From NCBI GenBank assembly GCA_017469935.1, contig JAFUFL010000004.1, positions 40,385 to 104,384 of the forward strand: DNA of 64,000 bases. Reading direction: 5' to 3'. Both the position numbers and the translations under genes were made by a program. This document shows, piece after piece, positions 1 to 64,000 of this stretch (the stretch's first letter is position 1; every line of letters starts with the position of its first letter). The notes beneath the pieces are model-generated. The model saw only the letters and a list, made by a program, of their open reading frames with translations. It made no database searches and was not told the DNA's origin. Source of the stretch: Lachnospiraceae bacterium. GTDB lineage: Bacteria > Bacillota > Clostridia > Lachnospirales > Lachnospiraceae.

Positions 1-206
1 ACCGCCCGGGTCGATCCACAGATTCCCGCTGTTTCCCGGCGCGCAGACTTCAGCCGCATATTCAAGTATAGGCAACGTGCCGTTGGTTTGTAAATCCTAA
101 CTTTGACAATTGTCCACCTTGTGCCTTTACGGGCTCTAAAACACGGCGTTTTGCTGTGCGCAGGCCCCTCGGTCTTTGATTCGGCAGGGCCGCTGCGCCC
201 GGTTTT

Positions 207-3200
207 TCATTCTTCGATCACCTGCCAGGGGATCTTCGCCGCGTCGAGTTTTTTGCCTGCTTCCGATCCCTCATGGCAGTGGATCACATATTTGTATTCC
301 CCGCTCTCTTTATCCTTGACACCTACAGAGATCAGCGCACTTCCGTCCAGGCTCATCAGGATCCCGTCCTCTTCCTTATAAAAGGTGCTCTCGGGATCGA
401 CTTCGTACCGCGCAAAGAGGACTCTCTCCAGAAAACACAGCTCGATCTGAAGCCGGGCGGGAATGCGGATCACTTCCTGCGTGAATGTTTTGCCGTAGTC
501 CGCCTCGAAGGCGGCGTATCCCATCTTCCTGAGTTTCTCGGGCAGCACGATCTCCCCGAACGCGTCATGCAGCAGGAAGGCGCCGCTGCCGATCCACTCC
601 ACGGAAGAAGGCAGCTGTACATTTTCGAGCGCCGTATACAGGAAAGCCTGGTCGCCGATCTCCTTAAGCCCTTTGTTAAAGACCGCGCTCCGAAGGCTTC
701 TGCAGGTCACAAAGCACTCCTTGCCGATCACGCGCAGGGACCGCGGCATGGTCACTTTCGCAATCTCGGTGTTCAGGGCAAACGCCCTGTCTCCGAGCGT
801 CTCCACGCCCTCCGGGATCTCGTAGTCCGCGCCTTCTCTGCGGACCGGATAACAGACCAGCGTCTTTTTATCACCGGTAAAGAGGACACCGTCTGCGCTG
901 CTGTAATCGGCATTGTCCGAAGAGACCTCGATCCCGCTGATGAAAGAGTGCCCTCTCAGAAAGTCGATATCAATCTCCCTGACCGCCCCGGAGACCACTA
1001 TTTTGTCGACCCCGATGCTGTAATTGAGCTTATCCTCCTTGGCTTCCGGGTCAAAACGCAGCGCCGTCACAGGGAGTCCCTCATAGGCGGACGGAATCTG
1101 CAGCGTTCCCGTCTCCTCCCCTTTCGCCTCCTTGTAGGCGTAGAGCTCTGCGCGGTCGCTGAAGACCCTGTAATAGAATGTCCCGTGGGCGCCTTTTTCG
1201 ATGGCCTTCTCGAACTTTTCCGACTCCGGATCGATGACACTGTCCCAGGCGATGCCGTATTTGTCCGCATACTGCCGGGCCGCGCTGTCCTTAGAGCAGT
1301 GCAGCGTGCAGCGGTAGATCTCCTCGAGTTTTCCCGTCTCCCGCGAGGTCTCCTTTCCTCTCGGAAAGACATTTTCAGAAAAGCGAAAGACACTGTCGGG
1401 GACATAGAATCCCATAGTCTCGTCCATCGCCGTGAACAGGCCGCTCTGGAGTGTGGTGATCCCCTCGGGGATCACCAGTGAACTGCCTCTCATCATCGGA
1501 ACTGTCTGGATCATATCCCCCGCTTTGTTTGTGATAAAGCCGCCGGAAGACGCGTAAACAGGATTGGCTCCGTCGACTTCAAAGGCCGCGATCTGCAGTG
1601 CCGTAAAGGCGTCTGTGCCGATCGAAGTGACAGCGGGGCCGATCCGGACGCTGTCCAAGGGCACCTGCCCTTCAGGGACCTCCTCGGCCGCCCTGTCCCT
1701 GCCAAAGGCCATGCTCCCGATCCGCTGCAGGGAGTCCGGGAACTGCAGCTCCGTCAGCCCATAGCACTCGAAGAAAGCGTCATTGGCAATCGTCCGCAGC
1801 GTCTGCGGGAATTCCACCTTTTCAAGCCCCGCCTGCGCAAACGCGCCGTAGCCGATCTCCTCCGTTCCTTCCTCCACTGTGTATTCTCCGCCGGCTCTCC
1901 CCGCGGGATACTGGACAAGGGCCTTTCCGTCCGCTGAATAGAGCACGCCGTCCACTGATCTGTAGTGCGGGTTCCCGCTCACTGTGATCTCCGCAAGATT
2001 TTTGCAGCCCGCAAAAGGCGCCCCGCCGATCTCCCACACCGAGTCCGGTATTTTCACCGCTTTCAGCCCGCTGTAGATAAATGCCGCTCTGCCGATCTTA
2101 CTCAGGCCCTCCGGCAGCTGAATCTCTTCAATGCCGGAATTTCGGAAGGCGGACACGCCTATCGTCTCCAGCCGCGCCGGGAGCCTGATCTGCCGCAGTC
2201 CTTCCGTGCCGTAGAATGCGCTCTTCCCGATCTGCGTGACGCTGTCCGGGAGCGTCACGGACTCCAGCGTCCCGATTCCCGAAAAGGCGCTCTGCCCGAT
2301 CGCTGTCACCGGCTTTCCCAAGACTCTGTCCGGCACGGCCAGTGAAGTGTCCTGCCCTGTATATTTTGTCAGCTGCGCGCCGTCTTCCTTCAGGTCAAAA
2401 TACAGTGTCCCCTTCTCTGTCCCGATCTCTGCCGTCTCCCTCTCGCCTTCAAGGTCCAGCTCCACATAGTTCGTCCCGTGGAGATTTCCGTTCACGTCTT
2501 TCACCGTCACCTGGCAGATGCAGTCGACCTCAAATTCCGACGCCGGCTTCATGAAGAAGCGGAAAGAGTCGTCGATGGCCAGCTGGTAGAAGAGATACCC
2601 CTTGTACTCCCAGTCCGTATAGGGCTTCATCTGCCCGTTCTCATCTCTGACCGGGCAGATTGTGTCTCCGCCTGCGTCGACGATGGACCGGTAACCCGAC
2701 ACGTCCACGGAACCTTTGCCGCTCAGGGAAATGCCGCCGGCGTCGGCGACAACGTCCTGAATCGTCGTCTCCCGCTCTCCGCTCACGTTTCTGACAGAGA
2801 CGGAGACCTCCTCGTCCACACTCTTGTCAAAGCCACTGAATTCATGCCCGCTCGACAGGATGGTGCCGGCGGTCTTATAGACACTCTCGCCTCCGCTGTC
2901 CGAAACCTGATAGCAGGCCCAGGGCCTTGCCGACTCCTGCAGATCCGTCTGGGCTGTCAGCAGGAGCGGGTCCTGCGGAACGTGCAAAATATTGTCCGGA
3001 TCCGCGTAGATCCTCTTGTTGCAGGTCGCGATCTGATAGTCTCCCCATCCGTTTCTGAACAGCACAGTATAACAGCACTCCGAGGCATACCTGGCTTGTT
3101 CAGGGGTCAGCTGCAGCGTCCACTCTGCCTCTCCCTTCTGCAGGTCCGCCAGCGTCCAGTCCGCATCGGTTCCGGCAAACCACTCCTTTGTATAAGCGTC

Positions 3201-4775
3201 TATAAACGCCTCATACTCGTCGGAGAGCAGATCCTCCTTCGTGTAAAGCTCCTGCGCCGTCTCATACAGCTCTCGGTTGTCCCCGGGCAGATAGACGGAG
3301 ACGCCTCCGGCCCCTTCCACGTTGGAGGTCGCTCTGACCACCATTTCCCCGACTGCCTTCTCCAACTCGCCGCTCTCCTGCGGAAGCATAACAGCCGTCC
3401 CGGCCGCAAGGTCCCGCAGATCGATCAGGTCATAGGCCTGTGTCTTGGTATCAGAGGCACTCAGGCCAAATGCCTTGGCCTTCCCTCTCGCCTGATTGAG
3501 CAGTGCATAGTTTCCCTTCCCGATTTCCGCCCTCATGGCGGCAAAGAGCTCGTCTGCCGCGTCGATCACCCGTTCCGTCCTCGACAGATCCAGGGCCGAC
3601 AGCGTCACATCGGGATTAAAGAAGGTCGACCGATTTTTCTCATAATAAGCGCCGTAGGCGTCCACAATCCCGCTGACGATCTCCCTTGCGTCCGTAGTCT
3701 CGTTGAGGACGCGCAGAAATGTATAGTCCCAGCCTCTGCCGGGCTCGAGCTCCTCCGATCCCACCAGGTAGTCCGCGTAATTCTTCCACAGATTGGCGCT
3801 CTCGAGGCCTCCCATCAGGCAGGCGTCAAAGCCCACCCAGTCCAGCCTGGAGCTCCCTTTGGCGCTCTGTACGGCTCCTGTCTGCCCCTGTCCGAACACG
3901 GTCGCGTCCATGGCGCTGCGCATCTCTTCCATGAGGAGGCTGTCATTTCGGAACAGCTCGTCGCTCCCATATCCCCACAAGGGGCCTCCTCCATGATCCC
4001 ACAGGATCAGTCCATAGTGCGCAGCCGGATAATTTTCTGTGCAGTAATTGACAAACTCGGCCAGCGTCTGCGGAATTCCCATGTTGGCGCTCGCATCCGT
4101 GCGGGCGATGATCTTATTCCCCGCTTCCTGCTCCTCCGGGTCTCTTGACATGTCCAGCACATTGTTGCTGGTACTCGGTATGTCGCTGACCCACCTCTTA
4201 CTCCCCCCTGTATACACCAGGAGGTTGTTCTTCTCGAAGTTCAGGCCCGCCTGCCTCATCTCTTCAATGTCATTTGTCGCGCTCCCATAGCGGCTCTCCA
4301 GGTTGGAGCCCACAATGTAGACCATGACCGTATAGTCTTTTTCCCGCGAAACCTTCGGGGCTCTCTCCCCGCTTTCATCTGCCGCTTTGAGCACGCTGTT
4401 CGACGCGTCTTCTGTCTTTGTCTTCTTTCTGCCCGCGGCCGACCGGTAGTTTCCCTCCTTCTCTTCGATGATGACCAGGCCGGACTGTCCCCCTTCTTCG
4501 GAGCCCCCGGAGGCGGCATCCTGAGACTGTTCGGCGCTGCCGTCCCCGGATTGGTCAGAGACGGCGTTCGGCTCCGGCTCCCCGGCAGGCACAAATCCCT
4601 CACCGCTGTCAGTCTGACTCTGCGCGTCTGTCCGGCCTTCTGGCCCATCGCTGCCTGTCCGGCCTTCCGTCCCGTCGCTGCTGCCGGCGCCGCCCGAGGG
4701 GCCGGCACACGCAGAGACCGCCAGTAAGATTGAGAGCAATACTGCTGTAAGTTTTTCTGCTGCAGAACTTTTCAT
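207..4775 (-). CDS. C11 (clostripain) peptidase - BspA leucine-rich-repeat lipoprotein
   Basis: A 1522-residue surface lipoprotein. The start at 4775 follows a GGGAGG site and gives a type II signal peptide with lipobox VSAC; an upstream in-frame start would bury it. Residues about 25-140 are Gly/Ser/Glu-rich linker. A clostripain-type C11 domain follows, with catalytic His261 in LILWDHGGG and Cys319 in GFDACLMG. From about residue 820 to the end come many BspA/LRR_5 repeats (pattern IG..AF....L..V.LP). C11 enzymes cut after basic residues; the LRR part presumably binds a surface or host ligand (inference). It is a paralogue of the protein at 49776-54470, with the same order of parts. It lies downstream of the phosphatase gene but behind a terminator, so is probably transcribed separately. 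The substrate cannot be read from sequence. Confidence 0.88.
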   Translation of the reverse strand: MKSSAAEKLTAVLLSILLAVSACAGPSGGAGSSDGTEGRTGSDGPEGRTDAQSQTDSGEGFVPAGEPEPNAVSDQSGDGSAEQSQDAASGGSEEGGQSGLVIIEEKEGNYRSAAGRKKTKTEDASNSVLKAADESGERAPKVSREKDYTVMVYIVGSNLESRYGSATNDIEEMRQAGLNFEKNNLLVYTGGSKRWVSDIPSTSNNVLDMSRDPEEQEAGNKIIARTDASANMGIPQTLAEFVNYCTENYPAAHYGLILWDHGGGPLWGYGSDELFRNDSLLMEEMRSAMDATVFGQGQTGAVQSAKGSSRLDWVGFDACLMGGLESANLWKNYADYLVGSEELEPGRGWDYTFLRVLNETTDAREIVSGIVDAYGAYYEKNRSTFFNPDVTLSALDLSRTERVIDAADELFAAMRAEIGKGNYALLNQARGKAKAFGLSASDTKTQAYDLIDLRDLAAGTAVMLPQESGELEKAVGEMVVRATSNVEGAGGVSVYLPGDNRELYETAQELYTKEDLLSDEYEAFIDAYTKEWFAGTDADWTLADLQKGEAEWTLQLTPEQARYASECCYTVLFRNGWGDYQIATCNKRIYADPDNILHVPQDPLLLTAQTDLQESARPWACYQVSDSGGESVYKTAGTILSSGHEFSGFDKSVDEEVSVSVRNVSGERETTIQDVVADAGGISLSGKGSVDVSGYRSIVDAGGDTICPVRDENGQMKPYTDWEYKGYLFYQLAIDDSFRFFMKPASEFEVDCICQVTVKDVNGNLHGTNYVELDLEGERETAEIGTEKGTLYFDLKEDGAQLTKYTGQDTSLAVPDRVLGKPVTAIGQSAFSGIGTLESVTLPDSVTQIGKSAFYGTEGLRQIRLPARLETIGVSAFRNSGIEEIQLPEGLSKIGRAAFIYSGLKAVKIPDSVWEIGGAPFAGCKNLAEITVSGNPHYRSVDGVLYSADGKALVQYPAGRAGGEYTVEEGTEEIGYGAFAQAGLEKVEFPQTLRTIANDAFFECYGLTELQFPDSLQRIGSMAFGRDRAAEEVPEGQVPLDSVRIGPAVTSIGTDAFTALQIAAFEVDGANPVYASSGGFITNKAGDMIQTVPMMRGSSLVIPEGITTLQSGLFTAMDETMGFYVPDSVFRFSENVFPRGKETSRETGKLEEIYRCTLHCSKDSAARQYADKYGIAWDSVIDPESEKFEKAIEKGAHGTFYYRVFSDRAELYAYKEAKGEETGTLQIPSAYEGLPVTALRFDPEAKEDKLNYSIGVDKIVVSGAVREIDIDFLRGHSFISGIEVSSDNADYSSADGVLFTGDKKTLVCYPVRREGADYEIPEGVETLGDRAFALNTEIAKVTMPRSLRVIGKECFVTCRSLRSAVFNKGLKEIGDQAFLYTALENVQLPSSVEWIGSGAFLLHDAFGEIVLPEKLRKMGYAAFEADYGKTFTQEVIRIPARLQIELCFLERVLFARYEVDPESTFYKEEDGILMSLDGSALISVGVKDKESGEYKYVIHCHEGSEAGKKLDAAKIPWQVIEE

Positions 4776-4796
4776 GGTAACCTCCCCGATAAGGAA

Positions 4797-4822
4797 AAAG
4801 CGGATATTATCTATCCGCTTCT
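4797..4822 (-). terminator. Rho-independent terminator of the phosphatase gene
   Basis: On the minus strand an 8-bp stem AGCGGATA/TATCCGCT with a five-base loop is followed by TTTTTCC. It lies between the stop of the phosphatase gene and the start of the C11/BspA gene. Confidence 0.75.
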
Positions 4823-4865
4823 CTTCCCCTGTGCCCATCACCAGCCGCGGCACGATTCGCTCTGG

Positions 4866-6488
4866 TCACTTCAGCTCCAGCCCCAGCATGGTCAGGTCGT
4901 CGAACTGCGTTCTGTCACCCACAAATTCCTTTACCCTCTTATTTATATTCTCAAGAAGTTCCTGGGGCGAGCCGTCCCTGCACTCATTCAGGGCCTGCGT
5001 CATCCTGTCTGTCGAGAAAAGCTTGTCATACGGATCCGTGGCCTCGGGCACGCCGTCCGTGTAGATGAATATTTTGTCCCCTTTTCCGAGCTGCAGTTCA
5101 TAATCCTTGTAGACCATTCCCGGCTCAATGCCCACCGCGATATTGTGCCTGGTCTTGTAAAGTTCGAACTCGCCGTCCTTGTGACAGACGGCCGGGTCTT
5201 CGTGGCCGGCATTGACAAATGTCAGTTTCCCTGTCGAGATCTCAAGGATCCCCAGCCAGATTGTGACAAACAGGTTCTCGCCGTTGTGCTCGCATACTCT
5301 GTCATTTACATGCTCCATGATCTGCGCCGGCGTTCCCCCCATGCTTGTCCGAAGGCTGATCATGATGTTGATCGCCATCATAAACAGCGCCGCCGGAACG
5401 CCCTTGTCCGACACGTCGCCGATCCACATGGCCAGATGGTCGTTGTCCACCAGAATGAAGTTATAGAAGTCGCCTCCCACTTCTTTGGCGGGTCTCATGT
5501 AGGCGTAAACGTCAAATTCTCCCCTGTCCGGAAAGGCCGGAAACTTGGTCGGCAGCGAGCTGTACTGGATCTGTTTGGCAAAAGACAGCTCCGTCCCGAT
5601 TCTCTCCCGCTCCGCGGTGACCAGCGTCAGATTGTCCACGTACTTCACCATATCCGTCTCCATCTTGTCGATGGAACGCGAGAGATTGTAAATTTCCTCA
5701 TATTTGCTGACGTCCCCGAGCTCCTTGCCTTTGGTGTTTTCCCTGGCAAAACGGGTCGCCTCGTTGGAGATCGTCCGGATCGGGCCAACCACCCACTTTC
5801 TCAAAAAGCGCGCCAGAAACTGCACCACGATCACGGACAGGATCAGCGCGGCAATGACGATATAAGTCACAAAACTTCCTATTGCGGAAGCCAGCTCGCT
5901 GATCGGGCGCTGCACGCACAGAAGAGCTGCCACTTTGCCCTCGGAATTTTTGACGGGAACGATCATTGTAATGTGCTGGTGCAGGCCGGGCCCGGGATTA
6001 AACCGGTATATGATCTCATAGGGCGACTCTCCTTCATAAATGTCTTTATAGGCACTCCGATAATTCTCGTTTGTGGTCTCGCGCTGGTACCCCCTCTCCC
6101 ACTCTTTGTAATTGGAATCATCTACCGAATTATCTACGGCATTAAAGACGGAGACAAATCTCCCGTAATCGCTCTGATCCACATCAATTACATAGACAAG
6201 GGAGACGCTCATCCTGGTGCAGTAGGCATTGAGGATCCTCTTGGTCCTGTTATATTCTTCTTCCTGCTGCCCGGCCAGATATTCCTTTATATGATCGCCG
6301 TTCACAAGGGAAGCTGCCGTATCCGCAATATGATAGGTTGTGTTGGAATATTCGTCGTCGAAGGCACTCGAAAACTTCCAGATACCGGCCACGCATACAA
6401 AAGTTCCGAAAGCAATCAAAAGCAGCATAATCACCGCAGTAATATTGAACGCCATATTGCTGCGCAGTTTTTTTATCTTATCGATCAT
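4866..6488 (-). CDS. Membrane-bound PP2C/SpoIIE-type serine phosphatase with HAMP domain
   Basis: 540 residues. A membrane segment at about 11-36, an extracytoplasmic sensor region to about 200, a second membrane segment at about 203-226, a HAMP linker, and a SpoIIE/PP2C catalytic domain from about 330 to the end. The metal-binding acidic motifs VGGDFY and WIGDVSDKG and the C-terminal YTDGV motif are visible. RsbU/SpoIIE-like enzymes dephosphorylate anti-anti-sigma factors or similar partners. No partner switch genes are adjacent, so the target is unknown. The start has AGGAGG upstream with spacing compatible with initiation. Confidence 0.9.
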   Translation of the reverse strand: MIDKIKKLRSNMAFNITAVIMLLLIAFGTFVCVAGIWKFSSAFDDEYSNTTYHIADTAASLVNGDHIKEYLAGQQEEEYNRTKRILNAYCTRMSVSLVYVIDVDQSDYGRFVSVFNAVDNSVDDSNYKEWERGYQRETTNENYRSAYKDIYEGESPYEIIYRFNPGPGLHQHITMIVPVKNSEGKVAALLCVQRPISELASAIGSFVTYIVIAALILSVIVVQFLARFLRKWVVGPIRTISNEATRFARENTKGKELGDVSKYEEIYNLSRSIDKMETDMVKYVDNLTLVTAERERIGTELSFAKQIQYSSLPTKFPAFPDRGEFDVYAYMRPAKEVGGDFYNFILVDNDHLAMWIGDVSDKGVPAALFMMAINIMISLRTSMGGTPAQIMEHVNDRVCEHNGENLFVTIWLGILEISTGKLTFVNAGHEDPAVCHKDGEFELYKTRHNIAVGIEPGMVYKDYELQLGKGDKIFIYTDGVPEATDPYDKLFSTDRMTQALNECRDGSPQELLENINKRVKEFVGDRTQFDDLTMLGLELK

Positions 6489-6607
6489 GGCCTTACTTCC
6501 TCCTCGACCGGAACATGCAGCGCCTCCCGCCCGAATGCGAAGCCTTGGAGACGTGGGGAGCTGAACAGTTACTTTTATTTTATCATATACGGCCGCGGTT
6601 CATCACT

Positions 6608-6645
6608 AAAAAGACCGCTGCAGCAGATGCTGCAACGGTCTTTTC
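6608..6645 (-). terminator. Terminator, probably bidirectional
   Basis: A long stem (AAGACCG(C/T)TGCAGCA with its complement, loop GAT) is flanked by T runs on both strands. It sits downstream of the lipoprotein gene that ends at 6711 on the minus strand. Confidence 0.8.
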
Positions 6646-6710
6646 TGTTACGTCCGTAAAGCGGGAGGTCTTTTCTCGCTTCTTTCTCTATTTTTTTCTT
6701 ATGACTTTTT

Positions 6711-7667
6711 TTATTTGACTGCATTTACCATGATCGCGACGTCCTCGGCTCCAAGACCATAGTCATCGTCACCGCCTGCGCCATAGGCCAGAACCGCGTA
6801 ATTGTATTCGCCGTCCGTCCAGATCGTCTTCGTAGCTTCGCCTTCACGGTTGCCAAAGCACTTGACTTCCTGTCCGTCTACATTCTGCGTCCACTCATGC
6901 GCGTAAGCTGTGGAGTCAAAAGATACATCGCCGTCACCTGCGGGAACCTTGCCCTTGATCACGCTCATTTCAACAGCTGCCGCAGGGCAGAACTCCTGAA
7001 CAACGCCGTCCATGTATCTGTAAGTGATGTCGCCCATTTTTCCGAGCTCGCCCAGAGAGATCACTGTTCCGTTCAGGTCGGCCATGGAGTCAAAGCCCGC
7101 GCCCTTCGCGGCTTCCTCAGCCGTAGCTGCCTGCGTCCAGTTTGTGTGTCCGACGGCCTCGCCGGTCTCCTCAGTCGCTGTTCCTTCTGCGGCGCCGGTC
7201 TCCTCACCTTCTGTCTCGGTAATTACCGTGGAAGGCTGCACGTTCATAGTGATCTTACCTGTCGTCTTGTCAAGCATGACAACTTTAACATCATAGGAGC
7301 CGGGAAGCGGAGCGCAGTGCGCAATGTCATCTCCCTCCAGAGTGATCTCATGATCCGGATTATCAAATGCGGGCGGCGTCGCGGTATCCAGGTCTTCCAC
7401 CTGCTCACTCTTCTGTAGCTGGATCAGTACTTTGCCCTTCTCAAGCTCGGCGCCGAACAGGATCTCTTCTCCTTCTCCGACTTCCAGCGCACCGGAAGTG
7501 GTGGATTCGTCCTTGCCTGCATTGTCGATCGTAACTTCGCCCTCTTTGCCGTTCAGAATTTCAAAAGAGAGTGTGTAGGAATCTGATTCTGAACTCGAAG
7601 AGCAGGCCGCCAGTCCAAGTGCCATGACCATCGCAACTGCTGCTGTAAATAACTTTGTCTTTTTCAT
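6711..7667 (-). CDS. Lipoprotein of unknown function
   Basis: 318 residues beginning with a lipoprotein signal peptide (lipobox LAAC at about residue 22) and a Ser-rich tether. The rest is acidic, with a threonine/glutamate-rich linker near residues 150-170 and two predicted soluble parts. The N-terminal half resembles a small beta-sandwich, but I do not recognise the family. It is a single gene: the terminator at 6608-6645 follows it and a 132-bp gap separates it from the antiporter. The gap holds an imperfect AAACCGC/GCGGTTT stem after the antiporter stop. Confidence 0.7.
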   Translation of the reverse strand: MKKTKLFTAAVAMVMALGLAACSSSSESDSYTLSFEILNGKEGEVTIDNAGKDESTTSGALEVGEGEEILFGAELEKGKVLIQLQKSEQVEDLDTATPPAFDNPDHEITLEGDDIAHCAPLPGSYDVKVVMLDKTTGKITMNVQPSTVITETEGEETGAAEGTATEETGEAVGHTNWTQAATAEEAAKGAGFDSMADLNGTVISLGELGKMGDITYRYMDGVVQEFCPAAAVEMSVIKGKVPAGDGDVSFDSTAYAHEWTQNVDGQEVKCFGNREGEATKTIWTDGEYNYAVLAYGAGGDDDYGLGAEDVAIMVNAVK

Positions 7668-7799
7668 AACTTTTTTACCCTTTTATTATTTAAAACTATT
7701 GTTTTGTTGGTTACTGAATACATATACGCAGAGTTCTCCAAACCGCCACGCACAAATTTTGCGGTTTCGGGGCGCCGCCGCGACTCGTCCTCCCGGGCT

Positions 7800-9122
7800 T
7801 CACGCCGTCTTCGTTCGAGTGCTCGATATTTTGTCCTTCTTCTCGAAGCGGGCCCTGTTGGCTGCTTCGCCGGCGCCGGCTTTGATCTCGCCCGCGCTTG
7901 TCAGTGCCATCCTGGTCAGCTGAGGACCCACCAGCTCATAGACCAGCACGCTGAAGAGAATGATGTTGCGGACCATGCTGCCCATCTCCGCTCCCAGCGC
8001 CTGTGCCGTGACGACCATTCCGAGCGCCACGCCTGCCTGCGGGAACAGCGTGATGCCCAGATATTTGCGGACCGTCTCACTGCAGTGCATCAGCGAACTG
8101 CTCAGCCGGGCTCCTGAATACTTGCCGATGCAGCGCACCAGAATATAGACGATTCCGATCAGGATAATCGCGGGATAGCGGAAGACGCTCAGATCCAGTT
8201 CCGCGCCCGAGAGCACAAAAAAGAGTGCGTAGAGCGGGGCCGTCCACTTGGAGGAGCGGTTCATGATATCTACGGAATACTCACTGAAGTTGCAAAACAC
8301 AGTTCCCAGCATCATGCACACAAGGAGCGAGGAAAACCCGATCCTGGCGCCGCCGCCCAGTTCAAACTCTCTCGAGGCCATCGCGATCGTCATGATGACA
8401 AAAGATATTGTGAGGGACAGGCGGTTGGAGTTGGAAAAGAAAATCTTCTCCAGAACCGTCAGCAGCGCTCCCATGATGGCCCCCAGAATCAGCGAGAACA
8501 CGATTTCCAAAAGCGGATTCACAATAACGGAGACAACATCAAGTGTGCCTCCGACCATGGCCTGCGCCACGCCGAAAGAGACGGAGAACACGACCAGTCC
8601 GACCGCGTCATCCAGCGCGACGATCGGCAAAAGGAGGTCCGTCACCGGACCTTTTGCCTTGTACTGCCGGACGACCATCAGCGTCGCGGCGGGGGCTGTT
8701 GCCGAAGCAATCGCGCCCAGTGTGATCGCCACAGGCAGCGGCAACACTTCCGGCCCCAGCACAAAGTGCAGCAGGATCAGAACTGCGTCTACAAGAAGTG
8801 TTGCCATAAGCGCCTGGATCACTCCGATCACAGTCGCCGTTTTTCCTGTCTCCTTCAGCTGTGCCAGTCTGAACTCATTGCCGATATCAAAGGCAATGAA
8901 TCCCAGAGCGACATTGCTGAGAGCGCTGACGCTCTCCAGATCCTCCATACTGTTAAATCCGATTCCGTGAATGCCCAGCTTTCCCAGCATAAACGGTCCC
9001 ACCAGGACGCCGGCGATCAGAAACGCCGTCACATCCGGGAAATTCAGCTTCAAATACTTAAACACACGGGTCATCATAAGGCCCGCAAACAATGCCAATG
9101 CAGTTTCCAGTAATAAGCGCAT
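7800..9122 (-). CDS. CPA2-family monovalent cation:proton antiporter
   Basis: 440 residues, almost wholly hydrophobic, about 12 membrane segments. Family signs include the N-terminal PDVTAFLIAGVLVGP segment and the paired-aspartate motif in IVALDDAVGLVVFS, the ion- and proton-binding site of electrogenic CPA2 exchangers. No TrkA-N/RCK domain follows, so regulation by nucleotide binding is not indicated. The charged C-terminal tail is short. The start has AAAGGAGG upstream. It would exchange Na+ or K+ for H+ across the plasma membrane; ion choice cannot be told from sequence. Confidence 0.88.
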   Translation of the reverse strand: MRLLLETALALFAGLMMTRVFKYLKLNFPDVTAFLIAGVLVGPFMLGKLGIHGIGFNSMEDLESVSALSNVALGFIAFDIGNEFRLAQLKETGKTATVIGVIQALMATLLVDAVLILLHFVLGPEVLPLPVAITLGAIASATAPAATLMVVRQYKAKGPVTDLLLPIVALDDAVGLVVFSVSFGVAQAMVGGTLDVVSVIVNPLLEIVFSLILGAIMGALLTVLEKIFFSNSNRLSLTISFVIMTIAMASREFELGGGARIGFSSLLVCMMLGTVFCNFSEYSVDIMNRSSKWTAPLYALFFVLSGAELDLSVFRYPAIILIGIVYILVRCIGKYSGARLSSSLMHCSETVRKYLGITLFPQAGVALGMVVTAQALGAEMGSMVRNIILFSVLVYELVGPQLTRMALTSAGEIKAGAGEAANRARFEKKDKISSTRTKTA

Positions 9123-9147
9123 AATAAGCCTCCTTTACAAACGGTTT

Positions 9148-9175
9148 ATTTTAGCACTTGTTTCCTGAAATGCAA
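9148..9175 (-). promoter_or_regulatory. Putative sigma-70 promoter of the antiporter gene
   Basis: Minus-strand TTGCAT and TAAAAT are separated by 16 bp, about 25-30 bp before the start codon at 9122. Confidence 0.45.
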
Positions 9176-9275
9176 GTTTTTCGGCATTATGATTACTTAT
9201 TCGTATATAGTTGGTTGAGAAATTAATTTTGAGGCATTTTTTGTGGGTGATTGGCAGCAGGGTGATGGGGGAACC

Positions 9276-9395
9276 GGCGGCCTGTTGTTGCTCTTTTGCT
9301 CTTTCGGAGGTTTGTTGTTGCTCTTTGGCTCTTTCGGCGGCCTGTTGTTGCTCTTTGGCTTCCTCGGCGGCTTGTTCTTGCTCTTTGGCTTCCTC
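9276..9395. repeat. 30-bp tandem repeat, four copies
   Basis: Four consecutive 30-bp units (9276, 9306, 9336, 9366), about 85-95% alike. In one minus-strand frame they read as ten-residue Glu/Ala/Lys/Gln units, but I see no convincing gene there. The array ends 10 bp before the palindromic element at 9406. The gene-free stretch 9123-9557 otherwise holds only the antiporter promoter and that element. Confidence 0.85.
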
Positions 9396-9405
9396 TTTTT
9401 GAGCC

Positions 9406-9574
9406 GGTTGGACTAAAGCCGCATTTTTTACTGCCTCGGCCCCCATGAAGAATTTCTGAAACAGCTTATTCCTGTTGATTTGACGCAAGAATCCTGCCCC
9501 AATAGTGGCATTTTCAACTTTTCTTATTTTTTGCATGGGGGCCACAGGAACAAAATCATGTCAAATAATCCAAC
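9406..9574. mobile_element. MITE-like palindromic element, family 2, copy D1
   Basis: Begins GGTTGGAC and ends ATCCAAC. Inside, a GGCCCCCATG / CATGGGGGCC pair is separated by about 90 bp. The left arm aligns well with the copies at 11177 and 11271 (GTTGGAC, then AGCC, a T6 tract, then GGCCCCCAT). Its right end overlaps the region where the start of the following nuclease-like gene should be. No transposase is inside. The mobile nature is inferred from the inverted ends and recurrence. Confidence 0.55.
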
Positions 9575-9760
9575 ACATCGAAATCCCACTCGCAATTCAC
9601 CCGGCGCGCAGAGCAACCAGGCATTCAACTTGTAACAAGGGAGCAGTCTCGTCTCCTCCAGGAAAAAGCGGATCTTGAGCAACAAATTCATGCTGCCCCT
9701 CCCGGAGCTCTCACCTTTGTCAAAAACAAATCAAAAAACAGAATCTACTACAAATGGTAT

Positions 9761-10450
9761 GTGAGAAACGAAAATGCCGGTTCTCGCCGCACCAAAACCT
9801 ATCTTCCGCGAAAGAAAAGGCCATATGCCAAAAGACTGGCAGAAAAAGGCCTTCGCCAGGCACGCCTCGACGATATCAATCGGGAACTGAAAGCGTTGGA
9901 CGCTTACCTGCGTAAGCACTGTGACAGCTCTTTCTGGAACAAACTGATCACTTCTCCCGGCTACGGAGAGCTCTACGCCGATGATATAATCCCGACAAAT
10001 GCTAAATTAGAAGACGAGCTCGAGAAATGGGCACATGAGAAATTCGAGTCCAATCTCAAGCACCCTGAAGAACTAAATGTTCCGACAGATTACGGTATTT
10101 TCGTCCGCTCCAAATCAGAAGCCATCATTCTTATGCTTCTCGTCATGTACCGCATTCCTTTTCGTTATGAATGCAGGCTCGACGTCGACGATCATGTTTA
10201 TTATCCGGATTTCACAATCCGCCATCCTCTCACCGGCGAAATAATATACTGGGAACATGCCGGAAAAATGGATGACCCGGCCTACCGATCCGAATTTCTC
10301 ACAAAGACCCGCATCTATTACAATAACGGCATTCTTCCCGATCATAACCTGATCCTCACCTTTGAGAGTAAAGGTCATCCCTTGGACATTTCCATTGTCA
10401 TGGATAAGTTCAGAGAATTCTTCTTCTGCAACAAGCAGGCTTTAAACTGA
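9761..10450 (+). CDS. PD-(D/E)XK nuclease-like protein, N-terminally damaged copy
   Basis: 229 residues from a GTG at 9761. It is a paralogue of the intact protein at 45023-45862, sharing RSKSEA, YPDFTIRHP, (I/L)YWEH and LPDHNLILT. The spacing of the conserved Glu, Asp and Glu fits a PD-(D/E)XK-type core, although the usual ExK lysine is absent (EHA). Codons matching the paralogue's N-terminus continue upstream in the same frame to about 9623 without any ATG, GTG or TTG. The nearest ATG with a weak AGGA site (9558) is in another frame and stops at 9635. The gene therefore probably lost its start to a frameshift or to element D1. Whether the short GTG form is made is unknown. Confidence 0.6.
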   Translation: MRNENAGSRRTKTYLPRKKRPYAKRLAEKGLRQARLDDINRELKALDAYLRKHCDSSFWNKLITSPGYGELYADDIIPTNAKLEDELEKWAHEKFESNLKHPEELNVPTDYGIFVRSKSEAIILMLLVMYRIPFRYECRLDVDDHVYYPDFTIRHPLTGEIIYWEHAGKMDDPAYRSEFLTKTRIYYNNGILPDHNLILTFESKGHPLDISIVMDKFREFFFCNKQALN

Positions 10451-10547
10451 GCCAATGCCAGCGTGAAAAGTTTGTCCTTGCACTTTTTTGAGCACCGATT
10501 CTTCAGATGCAATCCACAAACTTCACCACAAACCCGCCCGCCTATAG

Positions 10548-10553
10548 TATAAT
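10548..10553 (+). promoter_or_regulatory. Putative -10 box of the cupin gene
   Basis: TATAAT lies 59 bp before the cupin start. No good -35 is seen at standard spacing, so this is tentative. Confidence 0.35.
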
Positions 10554-10611
10554 TTATCTAAACTATTTCTAAACTAAGCAGTGCAGCAGGCACTAACAGG
10601 AGGGTTATCTT

Positions 10612-10962
10612 ATGATCAGAAGAAGCAAGGATAAAGAAAGCATCACAAAGCCGGCTCCCTTTAATGGCGTTGGTGAGATTACTGTAAGAAGTCTTTTGAA
10701 CAGTCCTGATGAAATGGAAAATAAGGGGCGTGTTTTCGCGCACACGACGGTTTATCCCGGAAGCAAGATCGGCCTCCACACCCACAATAGCGACGCAGAG
10801 ACTTATTACATTCTCTCCGGCAGCGGCAAATACAACGACAACGGTACAATTGTCGATGTACAGCCCGGCGATGTATATTACTGCGGCGACGGCGAGTGTC
10901 ATTCCATCGAGGCGATCGGCGAGCCGATCGAGATGATTGCGCTGATTCTTTACACGACCTGA
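10612..10962 (+). CDS. Small cupin-domain protein
   Basis: 116 residues forming a single conserved beta-barrel (Cupin_2). Metal-binding residues are visible in HTHNSDAETYYILSG and in GDGECHSIE. An AGGAGGG site precedes the start by a good distance, and a strong terminator follows. Stand-alone cupins of this size act as isomerases, dioxygenases or sugar/metabolite binders; nothing near this gene fixes the substrate. It lies between the damaged nuclease-like gene and the palindromic cluster at 11177-11462. Confidence 0.82.
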   Translation: MIRRSKDKESITKPAPFNGVGEITVRSLLNSPDEMENKGRVFAHTTVYPGSKIGLHTHNSDAETYYILSGSGKYNDNGTIVDVQPGDVYYCGDGECHSIEAIGEPIEMIALILYTT

Positions 10963-11020
10963 GTTCCATTAACAGTTAAGACTCGGTAAGTGAGCTTCTG
11001 CTCGCGTTGACAACACCAAA

Positions 11021-11068
11021 ACAGGGTACATTTTGCTGATTAAAAAGCAAGATGTATCCTGTTTTTTT
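11021..11068 (+). terminator. Rho-independent terminator of the cupin gene
   Basis: ACAGG(G)TACAT(T)TTGCT pairs with AGCAAGATGTATCCTGT across a short loop and is followed by seven T. 11070-11170 holds nothing I can identify. Confidence 0.88.
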
Positions 11069-11176
11069 GTTGCCTGGGAAGCTTGGGAAACTTATTTATT
11101 TGCTGAAGGAGTCCGAATGAGTTCTTTCCCATGTCAAGGACAGAAAGCAGCGCATTCGGTTCAGTTTAAATTGTTT

Positions 11177-11462
11177 GTTGGATCATAACAGCAATTTTTC
11201 TTCCTTGTGCCCCCATGTCATTTTTCTCTTGCCTGCTATTTTCATTAAAAATGAGGAATATTCTTCCGGCGTTGGACCATAGCCGGCTTTTTTGCGGCTG
11301 TGGCCCCCATACGGCATCGTGATGCCGTATGGGGGCCACTCGCTTCAGCTTGTGCATTATAGTCCAACCCGACCAGAAAAGAGCCTGAATAAGCGTCCGA
11401 TTCAACCGCCTGCCCATTTTCCATGGAGGCAGGCGGTCAATAGCAAGCTCATATAATCCAAC
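11177..11462. mobile_element. Palindromic element, family 2, outer copy D3
   Basis: Bounded by GTTGGATCATAA and TATAATCCAAC. The left arm carries GTGCCCCCATG as in the other family members. It encloses the smaller copy D2 (11271-11368) and a separate 10-bp stem (ACCGCCTGCC / GGCAGGCGGT, 11405-11437), so it looks like nested insertion. A C-rich imperfect repeat stretch begins directly after 11462 and runs to about 11635. No gene is supportable in 10963-11686. Confidence 0.45.
11271..11368. mobile_element. Palindromic element, family 2, copy D2
   Basis: A 98-bp imperfect palindrome, GTTGGAC...GTCCAAC. Its centre (11300-11339) is a perfect 19-bp inverted repeat around a two-base loop, containing GTGGCCCCCATACGG and its complement. 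Such a stem with so short a loop would extrude as a cruciform or fold as a strong hairpin. Confidence 0.65.
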
Positions 11463-11635
11463 CGCACTTTTTTCCCTCGCCACAAGGCACACCCCGGCCC
11501 CGCGAGCTCCCACCGCAAGACATCCCAAGCCACAAACAAGAGCAATTCCCCCGCCGCAAGGCACCCCCCAGCCCCGCATGCTCACCCCGCACGACCCCCC
11601 AGAGCCCCCGCAGTGCCCCCAAAAGCACCCCTGCC
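11463..11635. repeat. C-rich degenerate repeat region
   Basis: Two imperfect copies of a block with CGCC(A/G)CAAGGCAC(A/C)CCCC and (C/A)GCCCCGC, with extreme strand bias for C. It abuts the right boundary of element D3. Confidence 0.4.
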
Positions 11636-11642
11636 CACAAAA

Positions 11643-11677
11643 AAAGGCCGCCGGCTCCCGCCGACGGCCTCCCTTTT
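11643..11677 (-). terminator. Terminator of the 19704-11687 operon
   Basis: On the minus strand AGGCCGTCGG/CCGGCGGCCT form a stem followed by seven T, directly after the amidohydrolase stop. Confidence 0.88.
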
Positions 11678-11686
11678 TCATTTCAT

Positions 11687-12601
11687 TCAGCTGAAGTACA
11701 CAAGCTGTGCATTGTTGTAGTAAATATCCTCCAGCTCCTTCTGCGTAAAGACGTTGGATTTCTCAAGATAGTCCGTGAGGTGCTCGTAGGTATCCTGCGT
11801 AGCCGCAAACGGAGCATCGGTGCCCCACATCATCCTGTCCGCGCCGATGATCTCTCTGGCTTCTGCCAGGGTATCGACTGTCTCGGGATAAGGATAGACA
11901 TCGGGAGCCATGATCTTGGGCATTGCGGCGATGTCAAACCAGACGTTAGCCTGGGTGAGCATCTGCAGCTCTGCTTTCCACTCTTTCTTCTTCTCGCGCA
12001 TAGGGGCAAGAAGGTGGCAGATCACGACCTTGAGGTCCGGGCATCTGTCAGCGATGCGCATCAGCGCGGTGGTCTGATGGCTCTCCATCAGGATATCGCC
12101 GACGTCCAGCGCTACCACGCCGTGATTCTTCTCGATCATCTTGTAGATCTCCATCATTCTGTCGCCGGACAGATCGAAGGGATCATGGCAGCCCATGAGG
12201 CCGCCGCCGGAGCTGACTTCGAATTTGACAAGGCGGAAGTGCTTCTCCTCGAGGAATCTCTGCAGGGTCTCCATGTGATTGGTAGCGAAAGGCTCCACCT
12301 CACAGGAAGGGCAGAAACGATCGGGATACTTCTCAAGAAGCTCCTCGTGGTAAATGTTCTGGAAGCCGTACATGCTGCCGTTCATCAGAACAGCTTTTTC
12401 TACGTTGTTGCGGTCCATGATCGCCAGGGCCTGCTCTGCGGTAAAGCAGTCTTCGCCGTACTCACCCGTCTGGGGGAAGAGCTGGAATACTTCGCCGCTG
12501 CCCCACTGGCACTTTCCGCCGCCGATGGCGCGAAGCTCGCCGCGTCTGCAGTATCCGGCTACGATCTTTGCCAGATGTAAATGTGCATCAATTTTTTTCA
12601 T
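11687..12601 (-). CDS. Amidohydrolase-family (Amidohydro_2) TIM-barrel hydrolase
   Basis: 304 residues, cytoplasmic. Metal-site signatures of the amidohydrolase superfamily are seen: DAHLHLAK at residues 5-12, the mid-chain CHLLAP histidine, and WGTDAPF near residue 265. Relatives include lactonases and decarboxylases (for example of 2-pyrone or sugar-lactone substrates). It is the last gene of an operon with a ribose-type ABC importer, a PF04199 cyclase-like enzyme, a ketopantoate-reductase-like enzyme and a YhcH protein. A lactone or ring-opening step in a sugar-acid pathway is therefore plausible, but this is inference. GAGGA precedes the start. Confidence 0.82.
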   Translation of the reverse strand: MKKIDAHLHLAKIVAGYCRRGELRAIGGGKCQWGSGEVFQLFPQTGEYGEDCFTAEQALAIMDRNNVEKAVLMNGSMYGFQNIYHEELLEKYPDRFCPSCEVEPFATNHMETLQRFLEEKHFRLVKFEVSSGGGLMGCHDPFDLSGDRMMEIYKMIEKNHGVVALDVGDILMESHQTTALMRIADRCPDLKVVICHLLAPMREKKKEWKAELQMLTQANVWFDIAAMPKIMAPDVYPYPETVDTLAEAREIIGADRMMWGTDAPFAATQDTYEHLTDYLEKSNVFTQKELEDIYYNNAQLVYFS

Positions 12602-12660
12602 AAGTAATCCTCATTCAGATGCTGTTGTAACTGTTCAGCACGCGTCTGAGTCATTTACGA

Positions 12661-13647
12661 TCAGGCGCTCGCTTTTTTGACCTTTTTGACTTTCTTTCTG
12701 GACTGGTCCGCGTGCTGCATAGCGTCGAATGCGACTGCTACTACGATAACGAGACCTTTGACCAGACCGGCGTGTGTGGACGGAACGGACATCAGGTTCA
12801 GGCCGTTGTTCAGAAGTCCCATCAGGACGGCACCGAAGATGGCGCCGGGAACCGTACCTTCGCCTCCCAGAAGGGAAACGCCGCCGATAACCGCTGCCGT
12901 GATAACATCGTTGGTGTAACCTGCACCGGTGCTGGAAGAAGCCTGCTGTGTCATGGAAGCAAGTACGATACCGCCCAGAGCTGTTGTCAGACCGGAAAGT
13001 ACATAGCAGACGATGGAAGCAAGCTTAACGTTGATACCGGAGATCTCGGATGCTGTGGGATTGCCGCCCACTGCATAGACGTATCTGCCGTAAACCGTCT
13101 TCCGGAGGATATACCAGCTGATCAGTGCGATGATCACCATGAAGTATACAGGAAGCGGGAATCCCAGGATCTTGAATGCGCCGATTGCCGTGAAAGCGGG
13201 AACCGTGCAGCTGACGATCTTGTTGTTGGTGAAGACCATTGCCAGCCCCAGGAAGATACTCTGTGTCGCAAAGGTTACCAGGAAGGCCGGGATCTTAAAC
13301 GTCGTTATGATAATACCGTGAATCGCGCCTGCCAGTGCGCCTACGACCAGGGCTGCAAGTACGCCTGCGATCACAGCAACGGGCGTATCGCCCAGCATAT
13401 GCGTGACAGAGACGACTACAACCGCGGAGAACGCGCACAACGTCGCGATGGAAAGGTCGATACCACCGATCAGGAATACGAAGATGGATCCGCTGACCAT
13501 GATGCCGATAACGGCTACAGACCACAGCACGTTACTGAAGTTGTCCAGTGACAGGAAAGCCTTCGGACGAAGGATTGACAGTACCACTATGAACACGACG
13601 AGGATGATCGGTTTACTGTATTTACTCCAGTTAAAATTCTTCATCAT
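12661..13647 (-). CDS. Ribose-type sugar ABC transporter permease (RbsC family), second permease
   Basis: 328 residues with about 9-10 membrane segments and the BPD_transp_2 loop GVSLLGGEGTVPGAIFGA. Its ATG overlaps the stop of the ATPase gene by 4 bp (ATGA), showing translational coupling. With the permease at 15161-16171 it would form a heterodimeric pore in the plasma membrane. The C-terminal tail is Lys-rich. Family members import pentoses, hexoses, autoinducer-2 or related sugars; the solute here is not known. Confidence 0.9.
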   Translation of the reverse strand: MMKNFNWSKYSKPIILVVFIVVLSILRPKAFLSLDNFSNVLWSVAVIGIMVSGSIFVFLIGGIDLSIATLCAFSAVVVVSVTHMLGDTPVAVIAGVLAALVVGALAGAIHGIIITTFKIPAFLVTFATQSIFLGLAMVFTNNKIVSCTVPAFTAIGAFKILGFPLPVYFMVIIALISWYILRKTVYGRYVYAVGGNPTASEISGINVKLASIVCYVLSGLTTALGGIVLASMTQQASSSTGAGYTNDVITAAVIGGVSLLGGEGTVPGAIFGAVLMGLLNNGLNLMSVPSTHAGLVKGLVIVVAVAFDAMQHADQSRKKVKKVKKASA

Positions 13648-15161
13648 TCCGCCTCCTCTTCTACACCCTGTCCAGCGGAGAGAACCTTGGACTGCGTGAC
13701 CTCAACATTCTTAAACTCTTTTACAATATCGCCCTTGCGCATGACGATGATCCTGTGCGATACGCGCAGCAGCTCCTGAAGGTCAGAAGTAACTACGATG
13801 ACCGCGACGCCCTGCTTGGCAAGGTCTTCGAGGATCGAGTAGATCTCGTCCTTGGCGCCGACGTCGATACCTGCCGTAGGCTCATCGACGATCAGGAGCT
13901 TAAGATCTCTCATCAGCCACTTGCCCAGGACGACCTTCTGCTGGTTACCGCCGGACATAACGCCGACCTGCTTGTTGGGATCGGAAGGACGGATATCGAT
14001 CGCCTCGATTGCTCTCTTACTCATCGCCAGCTCGTCCGCATCCGAAATGGATGTGCCGTTGATCTTGACGATGTCGTAGTTGGTGAGCGCGACGTTCTTG
14101 GTTGTGGACAGGAGCGGGATGAATCCCTGGTTTCTTCTGTCCTCCGGAACGAATCCGATTCCTTCGAGGATGCTTGCCTTCGGGGAAGGATTAAGCTTCT
14201 TGCCGTCCAGCCACACTTCGCCGGATGCAGCCTTGTCCACGCCGTAGATCGCACGGACAACTTCTGTTCTGCCGGCACCGATCAGGCCGCCCAGTCCAAG
14301 GATTTCGCCTCTGTGGACCTGGAAGCTGATATTGCGGTAGCGGTCGGTCTTGTCAGTGAGATTTTTGACATCCAGTCTGACTTCCGCGTTGTCATCGGAG
14401 TGCAGCATCTTGCGGGAGCCGGCGGACTCGTCGACTACCTTGCCGATCATGGTCTCGATGACCTTGGCGGGGATGATATCTTCTTTCTCAAGGACTGCTG
14501 CGTTCTTACCGTCGCGCAGGATGGTAAGACGGTCGGAAAGCATATAAACTTCCTCAAGTCTGTGAGAAATGTAGATGATCGAAACGCCTTCACTGCGCAG
14601 CTTCTGGATGATCTTGAACAGCATCTCCGCTTCTTTACCGGAAAGGGATGCGGTGGGCTCGTCCATGATCAGAAGCTTGGAATCCTGGGAAAGACCCTTG
14701 AGGATCTCGATCAGCTGTCTCTGTCCGATACCCAGATTGTCCACGACGGTCGTGGGCTTTAACGGGAACTGGTACTTGTCGATCAGTTCCTGTGTCATCT
14801 GGTTCATCTTGGCGTAGTCAATGAAGGGACCCTTGCGGGGCTCTCTGCCGAGGTACACGTTCTGCGCGACCGTCAGCGGAGGGATAACGGAAAGTTCCTG
14901 ATAGATACATGCTACGCCGAGCTTCTGGCAGTCCTGGTAGCTGTTGATCTCTACGGGCTTTCCTTCCCAGTAGATCTGTCCGTCATCTTTGGTATAAACG
15001 CCGGTGATGATCTTGATCAGCGTGGACTTGCCCGCGCCGTTCTCTCCCATCAGAGCGTGTACTTCACCGGCTTTTACTTCAAAGTGAACATCCTGAAGAA
15101 CCGGAACGCCGGAAAAGCTCTTATAAATGCCTTTGGCTTCAATTAATGTATTTCCTGCCAT
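13644..15161 (-). CDS. Ribose-type sugar ABC transporter ATPase (RbsA/MglA family)
   Basis: 505 residues with two fused ABC domains, the normal length for this family. The first has Walker A GENGAGKST and Walker B LLIMDEPTASL. The second is degenerate at Walker A (GLIGAGRTE), as usual in RbsA, but keeps MSGGNQQKV and LLIVDEPTAGID. Start overlaps the preceding permease stop as TAATG. It energises import through the two RbsC-type permeases. Confidence 0.93.
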   Translation of the reverse strand: MAGNTLIEAKGIYKSFSGVPVLQDVHFEVKAGEVHALMGENGAGKSTLIKIITGVYTKDDGQIYWEGKPVEINSYQDCQKLGVACIYQELSVIPPLTVAQNVYLGREPRKGPFIDYAKMNQMTQELIDKYQFPLKPTTVVDNLGIGQRQLIEILKGLSQDSKLLIMDEPTASLSGKEAEMLFKIIQKLRSEGVSIIYISHRLEEVYMLSDRLTILRDGKNAAVLEKEDIIPAKVIETMIGKVVDESAGSRKMLHSDDNAEVRLDVKNLTDKTDRYRNISFQVHRGEILGLGGLIGAGRTEVVRAIYGVDKAASGEVWLDGKKLNPSPKASILEGIGFVPEDRRNQGFIPLLSTTKNVALTNYDIVKINGTSISDADELAMSKRAIEAIDIRPSDPNKQVGVMSGGNQQKVVLGKWLMRDLKLLIVDEPTAGIDVGAKDEIYSILEDLAKQGVAVIVVTSDLQELLRVSHRIIVMRKGDIVKEFKNVEVTQSKVLSAGQGVEEEAE

Positions 15162-16171
15162 TATTCAAGCCCCTCCTTAGCTCCTTCTTCTCTTGCCTTG
15201 CGGTCCATGCGTGCCTTGTAAGTAGCGTCGAAGATGACGACCGCAATGATGATAGCTCCTTTAATGACATACTGATAGGCTGTGTTGATGGACAGCTTGC
15301 GGACACCGTTCTCCAGTGTCGCCATGAACAGTGCGCCGATCAGTGTTCCGATCACGTCGCCGCTTCCGCCGGACAGCGCCACGCCGCCGACGACCGCCGC
15401 TGCGATCGGGTTGAATTCAAAGTCCATACCGATTGCCGTGGTAGCACTCTGCAGTCTCGCCGTTGTGAAAATAGCGCCGATTGCCACGGTAAATCCGGTG
15501 ATCACATAAGCGATCAGCCTGGTCTTCGCGACATCAATACCGGAAAGGGTAGCCGCTTTTTTGCTGGCGCCTACGGAATACAGATTTGTTCCGAAGCGGG
15601 TATACTTCAGAGTGATCTGGCCTGCCGCCACGATGATGATCATCGCGATGATAACATAGTAGAATTTGCCGATTCCGGTTCCCAGCCAGGTATACTGGGA
15701 GTGATTCATCGGCTGGCTCTTAATAACGCCGTTGGCGTCCCTGATCGCGATAATATAGGTGAGAGCTCTGAAGATACTCATTGTTGCCAGTGTTCCGATG
15801 AATTCGGGAACATTAAACTTGGCGACAATAATACCGTTGCAAAGTCCGCAGAGCAGACCGACCAGGATACCCGCGAGCATCATGACCGAGAAGGGAAGCA
15901 GCGTGTACGCATAGATGTTGGCCATTGTCATTCCGACCAGCGCCATCATACTTCCTGTTGAAAGGTCGATACCAGCAGTAATGATAATAAATGTAACACC
16001 AACGCCGATGATCGCCGGTATGGATGCGTCTCTGACTACTTCGATCAGGTTATCGAAATTGAAGAACTTGCCTTTGCCCGCTCCTGCAAGGATGGTGAAC
16101 AACACAACAAGTATCAGCAGCATACCGATCGAGATCAGGCGTCGCATCGTTGTCTGATTCATCCGTTTCAC
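15161..16171 (-). CDS. Ribose-type sugar ABC transporter permease (RbsC family), first permease
   Basis: 336 residues, about 9-10 membrane segments, with the family loop GGVALSGGSGDVIGTLIGA. A GTG start at 16171 is preferred because AGGAGG lies 9 bp before it; the ATG at 16162 is too far away. It pairs with the second permease at 12661-13647. The 192-bp gap to the binding-protein gene holds a hairpin and a 14-bp repeat. Confidence 0.9.
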   Translation of the reverse strand: MKRMNQTTMRRLISIGMLLILVVLFTILAGAGKGKFFNFDNLIEVVRDASIPAIIGVGVTFIIITAGIDLSTGSMMALVGMTMANIYAYTLLPFSVMMLAGILVGLLCGLCNGIIVAKFNVPEFIGTLATMSIFRALTYIIAIRDANGVIKSQPMNHSQYTWLGTGIGKFYYVIIAMIIIVAAGQITLKYTRFGTNLYSVGASKKAATLSGIDVAKTRLIAYVITGFTVAIGAIFTTARLQSATTAIGMDFEFNPIAAAVVGGVALSGGSGDVIGTLIGALFMATLENGVRKLSINTAYQYVIKGAIIIAVVIFDATYKARMDRKAREEGAKEGLE

Positions 16172-16253
16172 TTGTTATTTCCTCCTCTCGTACACATTCC
16201 CGTACATACCGTCCCGACCTGTGACAGCGGGTCGCTGACCGGTCCGGACACTG

Positions 16254-16295
16254 TTTTGGCATGCTTGTTCCGGCATGCTTGTTTTGGCATGCTGA
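16254..16295. repeat. 14-bp tandem repeat, three copies
   Basis: TT(TT/CC)GGCATGCTTG repeated at 16254, 16268 and 16282, each containing the palindrome GCATGC. It lies in the gap between the binding-protein and permease genes. Confidence 0.8.
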
Positions 16296-16313
16296 CTTCG
16301 GGAGAGTGCATAA

Positions 16314-16339
16314 GGGCGGGTATCAAATGATCCCCGCCC
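16314..16339 (-). terminator. Intra-operon hairpin after the binding-protein gene
   Basis: A GGGCGGG/CCCGCCC stem just after the binding-protein stop, without a long T run. Such stems often lower downstream expression or protect the upstream mRNA, giving excess binding protein (inference). Confidence 0.5.
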
Positions 16340-16363
16340 ATTCTTTCTCACTGAAAAAACAGC

Positions 16364-17407
16364 TTACCAGCGATCTTCCTCAGCAATAGTGCCAACGTTC
16401 TCTTTCGTTACAACGATGGGCTCCATGATGACCTTAGGAGTTGCGGTCAGGCATGTGTAATCATACTCGGAACCGATCATGAGCAGAGCGATCTTCGCTG
16501 CCGTAGATCCTTCGTCCCAGCTGTTGGTGTAGATCGTGCCGGCCATGTCGCCGCTCTCGATCATTGCAAGTGCATCTTTCTCACCGTCAGCGCCCCAGAT
16601 TACGATCTGGCCCTTCTTGTTAGCGGACTGTGCTGCAAGAGCGGCACCTTCTGCCATTGCGTCGTTGATAGCGAAAACGCCCTTAAGGTCCGGATAGGAC
16701 TGCAGGAAGGAGTTCATAACAGTCATAGCTGTATCCTTCTGGAAGGAAGCGGACTGTGCGTCTACGATCTCGATGCCGGAATAATTTGCGATTGTGTCAC
16801 GGAAACCTTTCTCAAGGTTGTCGGTACGCTCAAGTCCGGGAACACCCTGGATGATCGCGATCTTGCCGCTGCCGCCCATCTGCTCAGCCATCTTGTCCGC
16901 TGCCATACGGCCTGCGTCGTAGTCAACAGCCATGACCAGCGCGCTGTGGATGGTGTCGCTGGAGCAGTCAAGGTTGACGGTGATGACCGGGATGCCGGCT
17001 TCCTCAGCCTGCTTTACGCTGGGAGCAAGAGCTGTTCCGTCGGAACACTGAAGGATGATCGCGTTGTAGCCCTGGTTGATGCAGTCTGTCATGATCTGAA
17101 CCTGGGTCTCAGCGGACTCTTCCGCGCCGTAGGAATCGACTTTGATGTTGGACCAGGATGCGCATTCTCTCTCGATACCCTCTTTCCAGCCCTGGTTGTT
17201 GGGAGTTCCGATATCGTGTGCGATGTAAGCGATCTTGACTTCATCGCCTGCGTAAGGATCGACCTTGACCTTGTTGCTGCTGCCGCCTGCCGCTGTGCCA
17301 GAGGATGCTGCCGTGTCCTCTCTCGTTGTTGTTGCTCCGCCGCCGCATGCCGCAAGGCTCAGTGCCATAACAGCTGTGAGCATGAGCGCAATAACTCTCT
17401 TTTTCAT
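16364..17407 (-). CDS. Sugar ABC transporter substrate-binding lipoprotein (Peripla_BP_4/RbsB type)
   Basis: 347 residues. Lipoprotein signal with lipobox LAAC at about residue 21 and a Thr/Ser/Gly tether. The mature part is a type I periplasmic binding fold: the VKIAYIAHDIGTPNNQGW opening and the ILQCSDGTA and VFAINDAMAEGA segments resemble ribose/galactose binding proteins. It delivers substrate to the RbsAC-type complex encoded downstream. The ligand is unassigned; the neighbouring genes suggest a sugar or sugar acid. Confidence 0.92.
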   Translation of the reverse strand: MKKRVIALMLTAVMALSLAACGGGATTTREDTAASSGTAAGGSSNKVKVDPYAGDEVKIAYIAHDIGTPNNQGWKEGIERECASWSNIKVDSYGAEESAETQVQIMTDCINQGYNAIILQCSDGTALAPSVKQAEEAGIPVITVNLDCSSDTIHSALVMAVDYDAGRMAADKMAEQMGGSGKIAIIQGVPGLERTDNLEKGFRDTIANYSGIEIVDAQSASFQKDTAMTVMNSFLQSYPDLKGVFAINDAMAEGAALAAQSANKKGQIVIWGADGEKDALAMIESGDMAGTIYTNSWDEGSTAAKIALLMIGSEYDYTCLTATPKVIMEPIVVTKENVGTIAEEDRW

Positions 17408-17487
17408 TTGTTACCCTCCTTTGAAAATAAAAAATCTAAAATAGTGAAGAAGTATATCTCACCTATTCTCAAATTGGTTGCAGACGC

Positions 17488-18405
17488 TTATTCCTTCGGT
17501 CTGCCTTCCAGTGCATGAATCGTGTTGACAACGAATTCATGTGTCGGCACACTGACGCCGACTTTCGCTGCAGCTCTCACCACAGAGCCGCTGATGGTGT
17601 CGACTTCCGTTCTTCTTCCCGCGCGAATGTCCGCGCAGATGGAAGTCACGCCCTCCGGAGATCCGACGGAGGTCTTGCGGACCTTCTCGGTGATCTCTTC
17701 CTCGTCCGCCTTCAGTCCCATGGCGTGTGCGACTTCGACCGCCTCATGGATCAGCGCTGTCGTCATCTTCCAGGCGTACTCGTTGCCGGCGATATAGCCG
17801 ATATTGCACTGCAGGACGCCGGTTACGGCACTGAGCGATACGTTAGTAAACAGCTTGTCCCAGATCAGCTGCTGGATCACGGAGTGGATGCGGACGTTGA
17901 AGCCGCATGCGTCGAAGGACTCCTTGAGCTTGGGCAGGAAATTGTTCTTGTCCTCAACCAGCATACCAACGTTGGTGTTGCCTTCTCCGCCGTGACGGAT
18001 GTAGCCCATTCCCAGCACCGCGCCGTTGTCCTCGGTAGTTCCGATGATGATGTGGTCCTGGTCCACAAACTCTCCGAGGATATCCTCGTGTCCGGAGCCG
18101 TTCTGAAGTGTCAGGACATAAGTGTCGGGACCGATGAGAGCCTTGTTGCCGGCCAGGGCAGCTTTAGAAAACAGCGCCTTCACGAACAGGATGATCAGAT
18201 CCACCGGCTCGATCCCCTCTGTCGAAGTGACCGCCTTGGGATGATACAGATTATCTGTTCCGTATTCCTGCAGTTTGAGTCCGTTTTCGTTAACAGCCGC
18301 GACTACATTCGGATTTGTATCTACCAGGTAAACATCGTTGTGTAAGGAAAGATGTCCTCCGTAAATGGAGCCCATGGCTCCGGCGCCGATAACTGCTATT
18401 CTCAT
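17488..18405 (-). CDS. 2-dehydropantoate 2-reductase family (PanE/ApbA) oxidoreductase
   Basis: 305 residues. The N-terminal NADP Rossmann motif GAGAMGSIYGGHL is at residues 7-19. The ApbA C-terminal domain has WDKLFTN (the catalytic-site Lys) and the SVGSPEGVTSICADIRAGRRTEVDTISG stretch typical of the family. The location inside a sugar transport/catabolism operon, rather than with panB/panC, suggests it reduces a 2-keto acid other than ketopantoate (inference). AAAGGAG precedes the start. Confidence 0.82.
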   Translation of the reverse strand: MRIAVIGAGAMGSIYGGHLSLHNDVYLVDTNPNVVAAVNENGLKLQEYGTDNLYHPKAVTSTEGIEPVDLIILFVKALFSKAALAGNKALIGPDTYVLTLQNGSGHEDILGEFVDQDHIIIGTTEDNGAVLGMGYIRHGGEGNTNVGMLVEDKNNFLPKLKESFDACGFNVRIHSVIQQLIWDKLFTNVSLSAVTGVLQCNIGYIAGNEYAWKMTTALIHEAVEVAHAMGLKADEEEITEKVRKTSVGSPEGVTSICADIRAGRRTEVDTISGSVVRAAAKVGVSVPTHEFVVNTIHALEGRPKE

Positions 18406-18486
18406 ATTGTGAAAACTCCTTTATTGTGTAATCCCCTTATTTACGAATATCCGTTTTTCTTAAGATCCCCTGTTTTTCGAAAAACC

Positions 18487-19179
18487 TTATTCCGAGAACT
18501 CCTTGATTCCCTCGATCGCGTAAGCGTGTACCGGGCTGGAATCCAGACCGACGATCGGGAGCGGTGAGAAGGACATGAAGAAGACGTCCTTTTCAAGGTA
18601 CTCGAGGTTCTTGAGAACTTCGATGAAAATGATGTTCTCAGCCAGAAGGATGTCATGGAAAGGCTTGACATCTTCGTTGCAGTTCTCGATGGAGACGCCG
18701 TCGCCGAATCCTACTGCCTTGACCTTGTGATCGCGGAACCACTCTGCGGACTCTGCGTTGATAAGGAGTCTCTTATCGACTTCTGTGTTGGTCGCCTTTG
18801 TGAAGGGCTCAAGCTTATAGGAGGAATCGATGATGACAATATCGCCTTCCTTTACCTTGTAAGCTACTCTGTCCAGATCGGCCTTTGTGATGTGTGTGTA
18901 AGGTGCCACGGTGTCCTTGAAATCCACATAGACGCCGCGCCCTACGAATGTTGTCAGCGGAAGCGCTGTGACATCCGGCCAATTGTCATCGTGGTGATAA
19001 GGGCACTCCGCGTGTGTTCCCAGATGGCTCATGATGTCGAAATTGGTGTGGAAATCCGGGATCGGGCCGCCTGTGTTGAAGCGGTACAGTTTGCACCTTC
19101 TGGTCTCTGTCGCCGGATCGACGAGCTTGGAGAGGTCGACCATTCTCATTCCATTCCCCATATCATATACAACTTGCAT
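18487..19179 (-). CDS. Cyclase-family (PF04199, kynurenine-formamidase-like) hydrolase
   Basis: 230 residues from the ATG at 19179, which has AAGGAGG 7 bp upstream; the longer frame to 19233 lacks a site. The metal motif HLGTHAECPYHHDD (H-x-G-T-H-x-D/E type) is present and the DxSH-like strand is in the first 30 residues. Members hydrolyse amides or cyclic substrates such as N-formylkynurenine or isatin. In this operon a lactone or ring-opening role on a sugar-derived compound is possible, but not shown. Confidence 0.78.
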   Translation of the reverse strand: MQVVYDMGNGMRMVDLSKLVDPATETRRCKLYRFNTGGPIPDFHTNFDIMSHLGTHAECPYHHDDNWPDVTALPLTTFVGRGVYVDFKDTVAPYTHITKADLDRVAYKVKEGDIVIIDSSYKLEPFTKATNTEVDKRLLINAESAEWFRDHKVKAVGFGDGVSIENCNEDVKPFHDILLAENIIFIEVLKNLEYLEKDVFFMSFSPLPIVGLDSSPVHAYAIEGIKEFSE

Positions 19180-19251
19180 TTTTCTCCTCCTTACATAGTG
19201 AGATTTGTTACTGATACCCCTTGCTGACGGCAAAAGCGATCTGTTTCCTCC

Positions 19252-19704
19252 TCAGATCTTTACTTTCACCACAACTTTCTTGACCGGTGCCGGTGCTCCT
19301 GCCGCGCAACGCGGCTTATGAGCGTCTTCGGGAGCTACGACAATGAGATCGCCTTCCTTAAGCAGTACCTGCCCGTACAGCTCGGGATCCTCATAAAAGA
19401 CGACGTCATTCTCTTCGATCCTGTCGATCTCCTTAAGTCCGTCACGCCTGCATACGCCGAACATCTCATCTCCCGTCACCATGAACTGGATATCGAAATA
19501 CTTATCGTGCGTCTCGAATCTCCGTTCCTCCCAGGGAGAAGTCGTGTATTCCTGTACGCCGGCAATGACGTCATCCCCCATCAGAGGATAGGAGCCTTCC
19601 GGAAGATCCTTGATATTGGTCTGCGCCAGCCACTTGTAGGCAACAGTGAATTTTTCTTCCAGATAATTGTACTTTTCAGCAATACTTACATGACTGGAAA
19701 ACAT
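19252..19704 (-). CDS. YhcH/YjgK/YiaL family (DUF386) protein
   Basis: 150 residues from the ATG at 19704, preceded by GGAAGGG; the in-frame extension to 19737 is not needed. A single cupin-like beta barrel of the YhcH family, with typical RFETHDKYFDIQFMVTG and VAPEDAHKPRCA metal-site segments. Relatives occur with sialate, xylulose and uronate genes and have been proposed as sugar-acid anomerases or isomerases. First gene of the 19704-11687 operon. Confidence 0.85.
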   Translation of the reverse strand: MFSSHVSIAEKYNYLEEKFTVAYKWLAQTNIKDLPEGSYPLMGDDVIAGVQEYTTSPWEERRFETHDKYFDIQFMVTGDEMFGVCRRDGLKEIDRIEENDVVFYEDPELYGQVLLKEGDLIVVAPEDAHKPRCAAGAPAPVKKVVVKVKI

Positions 19705-19754
19705 AGTTCCCTTCCTTTCTGAGCAAAATCCCTTCACCGGAACATCTCAGTAAA

Positions 19755-19775
19755 ATTATACAATGCGCTTCGCAT
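19755..19775 (-). promoter_or_regulatory. Putative promoter -10 with operator-like palindrome
   Basis: Minus-strand TATAAT at 19760-19755 with the palindrome ATGCG-n3-CGCAT at 19763-19775 directly upstream, inside the spacer. The -35 is weak. This would be the start site for the 19704 operon; a repressor or activator may bind the palindrome. The AT-rich stretch 19776-19870 shows no gene. Confidence 0.45.
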
Positions 19776-19880
19776 AATTGAAAGGAAAATCTAAAAAATA
19801 GCTAAACTAACAAAAACTATTTTTAAACCATTATCCAATATTGCTAAATTATATATTCCGTTTTGTTTATACTTTCGTGC

Positions 19881-19913
19881 AAAAAAAAGACCGCCGCATT
19901 TCTGCGACGGTCT
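19881..19913 (-). terminator. Terminator of the uxaB-uxaC operon
   Basis: Minus-strand AGACCGTCGCA / TGCGGCGGTCT stem with a four-base loop, followed by eight T. It lies after the uxaC stop; 19914-20020 holds only GC-rich short inverted repeats. Confidence 0.9.
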
Positions 19914-20020
19914 CTGTATTAATGTTCAGTCAAGGCCCGTATATTCGGTCAAGGCCCGCACAGCGGGCTGCCTTCTTCAGGGCTTGCGGGGCGAACCGCT
20001 GCCCGATCCGGCCGATCCGA

Positions 20021-21454
20021 TCAAAGTCCGAAATACCTGGCTGCGTTCTTATAGGAGATACCCTCGACGATCTTCTTGAGGGAAGCCTCGTTGTTGGGAT
20101 ACTCGCCGTTCTCTACCCAGTTGCCGATCAGGTTGCACATGATGCGGCGGAAGTAGTCATGTCTTGCATAGGACAGGAAGGATCTGGAGTCGGTCAGCAT
20201 TCCTACGAAGTTGCCCAGAAGGCCGAGGTTTGCGAGGGACTTCATCTGATCTTCCATACCGCTCTTGGTGTCATTGAACCACCATGCGCTGCCGTGTTGG
20301 ATCTTTCCGGGAACCTCATCGGACTGGAAGCAGCCAAGCATGGTGCCGATCTGCTCGTTGTCAGCGGGGTTGAGGGAGTAGATGATGGTCTTGGGGCACT
20401 CGTTCGTCATATCCAGTGCGGACAGCATGCGGGCGATATCCTCGCCGCAGGTGTTCTGCGCGATCATATCCACGCCGGTATCGGGACCCATCTTGCGGAA
20501 GATTCTCTCGTTGGCGTTGCGGTAGCAGCTGTAGTGAATCTGCATGGCAATGTTCAGGCGGTGATAGCCTTTGGCCAGAGCCATCAGGACTGCGGTCTGA
20601 TACTTCTCCGCCTCTTCGACGGTGATGCTCTCGCCGGCCATGACTTTCTTGTAGACTGCGTCCACCTCTTCCATCGGAGCGGGACGGAAAGGAATGTAAT
20701 CCAGACCGTGGTCAGATGCGCGGCAGCCCAGCTTTGCGAAGAACTCAAGACGCTCGATCAGGGCGTCGATGACTTCCTGTGCGGACTCCAGCTTGTCCTT
20801 GCCGACGGATGCGGCGAGCTTGCCGATATACTCAGCGAAGCCTTCCTTGTTGATGTTGATGGCCTTGTCGGGACGGTAGGAAGGGCAGACCTTTACTTCG
20901 ATGGAAGGATCTGCGGCAATCTTCTCGTGCCACTCCAGGGAGTCGATCGGGTCGTCTGTCGTGCCGATGAAAGCTACGTTGGACTGCTTGATCAGGCCGC
21001 GAACCGACATATTAGGATCGTTCTGCAGCATATCGCTGGTCTTGTCCCAGATCTCCTTGGCGTTTTCGACCGTCAGGGGCTCTGTGATGCCAAAATATTT
21101 ATGCAGCTCAGCGTTGGACCAGTGATACATGGGGTTGCCGATGGCCATCTCCAGAGCCTCAGCGAACTTTACGAATCTCTCGAAGTCCGGCTTGTGGCCT
21201 GTGATATACTCTTCCGGTGTTCCGTTGGAGCGCATGACGCGCCATTTGTAGTGGTCACCGAAATAGGTGCCGTCCGGGTTTTCACCGCCAAGCCATACTT
21301 CCGCGATGTTGTTGAAGCGGCGGTCCTCATAGATCTCTTTGGGAGAGATGTGGCAGTGATAGTCCACAAGGGGCATCGGATCCGAGTAGTCGTGGAACAG
21401 GTGCTTCGCTGTCTCTGTCTCCAGCAGGAAATCTTTGTCCATAAATGCTTTCAT
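20021..21454 (-). CDS. uxaC: Glucuronate/galacturonate isomerase
   Basis: 477 residues, full length for UxaC. The MPLVDYHCHISPKEI opening gives the metal-binding HxH of the amidohydrolase fold, and family segments such as HPVFIGTTDDP-like FIGTTDDPIDSL and TDSRSFLSYARHDYFRRIMC are clear. It converts D-galacturonate to D-tagaturonate (and glucuronate to fructuronate) in the cytoplasm. Last gene of an operon with uxaB, uxaA and kdgK. AAGGAG lies before the start. Confidence 0.96.
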   Translation of the reverse strand: MKAFMDKDFLLETETAKHLFHDYSDPMPLVDYHCHISPKEIYEDRRFNNIAEVWLGGENPDGTYFGDHYKWRVMRSNGTPEEYITGHKPDFERFVKFAEALEMAIGNPMYHWSNAELHKYFGITEPLTVENAKEIWDKTSDMLQNDPNMSVRGLIKQSNVAFIGTTDDPIDSLEWHEKIAADPSIEVKVCPSYRPDKAININKEGFAEYIGKLAASVGKDKLESAQEVIDALIERLEFFAKLGCRASDHGLDYIPFRPAPMEEVDAVYKKVMAGESITVEEAEKYQTAVLMALAKGYHRLNIAMQIHYSCYRNANERIFRKMGPDTGVDMIAQNTCGEDIARMLSALDMTNECPKTIIYSLNPADNEQIGTMLGCFQSDEVPGKIQHGSAWWFNDTKSGMEDQMKSLANLGLLGNFVGMLTDSRSFLSYARHDYFRRIMCNLIGNWVENGEYPNNEASLKKIVEGISYKNAARYFGL

Positions 21455-21520
21455 GGTCTTTTTTCTCCTTTTCTTGTTGTGATGCCAATCGCCTCGGCTG
21501 CGTCCGGGCCGGGCCGTCTC

Positions 21521-21555
21521 AGCTGCGCGGGCTGCCCGGTTCCTTCCGCACTGCG
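21521..21555. repeat. GC-rich hairpin sequence related to the 35621 repeat
   Basis: The stretch with GCGCGGGCTGCCCGG and TTCCTTCCGCA matches the 3' half of the repeat at 35621-35695. It sits in the uxaC-kdgK gap. Confidence 0.45.
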
Positions 21556-21556
21556 C

Positions 21557-22642
21557 TCAGCGCTTGATATCATAGTTCATGTTCATGAGGTTGATGATGC
21601 TGTCCACATCATCTGTGATATTTCCATCGCCGTGGATCGTGTGCTTGATGACGCTCGATGCCACCGCGAAGTTCACCATATCCATAGGTTTGAAGTTATG
21701 CATGTACGCATAGATCAGGCCGCTGGCGAAGGCGTCGCCGCCGCCGACTCTGTCCAGAATGTTGAACGTGAACATGCGGCTCTCGAAGGTGTGTCCCTTG
21801 AACCACATGTAGGCCATCAGGCTGTTCTCACTACCGGAATGTGCATAGCGGACATGCCTTGCGATGCAGCGGATGTTGGGATATTTTTCCACGAAGGCCT
21901 GGAAGACCTCGTCCTGCTGCTCGTAGGAAGGCTGCAGCGGGATCCCGTCCTTGTAATCTCCCTTGGAAGGGTCCTCGTCATCTCTGTAGAGATGATAGGG
22001 CTCGATGCCGAAGAGCACATCCACGTAGGGCAGGCACTTTGTGCAGAAATCGCGCGCCTCATCCCAGGTCCACAGAAGGCTTCGGAAGTTGCCGTCGAAG
22101 CTGACCGTCAGGCCCATCTCCTTGGCGGTCTGCATCAGTCGGAGCATGAAATCCGCGCAGCTCTCGCTCAGGGCCGGCGTGATGCCGCTCAGGTGCAGCC
22201 AGTCAAATCCCTCCAGCAGCTCCTTCGGATCGATCCCGGAGAAGTCAAATTCCGTGATCGCGCTGTGCTTGCGGTCATACGTGACCTTACTGGGGCGGAT
22301 TCCGTAACCGGTCTCCAGATAGTAGGTTCCCAGCCTGTGGGTCGGGGTCTCTTTTTTGGAGGAGAGGATTACAGGCGTGCAGTGCACGTCGTTGCTTCGC
22401 AGCATGCGCACCGCGCTCTTTCCCAGTGAATTGTTCGGTACCACGGTAAAGAAAGTACTGTCCACGCCAAGGTTTGCAAGGGCAAGCGCGATGTTGGCCT
22501 CACTTCCGCCGTAGCTTGCCTCGAAGCTGTTCGCCACCCGGATCTTGCCGTAGTTGGGCGGTGTAAGGCGGAGCATGATCTCGCCGAAAGTTATAAATTT
22601 CTGTCCGCCGACCTCACTTAAAAGCGGATTTTTGTGAATCAT
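21557..22642 (-). CDS. kdgK: 2-dehydro-3-deoxygluconokinase (PfkB family)
   Basis: 361 residues. PfkB/ribokinase fold with the N-terminal YGGSEANIALALANLG motif and the C-terminal catalytic DRVGGGDAFASGLIYAY motif (Asp as base). It phosphorylates 2-keto-3-deoxygluconate to KDPG, the step after UxaA and KduD. AAAGGAGG precedes the start. The acceptor for KDPG, an aldolase, is not in the window. Confidence 0.92.
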   Translation of the reverse strand: MIHKNPLLSEVGGQKFITFGEIMLRLTPPNYGKIRVANSFEASYGGSEANIALALANLGVDSTFFTVVPNNSLGKSAVRMLRSNDVHCTPVILSSKKETPTHRLGTYYLETGYGIRPSKVTYDRKHSAITEFDFSGIDPKELLEGFDWLHLSGITPALSESCADFMLRLMQTAKEMGLTVSFDGNFRSLLWTWDEARDFCTKCLPYVDVLFGIEPYHLYRDDEDPSKGDYKDGIPLQPSYEQQDEVFQAFVEKYPNIRCIARHVRYAHSGSENSLMAYMWFKGHTFESRMFTFNILDRVGGGDAFASGLIYAYMHNFKPMDMVNFAVASSVIKHTIHGDGNITDDVDSIINLMNMNYDIKR

Positions 22643-22699
22643 AGTTCTCCTCCTTTGTGCTATGTTCTTTGTCCCTGCCGCAGAGCGGGCCCTGCGCCG

Positions 22700-23554
22700 T
22701 TAAAGGCTGTCGTAGAGCTCCTGCAGGAATTTTCTGGAACTCACCGCGTTCTCGTCGGTGGTGTTTTCCAGCGTTGTGTGGATATACGGCTTCCTCGCCT
22801 TTATGAACCGGAGGATCTCCGTGTAATCCATTACGCCTGTTCCCGCCGCTATGCTCTTAAGGTCGTCCCCGTTAAGGACACAGTCCTTTAAATGCACTAC
22901 CGCAATGTGGTCGCACAGCTTCTCCATGGCCTCTCCGATCACCTTGTCGCGATCGTCCAGGTTTCCGGGATACAGGATGTTTACCGGGTCGAAGATGATC
23001 CGCAGGTTGGGGCTCGGAATGGCTTCCAGGACTTTGAGAGCCCTGTCGGTACTGTACACGATGTGCTTCCAGACCGGTTCGATGGCCATGGTCACGCCGC
23101 ATTTCTCGGCTCTCTCGACGACAGGTTCCAGGCCTCTGATGAAGGAATCGAGCGCCTCCTCGGAGTGCGTATTGGCGTCCATCTTGTACTGCGCGTTGGG
23201 CGCGCCGGTCTCGGTCCCCACAACGCCCGCTCCCAGAAGGGACGCAACACGAAGGTGTCCGTAATATCTGCTCTGGATCTCCTTAAGTTTTTCCGGATCC
23301 GGATGGGCGAGGTTCAGATAGCACCCGAGGACCGCCACATCCAGGCCCTGGCCGTCAAATACCCTCTTTGTATATTTTGCCAGTCCTTCCGTCAGTGCGC
23401 AATCATCAAAGGTGTAACCTTTTATCACTTTCGAATAGGCGAGATGGACACAGGTAAACCCTTCCTCTCTCGCGGTCTGCGCCCTCTTTTCCATCGTCTG
23501 GAATTCGGGGCCGAGACCTGTGTGGATATCATGCAGGCGAATTCCCAGCTGCAT
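22700..23554 (-). CDS. Sugar phosphate isomerase/epimerase (AP-endonuclease-2 TIM barrel)
   Basis: 284 residues of the xylose-isomerase-like TIM-barrel family. Metal-ligand positions are seen in MAIEPVWKH, IIFDPVNIL and VHLKDCV. Members epimerise or isomerise sugars or keto sugars; the exact reaction here is unknown. Its place between uxaA and kdgK suggests handling of a uronate-pathway intermediate. AGGAGG lies before the start. Confidence 0.8.
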   Translation of the reverse strand: MQLGIRLHDIHTGLGPEFQTMEKRAQTAREEGFTCVHLAYSKVIKGYTFDDCALTEGLAKYTKRVFDGQGLDVAVLGCYLNLAHPDPEKLKEIQSRYYGHLRVASLLGAGVVGTETGAPNAQYKMDANTHSEEALDSFIRGLEPVVERAEKCGVTMAIEPVWKHIVYSTDRALKVLEAIPSPNLRIIFDPVNILYPGNLDDRDKVIGEAMEKLCDHIAVVHLKDCVLNGDDLKSIAAGTGVMDYTEILRFIKARKPYIHTTLENTTDENAVSSRKFLQELYDSL

Positions 23555-23557
23555 ACT

Positions 23558-23890
23558 TTACCTCCTGTCTTTTTCGTATTCTTCCGACATTCTCCGGATC
23601 TGTCTGATCACGGGGATCACGACGAGCGCGGAGCAGACTCCTGTTGCAATATTGCTGATCATCATGGTGACGCCGACCGCCTGGATCATCAGCGTGATCT
23701 GGGCAAGGACCGCGATCGCGGATACAGCATCCGCGCTCACGTGCGCGGCCATAATAGTGTCAAGGATCGTAAAGATCTGCTGAAATGCCTGATAAATGGC
23801 CAGCGGTCCGCATACTGTGATGAGAAGCCGCAGCGGGTGAGCACTCAGAGAGAACTGTCGAAATTCCTCATCTTTCTGATGTGCAGTCAA
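23558..23890 (-). pseudogene. MATE-family transporter remnant with internal deletion
   Basis: 110 residues from a TTG. The first 65 look like the first two membrane helices of a MATE exporter (FQQIFTILDTIMAAHVSADAVSAIA). The last 40 look like a final MATE helix plus its basic tail (VVIPVIRQIRRM). The roughly 350 residues between are missing, so it cannot be an active exporter. It is kept in frame and lies 3 bp before the next gene, inside the uronate operon. Whether it is translated as a small membrane protein is open. Confidence 0.6.
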
Positions 23891-23919
23891 TTAACAAAAA
23901 CCATCCTTATACTTACAAA

Positions 23920-23976
23920 GAGCTGCGAAAAGCCCGCGTCGTGAATGAATCGGGCCGCAGGGCCTTTGCGCAGCTC
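23920..23976 (-). promoter_or_regulatory. Intra-operon stem-loop after uxaA
   Basis: GAGCTGCG/CGCAGCTC with an inner AAAGGCCC/GGGCTTTT stem, followed by a weak T tract. It may attenuate transcription past uxaA or stabilise the mRNA end. Confidence 0.5.
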
Positions 23977-23996
23977 AAATTTCTGAACTGAGATCT

Positions 23997-25469
23997 TTAC
24001 AGGACTACGCCGTCCTTAAAGATGGAGATCTCTCTGAAGCCCTTGCGCTCGGTGCTCGTCTGCTTGCCGGAAGCGACTTCACAGACAAGGTCAAGAAGAT
24101 CCGCGCCCGCCTCATCGAGGGTCTTGACACCGTCCGCCACAACGCCCGCGTTGAAGTCGATCCAGTTGGCCTTCTTGGTCGCGAGGGGTGTGTTGGTGGC
24201 GATCTTCATGGTCGGAACGGGTGCTCCGAAAGGCGTTCCTCTGCCGGTGGTGAACAGGATCATATTACATCCCGCAGCGGTAAGCGCTGTGCAGGATACC
24301 AGATCGTTGCCGGGGCCGTACAGAAGGTTGAGTCCTTTGGTCTTAACCTGCTCGCCGTAATTGATGACATCCATGATCGGCGCCCTTCCGCCCTTCTGGA
24401 CACATCCGCAGGACTTGTCCTCGAGAGTGGTGATGCCGCCCTGCTTGTTGCCGGGGCTGGGATTGTCATAGACGACTTCGTTGTGGCTGATGAAGTAATC
24501 CTTGAAGCCGTTGAGCATGTTGGAGGCTTTCTCGAAGACCTGCTCGTTCACGCAGCGGCTCATCAGGAAGTTCTCCGCGCCGAACATCTCGGGCACTTCC
24601 GTCAGGATCGTGGTGCCGCCCATGGCGGTCATCAGGTCGGAGAATCTTCCAACTGTCGGGTTGGCCGTTATGCCGGAGAGTCCGTCGGACCCGCCGCACT
24701 TCATGCCGACTACCAGCTCGCTGACGGGCATCTCCTCGCGTTTGAACTGAGAAGCGTACTCAGCCAGCTCCTTGAGGAGCGCGGAACCCGCCTCCAGCTC
24801 GTCCTCTACCTGCTGGCAGGTGAGGAATTTGACTCTGTCGGGATCGTAGTCGCCCAGTTCTGCCACGAACTGATCGTGGGTCAGGTTCTCACATCCCAGG
24901 TGCAGGACCAGAACAGCGCCTGCGTTGGGGTGTCTGGTCAGCGCCGCCAGAAGTCTTCTGGTCTGGGCGTGGTCATGGCCGGTCTGAGAGCATCCGAAAG
25001 GATGTGTGAAGGTGTACAGGCCGTCGATGCTTCCCTTTACCAAGTCCTGATTGTCGCGAACCAAAGTCTTTGCGACATCATTTACGCAGCCGACGGTAGG
25101 GATGATCCAGATCTCGTTGCGGATGGCCGCTCTTCCGTCTTTTCTCCTGTAGCCCATAAAGGTCTTGGGCTTAAGAGGATTGACGCAGGGAACAGCGGGC
25201 TCATAGGTGTACTCCACCTCGCCCTTGAGGTTGGTCATCATGTTGTGGGTGTGAACCCACTGGCCGGCCTGGATGTCCTTTGTGGCGTGCCCGATGGGCA
25301 GGCCGTATTTCATAATCATGTCGCCTTTCGCGATGTCCCTGAGCGCCATCTTGTGGCCCTGAGGGATTTCCTCCACTGCCGCGGCACCGCCGAAAGCGGT
25401 GCCGACGGGTGCGGGATGGAGGGCTACTGCTACATTATCAATATCATTGATTTGAATGAATATAGGCAT
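23997..25469 (-). CDS. uxaA: Altronate dehydratase
   Basis: 490 residues from the ATG at 25469, which has AGAGG upstream; the frame extends to 25505 but without a site. An N-terminal SAF domain (about 1-95) is followed by the UxaA catalytic domain with HPFGCSQTGHD, MKCGGSDGLSGITANP and TGRGTPFG motifs. It dehydrates D-altronate to 2-keto-3-deoxygluconate, using iron. It lies 54 bp after uxaB. Confidence 0.96.
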   Translation of the reverse strand: MPIFIQINDIDNVAVALHPAPVGTAFGGAAAVEEIPQGHKMALRDIAKGDMIMKYGLPIGHATKDIQAGQWVHTHNMMTNLKGEVEYTYEPAVPCVNPLKPKTFMGYRRKDGRAAIRNEIWIIPTVGCVNDVAKTLVRDNQDLVKGSIDGLYTFTHPFGCSQTGHDHAQTRRLLAALTRHPNAGAVLVLHLGCENLTHDQFVAELGDYDPDRVKFLTCQQVEDELEAGSALLKELAEYASQFKREEMPVSELVVGMKCGGSDGLSGITANPTVGRFSDLMTAMGGTTILTEVPEMFGAENFLMSRCVNEQVFEKASNMLNGFKDYFISHNEVVYDNPSPGNKQGGITTLEDKSCGCVQKGGRAPIMDVINYGEQVKTKGLNLLYGPGNDLVSCTALTAAGCNMILFTTGRGTPFGAPVPTMKIATNTPLATKKANWIDFNAGVVADGVKTLDEAGADLLDLVCEVASGKQTSTERKGFREISIFKDGVVL

Positions 25470-25523
25470 AGGTACCTCTCTTTTCCGCAGTGCACTGTTT
25501 TGCACTACCGGGCAAAAAACTGA

Positions 25524-27017
25524 TTACAGGCAGGCAGCGTATGCGGCAAGGGATCCTTTCTCGCGGATCTCGCCGAGGATCCTTGCGGCCTCAGCCTCAA
25601 AGCCTTCGATCTTGGTAAGATCCTGGCCCCACATCTTCTCGTTGGTCATAACGGCGTGGGTCAGAGCTGCTGCGTCATCATCCTTGTGATCATAGTAGAA
25701 CTCAAGTACCCAGCGGTCATCGGATACGGTATAGGTGTTGCCCTTAGCTCTCTTGCAGACAAGACCTGCGTCTGTCAGCTCCTGGATCTCGTTGGAATAG
25801 AAAGCCATATAAGCCGCGAAGCTCGTGGTCAGGCATGCCGGGAGCTTGCCGTATTTCTCAACATACTCCTCGAAGCTCGGGAAGTTTCTTGCTCTCCACT
25901 TGGAAGTGGAGTTGAGGGAAATGCTCATGAGCTCGTGGTTTACGAAAGGATTGTTGAATCTGTCCTGAACAGCTGCCGCGAAGCTCATCAGGTCGTCCTT
26001 GTCCAGAGGAAGGGTCGGGATGACTTCGTCATAGAGCATCTTGTTCATGAAGCCGAGGACTGTCTCGTTCTCCATGCAGTCGCGAACGATGTCGAATCCT
26101 GCCAGATACGCGCCCAGAACAAATCCGGTGTGCGCGCCGTTGAGGATGCGGACCTTTCTCTTCTTATAAGGAGTTACGTCCGGAACTACAGGGCAGTTGA
26201 CGCCGGCTTTCTTGAAAGGAAGCTTCTCCTCAAGCCATGCGGGTCCTTCAATGTTCCATACGCCGAAGATCTCGCCGACGTCAAGGAGCGGATCGGCATA
26301 GCCATGAATCTTCTCGAGGCGTGCGACCTCTTCTGCGTCACGGATGCGGCCGGGAACGATTCTGTCTACCAGAGTGGAGCAGAATGTGCAGTCATTGTTG
26401 ACATAGTTCTTGAAGCCCTCGTCAAGGCCCCACTGCCCGATGTACTGGTTCACGCACTTAAGCAGCTCTTTGCCGTTGTTGTCGATCAGCTCGCAGGAAA
26501 GGATCACAAGGCCGCTCTTGCCGGCTTTGTAGCGCTCAAGGAGAACCTGTGTGAGCTTGCCGGGGAAGGAGCTTGCGGGCTTGTCATCGATCTGGCAGGC
26601 GGGATCATAGACGATACCGGCTTCCGTTGTGTTGGATACGATGTACTCCAGATCGTCAGAGCGGGCCAGATCCATCATGGATGCGTAGTCAGCTTCCTCA
26701 TAGGGATTGAGGCATCTGGATACGCAGGAGATGACACGTCTGAGATCAACCTTCTCGCCGTTCTCGCGGCCGCGAAGATACAGAGTGTACAGACCTTCCT
26801 GCTTGTTGATCAGCTCCGCAAGGCCGGGCTTGATGGGCTGAACCAGAACGCACTTGCCGTTCCAGCCGACTCTCTCGTTGGATACATCAAACCAGTACTG
26901 CACGAATGCGCGGAGGAAGTTGCCTTCGCCAAACTGCATCACCTTCTCAGGAGCGTCTTTCAGAATATAACCGTCATAACCTGACTTTTCCAGTACTGCA
27001 TAATTCAGAGTTTCCAT
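25524..27017 (-). CDS. uxaB: Tagaturonate reductase (altronate oxidoreductase)
   Basis: 497 residues of the mannitol dehydrogenase family. MQFGEGNFLRAFVQYW is the N-terminal NAD-binding signature; NGAHTGFVLGAYLAG carries the catalytic-region motif of UxaB/UxuB. It reduces tagaturonate to altronate with NADH. First gene of the operon, behind a good promoter at 27067-27095. Confidence 0.93.
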   Translation of the reverse strand: METLNYAVLEKSGYDGYILKDAPEKVMQFGEGNFLRAFVQYWFDVSNERVGWNGKCVLVQPIKPGLAELINKQEGLYTLYLRGRENGEKVDLRRVISCVSRCLNPYEEADYASMMDLARSDDLEYIVSNTTEAGIVYDPACQIDDKPASSFPGKLTQVLLERYKAGKSGLVILSCELIDNNGKELLKCVNQYIGQWGLDEGFKNYVNNDCTFCSTLVDRIVPGRIRDAEEVARLEKIHGYADPLLDVGEIFGVWNIEGPAWLEEKLPFKKAGVNCPVVPDVTPYKKRKVRILNGAHTGFVLGAYLAGFDIVRDCMENETVLGFMNKMLYDEVIPTLPLDKDDLMSFAAAVQDRFNNPFVNHELMSISLNSTSKWRARNFPSFEEYVEKYGKLPACLTTSFAAYMAFYSNEIQELTDAGLVCKRAKGNTYTVSDDRWVLEFYYDHKDDDAAALTHAVMTNEKMWGQDLTKIEGFEAEAARILGEIREKGSLAAYAACL

Positions 27018-27066
27018 AGTTTTTATCTCCCCAAATTCTGTAAATATAAATAATCGCTACACATAT

Positions 27067-27095
27067 ATAGTATTTCAGATACGGTTGATTGTAAA
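27067..27095 (-). promoter_or_regulatory. Sigma-70 promoter of the uxaB operon
   Basis: Minus-strand TTTACA and TACTAT with exactly 17 bp between, 50 bp before the uxaB start. No terminator hairpin is seen between the GH4 stop (27131) and here, so read-through from the upstream pectin operon is also possible. Confidence 0.6.
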
Positions 27096-27130
27096 GTTTC
27101 ATTAAAGTACACGAACGTCCGTAACTTCGC

Positions 27131-28489
27131 TCATTCCCGGCTCTTTTCCCTCATGCGGTCGTAAAGTTCACGGGCCTGATCCATTCCCAGTCCCGCACAC
27201 AGCGGCTGGTTCACGAAGGACGCGAAGATCTTGTCCTCGTCCCTCTCGGCAATTCCTTCCGAGAGCAGGTCGATGTTGTCGCAGTTTCTGCGCACCAGCG
27301 CCAGCGCTCCCTTGGGAAGCGGTCTGGACACGATCGGATCGACAAAGCCGTTGGTAAAGATACAGTTCGTCTCCACAATGCTGCCTTCCGGCATGCCGGG
27401 CATCTGTCCCCGGTTGGGAAGGTTCACATTGGTGATCACCGTCTCAAGCCCCAGGATCCCTCGGAGCATTGTGACGAGCGCCTCTCCGGACGGAGCCAGC
27501 GGCACATCCATGCGGCCCTGCGCCATCTCTGCGGACTCCCGGATCAGCCTCTGCTGATTGGCGATCCTCCAGTCCACCGTGGTCAGGCCGAAATGCCATT
27601 TCTTTACCGTCTCCCGGTCCTTCAGGTACCAGCTGTTGTCTACAAATTCCACCAGATGCCTGTCGCCCGCGGCCGCGAGCGCCCCGTACTTTTTATAGAG
27701 ATCCATCTTCACCCTGTTGCCGTAGGCGAAGGTGTCGCGCGTCCACTGGTCGGCGGGCCCGTTCTCGTAGTATCCGGTGTCAAAATAGCGATCCAGGAAC
27801 TCGGGCAGGAGCTCCATGATGTCGATATTTTGGTAGCGGGCCTCCGTGATCCAGGTGAAATGATTGACTCCCGAAGCATCCGTATAGATGTCCTGCCTCG
27901 TTGCCTTCTCTCCTGTCATTTCCCTTAAGACGCAGCACAGAAAATCCTGTGTATGAAAGACCTCGTGGCAGCATCCGAACGCCTTGATCTGAGGAAAACA
28001 CCGGTAAAGCGTCTTCACACAGATACTCATAGGGTTGGTCAGGTTGAGCACCCAGGCCTCGGGGCAGCATTTCCGGATCGCCTCCGCGAACTCTTCATAA
28101 ACAGGAACAGTCCGCAGCGCACGAAAGACACCACCGGGTCCCACCGTATCGCCAACGGACTGCAATATACCGTATGCTTCCGGAACATGGACGTCGACGC
28201 GCATATCCTCAAAAGTGCCTGGAAGAATGGAGATGATCACAAAATCCGCTCCTTCGAGAGCCTCCTCCAGTGATCCTGACACCGTATACTGAAAATCGGA
28301 CAGGGCCTCCTGTTTCTGCTGGATCTTTGTCCCTATGATCTGATTGCGCTCCGCGGCGGGAACGTCGATATCATACAGGGCCACTTCTCCGGCCAGGTCC
28401 CCGGCCAGGGCAAGATCCTGCATAAAGGATCTTGCCCACGCCTTCGAGCCTCCGCCGATATATGCTATTTTCACATTTCGCCGGATCAT
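27131..28489 (-). CDS. lplD: GH4 alpha-galacturonidase (LplD type)
   Basis: 452 residues from the ATG at 28489, preceded by AAGGAA. The NAD motif IGGGSKAWA is at the N-terminus. The catalytic-site motif reads CCHEVF: the CHEV variant is the mark of alpha-galacturonidases within GH4. Cys and His bind the metal. The enzyme hydrolyses alpha-1,4-linked galacturonate from short oligogalacturonides by an oxidation-elimination mechanism with NAD and Mn. Last gene of the pectin operon; feeds UxaC. Confidence 0.9.
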   Translation of the reverse strand: MIRRNVKIAYIGGGSKAWARSFMQDLALAGDLAGEVALYDIDVPAAERNQIIGTKIQQKQEALSDFQYTVSGSLEEALEGADFVIISILPGTFEDMRVDVHVPEAYGILQSVGDTVGPGGVFRALRTVPVYEEFAEAIRKCCPEAWVLNLTNPMSICVKTLYRCFPQIKAFGCCHEVFHTQDFLCCVLREMTGEKATRQDIYTDASGVNHFTWITEARYQNIDIMELLPEFLDRYFDTGYYENGPADQWTRDTFAYGNRVKMDLYKKYGALAAAGDRHLVEFVDNSWYLKDRETVKKWHFGLTTVDWRIANQQRLIRESAEMAQGRMDVPLAPSGEALVTMLRGILGLETVITNVNLPNRGQMPGMPEGSIVETNCIFTNGFVDPIVSRPLPKGALALVRRNCDNIDLLSEGIAERDEDKIFASFVNQPLCAGLGMDQARELYDRMREKSRE

Positions 28490-28514
28490 GTTCCTTCTAC
28501 CTCTGTTCTTTTGA

Positions 28515-29315
28515 TCAGCCGGGCTGCTTGCCGATGTAAGCCAGGATTCCGCCGTCAACGTAAAGGATGTGGCCGTTTACGAAGTTGGATGCGTCGGATG
28601 CGAGGAATACCGCAGGTCCCTGAAGATCTTCCGCCGTGCCCCAGCGAGCAGCCGGAGTCTTGGCGATGATGAACTGATCGAAAGGATGTCTGGATCCGTC
28701 GGGCTGTCTCTCGCGAAGCGGAGCCGTCTGAGGAGTCGCAATGTAGCCGGGTCCGATGCCGTTGCACTGGATGTTGTGCTCGCCGTACTCGGAGCAGATG
28801 TTTCTGGTCAGCATCTTGAGGCCGCCCTTGGCTGCCGCGTAAGCGGAAACGGTCTCTCTGCCCAGTTCACTCATCATGGAGCAGATGTTGATGATCTTGC
28901 CGTGGCCCTTCTTGATCATGCCCGGAATAACAGCCTTGGACACGATGAAAGGAGCGTTCAGGTCAACGTCGATAACAGCGCGGAAATCAGCTGCGGACAT
29001 CTCGCACATAGGGATTCTCTTGATGATGCCTGCGTTGTTGACAAGGATGTCAACGCCGCCCAGCTTCTCTTCGATATCGGCGATCATAGCCTGGATCTCG
29101 TCCTCTTTGGTGACGTCGGCTACATAACCGGTCGCATCGATTCCTTTCTCTGCATACGCTGCGAGAGCCTTCTCCTTGGATGCCTCATCCAGGCAGTTGA
29201 AGACGATCTTGGCGCCTGCTGCCGCATAAGCCTCAGCGATCGCAAAGCCGATTCCATAGACAGCACCGGTGATCAGTGCTACTTTGCCGTCAAGACGGAA
29301 ATCTTTCATATCCAT
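28515..29315 (-). CDS. kduD: 2-dehydro-3-deoxy-D-gluconate 5-dehydrogenase (SDR)
   Basis: 266 residues, classical short-chain dehydrogenase: TGAVYGIG cofactor motif at about 17, NNAG near 92, and catalytic Ser and YAAAK. It reduces 5-keto-4-deoxyuronate-derived diketogluconate to 2-keto-3-deoxygluconate. Its place right after kduI supports the assignment. The gap to the GH4 gene is 25 bp. Confidence 0.9.
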   Translation of the reverse strand: MDMKDFRLDGKVALITGAVYGIGFAIAEAYAAAGAKIVFNCLDEASKEKALAAYAEKGIDATGYVADVTKEDEIQAMIADIEEKLGGVDILVNNAGIIKRIPMCEMSAADFRAVIDVDLNAPFIVSKAVIPGMIKKGHGKIINICSMMSELGRETVSAYAAAKGGLKMLTRNICSEYGEHNIQCNGIGPGYIATPQTAPLRERQPDGSRHPFDQFIIAKTPAARWGTAEDLQGPAVFLASDASNFVNGHILYVDGGILAYIGKQPG

Positions 29316-29385
29316 AGTAAAATCCTCCTTATATATGAACCCTTTTTGTGGATCCGAATAACTTAATGTAGATCTGTCTGCCTCA

Positions 29386-30228
29386 TCATCTCAGCTCGTT
29401 GGCGTTGAGATTGTCCATATCGTCAAAGGCCTGATTCTCTCCGCCCATCGCCCAGATAAAGGTGTAGTTGGAGGTGCCGCAGCCGCTGTGAATGGACCAG
29501 GAAGGAGAAATGACCGCTTCATAATTCTGCATGACAATATTTCTGGTCTGCTGAGGCTGTCCCATGAAGTGCATGACCGCTTCATTTTCGGGAATCTCAA
29601 AGTAGGTGTAAACTTCCATTCTTCTCTCGTGCGTGTGGCTGGGCATGGTGTTCCAGACACTGCCGGGAGCCAGCTGAGTAAGTCCCATGGAGAGCTGGCA
29701 GGTCTCCAGCACATCGGGGTGAATGAACTGGTTAATCACTCTCTTGTTGGCGTTCTTCTCATCGCCGCAGGGACGGTGATTGGCTTTGTCAAAAGAGAGG
29801 AATGTCGTCTTGCAGGCTTTGTGGGCCGGATAAGAGGCGAGGTAGAAACGCGCCGGATCAGAGCCGTCGATGCTTCCGAAGTACACTTCTTTTACGCCCT
29901 TGGTGATATAGAGGCAGTCCTCATATCCCATATCATAGCGCACGCCGTCCGCTACGATATATCCCTTGCCTCCGATGTTGAAGACGCCCGCTTCGCGGCG
30001 CTCAAGGAAGTAATCCGTGCCGAAATTGTGCCAGATGTCGATGCCTTTGTCGATCGGCACCTCTTCGCCGACGGGCATGATCCCGAGGATCACCACGCGG
30101 TCAACGTGAGAATAGGTCGCCTTAACAGTGTCCGGTACATACAGATCCGTGATCAGGAACTCCTTACGCAGTTCCTCGGTCGTGTATCTCTTGACATCGT
30201 TAGGGCTTGCAGAATAACGAATATCCAT
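29386..30228 (-). CDS. kduI: 5-dehydro-4-deoxy-D-glucuronate isomerase
   Basis: 280 residues, full length. The zinc site is in PSHTHERRMEVYTYFEI. It isomerises the ring-opened unsaturated uronate (4-deoxy-5-keto sugar) set free by GH105-type enzymes or lyases. AGGAG precedes the start, and kduD follows. Confidence 0.95.
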   Translation of the reverse strand: MDIRYSASPNDVKRYTTEELRKEFLITDLYVPDTVKATYSHVDRVVILGIMPVGEEVPIDKGIDIWHNFGTDYFLERREAGVFNIGGKGYIVADGVRYDMGYEDCLYITKGVKEVYFGSIDGSDPARFYLASYPAHKACKTTFLSFDKANHRPCGDEKNANKRVINQFIHPDVLETCQLSMGLTQLAPGSVWNTMPSHTHERRMEVYTYFEIPENEAVMHFMGQPQQTRNIVMQNYEAVISPSWSIHSGCGTSNYTFIWAMGGENQAFDDMDNLNANELR

Positions 30229-30257
30229 AAGTTCCTCCTGATTGAGAGCAGCTGCTC

Positions 30258-31337
30258 TTATTTAATCACCATCTCTGTCTCTCCGTCGAAGAGGTATACG
30301 TTCTCAACGGGGATCGAGAATGTGATCTTCTCGTCAATTTCCGGTGTGTCATGAGGGTCGACCTTGAGGATCGCCTTGTCTTCTCCGGCTGTGATGTAAA
30401 CGTTTGTGTTGTCGCCGAGCATCTCCGTGAGCTCAACAACTGTCTCAAGCTGATAGGCGCCGTCGGCTTTGCCCAGTTCGATATGCTCGGGACGGAAACC
30501 GAAGATGATTTCCTTGCCCTCGTAATCCTTGACCTTCTTGCCGAGTTTCTTGTCGAGTGCCAGAACATTGTCGCCGAACCCCAGCGCGCCGTCCTTGACC
30601 GTGCCGCGAATGAAGTTCATGGGCGGCTCTCCGATGAATCCCGCAACGAACACGTTGACCGGATTATAGTAGAGTTCGTAAGGAGTGCCGATCTGCTGCA
30701 CATAGCCGTCCTTCATGACGACGATGCGGTCCGCCAGGGTCATAGCCTCTGTCTGGTCGTGGGTTACGTAAATGGTTGTGGCACCCGTGGATTTATGGAT
30801 CTGCGCGATCTCGGAGCGCATGGTAACACGCTGCTTGGCGTCCAGGTTGGAGAGCGGCTCGTCCATCAGGAAAACGCCGACCTTACGGATGATGGCGCGG
30901 CCGATGGCAACACGCTGTCTCTGACCGCCGGAAAGAGCCCTGGGAAGACGATCCAGATAGTCGGTCAGACCAAGGATCTCAGCGGTGTGCTTAACCTTTT
31001 CTTCGATGACCTCTTCATCAACGCCCTGGAGCGTGAGGCCGAATGCGATATTGTCAAAGACCGTCATCTGCGGATACAGAGCGTAGCTCTGGAAAACCAT
31101 TGCCACCTCTCTCTGTCTGGGGCCCCACTCGTTGGCGCGGTTTCCGTTGATCAGGAAGTCGCCGTTGGAGATGTCCTCAAGGCCTGCGATCATGCGAAGC
31201 GTTGTGGACTTACCGCATCCGGAGGGTCCGACAAAGACGATGAACTCGCCCTTCTCAATATCAAGATTGAAGTTGTGAACGGCGTGGTATCCGTTCGGAT
31301 AGATCTTGTTGATGTTCTTCAGCGTTAAATATGCCAT
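30258..31337 (-). CDS. MsmX/UgpC-type sugar ABC transporter ATPase 1
   Basis: 359 residues. One ABC domain (Walker A GPSGCGKST, signature LSGGQRQRVA, Walker B VFLMDEPLSNLD) and a C-terminal MalK-like OB/TOBE regulatory domain from about 240. Such ATPases energise CUT1 oligosaccharide importers, often several at once. A paralogue is encoded at 36293-37366 in the same operon. Confidence 0.93.
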   Translation of the reverse strand: MAYLTLKNINKIYPNGYHAVHNFNLDIEKGEFIVFVGPSGCGKSTTLRMIAGLEDISNGDFLINGNRANEWGPRQREVAMVFQSYALYPQMTVFDNIAFGLTLQGVDEEVIEEKVKHTAEILGLTDYLDRLPRALSGGQRQRVAIGRAIIRKVGVFLMDEPLSNLDAKQRVTMRSEIAQIHKSTGATTIYVTHDQTEAMTLADRIVVMKDGYVQQIGTPYELYYNPVNVFVAGFIGEPPMNFIRGTVKDGALGFGDNVLALDKKLGKKVKDYEGKEIIFGFRPEHIELGKADGAYQLETVVELTEMLGDNTNVYITAGEDKAILKVDPHDTPEIDEKITFSIPVENVYLFDGETEMVIK

Positions 31338-31403
31338 TTTACTGCCTCCTCACACATTGATGGCTTTTATCTGCTGGCTTCTTTCGCCCCTGTCTGCCGC
31401 CGC

Positions 31404-32183
31404 CTACAAAATGATCTTCGTGCTGTCCGAATCCGTTGTCGGCGGTACCAGTTTGTCAGGTGTGTAGTTTTTCGGCGAGACGCCGTATTTCTTCTTGAAC
31501 AGACGGGAAAAATACAGGGGCTCCTGAAACCCGCTCTGCCTTGCGATCTGTGAGATGCTGGATCCGCAGCCGGAAAGTGCCAGATTATTGGCTGCATTTT
31601 CCAGTCTCTTATCTGTCAGGTACTGCCTGGGGGTCATCCCCACCTCATTCTTGAACATCTTTTTGAGATATTCAAAGCTGAAAGGCAGGCTCTGCAGATA
31701 CGCGTTCAGGTCGTAATCCGCATCGGGATAATTTTTTAGTATGTCATTTATGATCTGCTGCACTACTTCGCTGTGCGCGATATCCGACGCGAGCATGTGC
31801 GCCGTAGCTGCGATCAGCTGACCATAAACAGGGAGCAGCGTTGTTCTGCCGATTCCGTTATTTGAGTAATAATAGAATGCCGCTTCAAACGCCTGCCTGA
31901 GGAAATCATTGGAGGAACAGGATAAAATGACCGGCTCTTTGAAATTAAGGGTCGAATCCACAATGTTTACATGTATATTCGTAAAACCCGAATCACTCCA
32001 ATTCGAATGGGAAACCATGGGTGGAATAATGACGACACTGTCTTTGCAATAGGAAAGAGTCCGGTCGTCAAAGCGGATCTCACCGCTGCCGCTTGTGCAA
32101 TAGATGAGTTCCCAGCTCTCATGTGCGTGATCTGATACACGCAATGTAAGCGCATGCCTTCCCACATAAATGATGTCGTTCAT
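31404..32183 (-). CDS. AraC-family transcriptional regulator
   Basis: 259 residues from the ATG at 32183 with AAGGAAG upstream. The N-terminal half is a cupin-like sensor domain (HAHESWELIYCTSG...). The C-terminal 100 residues hold two helix-turn-helix motifs with the AraC signature (ISQIARQSGFQEPLYFSRLFKKKYGVSPKNY). It probably activates the surrounding pectin operon in response to a uronate or oligogalacturonide. The GH105 reading frame overlaps its first 65 bp. Confidence 0.92.
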   Translation of the reverse strand: MNDIIYVGRHALTLRVSDHAHESWELIYCTSGSGEIRFDDRTLSYCKDSVVIIPPMVSHSNWSDSGFTNIHVNIVDSTLNFKEPVILSCSSNDFLRQAFEAAFYYYSNNGIGRTTLLPVYGQLIAATAHMLASDIAHSEVVQQIINDILKNYPDADYDLNAYLQSLPFSFEYLKKMFKNEVGMTPRQYLTDKRLENAANNLALSGCGSSISQIARQSGFQEPLYFSRLFKKKYGVSPKNYTPDKLVPPTTDSDSTKIIL

Positions 32184-33321
32184 CAATCCGCTTCCTTTTT
32201 CTCTTGATTTCCGTGTATGCCAGGACGAAAGGCGCAACTCCTTTCGCATCATTTTCTACAATGGGTTCAGAGACATAGTAGGCGTAAGATCCGTCCCTGC
32301 GCCTATTGTTTTCCGGTCCCAGCCCCGCGACCAGGCAGATTCCGCCAAGGTTGAGCCCTGTCTCGGTAAATGTAAGGTAGCGGTCCATAATACCGGTAAA
32401 TGTCTTTTCGCCCTGCTCGGCAAAACTCTGAGGCAGGACACCTTCTCTTGCACCCTTAAGCATGGCGTAAGCCATCATAGCGCTTCCGCTGGTCTCCTCA
32501 TAGTTTCCTTCCCGCCCCTGCATGTCCGGAACCTGCCAGTACATACCGGAAACCGGGTCGGCATAAGAAATCATGCTCTCCATGAGCTCCCTGAAGATGG
32601 ATATGAGTTCATCTCTGCTCTCTCCCTCGGGGAGGATCTCCACGAGGTCGGCGAGCGCCACTGCAAACCATCCCAGAGAACGGAGCCAGAAGTTCTTCGA
32701 ACAGCCCGTCACAGGGTCAGCCCAGAAGGCTTTCCTTGAGGCGTCGTATCCGTGGAAATAGAGGCCTTTCTCCTCGGAGCGCATTTTGTCATGTACATTT
32801 TTGATCTGGTTTACCGTATCCGAGTAGTCTCCGTCTCCGAAGTTCTTGACGTACAGCGCGTAGAACGGCTGCGCCATGTAGATGCCGTCCAGCCAGACCT
32901 GATTGGGATAAATGGCCTTGTGCCAGAAATTCCCCTCGAACGTCCTGGGCTGCGCTTTCAGCTGCTCCATGAGACGGTCCGCGGCCAGGCGGTACTTCTC
33001 GTTTCCGGTCTTTTTGTAGAGCGCAAAGAGCACTCTTCCTTCATTGATATCGTCAAGATTTGCCTTCTCGGGCTGCAAAGTCTTGATCGTGCCGTCTTCT
33101 TCCACAAAGTGGTCGATGACCTGCTCGGCGAAAGCGGCATATCTCTCGTCTCCCGTAATGGAAGTCATTTCCATCAGTGCCGTCAGCATGCAGCCGTCGA
33201 TATAGTTCCAGGTGACCTTCTTGCCCTCCCTGATCTTTTCAAGATTCCAGGCGGTGCGTTCGGGCTCGGACTCCTCGATCAGTCGCAGCACATAGGCGTC
33301 GATTCTGCTAAAATCCGTCAT
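32119..33321 (-). CDS. GH105 unsaturated rhamnogalacturonyl/galacturonyl hydrolase
   Basis: 400 residues of the YteR/YesR (alpha/alpha)6 barrel family, with EETSGSAMMAYAMLKG and the Asp/Trp-rich segments VWLDGIYMAQPFYALY that line the site. It removes the 4,5-unsaturated uronic acid left by pectate lyases. No signal peptide, so cytoplasmic. After the usual family end near AYTEIKRKRKR about 20 more residues run into the AraC gene, an unusual 65-bp overlap. Its start overlaps the GH28 stop by 4 bp. Confidence 0.88.
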   Translation of the reverse strand: MTDFSRIDAYVLRLIEESEPERTAWNLEKIREGKKVTWNYIDGCMLTALMEMTSITGDERYAAFAEQVIDHFVEEDGTIKTLQPEKANLDDINEGRVLFALYKKTGNEKYRLAADRLMEQLKAQPRTFEGNFWHKAIYPNQVWLDGIYMAQPFYALYVKNFGDGDYSDTVNQIKNVHDKMRSEEKGLYFHGYDASRKAFWADPVTGCSKNFWLRSLGWFAVALADLVEILPEGESRDELISIFRELMESMISYADPVSGMYWQVPDMQGREGNYEETSGSAMMAYAMLKGAREGVLPQSFAEQGEKTFTGIMDRYLTFTETGLNLGGICLVAGLGPENNRRRDGSYAYYVSEPIVENDAKGVAPFVLAYTEIKRKRKRIDERHHLCGKACAYIACIRSRT

Positions 33322-34883
33322 ACCTGTTCAAATCCTTCCGTAATAATCTTTTCATAGTGGTCCGCGACCACCATCTCTCCGACCTGTCCCTTCATCTTCA
33401 CGTTTCTGATCTCAATCTCTTTGACGTTGTCCAGATACAGGCCGAGCTTGCATCTCTCTTTGGCAAAATTCTGCATAGCCGGAACATGAGGCTTCGCGTC
33501 TTCCGCGAAGGAAACAGAGATGTTCTCCAGAACCACCTTGTCGATCGGGCTCTCCGGCAGGCCGTCTATATAACAGGCCGCCGCTTCCGCGTCCGTGCAT
33601 ACCATGTTCCGGAAACAGAAAGTTCCCAGATGAGGCGTGCGGTCGTCCACGGGAAGGTGCTCTCTCGACCACACATACTCCGTGAATCTGTCCGGATCGC
33701 AGCAGTTGTACCACAAGTTGATGACGATGGGCGTCAGAACCCCGTCCATGCGGATATTGTCAAATAATACATTCGTTATGATGCTGTCTTTTCCTCTTCC
33801 TCTGCGGGACTTGATGCGAAGTCCCCTGTCGGTGGCGTGGAAAAGGCACTTAGTAACACTCACATTCCTGATTCCGCCTGCCAGTTCGCTGCCCAGCGTA
33901 AGAGCGCCGTGTCCGAAATCCATCAGACAGTTGCGGATCGTATGGTGATCAGCGGGCGTGCGGTATTTGCGGGCCATCTCTATTTTGTTCGATTTGATGG
34001 CAATGCAGTCATCTCCCACCGAGAAACGGCAGCCGATGATCTCGACCTGGTCACAGCTCTCAGGATCGATCGCATCCGTATTGGGGCTGTCCTTGGGCGC
34101 CTCAATATAAAGATCGTACAGGCCGATATTCTTGGAGAAGAAAGGATGCATATGCCAGGAGGGACCGTTCGCGACTGTCACGCCGTGGAAGGTCACATCC
34201 TCGCAGCGGTTGAGAAAGACTACTCTGGGCCGCATGGCCGGGAAGTTTTCAAAGTCCTTCCACCAGTCTCCGTTCTGTCCGTTTCCGTCGATCCGGCCGC
34301 GCCCCACAATGGTGATATCCTTTGCGTAAGCTCCGTGCAGAAGAGACATATAGGCGGGCACTTCATTGCCTTCAAAAGAAGACAGAGGCGTCTCCTTCCC
34401 TGTAAAGGGATCTTTTGCGACTTCTGCCAGAATCGGGTATCTCTCTCTGTCCGTAGATCCCAGAAGAACCGCTTTCTCGCTCAGTTCCAATGTAATATGG
34501 CTTCTGAGCGCGATGGGCAGGGACAGATAGGTTCCCGCCGGGAAATAGATTCTGCCGCCCTCGGGCACGAAGTTCACCGCGGCCTGGATCGCCTGCGTAT
34601 CATCGTGAACGCCGTCTCCGACCGCTCCGAAATCTTTGACACTGACGCAGCAGGTCTCTGCTTTCGTCCTGAAAGTGACTTCCTCCTTCTGGTCCTGATA
34701 TTCGACCACTACCGTGTAATCCGTATCAGGTGTCAGCTCAAACAGAGAAAACACATTTGTATTTCCCCTTTGGACTACTCTGTCTCCCATAAAGACAGTG
34801 TATTCCTCAGGTGCGTAATAGGGACTTTCACCCGGCAGCTCCATACATACCGAGCTGCTTCCTAAATGGAGGATCCTGATCAT
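33318..34883 (-). CDS. GH28 polygalacturonase family protein, cytoplasmic
   Basis: 521 residues. An N-terminal fibronectin-III-like domain (about 1-80) is followed by the pectate-lyase-like beta helix starting at VSVKDFGAVGDGVHDDT. GH28 catalytic motifs are intact: NTDAID, GDDCIAIKS, GHGALTLGSE and RGLRIKSRRG. There is no signal peptide, so it acts on imported oligogalacturonides, most likely exo-acting. GAGGAG precedes the start. Confidence 0.92.
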   Translation of the reverse strand: MIRILHLGSSSVCMELPGESPYYAPEEYTVFMGDRVVQRGNTNVFSLFELTPDTDYTVVVEYQDQKEEVTFRTKAETCCVSVKDFGAVGDGVHDDTQAIQAAVNFVPEGGRIYFPAGTYLSLPIALRSHITLELSEKAVLLGSTDRERYPILAEVAKDPFTGKETPLSSFEGNEVPAYMSLLHGAYAKDITIVGRGRIDGNGQNGDWWKDFENFPAMRPRVVFLNRCEDVTFHGVTVANGPSWHMHPFFSKNIGLYDLYIEAPKDSPNTDAIDPESCDQVEIIGCRFSVGDDCIAIKSNKIEMARKYRTPADHHTIRNCLMDFGHGALTLGSELAGGIRNVSVTKCLFHATDRGLRIKSRRGRGKDSIITNVLFDNIRMDGVLTPIVINLWYNCCDPDRFTEYVWSREHLPVDDRTPHLGTFCFRNMVCTDAEAAACYIDGLPESPIDKVVLENISVSFAEDAKPHVPAMQNFAKERCKLGLYLDNVKEIEIRNVKMKGQVGEMVVADHYEKIITEGFEQV

Positions 34884-34895
34884 AACGACTCCTCT

Positions 34896-35549
34896 TTATG
34901 ACTCGCTTCGCGAGCCGTTTACATTCCTTGCCTTTCTGAAAATGTCCACTATTGTCAGCTTGCACTTAATCAGAAGCTGGTCCACAGCCAGATAGAAAAG
35001 GCCGAACAGGATCGGTTCCACACCAAGCGGAATCGTATCCGTGTTGCCGCTGATGCGGGTCAGCGTATAGTTGATGACCGCATAGATACAGTAGACAAAG
35101 AAAAGCACTATAAACGCGTAGAGAATGTTGAGAAAGAAACTGACATAGCCCCGCTTTGTGACCATGATATAGCGGTCGTTGGCGCCCGGCGTCGGTTCAA
35201 AAAAGCGCAGCGCGTTATTTGTCAGAAGGTCGGTCACGACTCCCATGGCGAAGCCCGTCACGAAAAGCGTATCCAGCATGTTTGACATATATCCGCTCAG
35301 TCCCCATATGAAGAAGAAGCACACGGCGCCCGCAAACCACCATTTAAGAAGCAGGATCTTGACCCAGTCCGCCACTTTAATCTTGGGACCGGACCGGTAC
35401 TTATTGAGCTCTTCCTCCGAAACTTCCGGGGAATTGCTCTCATCCGCTTCCACCAGGTCCTGGACCGCCTTGGTCTTGAGCTTGTAATAGTTCGCTTCCT
35501 TGGAGACGTCCGGCTTGCGGTTTTTGTTTTTATCAGATCTTTTACTCAT
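34896..35549 (-). CDS. Unrecognised four-helix membrane protein of the pectin operon
   Basis: 217 residues from the ATG at 35549 (AGAG site). The N-terminal 60 residues are very basic then acidic and soluble. About four membrane segments follow (for example KWWFAGAVCFFFIWGLSGYM and FFLNILYAFIVLFFVYCIYA), with a short Arg/Ser tail. I do not recognise the family. It is one of five unassigned membrane proteins among the Lpl-type transporter genes, so a role in transport or sensing is likely but unproven. Confidence 0.75.
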   Translation of the reverse strand: MSKRSDKNKNRKPDVSKEANYYKLKTKAVQDLVEADESNSPEVSEEELNKYRSGPKIKVADWVKILLLKWWFAGAVCFFFIWGLSGYMSNMLDTLFVTGFAMGVVTDLLTNNALRFFEPTPGANDRYIMVTKRGYVSFFLNILYAFIVLFFVYCIYAVINYTLTRISGNTDTIPLGVEPILFGLFYLAVDQLLIKCKLTIVDIFRKARNVNGSRSES

Positions 35550-35620
35550 GTTCTCTGCTCTAAAGCGGGCAGAAGCTCCGGCCGCAGCCGGGCGCTTCCG
35601 CCCAGATTGATTCGATTCAA

Positions 35621-35695
35621 GGCTCACACTGCGAGCCGCCGCGCCGCGCGCGGGCTGCCCGGATGGCAGCTGCTTCCTTTCCGCATGCATGCGCG
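35621..35695. repeat. REP-like multi-hairpin repeat, copy R1
   Basis: GGCTC/GAGCC stem, a CCGCGCGCGG palindrome, GCTGCC/GGCAGC stem and a CGCATGCATGCG palindrome in order. The repeat at 38540-38615 has the same order with changed bases. It lies in the 177-bp gap 35550-35726. Confidence 0.6.
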
Positions 35696-35726
35696 TCGAA
35701 TGACTCAGCAGGGAGCTTCCTCAGCC

Positions 35727-36296
35727 TTATGCCTCGCCGGAAAGGTCGATCGCTTCCATCTCGCCGTTGTCTTCAACCTCGATGGAGGTCTTGATCTTGC
35801 GGATCATCTTGCTGTAAACAGGGAGCAGGATGACCAGCGCGGCTGTGATGAGCATCAGCATAATATGAATTCTCAGGTACCACTCCGCATATGCGACATA
35901 GATCGTCGACATTGTTACCACGATCGGATTGTCCGGGCGGTTAACGGCCGCGTAGATCTGCTGCAGATACAGATAATCGGCGCCGATGATGATCGCGAAC
36001 ATGATGAACATAAGGATAATCATCGGAACGTTCGGCTTTTTGCGGTACGGAAACGCGTTGATAAAGCACATGAAGGACAGCATGGAGAAGAGCATTACGC
36101 AGAAACCGCATAATCCCATTCCGCTTCCCTGAATCTTAGCTGTCGTATCCGAAATGTACATCAGATTGAGTGCATAGAACAGGAAAGTGATCACCAGCGA
36201 TACCAACGCGATGTTCTGAGGTCTGCGCTTGAGCGCTACCAGAAACTTACGCCAAACTTCGCTCAGTCCTCTGGGTTGTTTCTTTTCCATCTTCAC
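35727..36296 (-). CDS. Unrecognised membrane protein of the pectin operon
   Basis: 189 residues with about five membrane segments, a basic N-terminus (QPRGLSEVWRKFLVALKRRPQN) and an acidic C-terminal tail rich in Glu. The start overlaps the stop of the ATPase gene at 36293 by 4 bp, so the two are translationally coupled. No family recognised. The coupling suggests a physical or stoichiometric link with the transporter ATPase (inference). Confidence 0.78.
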   Translation of the reverse strand: MKMEKKQPRGLSEVWRKFLVALKRRPQNIALVSLVITFLFYALNLMYISDTTAKIQGSGMGLCGFCVMLFSMLSFMCFINAFPYRKKPNVPMIILMFIMFAIIIGADYLYLQQIYAAVNRPDNPIVVTMSTIYVAYAEWYLRIHIMLMLITAALVILLPVYSKMIRKIKTSIEVEDNGEMEAIDLSGEA

Positions 36297-37366
36297 TTAC
36301 CTCCTCTGATCGCATTTGTTGTCTCCTTGTCGAAGAAATGCTTCCGTTTGAAGGAGAAGGAAATCGCGTCACCGGCTTTCAGAACCTTCCAGCCTTTGAG
36401 TTTGGCGACAATCCTGGGACCACCGTTCGCGACATAGCCGTGAACCAGCGTGTTCATGCCGAGGTTCTCGTTGTTCTGTACATCCACGTGTACTTCGGGG
36501 CCTTCCTCGATATTCTCGGGGCGGACACCCAGAACGATCTCTTTGCCCTTGTAGGCAGCGAGTGTGTTCTTCTCTTCCGCGGTCAGTTTGACTGTAAAGC
36601 CCTGGCCATTCAGAACGCCGTCGCCTACCGTCACGTCGAAGAAGTTCATCGGAGGAAGTCCGATAAAGCTTGCTACGAAGATGTTGTCGGGATCATCGTA
36701 CAGCTCGAGAGGCGTACCCACCTGCTGTACATGGCCCATGGACATGCACACGATGCGGTCTGCCAGTGTCAGAGCTTCCGTCTGGTCGTGCGTGACATAC
36801 ATCATGGTCGCCTGCAGACGCTTATGCAGCAGCAGGATCTCACGTCTTGTCGCGCCTCTGAGCTTGGCGTCCAGGTTGGAGAGCGGCTCGTCGAAGAGGA
36901 AGACCTTGGGGTTACGGACGATGGAACGACCCATCGCCACACGCTGTCTCTGACCACCGGAAAGCTGTGCCGGTTTCTTGTTCAGCTGGCTGGTGAGTCC
37001 GAGGATCTCCGCAGCCGCCAGAACCTTCTTGTGGATAACATTCGGATTCTCTTTGCGCAGTGTCAGAGAGAATGCCATGTTCTCGTAAATTGTCATGTGG
37101 CCGTACAGGGCATAGCTCTGGAATACCATTGCCATATCTCTGTCCTTGGCCGGTGCTGCTGTGATGTCTTTGCCGTCCAGTATGAGTTTACCGTTGGAGA
37201 TATCTTCAAGGCCTGCCACCATACGAAGGGTCGTGGACTTTCCACAGCCGGAGGGACCGACCAGAACGATCAGTTCTCCGTCTTTCACGTCCAGATTGAA
37301 GTCAAAGACTGCCTGAACGTTATTATCATATATCTTATCGATATGCTGTAAGTTCAACGTTGCCAT
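36293..37366 (-). CDS. MsmX/UgpC-type sugar ABC transporter ATPase 2
   Basis: 357 residues. Walker A GPSGCGKST, signature LSGGQRQRVAMGR, Walker B VFLFDEPLSNLD, and a MalK-like regulatory domain at the C-terminus. It is clearly homologous to the ATPase at 30258-31337 but well diverged. It sits closer to the permease and binding-protein genes than ATPase 1, and so is the likelier dedicated motor. Confidence 0.93.
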   Translation of the reverse strand: MATLNLQHIDKIYDNNVQAVFDFNLDVKDGELIVLVGPSGCGKSTTLRMVAGLEDISNGKLILDGKDITAAPAKDRDMAMVFQSYALYGHMTIYENMAFSLTLRKENPNVIHKKVLAAAEILGLTSQLNKKPAQLSGGQRQRVAMGRSIVRNPKVFLFDEPLSNLDAKLRGATRREILLLHKRLQATMMYVTHDQTEALTLADRIVCMSMGHVQQVGTPLELYDDPDNIFVASFIGLPPMNFFDVTVGDGVLNGQGFTVKLTAEEKNTLAAYKGKEIVLGVRPENIEEGPEVHVDVQNNENLGMNTLVHGYVANGGPRIVAKLKGWKVLKAGDAISFSFKRKHFFDKETTNAIRGGK

Positions 37367-37381
37367 GTCTTTTCTCCTTAC

Positions 37382-37867
37382 TTAATTCTGGACACCGATT
37401 GCTTTCATATGCTCGCTCAGTTCTGCGCACTTCTTATAGTTGATCGCCGCAGCCGCGAGAAGGCATACTGCAGAGATAATAAGATAGATGCAGACTCTCA
37501 TGAACTGGCCGCTGTGCATGACCAGCACTTCCGCGTTATTCACCATGATCTTTGCGTTATGAGCGCGCATGGGAATAATGAAAATTCTTGCGATCTGAAG
37601 AGCTCCTACTACCGCCAGTACATAAGAATACTTCTTGTCGTAATTCTTTACCGATTCCGAGGAAAGGAATACCGCCAGCATGAAGATCAGGTTATACACA
37701 ATTGAGATACCGATCAAAATATTGTAGTAGTAAGTTCCCACGTCTGATTTGTAAATACTCACAAAATAGAAGACGTTGAACAGGATCGCGAGATAGCAAA
37801 GGTTTGCGGACTGGGAATTCTTTATAAAACGCATCCGGTCGCGTTTAATAAAGTTATCATCGTTCAT
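37382..37867 (-). CDS. Unrecognised four-helix membrane protein of the pectin operon
   Basis: 161 residues from the ATG at 37867. Four membrane segments; a basic N-terminus (NDDNFIKRDRMRFIKN) and a short charged tail. The start lies 2 bp after the stop of the preceding gene, with a G-rich site inside that gene's end. No recognised family. Confidence 0.76.
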   Translation of the reverse strand: MNDDNFIKRDRMRFIKNSQSANLCYLAILFNVFYFVSIYKSDVGTYYYNILIGISIVYNLIFMLAVFLSSESVKNYDKKYSYVLAVVGALQIARIFIIPMRAHNAKIMVNNAEVLVMHSGQFMRVCIYLIISAVCLLAAAAINYKKCAELSEHMKAIGVQN

Positions 37868-37869
37868 AT

Positions 37870-38460
37870 TCACGCCTGCACCCCCTTTTCTCCGCGAAGA
37901 AGCTGCTGCTCTTCTTTCATGAGTCTTGCTTTCCAAACTGCATTCGCTACCAGCAGTGCGGCCACAATGATCAGCAGCGCAAAGACAAAGTAATGCAGAT
38001 CGAACCAGAAAGTAGACTCCGTATAAAGCGTGCCCCACATCTCCGCGTGTTCTTTGAGCGCGGCAAAATCCACCTGAAGGAACTGTCCCTTGAAGATTTC
38101 AATATAGGTGTGTCCGAAAATGGAGATTGCAACGCTTGCTGCTGCAAAGAGTCCTGTCGCGACATAGTTGCCGATATAGTATTTTCTGCGCACATGCGTA
38201 TTAGTGACAAACAGGAATACGGCCAGCAGAATCAGCCCGATGCTGTACTTGAGGAAGATCCGGTTGAACTCCTGCATGTTGTAATACACAACAGAACCGG
38301 GAACATCCGTCTGAAATACATCGTTGGGATTACGCATCGTGTCGTATAACGCGTCATACAGGTCGGTCATAATACCAAGTGCATAGAGGAATACCATCGC
38401 ACTCACGATGATAGCTGCCAGACAAAGGATCTTTTGCACTGTCAACTGTTTTTTATACAT
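37870..38460 (-). CDS. Unrecognised membrane protein of the pectin operon
   Basis: 196 residues from the ATG at 38460, preceded by GGAGG. Four membrane segments; between the first and second a roughly 40-residue polar extracytoplasmic loop (YDALYDTMRNPNDVFQTDV). The C-terminal tail is charged (Glu/Lys/Gln). Family unknown. Together with the neighbours at 34896, 35727, 37382 and 42864 it forms a set of small membrane proteins next to an oligosaccharide importer. Confidence 0.76.
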   Translation of the reverse strand: MYKKQLTVQKILCLAAIIVSAMVFLYALGIMTDLYDALYDTMRNPNDVFQTDVPGSVVYYNMQEFNRIFLKYSIGLILLAVFLFVTNTHVRRKYYIGNYVATGLFAAASVAISIFGHTYIEIFKGQFLQVDFAALKEHAEMWGTLYTESTFWFDLHYFVFALLIIVAALLVANAVWKARLMKEEQQLLRGEKGVQA

Positions 38461-38539
38461 GATGACCTCCACCATTTGTAAGTTACTGTTTCAGCCGGCC
38501 GGACGCCTGTGCGCCCGGCGCGGCTAATTTCAGGATTTA

Positions 38540-38615
38540 GGCTCGCGGTGCGAGCCGCTGCGCCGCATGCGGGATGCCTGCATAAGCAGCATCTTCTTTA
38601 CCGCACGCGTATGCA
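38540..38615. repeat. REP-like multi-hairpin repeat, copy R2
   Basis: A perfect GGCTCGC/GCGAGCC hairpin, a CCGCATGCGG palindrome, then GATG-CTGC/GCAG-CATC. Same architecture as 35621-35695; located in the 187-bp gap before the binding-protein stop. Confidence 0.62.
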
Positions 38616-38647
38616 TCATGTTAAGATCCGTTTTGTTCAGGTTCCGA

Positions 38648-40849
38648 TCACTTGGAGCTCTGATAGTAAGAAAGGTCGTTCTGCCAAGCGGATTCCTTGA
38701 TTGCCAGATACTGCTTGCCGCTCCAGTTGCCGGAAACGAATGCAGCTGCGCCTTCCGCGTCGTTAACGGAAGAATCAAGAGCGCCGTAGCCGTTCACGAT
38801 CATGTTGACCAGAACGTTGTCGCCGTCCTTCTGCTGGCTGAACTTCTCAGTCAGTTCTGTGTATCCGCTCAGAGTGTTGTTGTCAACCGTACTTGTAGGA
38901 AGAACGGTAGGAACGGATGTGTACCACTGGTTCTCCGCAACTTCCAGAGCAGGGTGCTTGATAACGCCGAGAGCGATCGCCTTGGAGATGTGGCCTGCAC
39001 CTTCCTGTCCGATGTCAGTTGTGCACTGATACTCGAATGCCTGGTTCTTTACGAAGGAAAGAGTGGAGCCGAGATAGTAACGGGCATAGTTGGTGTAGTT
39101 GCCGTCTGCCTTCTCCCAGAGCTCTGCCTTGGTGGCGTCAGCGATGACGGGCATCTGCTTGCCGTTGAAATCGAATGTCTCGCCTGCCTTGATGAATGCG
39201 TCGGGACCATAGCTGAGGAGGATCATGCCCTTATCCGTGTATGCGAAGTCGATCAGAGCCAGTGCTGCGTTGAGCTTATCCTGATCGCTGCCTACGCCCT
39301 TGACGGAGATTCCCCAACCGTCTGTCTTAACAGAACGCCAGGACTCTGTGAAGTGCATGTAAACGCCGTCTTCGCTTGTGCCGTCATACCAGCGTGCTAC
39401 AGGAACCATAACAGCCATGTACTTCTCGCCGGCATCCTTGTCGAGCTTGGTCTCGTTAAGGATGGTCTGTGTCTGGTTGTAGTCATAGTGCATGAAGCCG
39501 AGGTCGTTCTCAAGATAAGTTCCGGAATTCTCTTCGGACTTGTCAACGAATGCCTTGGAGATCAGGCCTTCTTCTACCATGTTGTGTACTCTGTTAAGTG
39601 CTTCATAAGTATCAGCTTCCTGGCGGGCGTCGTGCATAGCGCCGTCGTTGCCTACATAGAGGTAATCCTGACGGGACTCAAGACCGCGAACGCCGAACAG
39701 GGATCCCGCAAAGCGGAACATATCTACACGTCTCTGGTTGTTGTTGTCTTCACGTGTGAACAGGCCCTGGATGGAATCTGTTCCGTTGAGTGTCTGAGGG
39801 TTGGAAACCACGCAGCGAAGAAGAGCTACCAGCTCGTCTGCATCCCATGCCGCATTCTGGCCTACAAACAGGTCAGAGCGCTGTGTTCCGTAGTATCCGC
39901 CGTAAGCTTCGTCGATGTAGGTGCGGAGCATGTTGACAGCTGTAACGCCGTCCATCTCGCCCGCTTCGTTCATCTTCGCAACGATGTTACCTGCTGTGTC
40001 ATAATCCTTTGTAACCTTCTCAGCCTTGGTTCCGTCGGCGCTGACTACGTCAACTTCCACCTTGCCCTCTGTGGGCATGTAAGGCTGGTAAACGGGAGCG
40101 GAGGTCGTGCCGCTGGCGTCAGCTGTGAACTCGCCTTCGCCGTCCAGAAGCTTCTGAACCCAGTCAATACGCATAAGGGGCATACGCTCGATATCGTTAA
40201 CACCGTCGAAGTAAGGGCTGAAGTAGATCGCGCCTGTGGAGGTGTCGCCTGTGATAGAGAGACGTACGATCGGGTTAGCGTCCAGATATGCCTTGAAGTT
40301 GGGCATCTGGTCAAGATACTGGCCGATGTTTACCATATCGCCTGCAATACCGTTCTCGGTAAGGAGTGCTGCGGTACCGGAGACCATATCTACGTCTGTG
40401 AGACGCTCTTTCCAGTACTCGAACTCTTTGCTGGCGCTGTTGCCCTGATACTTGTTCTCGAACTTAACGCCCAGCTGATTCTCAACTTCTACCCATGTAG
40501 GCTTGAGGTCGCCTGCGTTGTAGGTCTTGCCGTCTGCCAGTGTGATTCCGCTTCCTGCTGTCTCAGCGTCAAAGAAGAGACCTGTCTTCTCGCTGTTGTA
40601 GCCGGTAGCCATGCGAAGAACTGTGCCGGGAGCATAGGTCAGTGCCGCTGCGGGAGCTGCCGCTGCGTCGCCTGTTCCCTCAGTTGTTGCCGCGCCTGTG
40701 TCGGAAGCAGCCTGCTGTGTGTCCTGGCCTGCGCTTCCGCTGGAACTGCCGTTCTGCTGAACCTGGATGCTGGGGCCGCAGCCTGCAAGCATCATTGTGC
40801 TCATTGCTGCTGCAAGTGCCAGTGCAAGAGCCTTTTTCATCTTTTTCAT
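38648..40849 (-). CDS. LplA-type extracellular solute-binding lipoprotein
   Basis: 733 residues, longer than the usual 500-560 of this family. Lipoprotein signal with lipobox LAGC at about residue 23, then a Ser/Gly/Ala tether to about 75. The mature part is a large type II (cluster-D like) binding protein, with family-like SWRSVKTDGWGIS and YGPDAFIKAGE segments. It should bind oligogalacturonides at the cell surface and pass them to the permeases at 40916 and 41819. The extra length may widen ligand choice. Confidence 0.9.
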   Translation of the reverse strand: MKKMKKALALALAAAMSTMMLAGCGPSIQVQQNGSSSGSAGQDTQQAASDTGAATTEGTGDAAAAPAAALTYAPGTVLRMATGYNSEKTGLFFDAETAGSGITLADGKTYNAGDLKPTWVEVENQLGVKFENKYQGNSASKEFEYWKERLTDVDMVSGTAALLTENGIAGDMVNIGQYLDQMPNFKAYLDANPIVRLSITGDTSTGAIYFSPYFDGVNDIERMPLMRIDWVQKLLDGEGEFTADASGTTSAPVYQPYMPTEGKVEVDVVSADGTKAEKVTKDYDTAGNIVAKMNEAGEMDGVTAVNMLRTYIDEAYGGYYGTQRSDLFVGQNAAWDADELVALLRCVVSNPQTLNGTDSIQGLFTREDNNNQRRVDMFRFAGSLFGVRGLESRQDYLYVGNDGAMHDARQEADTYEALNRVHNMVEEGLISKAFVDKSEENSGTYLENDLGFMHYDYNQTQTILNETKLDKDAGEKYMAVMVPVARWYDGTSEDGVYMHFTESWRSVKTDGWGISVKGVGSDQDKLNAALALIDFAYTDKGMILLSYGPDAFIKAGETFDFNGKQMPVIADATKAELWEKADGNYTNYARYYLGSTLSFVKNQAFEYQCTTDIGQEGAGHISKAIALGVIKHPALEVAENQWYTSVPTVLPTSTVDNNTLSGYTELTEKFSQQKDGDNVLVNMIVNGYGALDSSVNDAEGAAAFVSGNWSGKQYLAIKESAWQNDLSYYQSSK

Positions 40850-40915
40850 ATTATTCCTCCTGAATATGAATCGTTGCTTGTTTAAGTCTCGTTGTTACCG
40901 CCGTCAGTTTCTCAA

Positions 40916-41806
40916 TTACTCCTTAACGCCGCCGACGTTTGTGCCCTTGGCAAAGTATTTCTGAATGAAAGGATAAATGATAAGGATCGGTACAATCGAG
41001 CACACGATCAGAGCGTAGATAACGGAGTCGGAAGCGAATGCTCTGTTCCAGCCGGCCATCTGCTCGGGATCGGTGTACTGCTCCAGTCTCAGACGGATAA
41101 ATACCTGCAGAGGATGCTCGTTCTGGTTGGAGATCATCTGGCGCGCCCAGAAATATCCGTTCCAGCGCGAAATCGCAAAGAACAATGCTACCGTCGCGAT
41201 CGTGGATTTGCTCATCGGGATGTAAACCTGTGTCAGGACCTGCATTTCCGTCGCACCGTCGACGATCGCAGCTTCCTCGATCTCGGAAGGAACTCCCTCA
41301 AAAGCGTTACGAAGCAGGATGATGTTCATGGCCGCCATACCCATGGCGATAACTACAAGCCATTTATCATCCATGATTCCCATGGAATTAAACACTTCTT
41401 TGGTTGCCAGGTAGTTCAGGTACTGCGGTACGATACCTGCAGAGAACCACATGGTGAAGACCAGGAAGAAGTTAAATGTTTTTCTGAACAGCAGTCTCTT
41501 TTTGGACAGGGCGTAGCCGCCGAGGATGGCGACGAACATTGCCCAGAGAGTACCGAACAGAGTCAGGAACAGCGTGTTGGAATACGCGTTCCAGAACATG
41601 TTGTCGTTGAACATGAGCTTAAAGGCATCAAACTGAATGTCCTTGGGGAAGAGTACGATGGAACCGTACTCAACCGCTGACCTGCCGCTTATGGAAGCGC
41701 TGATCGCGTATACGAACGGATACAGGCAGCAGAGGGCAAATACCGTAAGAAGGGTGTAGCTGATGACTTTAAAGATCAACTCAGAGATTTCCAGTTTCCT
41801 CTTCAT
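40916..41806 (-). CDS. Sugar ABC transporter permease (LplC/YtcP, CUT1 MalG-like)
   Basis: 296 residues, six membrane segments. The EAA loop reads EIEEAAIVDGATEMQVLTQV, the docking site for the MsmX ATPase. N-terminal YPFVYAISASISG is typical of YtcP/LplC proteins. Partner of the permease encoded 12 bp upstream. Confidence 0.93.
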   Translation of the reverse strand: MKRKLEISELIFKVISYTLLTVFALCCLYPFVYAISASISGRSAVEYGSIVLFPKDIQFDAFKLMFNDNMFWNAYSNTLFLTLFGTLWAMFVAILGGYALSKKRLLFRKTFNFFLVFTMWFSAGIVPQYLNYLATKEVFNSMGIMDDKWLVVIAMGMAAMNIILLRNAFEGVPSEIEEAAIVDGATEMQVLTQVYIPMSKSTIATVALFFAISRWNGYFWARQMISNQNEHPLQVFIRLRLEQYTDPEQMAGWNRAFASDSVIYALIVCSIVPILIIYPFIQKYFAKGTNVGGVKE

Positions 41807-41818
41807 AGTCCCTCCTTA

Positions 41819-42874
41819 TTAGTATAGCGATGTGTTGGATGCCTTACGGGCGATTGTGTTGGCACCGATGACCAGCAGCATACCGATGACGTTGTTCATC
41901 ATCTCAGCAGCCGCCGCTATTCCGATACCGGCGCCGGTACCCATACCATTTCTGTTTGCGAAGGTGGAAACAACGTCCGCCGTCACATAAGTATTGGGAT
42001 TGTACAACAGCAAAACTTTCTCGTAACCGATGTTCAACAGAGAACCGATTCTGGTGATGAGCATGATTACGATGGTTGACAGTATACTGGGCAGAACTAC
42101 GTATCTCATCTGTGCCCATTTGTCTGCGCCGTCGATCTGTGCCGCTTCGTAGCTGGTAGGTGAAATGGCAATGATGGCTGCAAAGAAAACGATACTGTCG
42201 TAACCTGCACTCTCCCAGATACCACTGATCTGGTAGATCGACCGGAAGAAGGCCGGATTGTTCAGAAGTCCCGCATTGGCAACCGTAGGGCTGATCGCGC
42301 CAATGTTTGCCAGGAACTGGCTGACAATGCCCATTCCGGTGGTGAGGGAACCCTGCTTTACAAGCATGGTCACCAGGGATGTCATGACAACGGTGGACAT
42401 GAACTTAGGCAGATAGGTGAGCACCTGATAGACGCTTCTCGCCGCATTGGAGCGCACCTCGTTGAAAAACAGTGCCAGAATGATCGGCATAGGGAAGCCG
42501 AAACACAGGCCGTAAAAACTGAGCAGGAACGTGTTGCGCAGCGCCCTCCAGAAGTCTGTGGAAAGGCCGTCGCCTGCAAACAAGAGACGCTTGAAGTACG
42601 AGAATCCCGAGAAGAGCTGCTCGGATACGGGCTTTACGTTGTCCGCTACCTTGAAGCACCCAAGGAGTTCATACATCGGAAAATAGCGCCAGAACAGGAA
42701 TACCAGCAGCATGGGGATCAGCATCAGATACAGACGCCAGTCTTTAAGAACGGTCTGACCTACGTGCTGCCAATAATGCTTTTCCACGTCGTCGCGGACG
42801 GCCTGTTCCGGATCTTCCCGATATGTCCCCGACTCTTGGTCGTAGACGAGGAAATCCGCCGCCTTAGCTTTCAT
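41819..42874 (-). CDS. Sugar ABC transporter permease (LplB/YteP, CUT1 MalF-like)
   Basis: 351 residues, six membrane segments after an unusually long polar N-terminus of about 45 residues. EAA loop SYEAAQIDGADKWAQMRYVV. Family end SFANRNGMGTGAGIG-like FANRNGMGTGAGIGIAAAAEMMNNVIG is clear. Its start overlaps the stop of the gene at 42864 by 11 bp. Confidence 0.93.
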   Translation of the reverse strand: MKAKAADFLVYDQESGTYREDPEQAVRDDVEKHYWQHVGQTVLKDWRLYLMLIPMLLVFLFWRYFPMYELLGCFKVADNVKPVSEQLFSGFSYFKRLLFAGDGLSTDFWRALRNTFLLSFYGLCFGFPMPIILALFFNEVRSNAARSVYQVLTYLPKFMSTVVMTSLVTMLVKQGSLTTGMGIVSQFLANIGAISPTVANAGLLNNPAFFRSIYQISGIWESAGYDSIVFFAAIIAISPTSYEAAQIDGADKWAQMRYVVLPSILSTIVIMLITRIGSLLNIGYEKVLLLYNPNTYVTADVVSTFANRNGMGTGAGIGIAAAAEMMNNVIGMLLVIGANTIARKASNTSLY

Positions 42875-43454
42875 AATTTACCTCCTTTTCCGTTCCCTCC
42901 TTCGCGTTTATGCGGAGCAGGTAATGTATTTGATCTTCATAGACCCCGTCCAGCCTACGGGCTATCCAGATGATCACGAATGTAAAGAGCATTGATAGGC
43001 TGTCTGTCGTATAGAAGCCCACAATGTTCGCCGGTTCTGCGCCCAAAAGAAGAGCCACGATCGCCCTTCCGGTCTGCATGAGCAGCAGAACAAGGATCGG
43101 ATACAACATACCCCATGTATTTGTCCGAACCTTTTCTTTGCCGACCTTTTTCAAAATATAGACAGAAATCAGTGAGAAGATGTTACCCACTATATAGATC
43201 AGATACTGATGAGCTGCCGCTCCGGACATGAAGCAATAGACAACTCCCCCTAGCGCGGCGTGGATGACTCCCCAGTAACCCCACCGCATATAAACAATTG
43301 TTGTGATCGCCGCCACAAGTGATACCGTAAAAGGCTGTCCCGGAAACCAGAACCTGGCCGCCATCACTATGATAAACTCGAAGATGACCAGCATGACGGC
43401 AAACATCGTGAGGTCGATCGCCCGATATTGTTTCCAACTTCGCTGTTTTCTCAC
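42864..43454 (-). CDS. Membrane protein, possibly ECF S-component-like, first gene of the pectin operon
   Basis: 196 residues from a GTG at 43454; the start codon has only a distant AAAGGA. About six membrane segments, some short, with a GGVVYCFMSGAAAHQYLIYI segment. Size, helix count and Ala/Gly-rich loops recall substrate-binding S components of ECF transporters, but no diagnostic motif is seen. It is coupled to the MalF-like permease by an 11-bp overlap. Confidence 0.68.
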   Translation of the reverse strand: MRKQRSWKQYRAIDLTMFAVMLVIFEFIIVMAARFWFPGQPFTVSLVAAITTIVYMRWGYWGVIHAALGGVVYCFMSGAAAHQYLIYIVGNIFSLISVYILKKVGKEKVRTNTWGMLYPILVLLLMQTGRAIVALLLGAEPANIVGFYTTDSLSMLFTFVIIWIARRLDGVYEDQIHYLLRINAKEGTEKEVNYES

Positions 43455-43528
43455 GTTAAATCCGGTTCATTCCTTTCACCCGAAAATGAAAATTTGTTAA
43501 AAATATCTAAAAATCCCCTAAAAGAGGT

Positions 43529-43557
43529 GTATAAATTATAAAATATTGAAATGTCAA
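43529..43557 (-). promoter_or_regulatory. Putative promoter of the pectin operon
   Basis: Minus-strand TTGACA (43557-43552) with TTATAC 17 bp downstream in a very AT-rich stretch. The -10 match is poor, as expected for an AraC-activated promoter. The 249-bp divergent region 43455-43703 serves both this operon and the methylesterase gene. Confidence 0.4.
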
Positions 43558-43638
43558 AAGTACATGGACAGAACAAGGTTATTTATATACAAAACAGACT
43601 TTTTCGGATATTTCCTTATTATTCTCCGAAAGTAGGCG

Positions 43639-43644
43639 TATAAT
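43639..43644 (+). promoter_or_regulatory. Putative -10 box of the pectin methylesterase gene
   Basis: TATAAT, 60 bp before the start at 43704; the -35 at standard spacing (TTATTA) is weak. Confidence 0.45.
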
Positions 43645-43703
43645 CGATTAAAGAATTTAATTTTGTTCAATTTTACAGATTTGACAAGTGATTGGGAGAT
43701 TTT

Positions 43704-44567
43704 ATGGCGAAATCATACAACACTATCACCCCTTTTGACAACCTCCAGGAGGTTTTTGATCGCGCATGTCCCGGTGACAAAATTCAACTTTCGGAGGGCG
43801 TGTTTCGTATTAAAGCGACTATTTTCGTCCCCGGCCTCACAATTTGCGGCGCAGGCAGCGACAAGACGGTCATTGTCTGGGACGACTACGCGAACAAGAT
43901 CCACGCCGACGGAAAAGAGTACAACACCTTCCGCACCTGGACGCTGGCGGTCTGCGCCGACCACGTCACAATGCAGGACCTGGCGGTCGTGAACGACGCC
44001 CTGCACCCCGAGACTAAGGGTCAGGAGGTCGCCCTCACCGTGTACGCGGACGATTTCCACATGAAAAACTGCCGCCTGACTTCCACCCAGGACACACTCT
44101 TTGTTGGTCCTCTCCCCGCCGATCTCATCGAGCGCTACGACGGCTTTCTGCCGGACCACCTGCGCCGCGACATGTACTGCCGGCAATATTTTGACGACTG
44201 CCTGATCGAAGGCACCGTGGACTTCATCTTCGGCTGCGGTGAGACGCAGTTCCGCAATTGCGAGATCCGCTCCCTCTATGATGTCCGCGACGTGGGCTAC
44301 GCCGCGGCGCCCGCCCACCCTCTCGAGCAGACCGAGGGCTTCACCTTCAAGAACTGCCGCTTCACGGCGGAGCCTTCCGTCCGGGACGGCTCCATCTACC
44401 TGGCAAGGCCCTGGCGCGACTACGGCCTGTGTCGCTTCGAGGACTGCACTTACGGCAGTCACATCAGCCCCTTGGGCTTTGACAAGTGGAATGACACCGA
44501 CCGTGACCGCACGGCGCGCTTCTACGAGACGCCGGCCGTCAGCGGGCGGGTGAAATGGGTGAAATAG
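43704..44567 (+). CDS. CE8 pectin methylesterase, cytoplasmic
   Basis: 287 residues from the ATG at 43704, which has GGGAG 5 bp upstream; the in-frame TTG at 43692 is less likely. Right-handed beta helix with CE8 motifs QDTLFVG, DFIFGCGETQF (catalytic Asp) and YLARPWRDYG (Arg-Trp of the site). No signal peptide, so it removes methyl esters from oligogalacturonides after import. Divergent from the pectin operon and likely co-regulated through the shared intergenic region. Confidence 0.92.
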   Translation: MAKSYNTITPFDNLQEVFDRACPGDKIQLSEGVFRIKATIFVPGLTICGAGSDKTVIVWDDYANKIHADGKEYNTFRTWTLAVCADHVTMQDLAVVNDALHPETKGQEVALTVYADDFHMKNCRLTSTQDTLFVGPLPADLIERYDGFLPDHLRRDMYCRQYFDDCLIEGTVDFIFGCGETQFRNCEIRSLYDVRDVGYAAAPAHPLEQTEGFTFKNCRFTAEPSVRDGSIYLARPWRDYGLCRFEDCTYGSHISPLGFDKWNDTDRDRTARFYETPAVSGRVKWVK

Positions 44568-44579
44568 ACCACTTTGATG

Positions 44580-44648
44580 GCGGGGCCGGGGGGCTTGGCG
44601 GCGGCCTGGCGGCTGCTTGGCGCGGCTTCGCCGCGGCCGCAAACCGCC
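44580..44648. repeat. GC-rich degenerate repeat abutting the 208-bp element
   Basis: Imperfect GGCGG-CTGGC(T/G)GC units with one CGCGGC/GCCGCG hairpin, ending exactly where the element copy at 44649 begins. It may also end methylesterase transcription, but lacks a clear T run of its own. Confidence 0.45.
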
Positions 44649-44856
44649 TTTTAGGCACAAACTTGATTTTTCGCTATTTTGACTCCCAATATTCAACTCG
44701 CTCTTTGCGCATATGGCTTCGATTGGAATCTGTTTTTTCCATAAAGCGCTCGTCTGCCTAGTTCTATGGAAAATTTCTTCTTAAATCGGACAAAAACCAC
44801 ATTTATTCAGACCCCTTTAGAATATGATTCTGCAGATTTGGCCATTTATGCCTAAA
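44649..44856 (-). mobile_element. 208-bp structured TIR element, copy C (diverged)
   Basis: Ends TTTTAGGCACAAA and TTTATGCCTAAA as terminal inverted repeats. Length equals the other two copies. Internal landmarks shared with copy B in order: CGCTATTTTGAC, TCCCAAT...ATTGG stem, GCCTAG, (A/G)TGGAAAA, TTTGG(C)C. The sequence is strongly diverged otherwise. It lies 166 bp before the intact nuclease-like gene; 44857-45022 shows no further gene. Confidence 0.55.
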
Positions 44857-45022
44857 CGCCGCCTTCATCTCGCGCATCTCACAAATCTTGCCACCCTCTT
44901 GTCTATCCATTCATGAAGTTATATAATTCTGGCAGCCGGACCGCAGAAACTGCTCCCGGCTGTCTTATCTGTACTTCTATTCTAATCACATTTCATCTCC
45001 ATTCAGGAGGAAAGGACAAGTC

Positions 45023-45862
45023 ATGGAAATTCAACAAATTGTACAAACCGAAATCACCCGTCTTCTTAAAGAAAGAGTCCGCCTTGAGAATCTTCTGCGG
45101 GAATTGCCCGAGGGCAGCCTGATCATCACCAAAACCAATATTGGCGGCAAGACTTATCACAAGTGGTACTCTTCCACAATCTCCGCAGACAGCGGCAAAA
45201 AAGTTCATAAGTATATCCCCAAAGCCGACAAACCGCTTGCCGCCGGCCTCGCCCGCAGACAGTTTTACCTCAGACAAATTGAAGAAATCGACAACGAACT
45301 GGATGCTCTGAACGCATATCTTTCAAAACATCGCTCCCCCACAGTTCTCGACTCCGTTTTTGATGATGCTGCGCTTGTGAATATTTTGAAAAAAGAGCTT
45401 CCTGCCCCGGAAGCTTCACTGGCCGAAGAACTCAATAATTGGGTACATGCGGTTTACGAAAAAAATCCCAATCATCCCGAAAAGCTGGTCGTCCCTACAG
45501 TAACCGGAGAAATGGTCCGCTCGAAGTCAGAAGCAATGATCCTGATGCTTCTTGAATATTCCGGCATCCCGTACCGTTACGAATGCAGGCTGGATATCGA
45601 CCGCAAGGCATATTATCCGGACTTTACAATACGCCATCCCTATACAGGTGAAATCCTTTACTGGGAGCATGTCGGTATGCTCGACGATCCCTCCTATCGC
45701 TCGGATTTTCTTAACAAGCTCCACAAATATATCAATAACGGTCTGCTTCCGGACCACAATCTGATTCTCACCTATGAAAGCGACGGTCATCCCCTTGATA
45801 TTAAGATTGCACTCGATAAAATCAGGGAATTCCTGTCATACGATGGACTTCTGACTGTTTGA
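45023..45862 (+). CDS. PD-(D/E)XK nuclease-like protein, intact copy
   Basis: 279 residues, AGGAGG upstream. Residues 1-30 look like a coiled coil, about 31-75 a small beta part (GSLIITK...HKWYSS, basic KKVHKYIPK), and 76-105 a second helix pair. The C-terminal half holds Glu170 (RSKSEA), Asp200 (YPDFTIRHP) and Glu215 (LYWEHVG) at the spacing of a PD-(D/E)XK core. The usual ExK lysine is replaced, as EHV, so activity must be tested. I recall this as a multi-copy hypothetical family in gut Clostridia. It is flanked by inverted copies of the 208-bp element. Function unknown; a DNA- or RNA-processing role is inference. Confidence 0.75.
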   Translation: MEIQQIVQTEITRLLKERVRLENLLRELPEGSLIITKTNIGGKTYHKWYSSTISADSGKKVHKYIPKADKPLAAGLARRQFYLRQIEEIDNELDALNAYLSKHRSPTVLDSVFDDAALVNILKKELPAPEASLAEELNNWVHAVYEKNPNHPEKLVVPTVTGEMVRSKSEAMILMLLEYSGIPYRYECRLDIDRKAYYPDFTIRHPYTGEILYWEHVGMLDDPSYRSDFLNKLHKYINNGLLPDHNLILTYESDGHPLDIKIALDKIREFLSYDGLLTV

Positions 45863-45920
45863 CAGAACTGCATCACTCATTTTTTAAAGGAGAAAAAATG
45901 GAGGAGACAAGGGATTTGTG

Positions 45921-46046
45921 CGGCGCAGGGAATTGCGTGGCGCAGGAAATTGTGTGGCGCAGGGGATTGCGTGGCGCAGGGGATTGTGCGGCGCAGGGGA
46001 TTGCGTGGCGCAGGGAATTGCGCGGCGCAGGGGATTGCGTGGCGCG
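45921..46046. repeat. 17-bp tandem repeat, 7.4 copies
   Basis: Unit (T/C)GGCGCAGG(G/A)(G/A)ATTG(C/T)G from 45921. The array stops about 4 bp before the element copy A. Reading frames across it are only repeats and are not called genes. Confidence 0.9.
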
Positions 46047-46049
46047 AAA

Positions 46050-46257
46050 ATTAGGCATAAACAGCCAAATTGGGCAGAAGAGATCCCAATGGCTTCAGAA
46101 AAAGCCATGATTTCTGTCAAATCAGGAAGACTTTTTCCACAGCTCTAGGCATAGCAGCACCCCTAGAGAAAAAATATCTCCCAATTGCTTGCTTCAGCAC
46201 AACGTTCAGGCAAGAAATTGGGAGATGAAATTGTCAAAATGGCGTTTTATGCCTAAA
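46050..46257 (+). mobile_element. 208-bp structured TIR element, copy A
   Basis: Terminal inverted repeat TTAGGCATAAAC..GCC / GGCGTTTTATGCCTAA. Internal stems: ATCTCCCAATT..CTTGC with its complement (long hairpin near the right end), CTCTAGG/CCTAGAG, and GAAAAAG/CTTTTTC enclosing TTTCTG/CAGGAA. About 94% identical to copy B in reverse orientation. No open frame of note. 45863-46374 otherwise holds only the two tandem arrays. Confidence 0.75.
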
Positions 46258-46268
46258 GCACCGCATCG

Positions 46269-46343
46269 CCGCGCATCCTATCACCGCGCATCCTATCACC
46301 GCGCATCCTATCACCGCGCATCACCTCGCCGCACATCAAACCG
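46269..46343. repeat. 15-bp tandem repeat, five copies
   Basis: Unit CCGCGCATCCTATCA at 46269, 46284 and 46299, then two degenerate units. It starts about 11 bp after element A and ends shortly before the ABC exporter stop. Confidence 0.88.
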
Positions 46344-46374
46344 CCGCAGCGCCGCAGACCCCGCTTCCCTCACC

Positions 46375-48252
46375 TCACTCCATAAGCCCGTCGGGATCTC
46401 CGATCCCGCCGCCGGTCTGCCGCGCCCAGAGGTCCGCGTACTCGCCGTCCGCGGCGATGAGCTCGGTGTGCGTGCCATCCTCGACAATCTCGCCTTCCCG
46501 CAGGACCACGATCCGGTCCAGGCTCGCGACCGTGGAGAGCCGGTGGGCAATCACGATGGAGGTGCGCCCCTTCATGAGATTCTGCAGGGCGGCCTGGATC
46601 AGCTGTTCGCTCTCGGAATCCAGCGCGCTGGTGGCCTCGTCCAGTACCAGGATCGGCGCATCTGTCAAAATAGCGCGCGCAATAGCAATTCGCTGGCGCT
46701 GCCCGCCGGAGAGCTTTACGCCGCGCTCGCCGGTGATGGTATCAAACCCGTCCGGCAGCCGCTCGATGAACTCCAGCGCGTTGGCGTCGGCCGCCGCCTG
46801 CCGGATCTCTTCCGGGGTGGCTTCGGGGCGTCCGTAGGCGATATTTTCGGAGATGGTCCTGTGGAAGAGGAGCGGCTCCTGGGGCACATAGGCAATCCGG
46901 CGGCGCAGGCTCACCTGCGACACTTTGGAGATCTCCTGGCCGTCGACAAGGATCCGGCCCTCCTGGATGTCCACCAGGCGAAGCAGAAGGCGGGTCAGTG
47001 TGGTTTTGCCGGAGCCGGATTTTCCGACGAGGCCGATTCGCTGGCCGGCCGGTATGTGCAGGTCAAAGTGCTCGAACACGGCAGTGGGGTGGCCGCCGTC
47101 CGTGTACCAGAAGCTCAGGTCGGAGAAATCGATGTCGCCCTTCTTCACGACCAGGGCAGGCGCGTCCGGAAGGTCGGCGACAAGGCGGGGCTCGTCCAGG
47201 ATCACCGTCATGTCGTGGGCGTCTCCCAGGGCGTGGTTGATGCTCTGCATGACGCTCGTCAGCATGTTAAAGCGCAGGGTCAGGTTGTTGGTGTAGCTGA
47301 ACATCATGACCAGAGTGCCCGCGCTGATGCCGAACCAGGCGTTGCCGCCCGCCAGAAAGAAGGTCAGGATCGCCATGATCACGACGATCATGGAAGAGGC
47401 GACGGCGCCGGAGAAGAGAGTCCCGCGCATGCGGCGGGAGTCGTTGACATAGACTTCTTTGTTGATCTGCCCGAACAGGTCGCGCTCGTACTGCTCGCGG
47501 CCGGAAGTTTTGACGGCAAGAATGTTGGTGATGCTGTCGGAGAGCTCGCCGGAGAGCCGGTTCTGCGCGCCGGCGGTCTCCGCGTTGAGTTTCTGCAATC
47601 TTTTGAACAGGTGGTAGACCACAATGCAGTAAACGACCAGAAAGACGGCGACAATGAGCACGTACAGCGGGACCAGCGGCAGCAGGATGGCGATGATGAA
47701 CACCACGGTCGCGGCTGCGGGAATGACGGAATAGGTCAGGGTCTGCATGAGCTGGTTGTAGGCGCTCGTGAACTTGCTGGTCTGGCTGACGAGGGAGCCG
47801 CCGTAGCGGTTGTTGTGGAACGTCATGGACTGGTTGGCCAGAACGTCGAAGCACATGGAAGACAGATCATAATAGACCAGGATCTGCAGCTTCCACAGGC
47901 TGTAGTCCTGGAGCTTGCTGCAGACCTGCCCCAGCACGTTGCACAGGATCAGAGCGAGGATATGGGGCCCGAAAACGGGAAAGACCTGGTCCGCCGTGAC
48001 CTGCGAGGTGCCGATCCTGTCGATGATCCGCGCGATAATCAGGGGATTGCCGAAGGTCAGAAAGTAGGCATACCCCGTGGAAGTGAGAAGATCCAGCAGG
48101 AAATAGGGCCAGTGGCCCAGTGTTGCCTTGCCAAAATAGTAAAGGGTGCGTCCGGTGACGGAGGCATCTTTTTTTGTGCTGTGGAGGGTGTTGTCGTTTT
48201 TATTATTATTCTTATTGCTATTCATATTCTTATTTCTGTTTGTGGGAAACAC
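46375..48252 (-). CDS. ABC exporter, fused membrane and ATPase domains
   Basis: 625 residues. A six-helix ABC transmembrane domain (about 40-330) and a nucleotide-binding domain with Walker A GKSGSGKTT, signature LSGGQRQRIA and Walker B LVLDEATSALD. The start may be GTG at 48252 (GGAAAAG upstream) or ATG at 48225. The N-terminus is a low-complexity Asn/Lys run. Single half-transporter, so a homodimer or a partner elsewhere. Substrate unknown: lipid, peptide or drug. Confidence 0.9.
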   Translation of the reverse strand: MFPTNRNKNMNSNKNNNKNDNTLHSTKKDASVTGRTLYYFGKATLGHWPYFLLDLLTSTGYAYFLTFGNPLIIARIIDRIGTSQVTADQVFPVFGPHILALILCNVLGQVCSKLQDYSLWKLQILVYYDLSSMCFDVLANQSMTFHNNRYGGSLVSQTSKFTSAYNQLMQTLTYSVIPAAATVVFIIAILLPLVPLYVLIVAVFLVVYCIVVYHLFKRLQKLNAETAGAQNRLSGELSDSITNILAVKTSGREQYERDLFGQINKEVYVNDSRRMRGTLFSGAVASSMIVVIMAILTFFLAGGNAWFGISAGTLVMMFSYTNNLTLRFNMLTSVMQSINHALGDAHDMTVILDEPRLVADLPDAPALVVKKGDIDFSDLSFWYTDGGHPTAVFEHFDLHIPAGQRIGLVGKSGSGKTTLTRLLLRLVDIQEGRILVDGQEISKVSQVSLRRRIAYVPQEPLLFHRTISENIAYGRPEATPEEIRQAAADANALEFIERLPDGFDTITGERGVKLSGGQRQRIAIARAILTDAPILVLDEATSALDSESEQLIQAALQNLMKGRTSIVIAHRLSTVASLDRIVVLREGEIVEDGTHTELIAADGEYADLWARQTGGGIGDPDGLME

Positions 48253-48323
48253 GTCTTTTCCATTTCACTGCAGGGCTTTTTTTGCCGCGCCGGCAACAGC
48301 ATGTCAGTGCGCGGGCAGGACTG

Positions 48324-49346
48324 TCAAGCTTCCCGTATCTTCTTGTTCAGTGTATTGAGGACATGCTTCTTGTCGGCGCTCCACAGGGGTGCGACGAGAA
48401 GCTTTTTTGGCCCGTCTCCCGTGATCCGGTGGACGACCGTCTCAGGCGGAAGAAGCTTTAGGCAGTCGACGATCAGGTCGCTGTAGGAATCAAGTGTGGG
48501 CAGCGGGAAGGGCTCAGCCTCATATTCGCCGGCAAGCTGCGTCCCTTTTAAAATATGCAGAAGCTGGAGCTTGATGCCGTCAAGGGGCGGCTTCAAATGC
48601 GAGAGATAACGGACGGTTTCCAGCATATCTTCGCGCGTCTCGCCGGGGAGTCCCAGGATGACGTGGACGATGACTTCGAGGCCGGCGGGATATGCCGCGG
48701 ATGCACAGCGGTCTGTCAACGGCGCTGTATGCCCGTGTGTCGCGCCGGTTCTGGCGGCTTCCCCGGAGGCAGTCTCGGCAGCCGCGTCCTGTGCGCCGAA
48801 GGGTTCCTTGAGCCTGCGGTAAGCATCTTCAAAAACCGGAAGTTCGTACCCGCGATGAACGCGGCGCGCCGTCTTCTCGTGGATCGTCTGCAGGCCCAGT
48901 TCTACCCAGACAGGCTTGCCGGAGGAAATCTGAAGATCCCGAAGCATCTGCACCGTTTCATCGGGGAGGCAGTCCGGGCGCGTGCCGATGTCCAGGGTAA
49001 CAATCTGAGGATGGGAAAGCGCCTCCAAGTAGAGAGCACGGAGCCGGTCGACATTTCCGTACGTGTTGGTATAGGACTGGAAATAGGCGATATAGCGGCG
49101 GTCCTGCGCCGCGATGGAAGCCGGGATCTTGGGATCCACTCGCTCTCGGGCTTCTTCGATCTGCTCGCTTATGGGCAAAAGCGGCGCGGCGAAATCGCCG
49201 GAGCCGCCCTCCGAGCAGAAGGTGCATCCGCCGGTTCCTATGGACCCGTCGCGATTCGGGCAGGTGCAGCCGCTCTGCAGGGACAGGCGGTAGACTTTGG
49301 TGCCGAAGCGACGGCGCATGGATTCGTTAAAGGAGAGGTAGTGCAT
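48324..49346 (-). CDS. Radical SAM protein of the YhcC/TIGR01212 family
   Basis: 340 residues. The iron-sulfur cysteines are in SGCTCPNRDGSIGTGGCTFC, with TIGR01212 features YFQSYTNTYG, IGTRPDCLPDE and WVELGLQTIHEKTA. A roughly 40-residue Ala/Thr/Gly-rich insertion follows residue 195 and is unusual for the family. Role unknown; relatives are thought to act on tRNA or other cellular substrates. AAAGG lies before the start. Confidence 0.9.
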   Translation of the reverse strand: MHYLSFNESMRRRFGTKVYRLSLQSGCTCPNRDGSIGTGGCTFCSEGGSGDFAAPLLPISEQIEEARERVDPKIPASIAAQDRRYIAYFQSYTNTYGNVDRLRALYLEALSHPQIVTLDIGTRPDCLPDETVQMLRDLQISSGKPVWVELGLQTIHEKTARRVHRGYELPVFEDAYRRLKEPFGAQDAAAETASGEAARTGATHGHTAPLTDRCASAAYPAGLEVIVHVILGLPGETREDMLETVRYLSHLKPPLDGIKLQLLHILKGTQLAGEYEAEPFPLPTLDSYSDLIVDCLKLLPPETVVHRITGDGPKKLLVAPLWSADKKHVLNTLNKKIREA

Positions 49347-49627
49347 AGTTCGTACCTTTCAAATTTGTATCTGATGCTGCGGCCCGACCCGCCCGCAGAG
49401 GCAGCCCTGTTAGCCGCACCTCTACAATATCATATACAGAAGATCCAAATCATCCCAATTATCGGTCAAAATACCGGACATACGCAGTGACCGGGTCTGC
49501 GGCGCCTCACAGAACATTTAACCATCTCCCGAGAACGGCATCATATCGTGCTCCGACCTCCCTTTGGGCAAGATAAATACATCAGAAAACAGAAATTAAG
49601 CTGTATATTTAAAAGGGAGGGTAACAC

Positions 49628-49666
49628 ATGAACAGCCGTTATAGTTCGGTGCGGTTTTTGCTATAA
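49628..49666 (+). other. Possible 12-codon leader ORF upstream of the second C11/BspA gene
   Basis: ATG with an excellent GGGAGGG site encodes MNSRYSSVRFLL and stops. A TATAAT overlaps its end at 49662. It may be a leader peptide or the broken start of a lost gene. The rest of the gap 49347-49775 shows only a stem at 49711-49743. Confidence 0.3.
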
Positions 49667-49710
49667 TCAATTGCAGAGGCAGTGGAAACTACACGGAGCG
49701 GGCCGCAAGG

Positions 49711-49743
49711 CCGGGCAAAGCCGCGTTCGCGGCGTTTTGCCGG
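49711..49743 (+). promoter_or_regulatory. Stem-loop in the 5' region of the second C11/BspA gene
   Basis: CCGGGCAAA-CCGCG/CGCGG-TTTTGCCGG with a two-base loop, 32 bp before the start. It may affect mRNA stability; no terminator function expected. Confidence 0.4.
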
Positions 49744-49775
49744 ATCAGCGCCGTACCATGACAAGGGGGACTTAT

Positions 49776-52700
49776 ATGAAAAAGGCCATATCATTTCTGC
49801 TCAGCTGCGCACTGGTCATGACGGGCTGCGGCGCCGCGCAGGGCACAGGCGGCAGCTCGGGGGCGGCGGGGACCACCCGGGAGACGGCACGGGATAGCGC
49901 CGAACAGGCGCAGGAGAATGCGGAAGAGGCACAGGAAAATTCGGAAGAGGCACAGGAAAATTCGGAACAGGCGGCGGAAGCCGGTACGGCCGGCGAAAAA
50001 CCCGCGCTCGAAGTCCTGGGTGAAGAAGAGGATACTTTCGACAGGGCGGTAAAGAACCGCTCCTCACAGACGGCGGCGGACCCGGACGCCTGTATTCTTC
50101 GCGAGAGAGTGTCGGCGCAGACAGGCACTGAGGGCGCACGGACGGAGAGCGAGGCCGGCGGGCCCGCCGCAAAAGCCCCGAAAGAATACACCGTCATGGT
50201 CTATGTTGTGGGATCCAACCTGGAGAGCCGGGTGGGCGCCGCCACTTCGGACATCGAAGAGATGGAAGACGCGGGACTTGATTTCGATAAGACCAATCTT
50301 TTGGTGTACACGGGCGGAAGCAGGCGCTGGGTCAGCGATATCCCCAATGACACGAACAGCGTGCTGGACATTTCCCGGGAGGACGAAGGCCGGATCATAG
50401 CCGGGACCGACCGGGCGGCGAATATGGGCTCTCCGCAGACGCTGACGGAATTTGTCAATTACTGCACACGAAATTATCCGGCGGATCACTATGCGCTGGT
50501 CCTGTGGGATCACGGCGGCGGGCCGCTGTGGGGATACGGAAGCGATGAGCTGTTCGGAAATGACAGCCTGAACCTGGATGAGCTGCGCACGGCCATGAGC
50601 GGCACCATGTTCGGAACGGACAGGAAGCTGGACTGGGTGGGCTTTGACGCCTGCCTGATGGGCTCGATCGAGAATGCGGTCCTGTGGAAAGATTATGCGC
50701 AGTACCTGATCGGCTCGGAAGAAGTGGAAGCCGGCCGCGGCTGGGACTATCATTTCCTGAGCGTGTTTAATGACTCGCCGACGGCGGAGGAGTCCGCGCG
50801 CGCGGTCGTAGACGCGTACGGGACTTATTATGAAGAGAACCGGAGTGAATTTTTTGCCCCCGACGCGACGCTGTCCGTGATGGACCTGTCTGCCGCGGAC
50901 GGGGTGACGGACGCCGTCAATTCGCTGTTCAGTTCCATGAATGAGGGAGTCCTCGGCGGAGACTATGCGAAAATAAACCAGGCAAGAAGCAAGGCAAAGG
51001 CCTTCGGACTGAGCTCGGTGGAAAGTGTAGAGGCGGCCTACGACCTTCTCGATCTTAAAGATTTCACCGAACAGCTCCGGGAGCTCTATCCGTCGGAGTG
51101 CGACGCGGCAGCCGACGCGGTGGACCGGATGGTGATCCATTCCACCGCCAATGTGGAGGGAGCCGGCGGCGTATCCATATATATACCCGGAAACAACAAA
51201 GCTCTTTACAACGCGTCGGAGGATCTTTCCGCGGGGAATGAACCGATCTCCTCCGGATACGGGAATTTTGTGGATTCCTTCGCGGGAGAATGGATGGCGG
51301 AGTCGGAGATCGCCTGGAATCTGGAGGCGCCCTCCGTCAGCGGTGACGAACTGACGCTGCCGCTGACGCAGGAGCAGGTGCAGAACGTCTCCCAGGCGTA
51401 TTACGCAATACTTTGGCGCAATTCCGCCGGCGAGTACATGAGGGCCCTGATCGATATACCGATCGAGGCGGACGAGGAGGGAATCCTGCATATTCCCGCG
51501 GATCCCATGCTGGTGACGACGACTTCGGATATGCAGAAAAACGAAATCCCCTGGACCTGCAGGCAGGTCTCGGCCAAAGCGGGAGTCAATACCTACAGCA
51601 CGCTGAAGACCTATATCAGCGCCGCAAATGAATTTACGGATTACCAGCCGATTCTCGATGAGGAAGTCGAGGTTATATTCAAGAATAAAGCCGGAGAGAG
51701 CGGGACGACGGTAAAGGATGTTATTTCGCTCAGCGGAGGCGCCTGGAGCAGCGGAAAGGGATCGGTCGATGTGACGAGCTACACGACCATCCTGGATATG
51801 GGGTGCTTCGGACGAACCCCCAGGAGAAAAGAAAACGGGGAGATGGAACCTTTTTCCAACTGGAACAAAAGCGGGTCTTATGAGTCTTCTCCGCTTCCGG
51901 TGGACAAGAGCTTCAGTTTTGTCATGAGACCGGCGTCGTCCTTTGATCTTAAGTTCATATGCCAGGTTGTGGTCAGGGACGTTCACGACGGAATTCACGC
52001 CTCTGACTACACGGAGCTGCCCGTCGGGAAAGAGAGGGAGATCGTCGAGGAGAAGACGCCCGGCGGCGTGCTCCGGTATGAGATCTTCGAGGATCACGCG
52101 GAGCTGTATGAATATGAGGGGAGCGATACGGCGGTCGAGGTCGCCGCTGCCGTTTCGGGAAAGCCCGTGACGGTTATCGGAGGCGGCGCTTTCCGGAGCA
52201 ACAACGACAAATACCTCACCGAAGAACCCTATGCGGAGACCGTCAAACTCCCGGATTCGATCACGGAGATCGGTGTCTTGGCCCTGCCTCATGTAAAGCA
52301 GGTCAATCTCCCGGACGGACTAAAAGTCATAGGGGAGAGAGGGCTTGAGTACCTCGGCGCGGAAGAGATCACGCTTCCGGACGGCCTGGAGAGCATCGGC
52401 TCGGCGGCATTTATGGGAAGCGAGCTGAAAAAGGTGAAGATTCCGGATTCTGTTCAAAAGATAGGCCCGATCCCGTTTTTGTACTGCAGCCGTCTTAAAG
52501 AGATCCAGGTCGGGAAAAACAATAAGAACTATAAATCCGCAGACGGCGTTCTTTACACAAAAGACGGGCGCAGGCTCATTCAGTATCCGGCGGGAAAAGG
52601 AGAGAGCTGCCGCATAGAAGAGGGAACGGAGACGATCGCGTACGGCGCTTTTGCCGCCACGGACAGCAGCGGCCTGCTCGACGAAGCCGTGTATCTGAGG

Positions 52701-54470
52701 CAAGTCACATTTCCCGACACGCTCAGGACCATAGAGAACGCGGCGTTTATTAACTGTGAATATCTGGAATCGATCGAGCTTCCGGATTCGCTGGAAAAGA
52801 TCGGGAAGGACGCGTTCGGAAAGGTATTCAATTACTATGCTCCCGAGACGCAGATCGGGCCGATCCGGATCGGCCCGGCGGTCAGGGAGATCGGCGAGTG
52901 GGCCTTTTCCGGGATCGGGACCGAAGGCTTCGAGGTGGACGAGAATAACGAATACTATGCTTCGCGAGACGGTTTTATAACAAATAAAGCCGGCGACACT
53001 ATTTTGGCGGCACCGCGCCGGACAGACGGAAATCTGGAGATCCCGGAGGGAATTACGACGCTCCCTGACCATGTGTTCATGCATGTGTTCGCTCCGGATT
53101 TTTACATTCCCGACTCGGTCTTCAGGTTTGCGCCGGAGACATTCGGAGATAATGCGCCGAATATCACGATCCACTGCACGGACGGCTCCGCCGCCAAGGC
53201 TTATGCGGAGAAATACGGCATCAATTATGAGATCGTCGGCGAAGAAGGGGTGAGCGGGGCCGCCGCGAAGTCCGCCTATACCAAAGAGACACAGAGCGAG
53301 GACGGCGTCACGCTGCTCTGGCATGTATTCGCGGACCATGCGGAACTTGCGGAAATGGAGACGGACGATTCGAAGAAAGTATATGAAGTTCCCGCGCAGT
53401 ATAAAAATCTTCCCGTTACCGCACTGGGATCTGAGGGACAGACTGAATATGAGCTGGGGGCAGCCTACGTGGATAAAATAGTGATCCCGGCATCCGTGCA
53501 GAGCGTAAGCGTAGAGTTTTTGGGGAACCTGTACGGTACTGTGCAGATCGAGGTCGCGAGGGACAACCCCTCGCTTCGAAGCGTGGACAATGTCCTGCTG
53601 ACGCAGGACGGCGAACTGCTGTTTTATCCGAGGGACAGGCAGGATCGGGAATATACGGTTCCGGACGGCACAAGGGCAATCGGGGAAGAAGCTTTCTATT
53701 CATGCTCCTATCTCGAAAAAGTCACGCTGCCGGATACGGTCTATACCATAGGGAAGAGTGCGTTCCAAAACTGTTATCTCCTCGCAGAGGTGACTTTGGG
53801 AGAAGGGATTGAAAATATAGATAACGGTGCGTTTTGGGGCTGCGATGCCCTGACCCGGATCGATTTCCCCAAAAATCTGAGAACGATCGGAGATTACGCT
53901 TTCCGTGATACAAAGCTCAGAGACGTCAAAATCCCGTCGACAGTCGAGGCGATCGGCAGTGCTGCCTTCACGGTCGGAGAGGGCTTCGGGGAGATCACGC
54001 TTCCCGAGAACCTGACCTATCTGGGATTCAGTGCATTTGAAGCGGACGATTCCGCCGAGGCGCCCTACCGTGCGCAGCAGGAGTCCCTGAAGATTCCGGA
54101 AGGGATTCTCTTCGAGCCCGGCATGATCCAGGGCATTGAGGTCATGAATTTCGAAGTGGCCGAAAACAATCCCCATCACAGCATTAAGGACGGGCTTCTC
54201 ATGAGCGCGGACGCAAAGACGCTGGTATGCGTGCCCGGAGGAAGAGAGGGAGAGCTGACGGTTCCGGAGGGAACGGAGACGATTCAGTATTATGCGTTTA
54301 ACGAGTGTCCGCATCTGACGGATGTCTATGTGCCCGACTCGGTGACCGACATAGGAAACCTGGGAGAGGACGGATTTGATGCGCCCTGCCCTTATAAAGT
54401 GCACTGCCATGCGGGATCGGAGACGCAGCGGCAGCTGGAGGCCGTATCGGTTGAGTGGATTGAGTGGTGA
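49776..54470 (+). CDS. C11 (clostripain) peptidase - BspA leucine-rich-repeat lipoprotein, second copy
   Basis: 1564 residues from the ATG at 49776 (AAGGGGG upstream), giving a lipoprotein signal with lipobox MTGC. A seven-residue AQEN(A/S)EE repeat at about 48-70 forms a charged linker. The C11 domain has catalytic His246 (LVLWDHGGG) and Cys293 (GFDACLMG). BspA/LRR_5 repeats fill from about residue 790 to the end, with interspersed blocks like YKSADGVLYTKDGRRLIQYP. Same architecture as 207-4775, so the two arose by duplication and diverged. Probably an anchored surface protease or adhesin; targets unknown. Confidence 0.88.
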   Translation: MKKAISFLLSCALVMTGCGAAQGTGGSSGAAGTTRETARDSAEQAQENAEEAQENSEEAQENSEQAAEAGTAGEKPALEVLGEEEDTFDRAVKNRSSQTAADPDACILRERVSAQTGTEGARTESEAGGPAAKAPKEYTVMVYVVGSNLESRVGAATSDIEEMEDAGLDFDKTNLLVYTGGSRRWVSDIPNDTNSVLDISREDEGRIIAGTDRAANMGSPQTLTEFVNYCTRNYPADHYALVLWDHGGGPLWGYGSDELFGNDSLNLDELRTAMSGTMFGTDRKLDWVGFDACLMGSIENAVLWKDYAQYLIGSEEVEAGRGWDYHFLSVFNDSPTAEESARAVVDAYGTYYEENRSEFFAPDATLSVMDLSAADGVTDAVNSLFSSMNEGVLGGDYAKINQARSKAKAFGLSSVESVEAAYDLLDLKDFTEQLRELYPSECDAAADAVDRMVIHSTANVEGAGGVSIYIPGNNKALYNASEDLSAGNEPISSGYGNFVDSFAGEWMAESEIAWNLEAPSVSGDELTLPLTQEQVQNVSQAYYAILWRNSAGEYMRALIDIPIEADEEGILHIPADPMLVTTTSDMQKNEIPWTCRQVSAKAGVNTYSTLKTYISAANEFTDYQPILDEEVEVIFKNKAGESGTTVKDVISLSGGAWSSGKGSVDVTSYTTILDMGCFGRTPRRKENGEMEPFSNWNKSGSYESSPLPVDKSFSFVMRPASSFDLKFICQVVVRDVHDGIHASDYTELPVGKEREIVEEKTPGGVLRYEIFEDHAELYEYEGSDTAVEVAAAVSGKPVTVIGGGAFRSNNDKYLTEEPYAETVKLPDSITEIGVLALPHVKQVNLPDGLKVIGERGLEYLGAEEITLPDGLESIGSAAFMGSELKKVKIPDSVQKIGPIPFLYCSRLKEIQVGKNNKNYKSADGVLYTKDGRRLIQYPAGKGESCRIEEGTETIAYGAFAATDSSGLLDEAVYLRQVTFPDTLRTIENAAFINCEYLESIELPDSLEKIGKDAFGKVFNYYAPETQIGPIRIGPAVREIGEWAFSGIGTEGFEVDENNEYYASRDGFITNKAGDTILAAPRRTDGNLEIPEGITTLPDHVFMHVFAPDFYIPDSVFRFAPETFGDNAPNITIHCTDGSAAKAYAEKYGINYEIVGEEGVSGAAAKSAYTKETQSEDGVTLLWHVFADHAELAEMETDDSKKVYEVPAQYKNLPVTALGSEGQTEYELGAAYVDKIVIPASVQSVSVEFLGNLYGTVQIEVARDNPSLRSVDNVLLTQDGELLFYPRDRQDREYTVPDGTRAIGEEAFYSCSYLEKVTLPDTVYTIGKSAFQNCYLLAEVTLGEGIENIDNGAFWGCDALTRIDFPKNLRTIGDYAFRDTKLRDVKIPSTVEAIGSAAFTVGEGFGEITLPENLTYLGFSAFEADDSAEAPYRAQQESLKIPEGILFEPGMIQGIEVMNFEVAENNPHHSIKDGLLMSADAKTLVCVPGGREGELTVPEGTETIQYYAFNECPHLTDVYVPDSVTDIGNLGEDGFDAPCPYKVHCHAGSETQRQLEAVSVEWIEW

Positions 54471-54493
54471 TGGCTGCTGACGAAAAACAAAAA

Positions 54494-54526
54494 GAGCCCG
54501 GGAGGACTTCCTGGGCTTTTCGCTTT
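54494..54526 (+). terminator. Bidirectional terminator between the C11/BspA and aldo/keto reductase genes
   Basis: GCCCGGGA/TCCTGGGC stem; TTTTCGCTTTTT on the plus side and TTTTTGTTTTT on the minus side. Confidence 0.85.
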
Positions 54527-54548
54527 TTGGGGTGGTTTGTCCGCCGCG

Positions 54549-55577
54549 TCAGCTTACGCTGACTTCCCCGGCGAGGATCTTCTTGTAATCGGCGAGATTC
54601 TTGCGCAGAAGCTCGGGAGTATCCAGCTCGTAGGGACAGCGCTTTGTGCACTGGCGGCAGTTTATGCAGGTCTCTATTTTGGCCATTTTCTGCCGGTACT
54701 CTTCGGAGAGCCACCTGGCGGAGGGCGCGCGGCGCAGCATCAGGGACATACGGGCGCAGTTGTTAATTTCAATCCCCATGGGGCAGGGCAGGCAGTATCC
54801 GCAGCCGCGGCAGAAGTCGCCGGCAAGTTCATCCTGCTCGCTCTTAATGTAGGCGGCGATCTCGCCGGTCATGGACGGCGTCTTGTCCATATAGGAGAGC
54901 CACTCCTTCAGCTCGCGCTCGCGCTGGACGCCCCAGATGGGCACAAGGTTGTCGAACTGCGTCATGTAAGCCATGGCGGCGTCGGAGCGGGTGATCAGGC
55001 CGCCCGCCAGCGCTTTCATGCAGATAAAGCCCATATCCTTTTCCACGCAGGCGCGCACCAGAGCTACCTCTTTTTCCGAAGAGAGATAGCTGAAAGGATA
55101 CTGCAGGGTCTCGTAGAGACCCGACTCGATGATCTCCTGTGCCACGGCAAGCTTGTGGGTCGTGATGCCGATGTGGCGGATCAGCCCTTTCTCCTTGGCC
55201 TGCACGAGACATTCGTACATTCCGGTGCCGTCGCCGGGCCGGTAGCACTGGCCCACCATATGCAGCTGGTAGATGTCGATGTAGTCGGTGCGAAGGTTTT
55301 TCAGAGACGTCTCCAGGTCTTTCCAAAAGCCTTCCGGCGTTTTGGCCGCGGTCTTGGTGGCGATATACACTTTTTCGCGCATGCCGTCGAAAGCTTCGCC
55401 GACCTTTTCCTCGCTGTCGGTGTAAGCCCTGGCGGTGTCAAAAAAGCGCATGCCCCCCTCATAGGCCTGCCTCAGGAGGCCGACGGCCACTTCGGTGGTG
55501 TCACGCTGGATGGGAAGACATCCGAAGGCGTTCTGGGGGACGATGATTTCTGTGCGGCCGAGTCTGACATTTTTCAT
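54549..55577 (-). CDS. Aldo/keto reductase with C-terminal 4Fe-4S ferredoxin domain
   Basis: 342 residues. TIM-barrel AKR core with DTARAYTDSEEKVG (Asp, Tyr), the Lys of VYIATK and the His of YQLHMVG. From about 265, CGYCLPCPMGIEINNC and CINCRQCTKRCPYEL are cysteine clusters of a ferredoxin-like domain. Such fusions are common in Clostridia and probably draw electrons from ferredoxin-linked carriers; substrate unknown. Confidence 0.9.
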   Translation of the reverse strand: MKNVRLGRTEIIVPQNAFGCLPIQRDTTEVAVGLLRQAYEGGMRFFDTARAYTDSEEKVGEAFDGMREKVYIATKTAAKTPEGFWKDLETSLKNLRTDYIDIYQLHMVGQCYRPGDGTGMYECLVQAKEKGLIRHIGITTHKLAVAQEIIESGLYETLQYPFSYLSSEKEVALVRACVEKDMGFICMKALAGGLITRSDAAMAYMTQFDNLVPIWGVQRERELKEWLSYMDKTPSMTGEIAAYIKSEQDELAGDFCRGCGYCLPCPMGIEINNCARMSLMLRRAPSARWLSEEYRQKMAKIETCINCRQCTKRCPYELDTPELLRKNLADYKKILAGEVSVS

Positions 55578-55669
55578 TCGTTTTAACCTCTTGAATTATC
55601 TTGCGTTTGGGAAACTGATTTCCTGCTATTATACATGGAATGCGGCGGTATCACAAGGATGGCGGGAAG

Positions 55670-55792
55670 TGTGCGGCGGTTTGAGGCGCTGCGCGGTGAT
55701 AGAATGTGCGGCGGTTTGGTGCGCTGCGATGTGACGCGATGTGCGGCGGTTTGATGCGCGGAGATGTGATGCGATGTGCGCCGGTTTGATGC
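55670..55792. repeat. 35-bp tandem repeat, 3.5 copies
   Basis: Unit starts TGTGCGGCGGTTTG at 55670, 55705 and 55740, with a partial unit at 55775. The array ends exactly where the element at 55793 begins. Confidence 0.85.
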
Positions 55793-56000
55793 TTTAGGCA
55801 TAAAACGCTATTTTGACAATTTCATCTCCCAATTTCTTGCCTGAACGTTGCGCTGAAGCAAGCAATTGGGAGATATTTTTTCTCTAAAGGTGCTACCATG
55901 CCTAGAGCCGTGGAAAAAGTCTTCCTGATTTGACAGGAATCATGGCTTTTTCTGAAGCCTTTGGAATCTCTTCAGCCAAATTTGGCTGTTCATGCCTAAT
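55793..56000 (-). mobile_element. 208-bp structured TIR element, copy B
   Basis: Inverted relative to copy A and about 94% identical to it. Ends TTTAGGCATAAAA and TTCATGCCTAA. All internal stems are present, plus a perfect CAGCCAAATTTGGCTG palindrome that copy A has lost. Confidence 0.75.
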
Positions 56001-56069
56001 CCCCCACGCCTGTCGCTATGTGCACGACAGAATCTCCCCTCCGGGTTTCCGCAAATCTTCCCGACATAG

Positions 56070-56121
56070 AAAAAACACGGGGATTTCGCATTAATCAATC
56101 AATTAATGCGAAATCCCCGTG
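56070..56121 (-). terminator. Strong terminator of the 56206 gene
   Basis: A 20-bp perfect stem (CACGGGGATTTCGCATTAAT and complement, six-base loop) followed on the minus strand by six T. Confidence 0.85.
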
Positions 56122-56141
56122 AATAATCTTCCGGGTTCGCC

Positions 56142-56214
56142 CCATCATGTTCGTTCTATCATGTTCACCCTATCATGTTCGCCCATCATGTCCGCCCAAT
56201 AATCTTCACCCCAT
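56142..56214. repeat. 13-14-bp tandem repeat, about five copies
   Basis: Unit ATCATGTTC(G/A)CCC(T) repeats from 56142, degenerating into the last codons of the 56206 gene. Confidence 0.75.
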
Positions 56215-56814
56215 CACCTTCAGAACCATCTGCAGCCCGTACAGCACAAACGACAGCACGAGCGTGACAATCACAAGGCGAAGCCCGAAAACAAATCGGT
56301 CGCACCGCAGGTGCAGCTTATCCAGATCTTCATTGATGATCGCGCGATAGAGAACGATCAGCTTATGCTCCGCCTCCTCGATCGTGCCGCTGTCGAGCTT
56401 TTGCTCCGCGATCTTGTTGGGATCCAGGCGGACGATATGCTCCGGCGCCAGCAGGCGCATGTAATAGACAAGATTCCATACATAAGTAACCGACACGGCG
56501 ATGCAGGCAATGATATACAGAACAGAAAGAATATCATGCACGGCGCTGCCGTTCATCTTGAGCTCCGGAATGCTTCCGAACAGGCTTGTGATGAAGACAA
56601 ACATGAATCCGAGGAAAGTCACCGTGATGTAGACCTTGTTGTCAAGCTTATCGCTTCTTTCGAAGAGATTCTGGTACTCGATCCTGAGGGATTCCAATTC
56701 CTGCTCGGCCCCCATCCCGCTGCCGCTTTTATGCTGGCTTCTGTGCCTGCGGAAATTGTGGTCTCCGCCGGCAGCTCCCGCATCTGGTTTTATTTCATTT
56801 TTCTCAAAATCCAT
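56206..56814 (-). CDS. Membrane protein of unknown function
   Basis: 202 residues. The first 40 are polar; a coiled-coil-like stretch (QELESLRIEYQNLFERSDKL) follows. Two membrane segments at about 65-85 and 95-118, a cytoplasmic helix-rich part, and a third at about 178-198. No family recognised; a helix-then-two-TM layout is also seen in SLATT-type effectors, but the match is too weak to call. Its last codons lie in a tandem repeat. Confidence 0.65.
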   Translation of the reverse strand: MDFEKNEIKPDAGAAGGDHNFRRHRSQHKSGSGMGAEQELESLRIEYQNLFERSDKLDNKVYITVTFLGFMFVFITSLFGSIPELKMNGSAVHDILSVLYIIACIAVSVTYVWNLVYYMRLLAPEHIVRLDPNKIAEQKLDSGTIEEAEHKLIVLYRAIINEDLDKLHLRCDRFVFGLRLVIVTLVLSFVLYGLQMVLKVMG

Positions 56815-56832
56815 TCGCGGCCCCCCTTGGCG

Positions 56833-58734
56833 TCAAAACGAAAAATCCTTCTCAATCCCATATTTCTTGATGCGCCGCCACAGTGTCGTCTTGCTGATTC
56901 CGAGCTCCGCGGCCACCTTCTCGCGGTTTCCGCCGTGCTTTTTGAGAAGCTCGGCGATCCTGACGGCTTCCTTATCTTTGTAGAGCACAACTTTTTCCGT
57001 GCCCGGAAGGATGTCCGGAAGGATCTGCTCCATCTGTTTTTTGACAAAGGCTTCGTCAATGCTTCTCTTCTCCGTGAGCAGAACGATTCTCTCGGTAACG
57101 CTTGCCATCTGTTCGAGGTTCCCCGGCCAGTCGTATTCCTGGACAAAGCGCAGGGCCCCCTGTGTCATGTGGATGTATCTCTTATACTGCTTCTGCCACT
57201 GGTCGATATAGTGATTGAACCAAAACAGCGTGTATTCCTTCTGGTGCCTGAGGGGCGGAATTTCCGTGCTCAGACTTGAGAGCGCGTAGTAGAGATCCTG
57301 TCTGAACTCCCCTTTCTCCACTTTGGCGGCAAGGTTAACGCTCGTGGAAGCGATCACCCTCACCTTTGTAAAGCTGACCCTGTGAGACCCATTGTGCATA
57401 AATCTGCCGCGGATCAGGTTGAGCATCTTGTACTGGCTCTCTCTCGAGAGCATCTCTATGCCGTTGAGGTAAAGTGTTCCGTCCGCTGCCAGCTCGGCAA
57501 GACACGGCGGCGTTCCCTGTCTGCTCGTGTAGTTGCCAAAGAGCATGTCGTCGAGGGTCTCCGGCATCCATGCGTCGCAGTCCACTGGCACGAATGCGCT
57601 TTTGCTCAGCGGACTCGAATTATGAATTGCCTGGGCCAGGAACTCCGCGCCCGTCCCTTTCTCTCCCAGGATCAGGACCGGAGCCGGATACTGGGCGATC
57701 TTCCTGACATATTGCTCGAGATTTTTGGTCTCTTTGCTGCCCACGTATAATTGATCCAGGGTAAAGTTCGCGATAAAGCCCCTCTGGTAGAGTTCCTTGT
57801 GGAGCTCCGTGTCCATCTCGATGATCCGCCTTCCTTCCTGAAAGGTGAGCACCGCGCCCTGGATCCTGTTGTCGATGCGGATCGGCGCCACATTGACGAC
57901 GATCTCCATCTTCTGGCTGTTGACATAGATGGAGTATCCTTCTTTTCCCTGAATGAGCGCGTCATCCAGCACCTTTCTGCGGATGCTGGGGATGACCTGC
58001 TGCACGCGCTTTCCGACAGGGTCCCCCAGGTATCTCTCCAGGAAATTGTGCCCGCTGCGGTTGATCCTCTTGATCACGCCGTCATTGTCCACCTGCATGA
58101 TCCCCGTAAATGTGTAACTCAGCATCACATCCATTTCGGCGTTGTTGGTCTTGGCCAGTTCGATCGCGTAGGAAACTCTCTCCGCCGTCTCCAGCGCATT
58201 TGACAGGCTTTCCATGCCGGCCGGGATCTTAAAACTGGGTATGCCCAGCTCCTGTGCTCTTTCGCAGGCAGTATCGCCTCCGATAATTGCTTCGCAGCCT
58301 TCCTGCGCAGCCCGGTCCACGTAGGTGACCAGCTGGTCGTTTTCGGTCACCATATATTTGACCAAGCGGATGTCGAAAAGCTCGTCATAATGGTCCGTAT
58401 TGCCGAACATATTGCTGTATCCCACGAGGCCGATTTTGGGATGCCTGGTCCCCACCTGCTTTCTGAGGGCACGGATCACGAGCCCCATCTCCTGTGTTGT
58501 GACCTTCATCTCGACAAGAGGAATCGTCACATTTTCTCTGAGAAGCTGTGCCTGAACGCCTCTGGCGATGATCAGCTCACACCCTTTCTCTTCCAGTTCT
58601 CTTCCCCGCCGCACGACAGTCTCCGTGTGCGCTCTTTCCACACACATCACGTCCAGGGAGCGGACCTTCTCGGTCATCCTGATAATCTGTTCCTGCTGCG
58701 CGGGATAAGGAAGAAGAATTGCGGTTTTGGTCAT
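56833..58734 (-). CDS. PrpR-type transcriptional regulator with degenerate AAA+ domain
   Basis: 633 residues from the ATG at 58734 (AGGAGGG upstream). Order: PrpR_N sensor domain (about 1-175), PAS domain (about 190-310), AAA+ domain (about 330-560), Fis-type helix-turn-helix at the end (NREKVAAELGISKTTLWRRI). The AAA+ part is damaged where it matters: Walker A reads GEKGTGAEF with Ala363 for Lys, Walker B has Asn424-Gly for Asp-Glu, and the GAFTGA loop that touches sigma-54 is missing. It may regulate at sigma-70 promoters, or be inactive. Target genes unknown. Confidence 0.85.
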   Translation of the reverse strand: MTKTAILLPYPAQQEQIIRMTEKVRSLDVMCVERAHTETVVRRGRELEEKGCELIIARGVQAQLLRENVTIPLVEMKVTTQEMGLVIRALRKQVGTRHPKIGLVGYSNMFGNTDHYDELFDIRLVKYMVTENDQLVTYVDRAAQEGCEAIIGGDTACERAQELGIPSFKIPAGMESLSNALETAERVSYAIELAKTNNAEMDVMLSYTFTGIMQVDNDGVIKRINRSGHNFLERYLGDPVGKRVQQVIPSIRRKVLDDALIQGKEGYSIYVNSQKMEIVVNVAPIRIDNRIQGAVLTFQEGRRIIEMDTELHKELYQRGFIANFTLDQLYVGSKETKNLEQYVRKIAQYPAPVLILGEKGTGAEFLAQAIHNSSPLSKSAFVPVDCDAWMPETLDDMLFGNYTSRQGTPPCLAELAADGTLYLNGIEMLSRESQYKMLNLIRGRFMHNGSHRVSFTKVRVIASTSVNLAAKVEKGEFRQDLYYALSSLSTEIPPLRHQKEYTLFWFNHYIDQWQKQYKRYIHMTQGALRFVQEYDWPGNLEQMASVTERIVLLTEKRSIDEAFVKKQMEQILPDILPGTEKVVLYKDKEAVRIAELLKKHGGNREKVAAELGISKTTLWRRIKKYGIEKDFSF

Positions 58735-58962
58735 AGTCCCTCCTGAATCTTGTGCTACTGTCTCCTGCGCACAGTATACAGACCATCTCCCGCGGTATCC
58801 AATTGCAATATTCACAAATCTGTTCTCAAATTTGCGCGCTTTGGATAATTAGCCAATTTTTGCACTGTTTTGAATTTCATAAGGGTCAATCATTTTTTTC
58901 GTGGGATTGACCATGCCATACTATAGATGTTCGATGCCGTCCGCCAGTCTTGACATGAACCC

Positions 58963-59093
58963 CAGGCAATGCTTCAGGACTATCACCCCGACGGCGACGA
59001 ACTCAAGAACAACCTGCTTTTTTACCGTCGGGACCGGGTAGCGTAGCATTGCCTGAGAACCCTGTCAAGGCCAAGCCCTTACGGGTGGCTGGG
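58963..59093. other. Structured intergenic region with nested inverted repeats
   Basis: An 11-bp pair CAGGCAATGCT/AGCATTGCCTG (58963/59045) encloses an 8-bp pair CCCGACGG/CCGTCGGG. A second GCC-rich hairpin ending in GGGTTTTG follows (59066-59096). It lies between the regulator and the transposase, and may be a small RNA, or belong to the left part of the insertion sequence. No gene is seen in 58735-59236. Confidence 0.4.
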
Positions 59094-59236
59094 TTTTGTC
59101 CCCTCTGGCTCGGAATCTAAGAACAGCCTGACTGGCTGCCTTTACACTCTTCCAATTGAATAAAAAAGGATCTTCCTGTAAGATTGGAATGCATTTTGGC
59201 GAGTGCACATAACCAATCGAAAGGAGATCCTTTATC

Positions 59237-60649
59237 TTGGATTATATACGAACTGACGCCGATGGGCAATTAACACTTGCACAATCTACTGAGTTTCTTA
59301 AGATTCCTTGCTGCCTATACGGATTCGTGAATGAGTCGACTTCCACCGGTCTGTCTGTATCCGGCAGGACCGTGATCCGTTTTCACGGCTCACTTCAGGC
59401 TGATAATGAGGAGCTTACCTGTAGTTGCTGCGGTTCAAAGATGCATGTGAACAATCATCCGGGCATCACGCTACGCCATCTTCCGTTTGGAAGCTTTCTG
59501 AGCGATGTCTCATTCACCAGGATTCAGTATGCATGTCCCAGGTGTGGCAGTACCCGTATGCAGTATGTTTCCTTTAAAGTTCCCGGACACCGGATCACGA
59601 CAGAACTGTATCAGTATGTCTGCGATCTTCTGGCCAGCGGCACTTACACGAACAAGGAAGTTGCAGAGCTTACCGGCCTCGGGAAGAACGTCATAAAGGC
59701 AATCGATATGACTCGTCTTCAAGAACTGTATACTACTTCGGACGGAAAGCTTATCAAGCCGGAAAAACATGCGAAATTCCTTGGTATCGATGAATTCAAA
59801 CTCCACAACGGGCACCGGTATGCCACCCACATCATCGACATGGAAACCGGACATATCCTCTGGATCGCAGGCGGCAAGAAAAAGCAGGTTGTGTATGACT
59901 TCATTGAGCATGTCGGACTGGAATGGATGGATCATGTCGAAGCCGTTGCCTGCGATATGAATTCTGATTTTCAGGAAGCCTTCGAGGAAAAGTGCCCCCA
60001 TATCCAGCCGGTATTCGACTACTTCCATATCGTCAAGAACTTCAACGATAAGGTAGTAAGCGAGGTACGTAAGGATGAACAGCGTCGCCTTTATGAGGAA
60101 GGTAACATTGAAGCTGCCCGGACTCTGAAGAAAACAAAGTATATCCTGACATCATCCCGGGAGACGCTTCAGAAGAAAGATGACGATGCCGCTCAGGAGC
60201 GGGTGATCCGCAAAGGGAGCAGTCTGTTCAAAACGGAGAGTTTTATCCGTAAGTCCGGGTATGAAGAGCGCTACAACAGGCTTCTCGAAGAGAATAAGCT
60301 CTTCTTTACCCTCGATTTGATAAAGGAGAAACTGGCACAGGCCTATTCACGGACTGATGAATGCCTCATGTCAGAAGATATCATCAGCATCATGGATATA
60401 TGCCATGCGACCGGCAATGCCCATCTGCTTTGGTTTGAGCGGCTGTTGAGCAATCATTTTGAAGGGATCATTGCTCACGCTACCTACGATATATCTGCGG
60501 CGAAAATCGAAGGTATCAACAACAAGATCAAAACTCTTCGCAGACAGGGGTATGGCTATCCGGATGATGAATACTTCTTCCTGAAGCTATTTGACATGAG
60601 CAGGAGGGCCTATGTCCGGAATCCTAAATCCCACAAGTTTAGTGATTGA
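59237..60649 (+). CDS. ISL3-family transposase
   Basis: 470 residues from a TTG with AAGGAGAT upstream. N-terminal zinc finger (CSCCGSK and CPRCGS), helix-turn-helix near 140-160, and a DDE catalytic set at Asp185 (LGIDEF), Asp240 (CDMNSDF) and Glu425 (KIEGINNKIKTLRRQGYG). Length is normal and no frameshift is seen. Terminal inverted repeats could not be placed with confidence. Downstream, a 22-codon open stretch continues in frame past the stop. Confidence 0.92.
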   Translation: MDYIRTDADGQLTLAQSTEFLKIPCCLYGFVNESTSTGLSVSGRTVIRFHGSLQADNEELTCSCCGSKMHVNNHPGITLRHLPFGSFLSDVSFTRIQYACPRCGSTRMQYVSFKVPGHRITTELYQYVCDLLASGTYTNKEVAELTGLGKNVIKAIDMTRLQELYTTSDGKLIKPEKHAKFLGIDEFKLHNGHRYATHIIDMETGHILWIAGGKKKQVVYDFIEHVGLEWMDHVEAVACDMNSDFQEAFEEKCPHIQPVFDYFHIVKNFNDKVVSEVRKDEQRRLYEEGNIEAARTLKKTKYILTSSRETLQKKDDDAAQERVIRKGSSLFKTESFIRKSGYEERYNRLLEENKLFFTLDLIKEKLAQAYSRTDECLMSEDIISIMDICHATGNAHLLWFERLLSNHFEGIIAHATYDISAAKIEGINNKIKTLRRQGYGYPDDEYFFLKLFDMSRRAYVRNPKSHKFSD

Positions 60650-60772
60650 GCCAAAGAAAACTATAAGGCTATGGTCGATTCGCTGATCAATCAGATCGTG
60701 GATATGCTATGTGCCTGACTGTATAAGGAGACTCGGTGGCGGCGTGCCGGGTGACTTCGTATGCCGGGTCAC

Positions 60773-60805
60773 CGAGCGAGCCGCTGCGCTGCGTGCGGGC
60801 TGCCC
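60773..60805. repeat. REP-like sequence, partial copy R3
   Basis: GAGCCGCTGCGC(T)GCGTGCGGGCTGCCC matches the centre of the repeats at 35621 and 38540. A CTCGGTG/CACCGAG stem lies just before it. Confidence 0.4.
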
Positions 60806-60811
60806 TTAGTA

Positions 60812-60997
60812 CCGGCGCTCATCTCCCTGATCGGCATATGCGGCATCAGAATCCTGTGGGTGACACTTATCTTTTCACGATTTCCTACCTTCAGCGTGCT
60901 CATGGCGGTGTATCCGGTGAGCCTTGGAATCACGGCGGTTGTAGTGACGGTGTCCTATCTCATGAGAAGGAGCGGGATTTTTGCCGAATTGGAGTAG
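60812..60997 (+). pseudogene. MATE-family transporter, C-terminal fragment
   Basis: About 61 residues (ALISLIGICGIRILW...VYPVSLGITAVVV) resemble the last two helices of MATE exporters. No start or upstream part is present; the transposase gene and the R3 repeat lie directly before it. Confidence 0.65.
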
Positions 60998-61078
60998 AGA
61001 CTGGTAGAAGCAGGTGTGTCAGCTGATACGTCCCCGTGACACTCCGTTCCGAGCCTGATAAGATTGAGCATACATATT

Positions 61079-61125
61079 TAAAAAACCCTTCTTCGGTGGA
61101 ATATCCACCGAAGAAGGGTTTTTAA
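61079..61125. terminator. Bidirectional terminator
   Basis: A perfect 20-bp stem (AAAAACCCTTCTTCGGTGGA and complement) with a three-base loop, T-rich on both strands, between converging remnants. Confidence 0.85.
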
Positions 61126-61241
61126 AAGGCATATTAACTTTTCAAAAGAGCCGCCGGACGGCTGTCGCTTCCGGAACAAACTCCATTGCTTCTATGGAAA
61201 AGGCTTTCAAAACCAATATAATCTATGAAGCTCCACTGCCC

Positions 61242-61652
61242 TCACACAAACAGCACAGCAATATGATAGACAATACAGGCAAGAATCAGCGCACCGCAGA
61301 CGTAAAAGGCAGCGATCCTGGCTGTCCACTTAAGCGAATGAGATTCTCTGTAGGTTGTGCTGAGCACCATGACGCAGGGAATGTTGAAGGTGCAGGCGCA
61401 CATGAAAGCCAGCGCCTCCGCTTTGCTGACGGCGCTGGTCATGGCCCGGCCGAGGAGCGCTCTCTTGAAAATATCCCACGCCTTGAGCAGCGCTTCTTTG
61501 GCGATATGCTTCCAGTGGGGTTTATGATAAGGCGGAAGCTCCATGATCATGCCGCTGCGGGCCGTTTCAGGAACCAGCCTGCGCCCGAATACTTTGGACA
61601 CAATCGTCATCAGAACCACCACATAGAGCAGGATTCCCAGAATAACCAGCAT
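61242..61652 (-). pseudogene. feoB: FeoB ferrous iron transporter, C-terminal remnant
   Basis: 136 residues similar to the FeoB membrane part: KVFGRRLVPE, GMIMELPPYHKPHWKH, then directly ALAFMCACTFNIPCVMVL and the last helix. The GTPase domain and the core between the two parts are missing. It has no ribosome site. Flanked on both sides by hairpins with a GGTGGAATA loop region. Confidence 0.7.
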
Positions 61653-61676
61653 GGTCTGCCAGGTACCCTTTTACTT

Positions 61677-61715
61677 TTCCCTATATTGGTGGAATACACA
61701 CCAATATAGGGATTT
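61677..61715. terminator. Hairpin downstream of the CpsB-like gene
   Basis: CCCTATATTGGTG / CACCAATATAGGG stem with a seven-base loop; ATTTT follows on the plus strand, AAAAG on the minus. It resembles the hairpin at 61079 in its GGTGGAATA core. Confidence 0.6.
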
Positions 61716-61748
61716 TAAACGGCATAAATCGTTGACTGGATCAACAGG

Positions 61749-62486
61749 CTACAACTTAAGGTATTTCTCTGCGTTCCGCCAAAGTATATTCTCTGCATAC
61801 TCTTCCCTGCAGTTTTCCCGGATATACCCGACACCACGCATAAGCTTCGGGGGCCGGTGGCCGATCCGATGTGCATCCGATCCCATCATGTCCACCAGTT
61901 CCGCTTCAACAAGGCTCTGCGTACATGTCCGAATTTCTTCATCGTGCTCCTCATCGAGATCATAGTAGTTTGCCTGTACAAAGCAGCCCATTTTCTTTAG
62001 GGCGCGGATATTCTCCACAGTCGTGAATGTCCGGTAGTACCGCTCTGCATGCGCGATGATCGGGATCCATCCTGATTCCAGATAACGGGTCAGGCAATAT
62101 TTTGCATCGTCCATAGTCCCTCTGGAAGTACTGAATTCTGCCAAAATATACCTTGTGTGGTTCATTGACGGCAGCCTTCCACTGTTAAGATCCTGAAGGA
62201 TCTCTTCAATGTTTCTCCGGGTAGTATATATCTCGCATCCCGTAAAGACCTGTACCGAAATGCCTTCCCGCGCAGCCTCTTTCTGCACTCTTTCCATCTG
62301 TTCATACGTGTGTTTCACGTTCTCCGGACCGCCCCACTCAAATGCACTACTGTGAGGTGTCAAAACTACTCTCTTGCAGTCCTGTGCCACTTCGTTCCGC
62401 AGCATTTCAAGAGACATTTCCATGTCTCGGGCACCATCGTCTACGTTCGGGGTTATATGGGTGTGGATGTCGATTATCTCTTCCAT
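61749..62486 (-). CDS. CpsB/YwqE-type PHP-fold tyrosine-protein phosphatase
   Basis: 245 residues. PHP metal motifs DIHTHITPNVDDGA, LTPHSS, TGCEIY, IIAHAERY and GSDAHR are all intact. Such Mn-dependent phosphatases dephosphorylate the tyrosine kinase that controls capsule or exopolysaccharide chain length. No kinase (CpsCD-like) is in the window, but the flanking unknown genes on the same strand may be part of such a locus that continues past 64000. Confidence 0.9.
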   Translation of the reverse strand: MEEIIDIHTHITPNVDDGARDMEMSLEMLRNEVAQDCKRVVLTPHSSAFEWGGPENVKHTYEQMERVQKEAAREGISVQVFTGCEIYTTRRNIEEILQDLNSGRLPSMNHTRYILAEFSTSRGTMDDAKYCLTRYLESGWIPIIAHAERYYRTFTTVENIRALKKMGCFVQANYYDLDEEHDEEIRTCTQSLVEAELVDMMGSDAHRIGHRPPKLMRGVGYIRENCREEYAENILWRNAEKYLKL

Positions 62487-62514
62487 TTGACTTTTCCGCT
62501 ATTTCTCAAATCGC

Positions 62515-63426
62515 TTATTGGCTGTTTTTTAAACGCATAATTTTATCACTGTACTCAAGCGGCTTACTTTCCATAACTGCTCTCAGCAAACTGCAAAGCG
62601 GCGTCGATTGATTGTAGAAAACACTCCCGGATTTCGGGTCTGACACAATTTCCATACAATCATAGCCGCGGAACATATTTGGAGATTCCAGTTTTCCAAA
62701 GAGTAGTACGCACATTGTTTCATTTGCGTATGGAAGCTGTTTCTTAATTGACTTCATGTATGAGTTCATGTTCTTAATGTAAGGTTCGATCTCCTTGAAA
62801 ACCACCTTTTTATCAGAATTCAGAATCTTTCTGTCGGGCACGATATACGCATAGTATTTGAACGCCGGATCCTCGGGCTTTTCAGGTCGGCGCGTCAGGA
62901 TGATTCGTTCTTTGTTACTGAACAATAATTTGACCGAACACCCAAGATCCTCAAATACAGACATCAAATAAAACCCAATGATAAAATAGCAAAATGCATG
63001 GATGCACATTATTCGAACCGACGGATCCCGGGCCGCAACTGTGAAGATCTCAGTAAAACTGAGATGCGCGGCGATTATTATGCGGATTACTCTGATCAAT
63101 GTGACAATACTCAGGATTAAAGAGATTGTTGACCAGAATAAGTAGCGGGCGCCGAACCCGGGAGGCGCAAGTTTCAAAGAAAGATTGATCACAAACATTG
63201 ACAACAAGAAAATGAGCAAACCGACTAATACTCCCTGCACGGTACTGTCAAGAATTCCTCCGTCTTGTAGCAGCCCTTCAATGAAGCGAAATGCCCTGTA
63301 CACGAATGGAATATTATCTTCCATCAGATACATCAACGAGTTATAGACATAGTAAAACATATCGAGCAAAACAGTGTTGCCGAGAACTAATGCACCTAAT
63401 AGGAGCCAGGATGCAAAACGTTTCAT
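62515..63426 (-). CDS. Membrane protein of unknown function
   Basis: 303 residues from the ATG at 63426 with AAAGGAA upstream. Four membrane segments in the first 170 residues, then a soluble cytoplasmic domain of about 130 residues (KYYAYIVPDRKILNSDKK...CVLLFGKLESPNMFRGYD). The soluble domain is mixed alpha/beta and basic. No family recognised. It is 28 bp before the CpsB-like gene, so the two are probably one operon. Confidence 0.7.
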   Translation of the reverse strand: MKRFASWLLLGALVLGNTVLLDMFYYVYNSLMYLMEDNIPFVYRAFRFIEGLLQDGGILDSTVQGVLVGLLIFLLSMFVINLSLKLAPPGFGARYLFWSTISLILSIVTLIRVIRIIIAAHLSFTEIFTVAARDPSVRIMCIHAFCYFIIGFYLMSVFEDLGCSVKLLFSNKERIILTRRPEKPEDPAFKYYAYIVPDRKILNSDKKVVFKEIEPYIKNMNSYMKSIKKQLPYANETMCVLLFGKLESPNMFRGYDCMEIVSDPKSGSVFYNQSTPLCSLLRAVMESKPLEYSDKIMRLKNSQ

Positions 63427-63513
63427 TTGGAATTCCTTTCTGTTTCGTTTTTTGATTACTTCAATATTTATGAATGGCATTACACTTTATAGTGATTTTA
63501 ACATGGTTCATTG

Positions 63514-63633
63514 CTAATTTGTTGTGTCAGGTAAATCCATCCGGGGCAGCACTTTACTGACAACTGTCTCTACGAAATTTGGCGTTAAATCAAAAACCGC
63601 CGCACCGCAATTCGGACATGAGTTTCCGTTCAC
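63514..63633 (-). CDS. Small zinc-ribbon-like protein, 39 residues
   Basis: A GTG overlaps the stop of the preceding gene as GTGA, indicating translational coupling. The product holds CPNCGAAVFDLTPN and ends DLPDTTN. One CxxC knuckle only, so zinc would need a partner or dimer. It may also be the shifted end of the upstream gene. Not reported by simple length filters. Confidence 0.4.
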   Translation of the reverse strand: MNGNSCPNCGAAVFDLTPNFVETVVSKVLPRMDLPDTTN

Positions 63634-64000
63634 ATTAATCTATTTATGAGGTCTTCGCAGAGGCGGGCAATCAGTTCATCTCCGTCCCAACGTTCTTCTA
63701 TCGTTTTTATCACGTCGTAATCATCAGGACTCAGCTTAAAGTTTTTTGCCTGGTTCAGGAATTTGCGTATTACGATCTCAGGCTCTTCAACAAGGCTGAT
63801 GCCGCGGCATGGACCTTCGTCGAGAAGTGCCGCCATAATTCTGCTGATGCAGGTAAGAGCCTCCTGTGTCAAGCGGCTGTCCAAGAGCGACGCCGCGTCA
63901 GATTTGTTCCACGCCTCCAGCGCCGTATAAGGCGGCAGCACTCCGTTATCCACGCCTTCTGTCAGAAACCACTGCCTGATTTCCCCGGTCTCCGGTTCCA
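63630..64000 (-). CDS. Unknown protein, 5' end beyond the window
   Basis: At least 122 codons read openly to the window edge (…PETGEIRQWFLTEG before the GTG at 63953), so the true start lies outside. The visible part is helix-rich and acidic, ending KTIEERWDGDELIARLCEDLINRLM. No family recognised. Confidence 0.6.
   Translation of the reverse strand, partial: EPETGEIRQWFLTEGVDNGVLPPYTALEAWNKSDAASLLDSRLTQEALTCISRIMAALLDEGPCRGISLVEEPEIVIRKFLNQAKNFKLSPDDYDVIKTIEERWDGDELIARLCEDLINRLM

Follow-up and report, generated by a model that had tools for sequence, protein, structure and literature searches.

A two-domain PD-(D/E)XK-like protein family of Lachnospiraceae and the arrays of short, helically spaced words that often flank its genes

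In Neisseria, the Ssn/NTS system comprises a lone, site-specific nuclease of the GIY-YIG type, which cuts single strands and whose cognate sequence is repeated within its own genome; helically phased inverted pairs are not known from this system. Type III toxin-antitoxin loci such as ToxIN carry a repeat array just upstream of the nuclease gene, a feature also seen in the family described here. A further arrangement is that of the REPtrons (RAYT/TnpA-REP with cognate REP/BIME), in which a single gene is accompanied by its own short sites in inverse orientation; these occur in tandem copies, are specific for the protein, are sometimes concentrated near the gene and are mostly intergenic (PMC8266576).

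The REPtron is closest in its way of working to the pair of nuclease gene and array reported here, with an unrelated protein. The nuclease gene likewise has linked, cognate short sites in inverse orientation, and in 30 of 54 arrays the exact word was present at least twice in each orientation. However, the invariant residues are of the PD-(D/E)XK type and not HuH/Tyr, with no invariant H-x-H pair in 31 homologues, and the 279-aa protein had no Pfam transposase match. Nor do the arrays fit a single-strand hairpin REP with a GTAG-type tag: the 205-bp element described below lacks covariation and the words vary by gene, no common tag being seen; instead, the sites fit binding to duplex DNA at whole helical turns, and at least 14 elements are present rather than hundreds. 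Because it departs from them in catalytic class and does not build on single-strand hairpins, we do not count the pair among the REPtrons. Ssn has a different nuclease fold. The candidate defence protein PDC-S68 of PADLOC (about 1200 aa) has a homologous C-terminal nuclease domain, whereas the 279-aa protein has its own N-terminal region and arrays and lacks the other 1,090 profile positions; as only positions 1091-1217 of 1221 were matched, membership was rejected. CRISPR was set aside because in six arrays inspected the spacers repeat as well. As far as titles and abstract openings of a largely open-access literature tell, no description of this pair of nuclease and array was found among the matches listed. 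The pair is set apart from the named systems by its protein family, by the geometry of its sites and by its probable substrate, and we rate it as new; if cutting and spreading were proved, it could equally rank within the systems of a nuclease with its own repeats.

The locus lies in a 64,000-nucleotide stretch (the window; G000:C50:40385-104384) of a 3.55-Mb draft genome, G000, and its features are listed in Table 1. Elements C and A share a TTAGGCA start and a TGCCTAA end. That A is inverted to C, as stated in the preliminary description, was confirmed by an inverted alignment over 209 bp (64% identity, 69.7 bits); the elements exist as described there, at lengths slightly shorter than the 208 bp given. 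In Lachnospiraceae bacterium UBA4260 (locus L047), a gene for a protein 95% identical to the 279-aa protein is accompanied by both elements in the same order, and a degenerate form of the 17-bp array, read by eye, occupies the same place; our use of the family name is based on this relative. Element C is 83% identical to the element at this place in the UBA4260-like genome G043; G043 and UBA4260 do not differ in the sequence of their element C.

Table 1. Features of the two nuclease-like loci and of element B (positions within the window)
Feature	Position	Strand	Basis
Inverted pair GGCCCCCA (forward, 9438)/TGGGGGCC (reverse, 9536) upstream of p2	9438-9543	.	
Paralogue p2, 48% identical, damaged copy likely	9626-10450	+	ORF and homology
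p2 sites: TGCCCCCA (forward, 11208), GGCCCCCA (forward, 11302), TGGGGGCC (reverse, 11330)	11208-11337	.	
Degenerate GC-rich 11-bp tandem array upstream of element C	44592-44637	.	4.3 copies, 80% match
Element C, 205 bp, inverted TTRGGMR pairs	44651-44855	+	element alignment
Nuclease-like gene, two-domain protein, 279 aa	45023-45862	+	ORF
17-bp tandem array	45910-46045	.	8.0 copies
Element A, 206 bp, inverted to C, 94% identical to B	46051-46256	-	element alignment
15-bp tandem array	46265-46322	.	3.9 copies
35-bp tandem array adjoining element B	55670-55792	.	tandem-repeat call
Element B, 206 bp, nearest copy of A	55794-55999	+	element alignment

The 279-aa protein consists of an N-terminal region (about residues 1-130) followed by a PD-(D/E)XK-like domain at about residues 148-270. 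In 31 aligned homologues, R166, S167, K168, E170, Y186, E187, D200, F201, E215, H216, G218 and E252 were invariant, giving the pattern R-S-K-x-E, Y-E, D-F, E-H-x-G, E, of which E170-D200-E215 fits a PD-(D/E)XK core. The provisional assignment to a PD-(D/E)XK-like class is based on this residue pattern and on PADLOC labels; the PADLOC model named PDDEXK gave a weak match (E 7e-4), and searches of Pfam, NCBIfam and PDB returned no credible relative.

To compare the flanks of homologues with those of other genes, two sets were assembled, one from the same genus and named relatives (matches down to E 9e-14; 47 of 59 homologue ORFs kept) and one of 60 matches from 36 genomes of other genera (51 kept), homologues whose 700-bp flanks ran off the contig being excluded. 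An array was scored where an 8-mer recurred in at least five copies within the 700-bp flanks, and a flank match where the upstream and downstream 700-bp flanks matched with at least 50 bits. Control ORFs were taken from the homologues' own loci, to which the pooled test added own-genome loci. The paralogue p2 counted as a homologue in the first-set and pooled tests; three helicase fusions (L048, L050, L051) entered the first-set counts and were excluded from the pooled and word-sharing analyses.

In the first set, flank matches were obtained for 13 of 47 homologues, including the window gene and L047, compared to 2 of 311 control ORFs, which shows that the succession of element C, gene, 17-bp array, element A and 15-bp array is real and beyond chance. 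Recurrent 8-mers were present at 24 of 47 homologues and 22 of 311 controls, the top controls being mostly neighbours that share a homologue's array. In the second set, 31 of 51 homologues carried an array, compared to 37 of 214 controls overall and 4 of the 69 clear of a homologue; the corresponding numbers for flank matches were 6/51, 2/214 and 0/69. The survey of homologues against other genes that the preliminary description had proposed bore the association out, with arrays at 55 of 95 homologues and 7 of 329 distant controls in the pooled test, and the arrangement proposed there, one gene family with different repeat families in a similar layout, recurs in Lachnospiraceae far above control genes. 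The same description had held that homologues lacking flanking elements, or elements equally common near unrelated genes, would refute a link, and both were found in part: 40 of 95 homologues were array-free by the 8-mer test, and 12 of 14 TTAGGCA elements lie near unrelated genes. The window gene and L047 are scored among the array-free homologues because each has only four exact 8-mer copies, below the five-copy threshold; in both, the word is degenerate, and the window gene passes the flank-match test. Separately, the control ORFs L212 6600, L212 898 and L195 1025 have arrays of 9-17 copies with no detected homologue nearby, which may be orphan arrays or those of another family.

The words that make up the arrays vary by homologue and are common mainly to close ones. 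TTGGGCA was found at L052-L055, L057 and L062, and other words were AGGCCCAC (L187), CCGACTGA (L216), CTTACATA (L227), CCGATGTA (L218) and TTAGCCTA (L197). Of the 93 entries examined, 54 bear arrays; in ordered pairs of these 54, words were shared in 12 of 16 at 70% protein identity or more, a bin inflated by some pairs that are the same locus in sister species, in 19 of 58 pairs at 45-70%, in 7 of 334 at 35-45% and in 37 of 2454 below 35%. The repeat word tracks protein relatedness. L052, L055 and L062, which represent different loci with proteins about 50% identical, have 6, 12 and 4 copies of TTGGGCA, even though the flank sequence that L055 has in common with the other two is limited to an alignment of 15 bp (L052) or 41 bp (L062). 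The close relatives L058-L061 are without TTGGGCA arrays (0, 0, 0 and 1 copies). Words that differ between genes, together with the spacing described next, suggest that each enzyme has its own set of DNA docking sites.

The spacing of the words followed a common rule. Measured between sites of the same orientation, the modal distance of 38 among the 52 arrays fell at 51-53, at 61-64 or at 70-75 bp. With one modal value per homologue, the phase at 10.5 bp reached R=0.715 (n=52), and R=0.718 (n=46) after removal of six near-duplicates, values attained by none of 100,000 jittered sets in either case; the best-fitting period was 10.4. With the motif-free Tandem Repeats Finder, the 92 arrays located no more than 1 kb from a homologue, related genomes included, had R=0.57 and the 42 arrays located elsewhere R=0.21, the phase being significant near the gene and not elsewhere. 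Inverted neighbours were separated by 24-34 bp in 17 of the 21 arrays for which at least three offsets were available (ties assigned to the smaller value), a range that is partly forced, since alternating sites and a 52-75-bp period cap the shorter gap at about 37 bp. Such spacing would be expected if proteins bound along one face of the double helix. The preliminary description spoke of palindrome families; single-strand palindrome structure as the key feature was not supported: a consensus fold of 22 oriented copies of the 205-bp element (RNAalifold) contained 15 pairs, two of them with a double change, and a covariation term of +0.1. Covariation was also absent from other consensus folds, one of whose alignments (A2) mixed both orientations. 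Because of the whole-turn spacing and a consensus fold without covariation, we read the arrays as duplex-DNA sites.

The TTAGGCA element was found in at least 14 copies in G000 and in 11 copies in G043 by BLAST and a bounded pattern, with two further copies seen in G043. Among 62 genomes of the genus, the exact element pattern occurred only in G000 and G043 (10 each) and in G007 (1), and since four genomes each gave a single match to the reversed control pattern as well, chance may account for the G007 copy. The copies are 204-206 bp long despite a median pairwise identity of 61%, and 22 co-oriented copies (14 from G000, 8 from G043) aligned almost without gaps. Within these, the motif TTRGGMR, picked by eye from the alignment before counting and scored with one mismatch allowed, occurs in forward orientation at positions 1 (22/22), 73 (16) and 167 (12) and in reverse orientation at 33 (21), 105 (17) and 199 (19), compared to a maximum of 4 in 200 shuffles. 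These six main sites form three inverted pairs with an offset of 32 bp each, the pairs being 72 and 94 bp apart; an extra reverse site at 128 (12 copies) lies outside the pattern. Conservation within the element had no ten-base periodicity. A tandem array lay no more than 250 bp from 7 of the 13 own-genome elements; for random placements, most of which are inside genes, the figure was 12%. By its dispersal and its terminal inverted TTAGGCA/TGCCTAA, the element resembles MITE or IS-derived repeats, from which it differs in that its terminal word recurs inside it with constant spacing; a by-eye look at the element flanks noticed no target-site duplication.

When seven element sites of G000 were compared to G043, six were occupied in both genomes (C50a, C50b, C, A, B and C105b). 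At the seventh, C105a, G000 has the element and G043 has unrelated palindromes, with flanks 91-94% identical. The comparison of occupied and empty sites that had been suggested thus yielded one difference in seven, and the shared sites indicate that element movement is rare or old. At the differing position (L256 1480-1870, G043:C11), the palindromes CCTTCTTCAGTGGATATTCCACTGAAGAAGG and a relative replace the element of G000 and perhaps represent another element family. Element A is 60% identical between the two genomes, compared to the 94% between A and B within G000, a likeness as after gene conversion; the similarity and inversion of A and B would need only ordinary recombination. In L052, the genes at 54562-55577 and 48328-49360, located between A and B in the window, are reversed in order beside the nuclease gene, a comparison covering only these two genes of the interval, which places A and B, or their forerunners, near inversion breakpoints. 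In genome-wide searches, the L055 array was found at its gene, again at a distance of about 6 kb and, as a weak match, on a single further contig, and those of L085 and L187 were confined to their own gene, so that a general dispersal of arrays was rejected. The proposed spread of elements is accordingly supported in part, by the copy number of the TTAGGCA family and by the one site that differs from the relative, and does not extend to the L085 and L187 arrays.

In a genome search, the 279-aa gene and p2 were the only two copies found, both inside the window. The frame of p2 is open from 9569 and homology extends from about 9626, with no in-frame ATG, GTG or TTG before 9761; p2 looks damaged, as a usual start codon is missing where homology would place it, and with its sparse array it is probably decaying. 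Its two forward sites at 11208 and 11302 are 94 bp apart and its inverted neighbours 28 bp, close to the 94 and 32 bp of the 205-bp element. The earlier view of p2 as boxed in similarly by a different repeat family holds in that it has its own motif and an inverted pair; however, the layout is far sparser, and its flank match came to no more than 16.8 bits. A homing endonuclease gene would be expected inside its own cleavage site, with an intact empty allele elsewhere; G003 does lack p2 at this site (about 228 compared to 1408 bp), where loss would fit as well as insertion and, the genomes being drafts, a misjoined contig is possible.

The association, the correspondence of word and protein, the spacing, the dispersal in one lineage and the turnover at one site are what the data show. 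To explain them, we favour, with a probability of roughly 55%, a PD-(D/E)XK-like protein of two domains that has its cognate sites in duplex DNA and would bind arrays cooperatively, cut, and spread them through repair in a TnpA-REP-like manner; word reading by the N-terminal region, dimers, binding, cutting and spread are what we infer from sequence. The N-terminal region probably reads one word of 7-9 bp. Cognate sites would be inverted word pairs repeated at whole helical turns, so that dimers align on one face of the duplex and may assemble cooperatively along an array. The nuclease domain may then nick or cut between inverted sites, and repair of the cuts would copy, homogenise and occasionally relocate array DNA. 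The arrays flank the gene with an upstream bias, about every second one having copies on both sides, and in this lineage have become the three-pair 205-bp element at no fewer than 14 places. The protein may thus make, move or cleave the elements, as initially proposed. If this is true, dozens of natural protein-word pairs would be readable directly from sequence. They would offer material for studying how specificity is written into a small DNA-binding region, and might yield nucleases that act site-specifically on two sites; the lifestyle of a nuclease with its own repeats would have arisen outside HuH proteins, and the constant-length intergenic repeat families of Lachnospiraceae would be accounted for. 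A bolder form, which we hold only tentatively, adds that the cis arrays, grown and moved by a nuclease with a private word, also restrain it, with phased dimers forming a filament; gene and sites would together form a unit that maintains itself and that diverges in specificity every time it is duplicated.

Regulation alone is a rather unlikely explanation. The arrays would be operators through which the protein or a partner sets its own expression, with slippage expanding the repeats and nothing being mobilised. Helical spacing is typical of cooperative operators, and an upstream excess was observed, with 278 of 435 motif copies upstream and 20 of 54 arrays upstream only; however, 26 arrays lie on both sides and 8 downstream only, and the 12 of 14 TTAGGCA elements away from nuclease genes in G000 are not expected of operators.

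We regard as improbable that the protein is a restrained defence nuclease, whose cis arrays titrate or park an enzyme attacking word-bearing or decoy-poor foreign DNA, the array acting as a DNA antidote and loss of the locus freeing the enzyme. This reading draws on the domain's relatives and distribution. The C-terminal 120 residues or so match PDC-S68 with E 9e-30, and the nuclease domain also occurs in larger proteins, RecQ-like and UvrD-like by eye, and in plasmid-borne proteins annotated as ATPase or helicase; phage and plasmid records (3 and 8) contain the nuclease domain only. A phage origin was rejected, as four single-protein queries, with a reach of close relatives, gave no viral-contig relative. 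Of 41 genus genomes, 28 had homologues, which in six of the 28 were no more than weak matches to larger proteins; across the family, homologues were present in 66 of 200 genomes (one per genus, G000 included), at least six of them via large or partial proteins only; the distribution is patchy and multi-copy, and the hosts are gut and rumen Lachnospiraceae. Across 398 genomes of the phylum, 13 matched at E 1e-12, five own-family genomes over the full length and the remaining eight by the nuclease domain only. Against a parked enzyme stands the dispersal of arrays in G000.

That the genes are bystanders sitting in repeat-rich intergenic hot spots is disfavoured, even though the tandem arrays of 17, 15 and 11 bp resemble minisatellites of the usual kind and the intergenic fraction around homologues is 0.57, compared to 0.26 around controls. 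After matching for intergenic fraction (0.4-0.8), the excess of arrays persisted (32 of 58 homologues compared to 5 of 77 controls), the word tracks protein relatedness, and helical phasing reaches significance for the 92 arrays close to homologues but not for the 42 elsewhere. Least probable is an RNA antidote or RNA element, in which transcribed arrays would form hairpins in the manner of type III toxin-antitoxin systems: upstream arrays do end 30-140 bp before the start codon in several loci and element A folds strongly (z -7.5), but another copy folds weakly (z -2.0), the 22-copy consensus has next to no covariation, RNA gives no reason for a 10.5-bp spacing, sites of either orientation occur, frequently to both sides of the gene and in some loci downstream only, no Pfam relative of the protein was found and the whole window had no Rfam match at the gathering threshold.

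Some further features were observed in the surroundings of these genes. Next to a Bacillota homologue from goat omasum (L049 1427-2400), palindromic elements with CCTGTTCCAG/CTGGAACAGG ends were seen downstream by eye, and elements of this type also adjoin an acetyltransferase-like gene. A GC-rich dispersed repeat of about 85 bp, GCTGCCCTTCGGGCAGCCCGCAC...GGCTCGCGCTGCGAGCCTTGA, is present in the window at 35615-35697, 38539-38619 and 60776-60805, as well as in L106 (17091-17587) and at more than 20 places in G043. The window also contains an ORF at 59237-60649 resembling an ISL3-family transposase by eye and, near its two ends (207-4853 and 49671-54470), genes for proteins of 1548 and 1599 aa, which by eye appear paralogous and secreted and contain peptidase-like and leucine-rich stretches.
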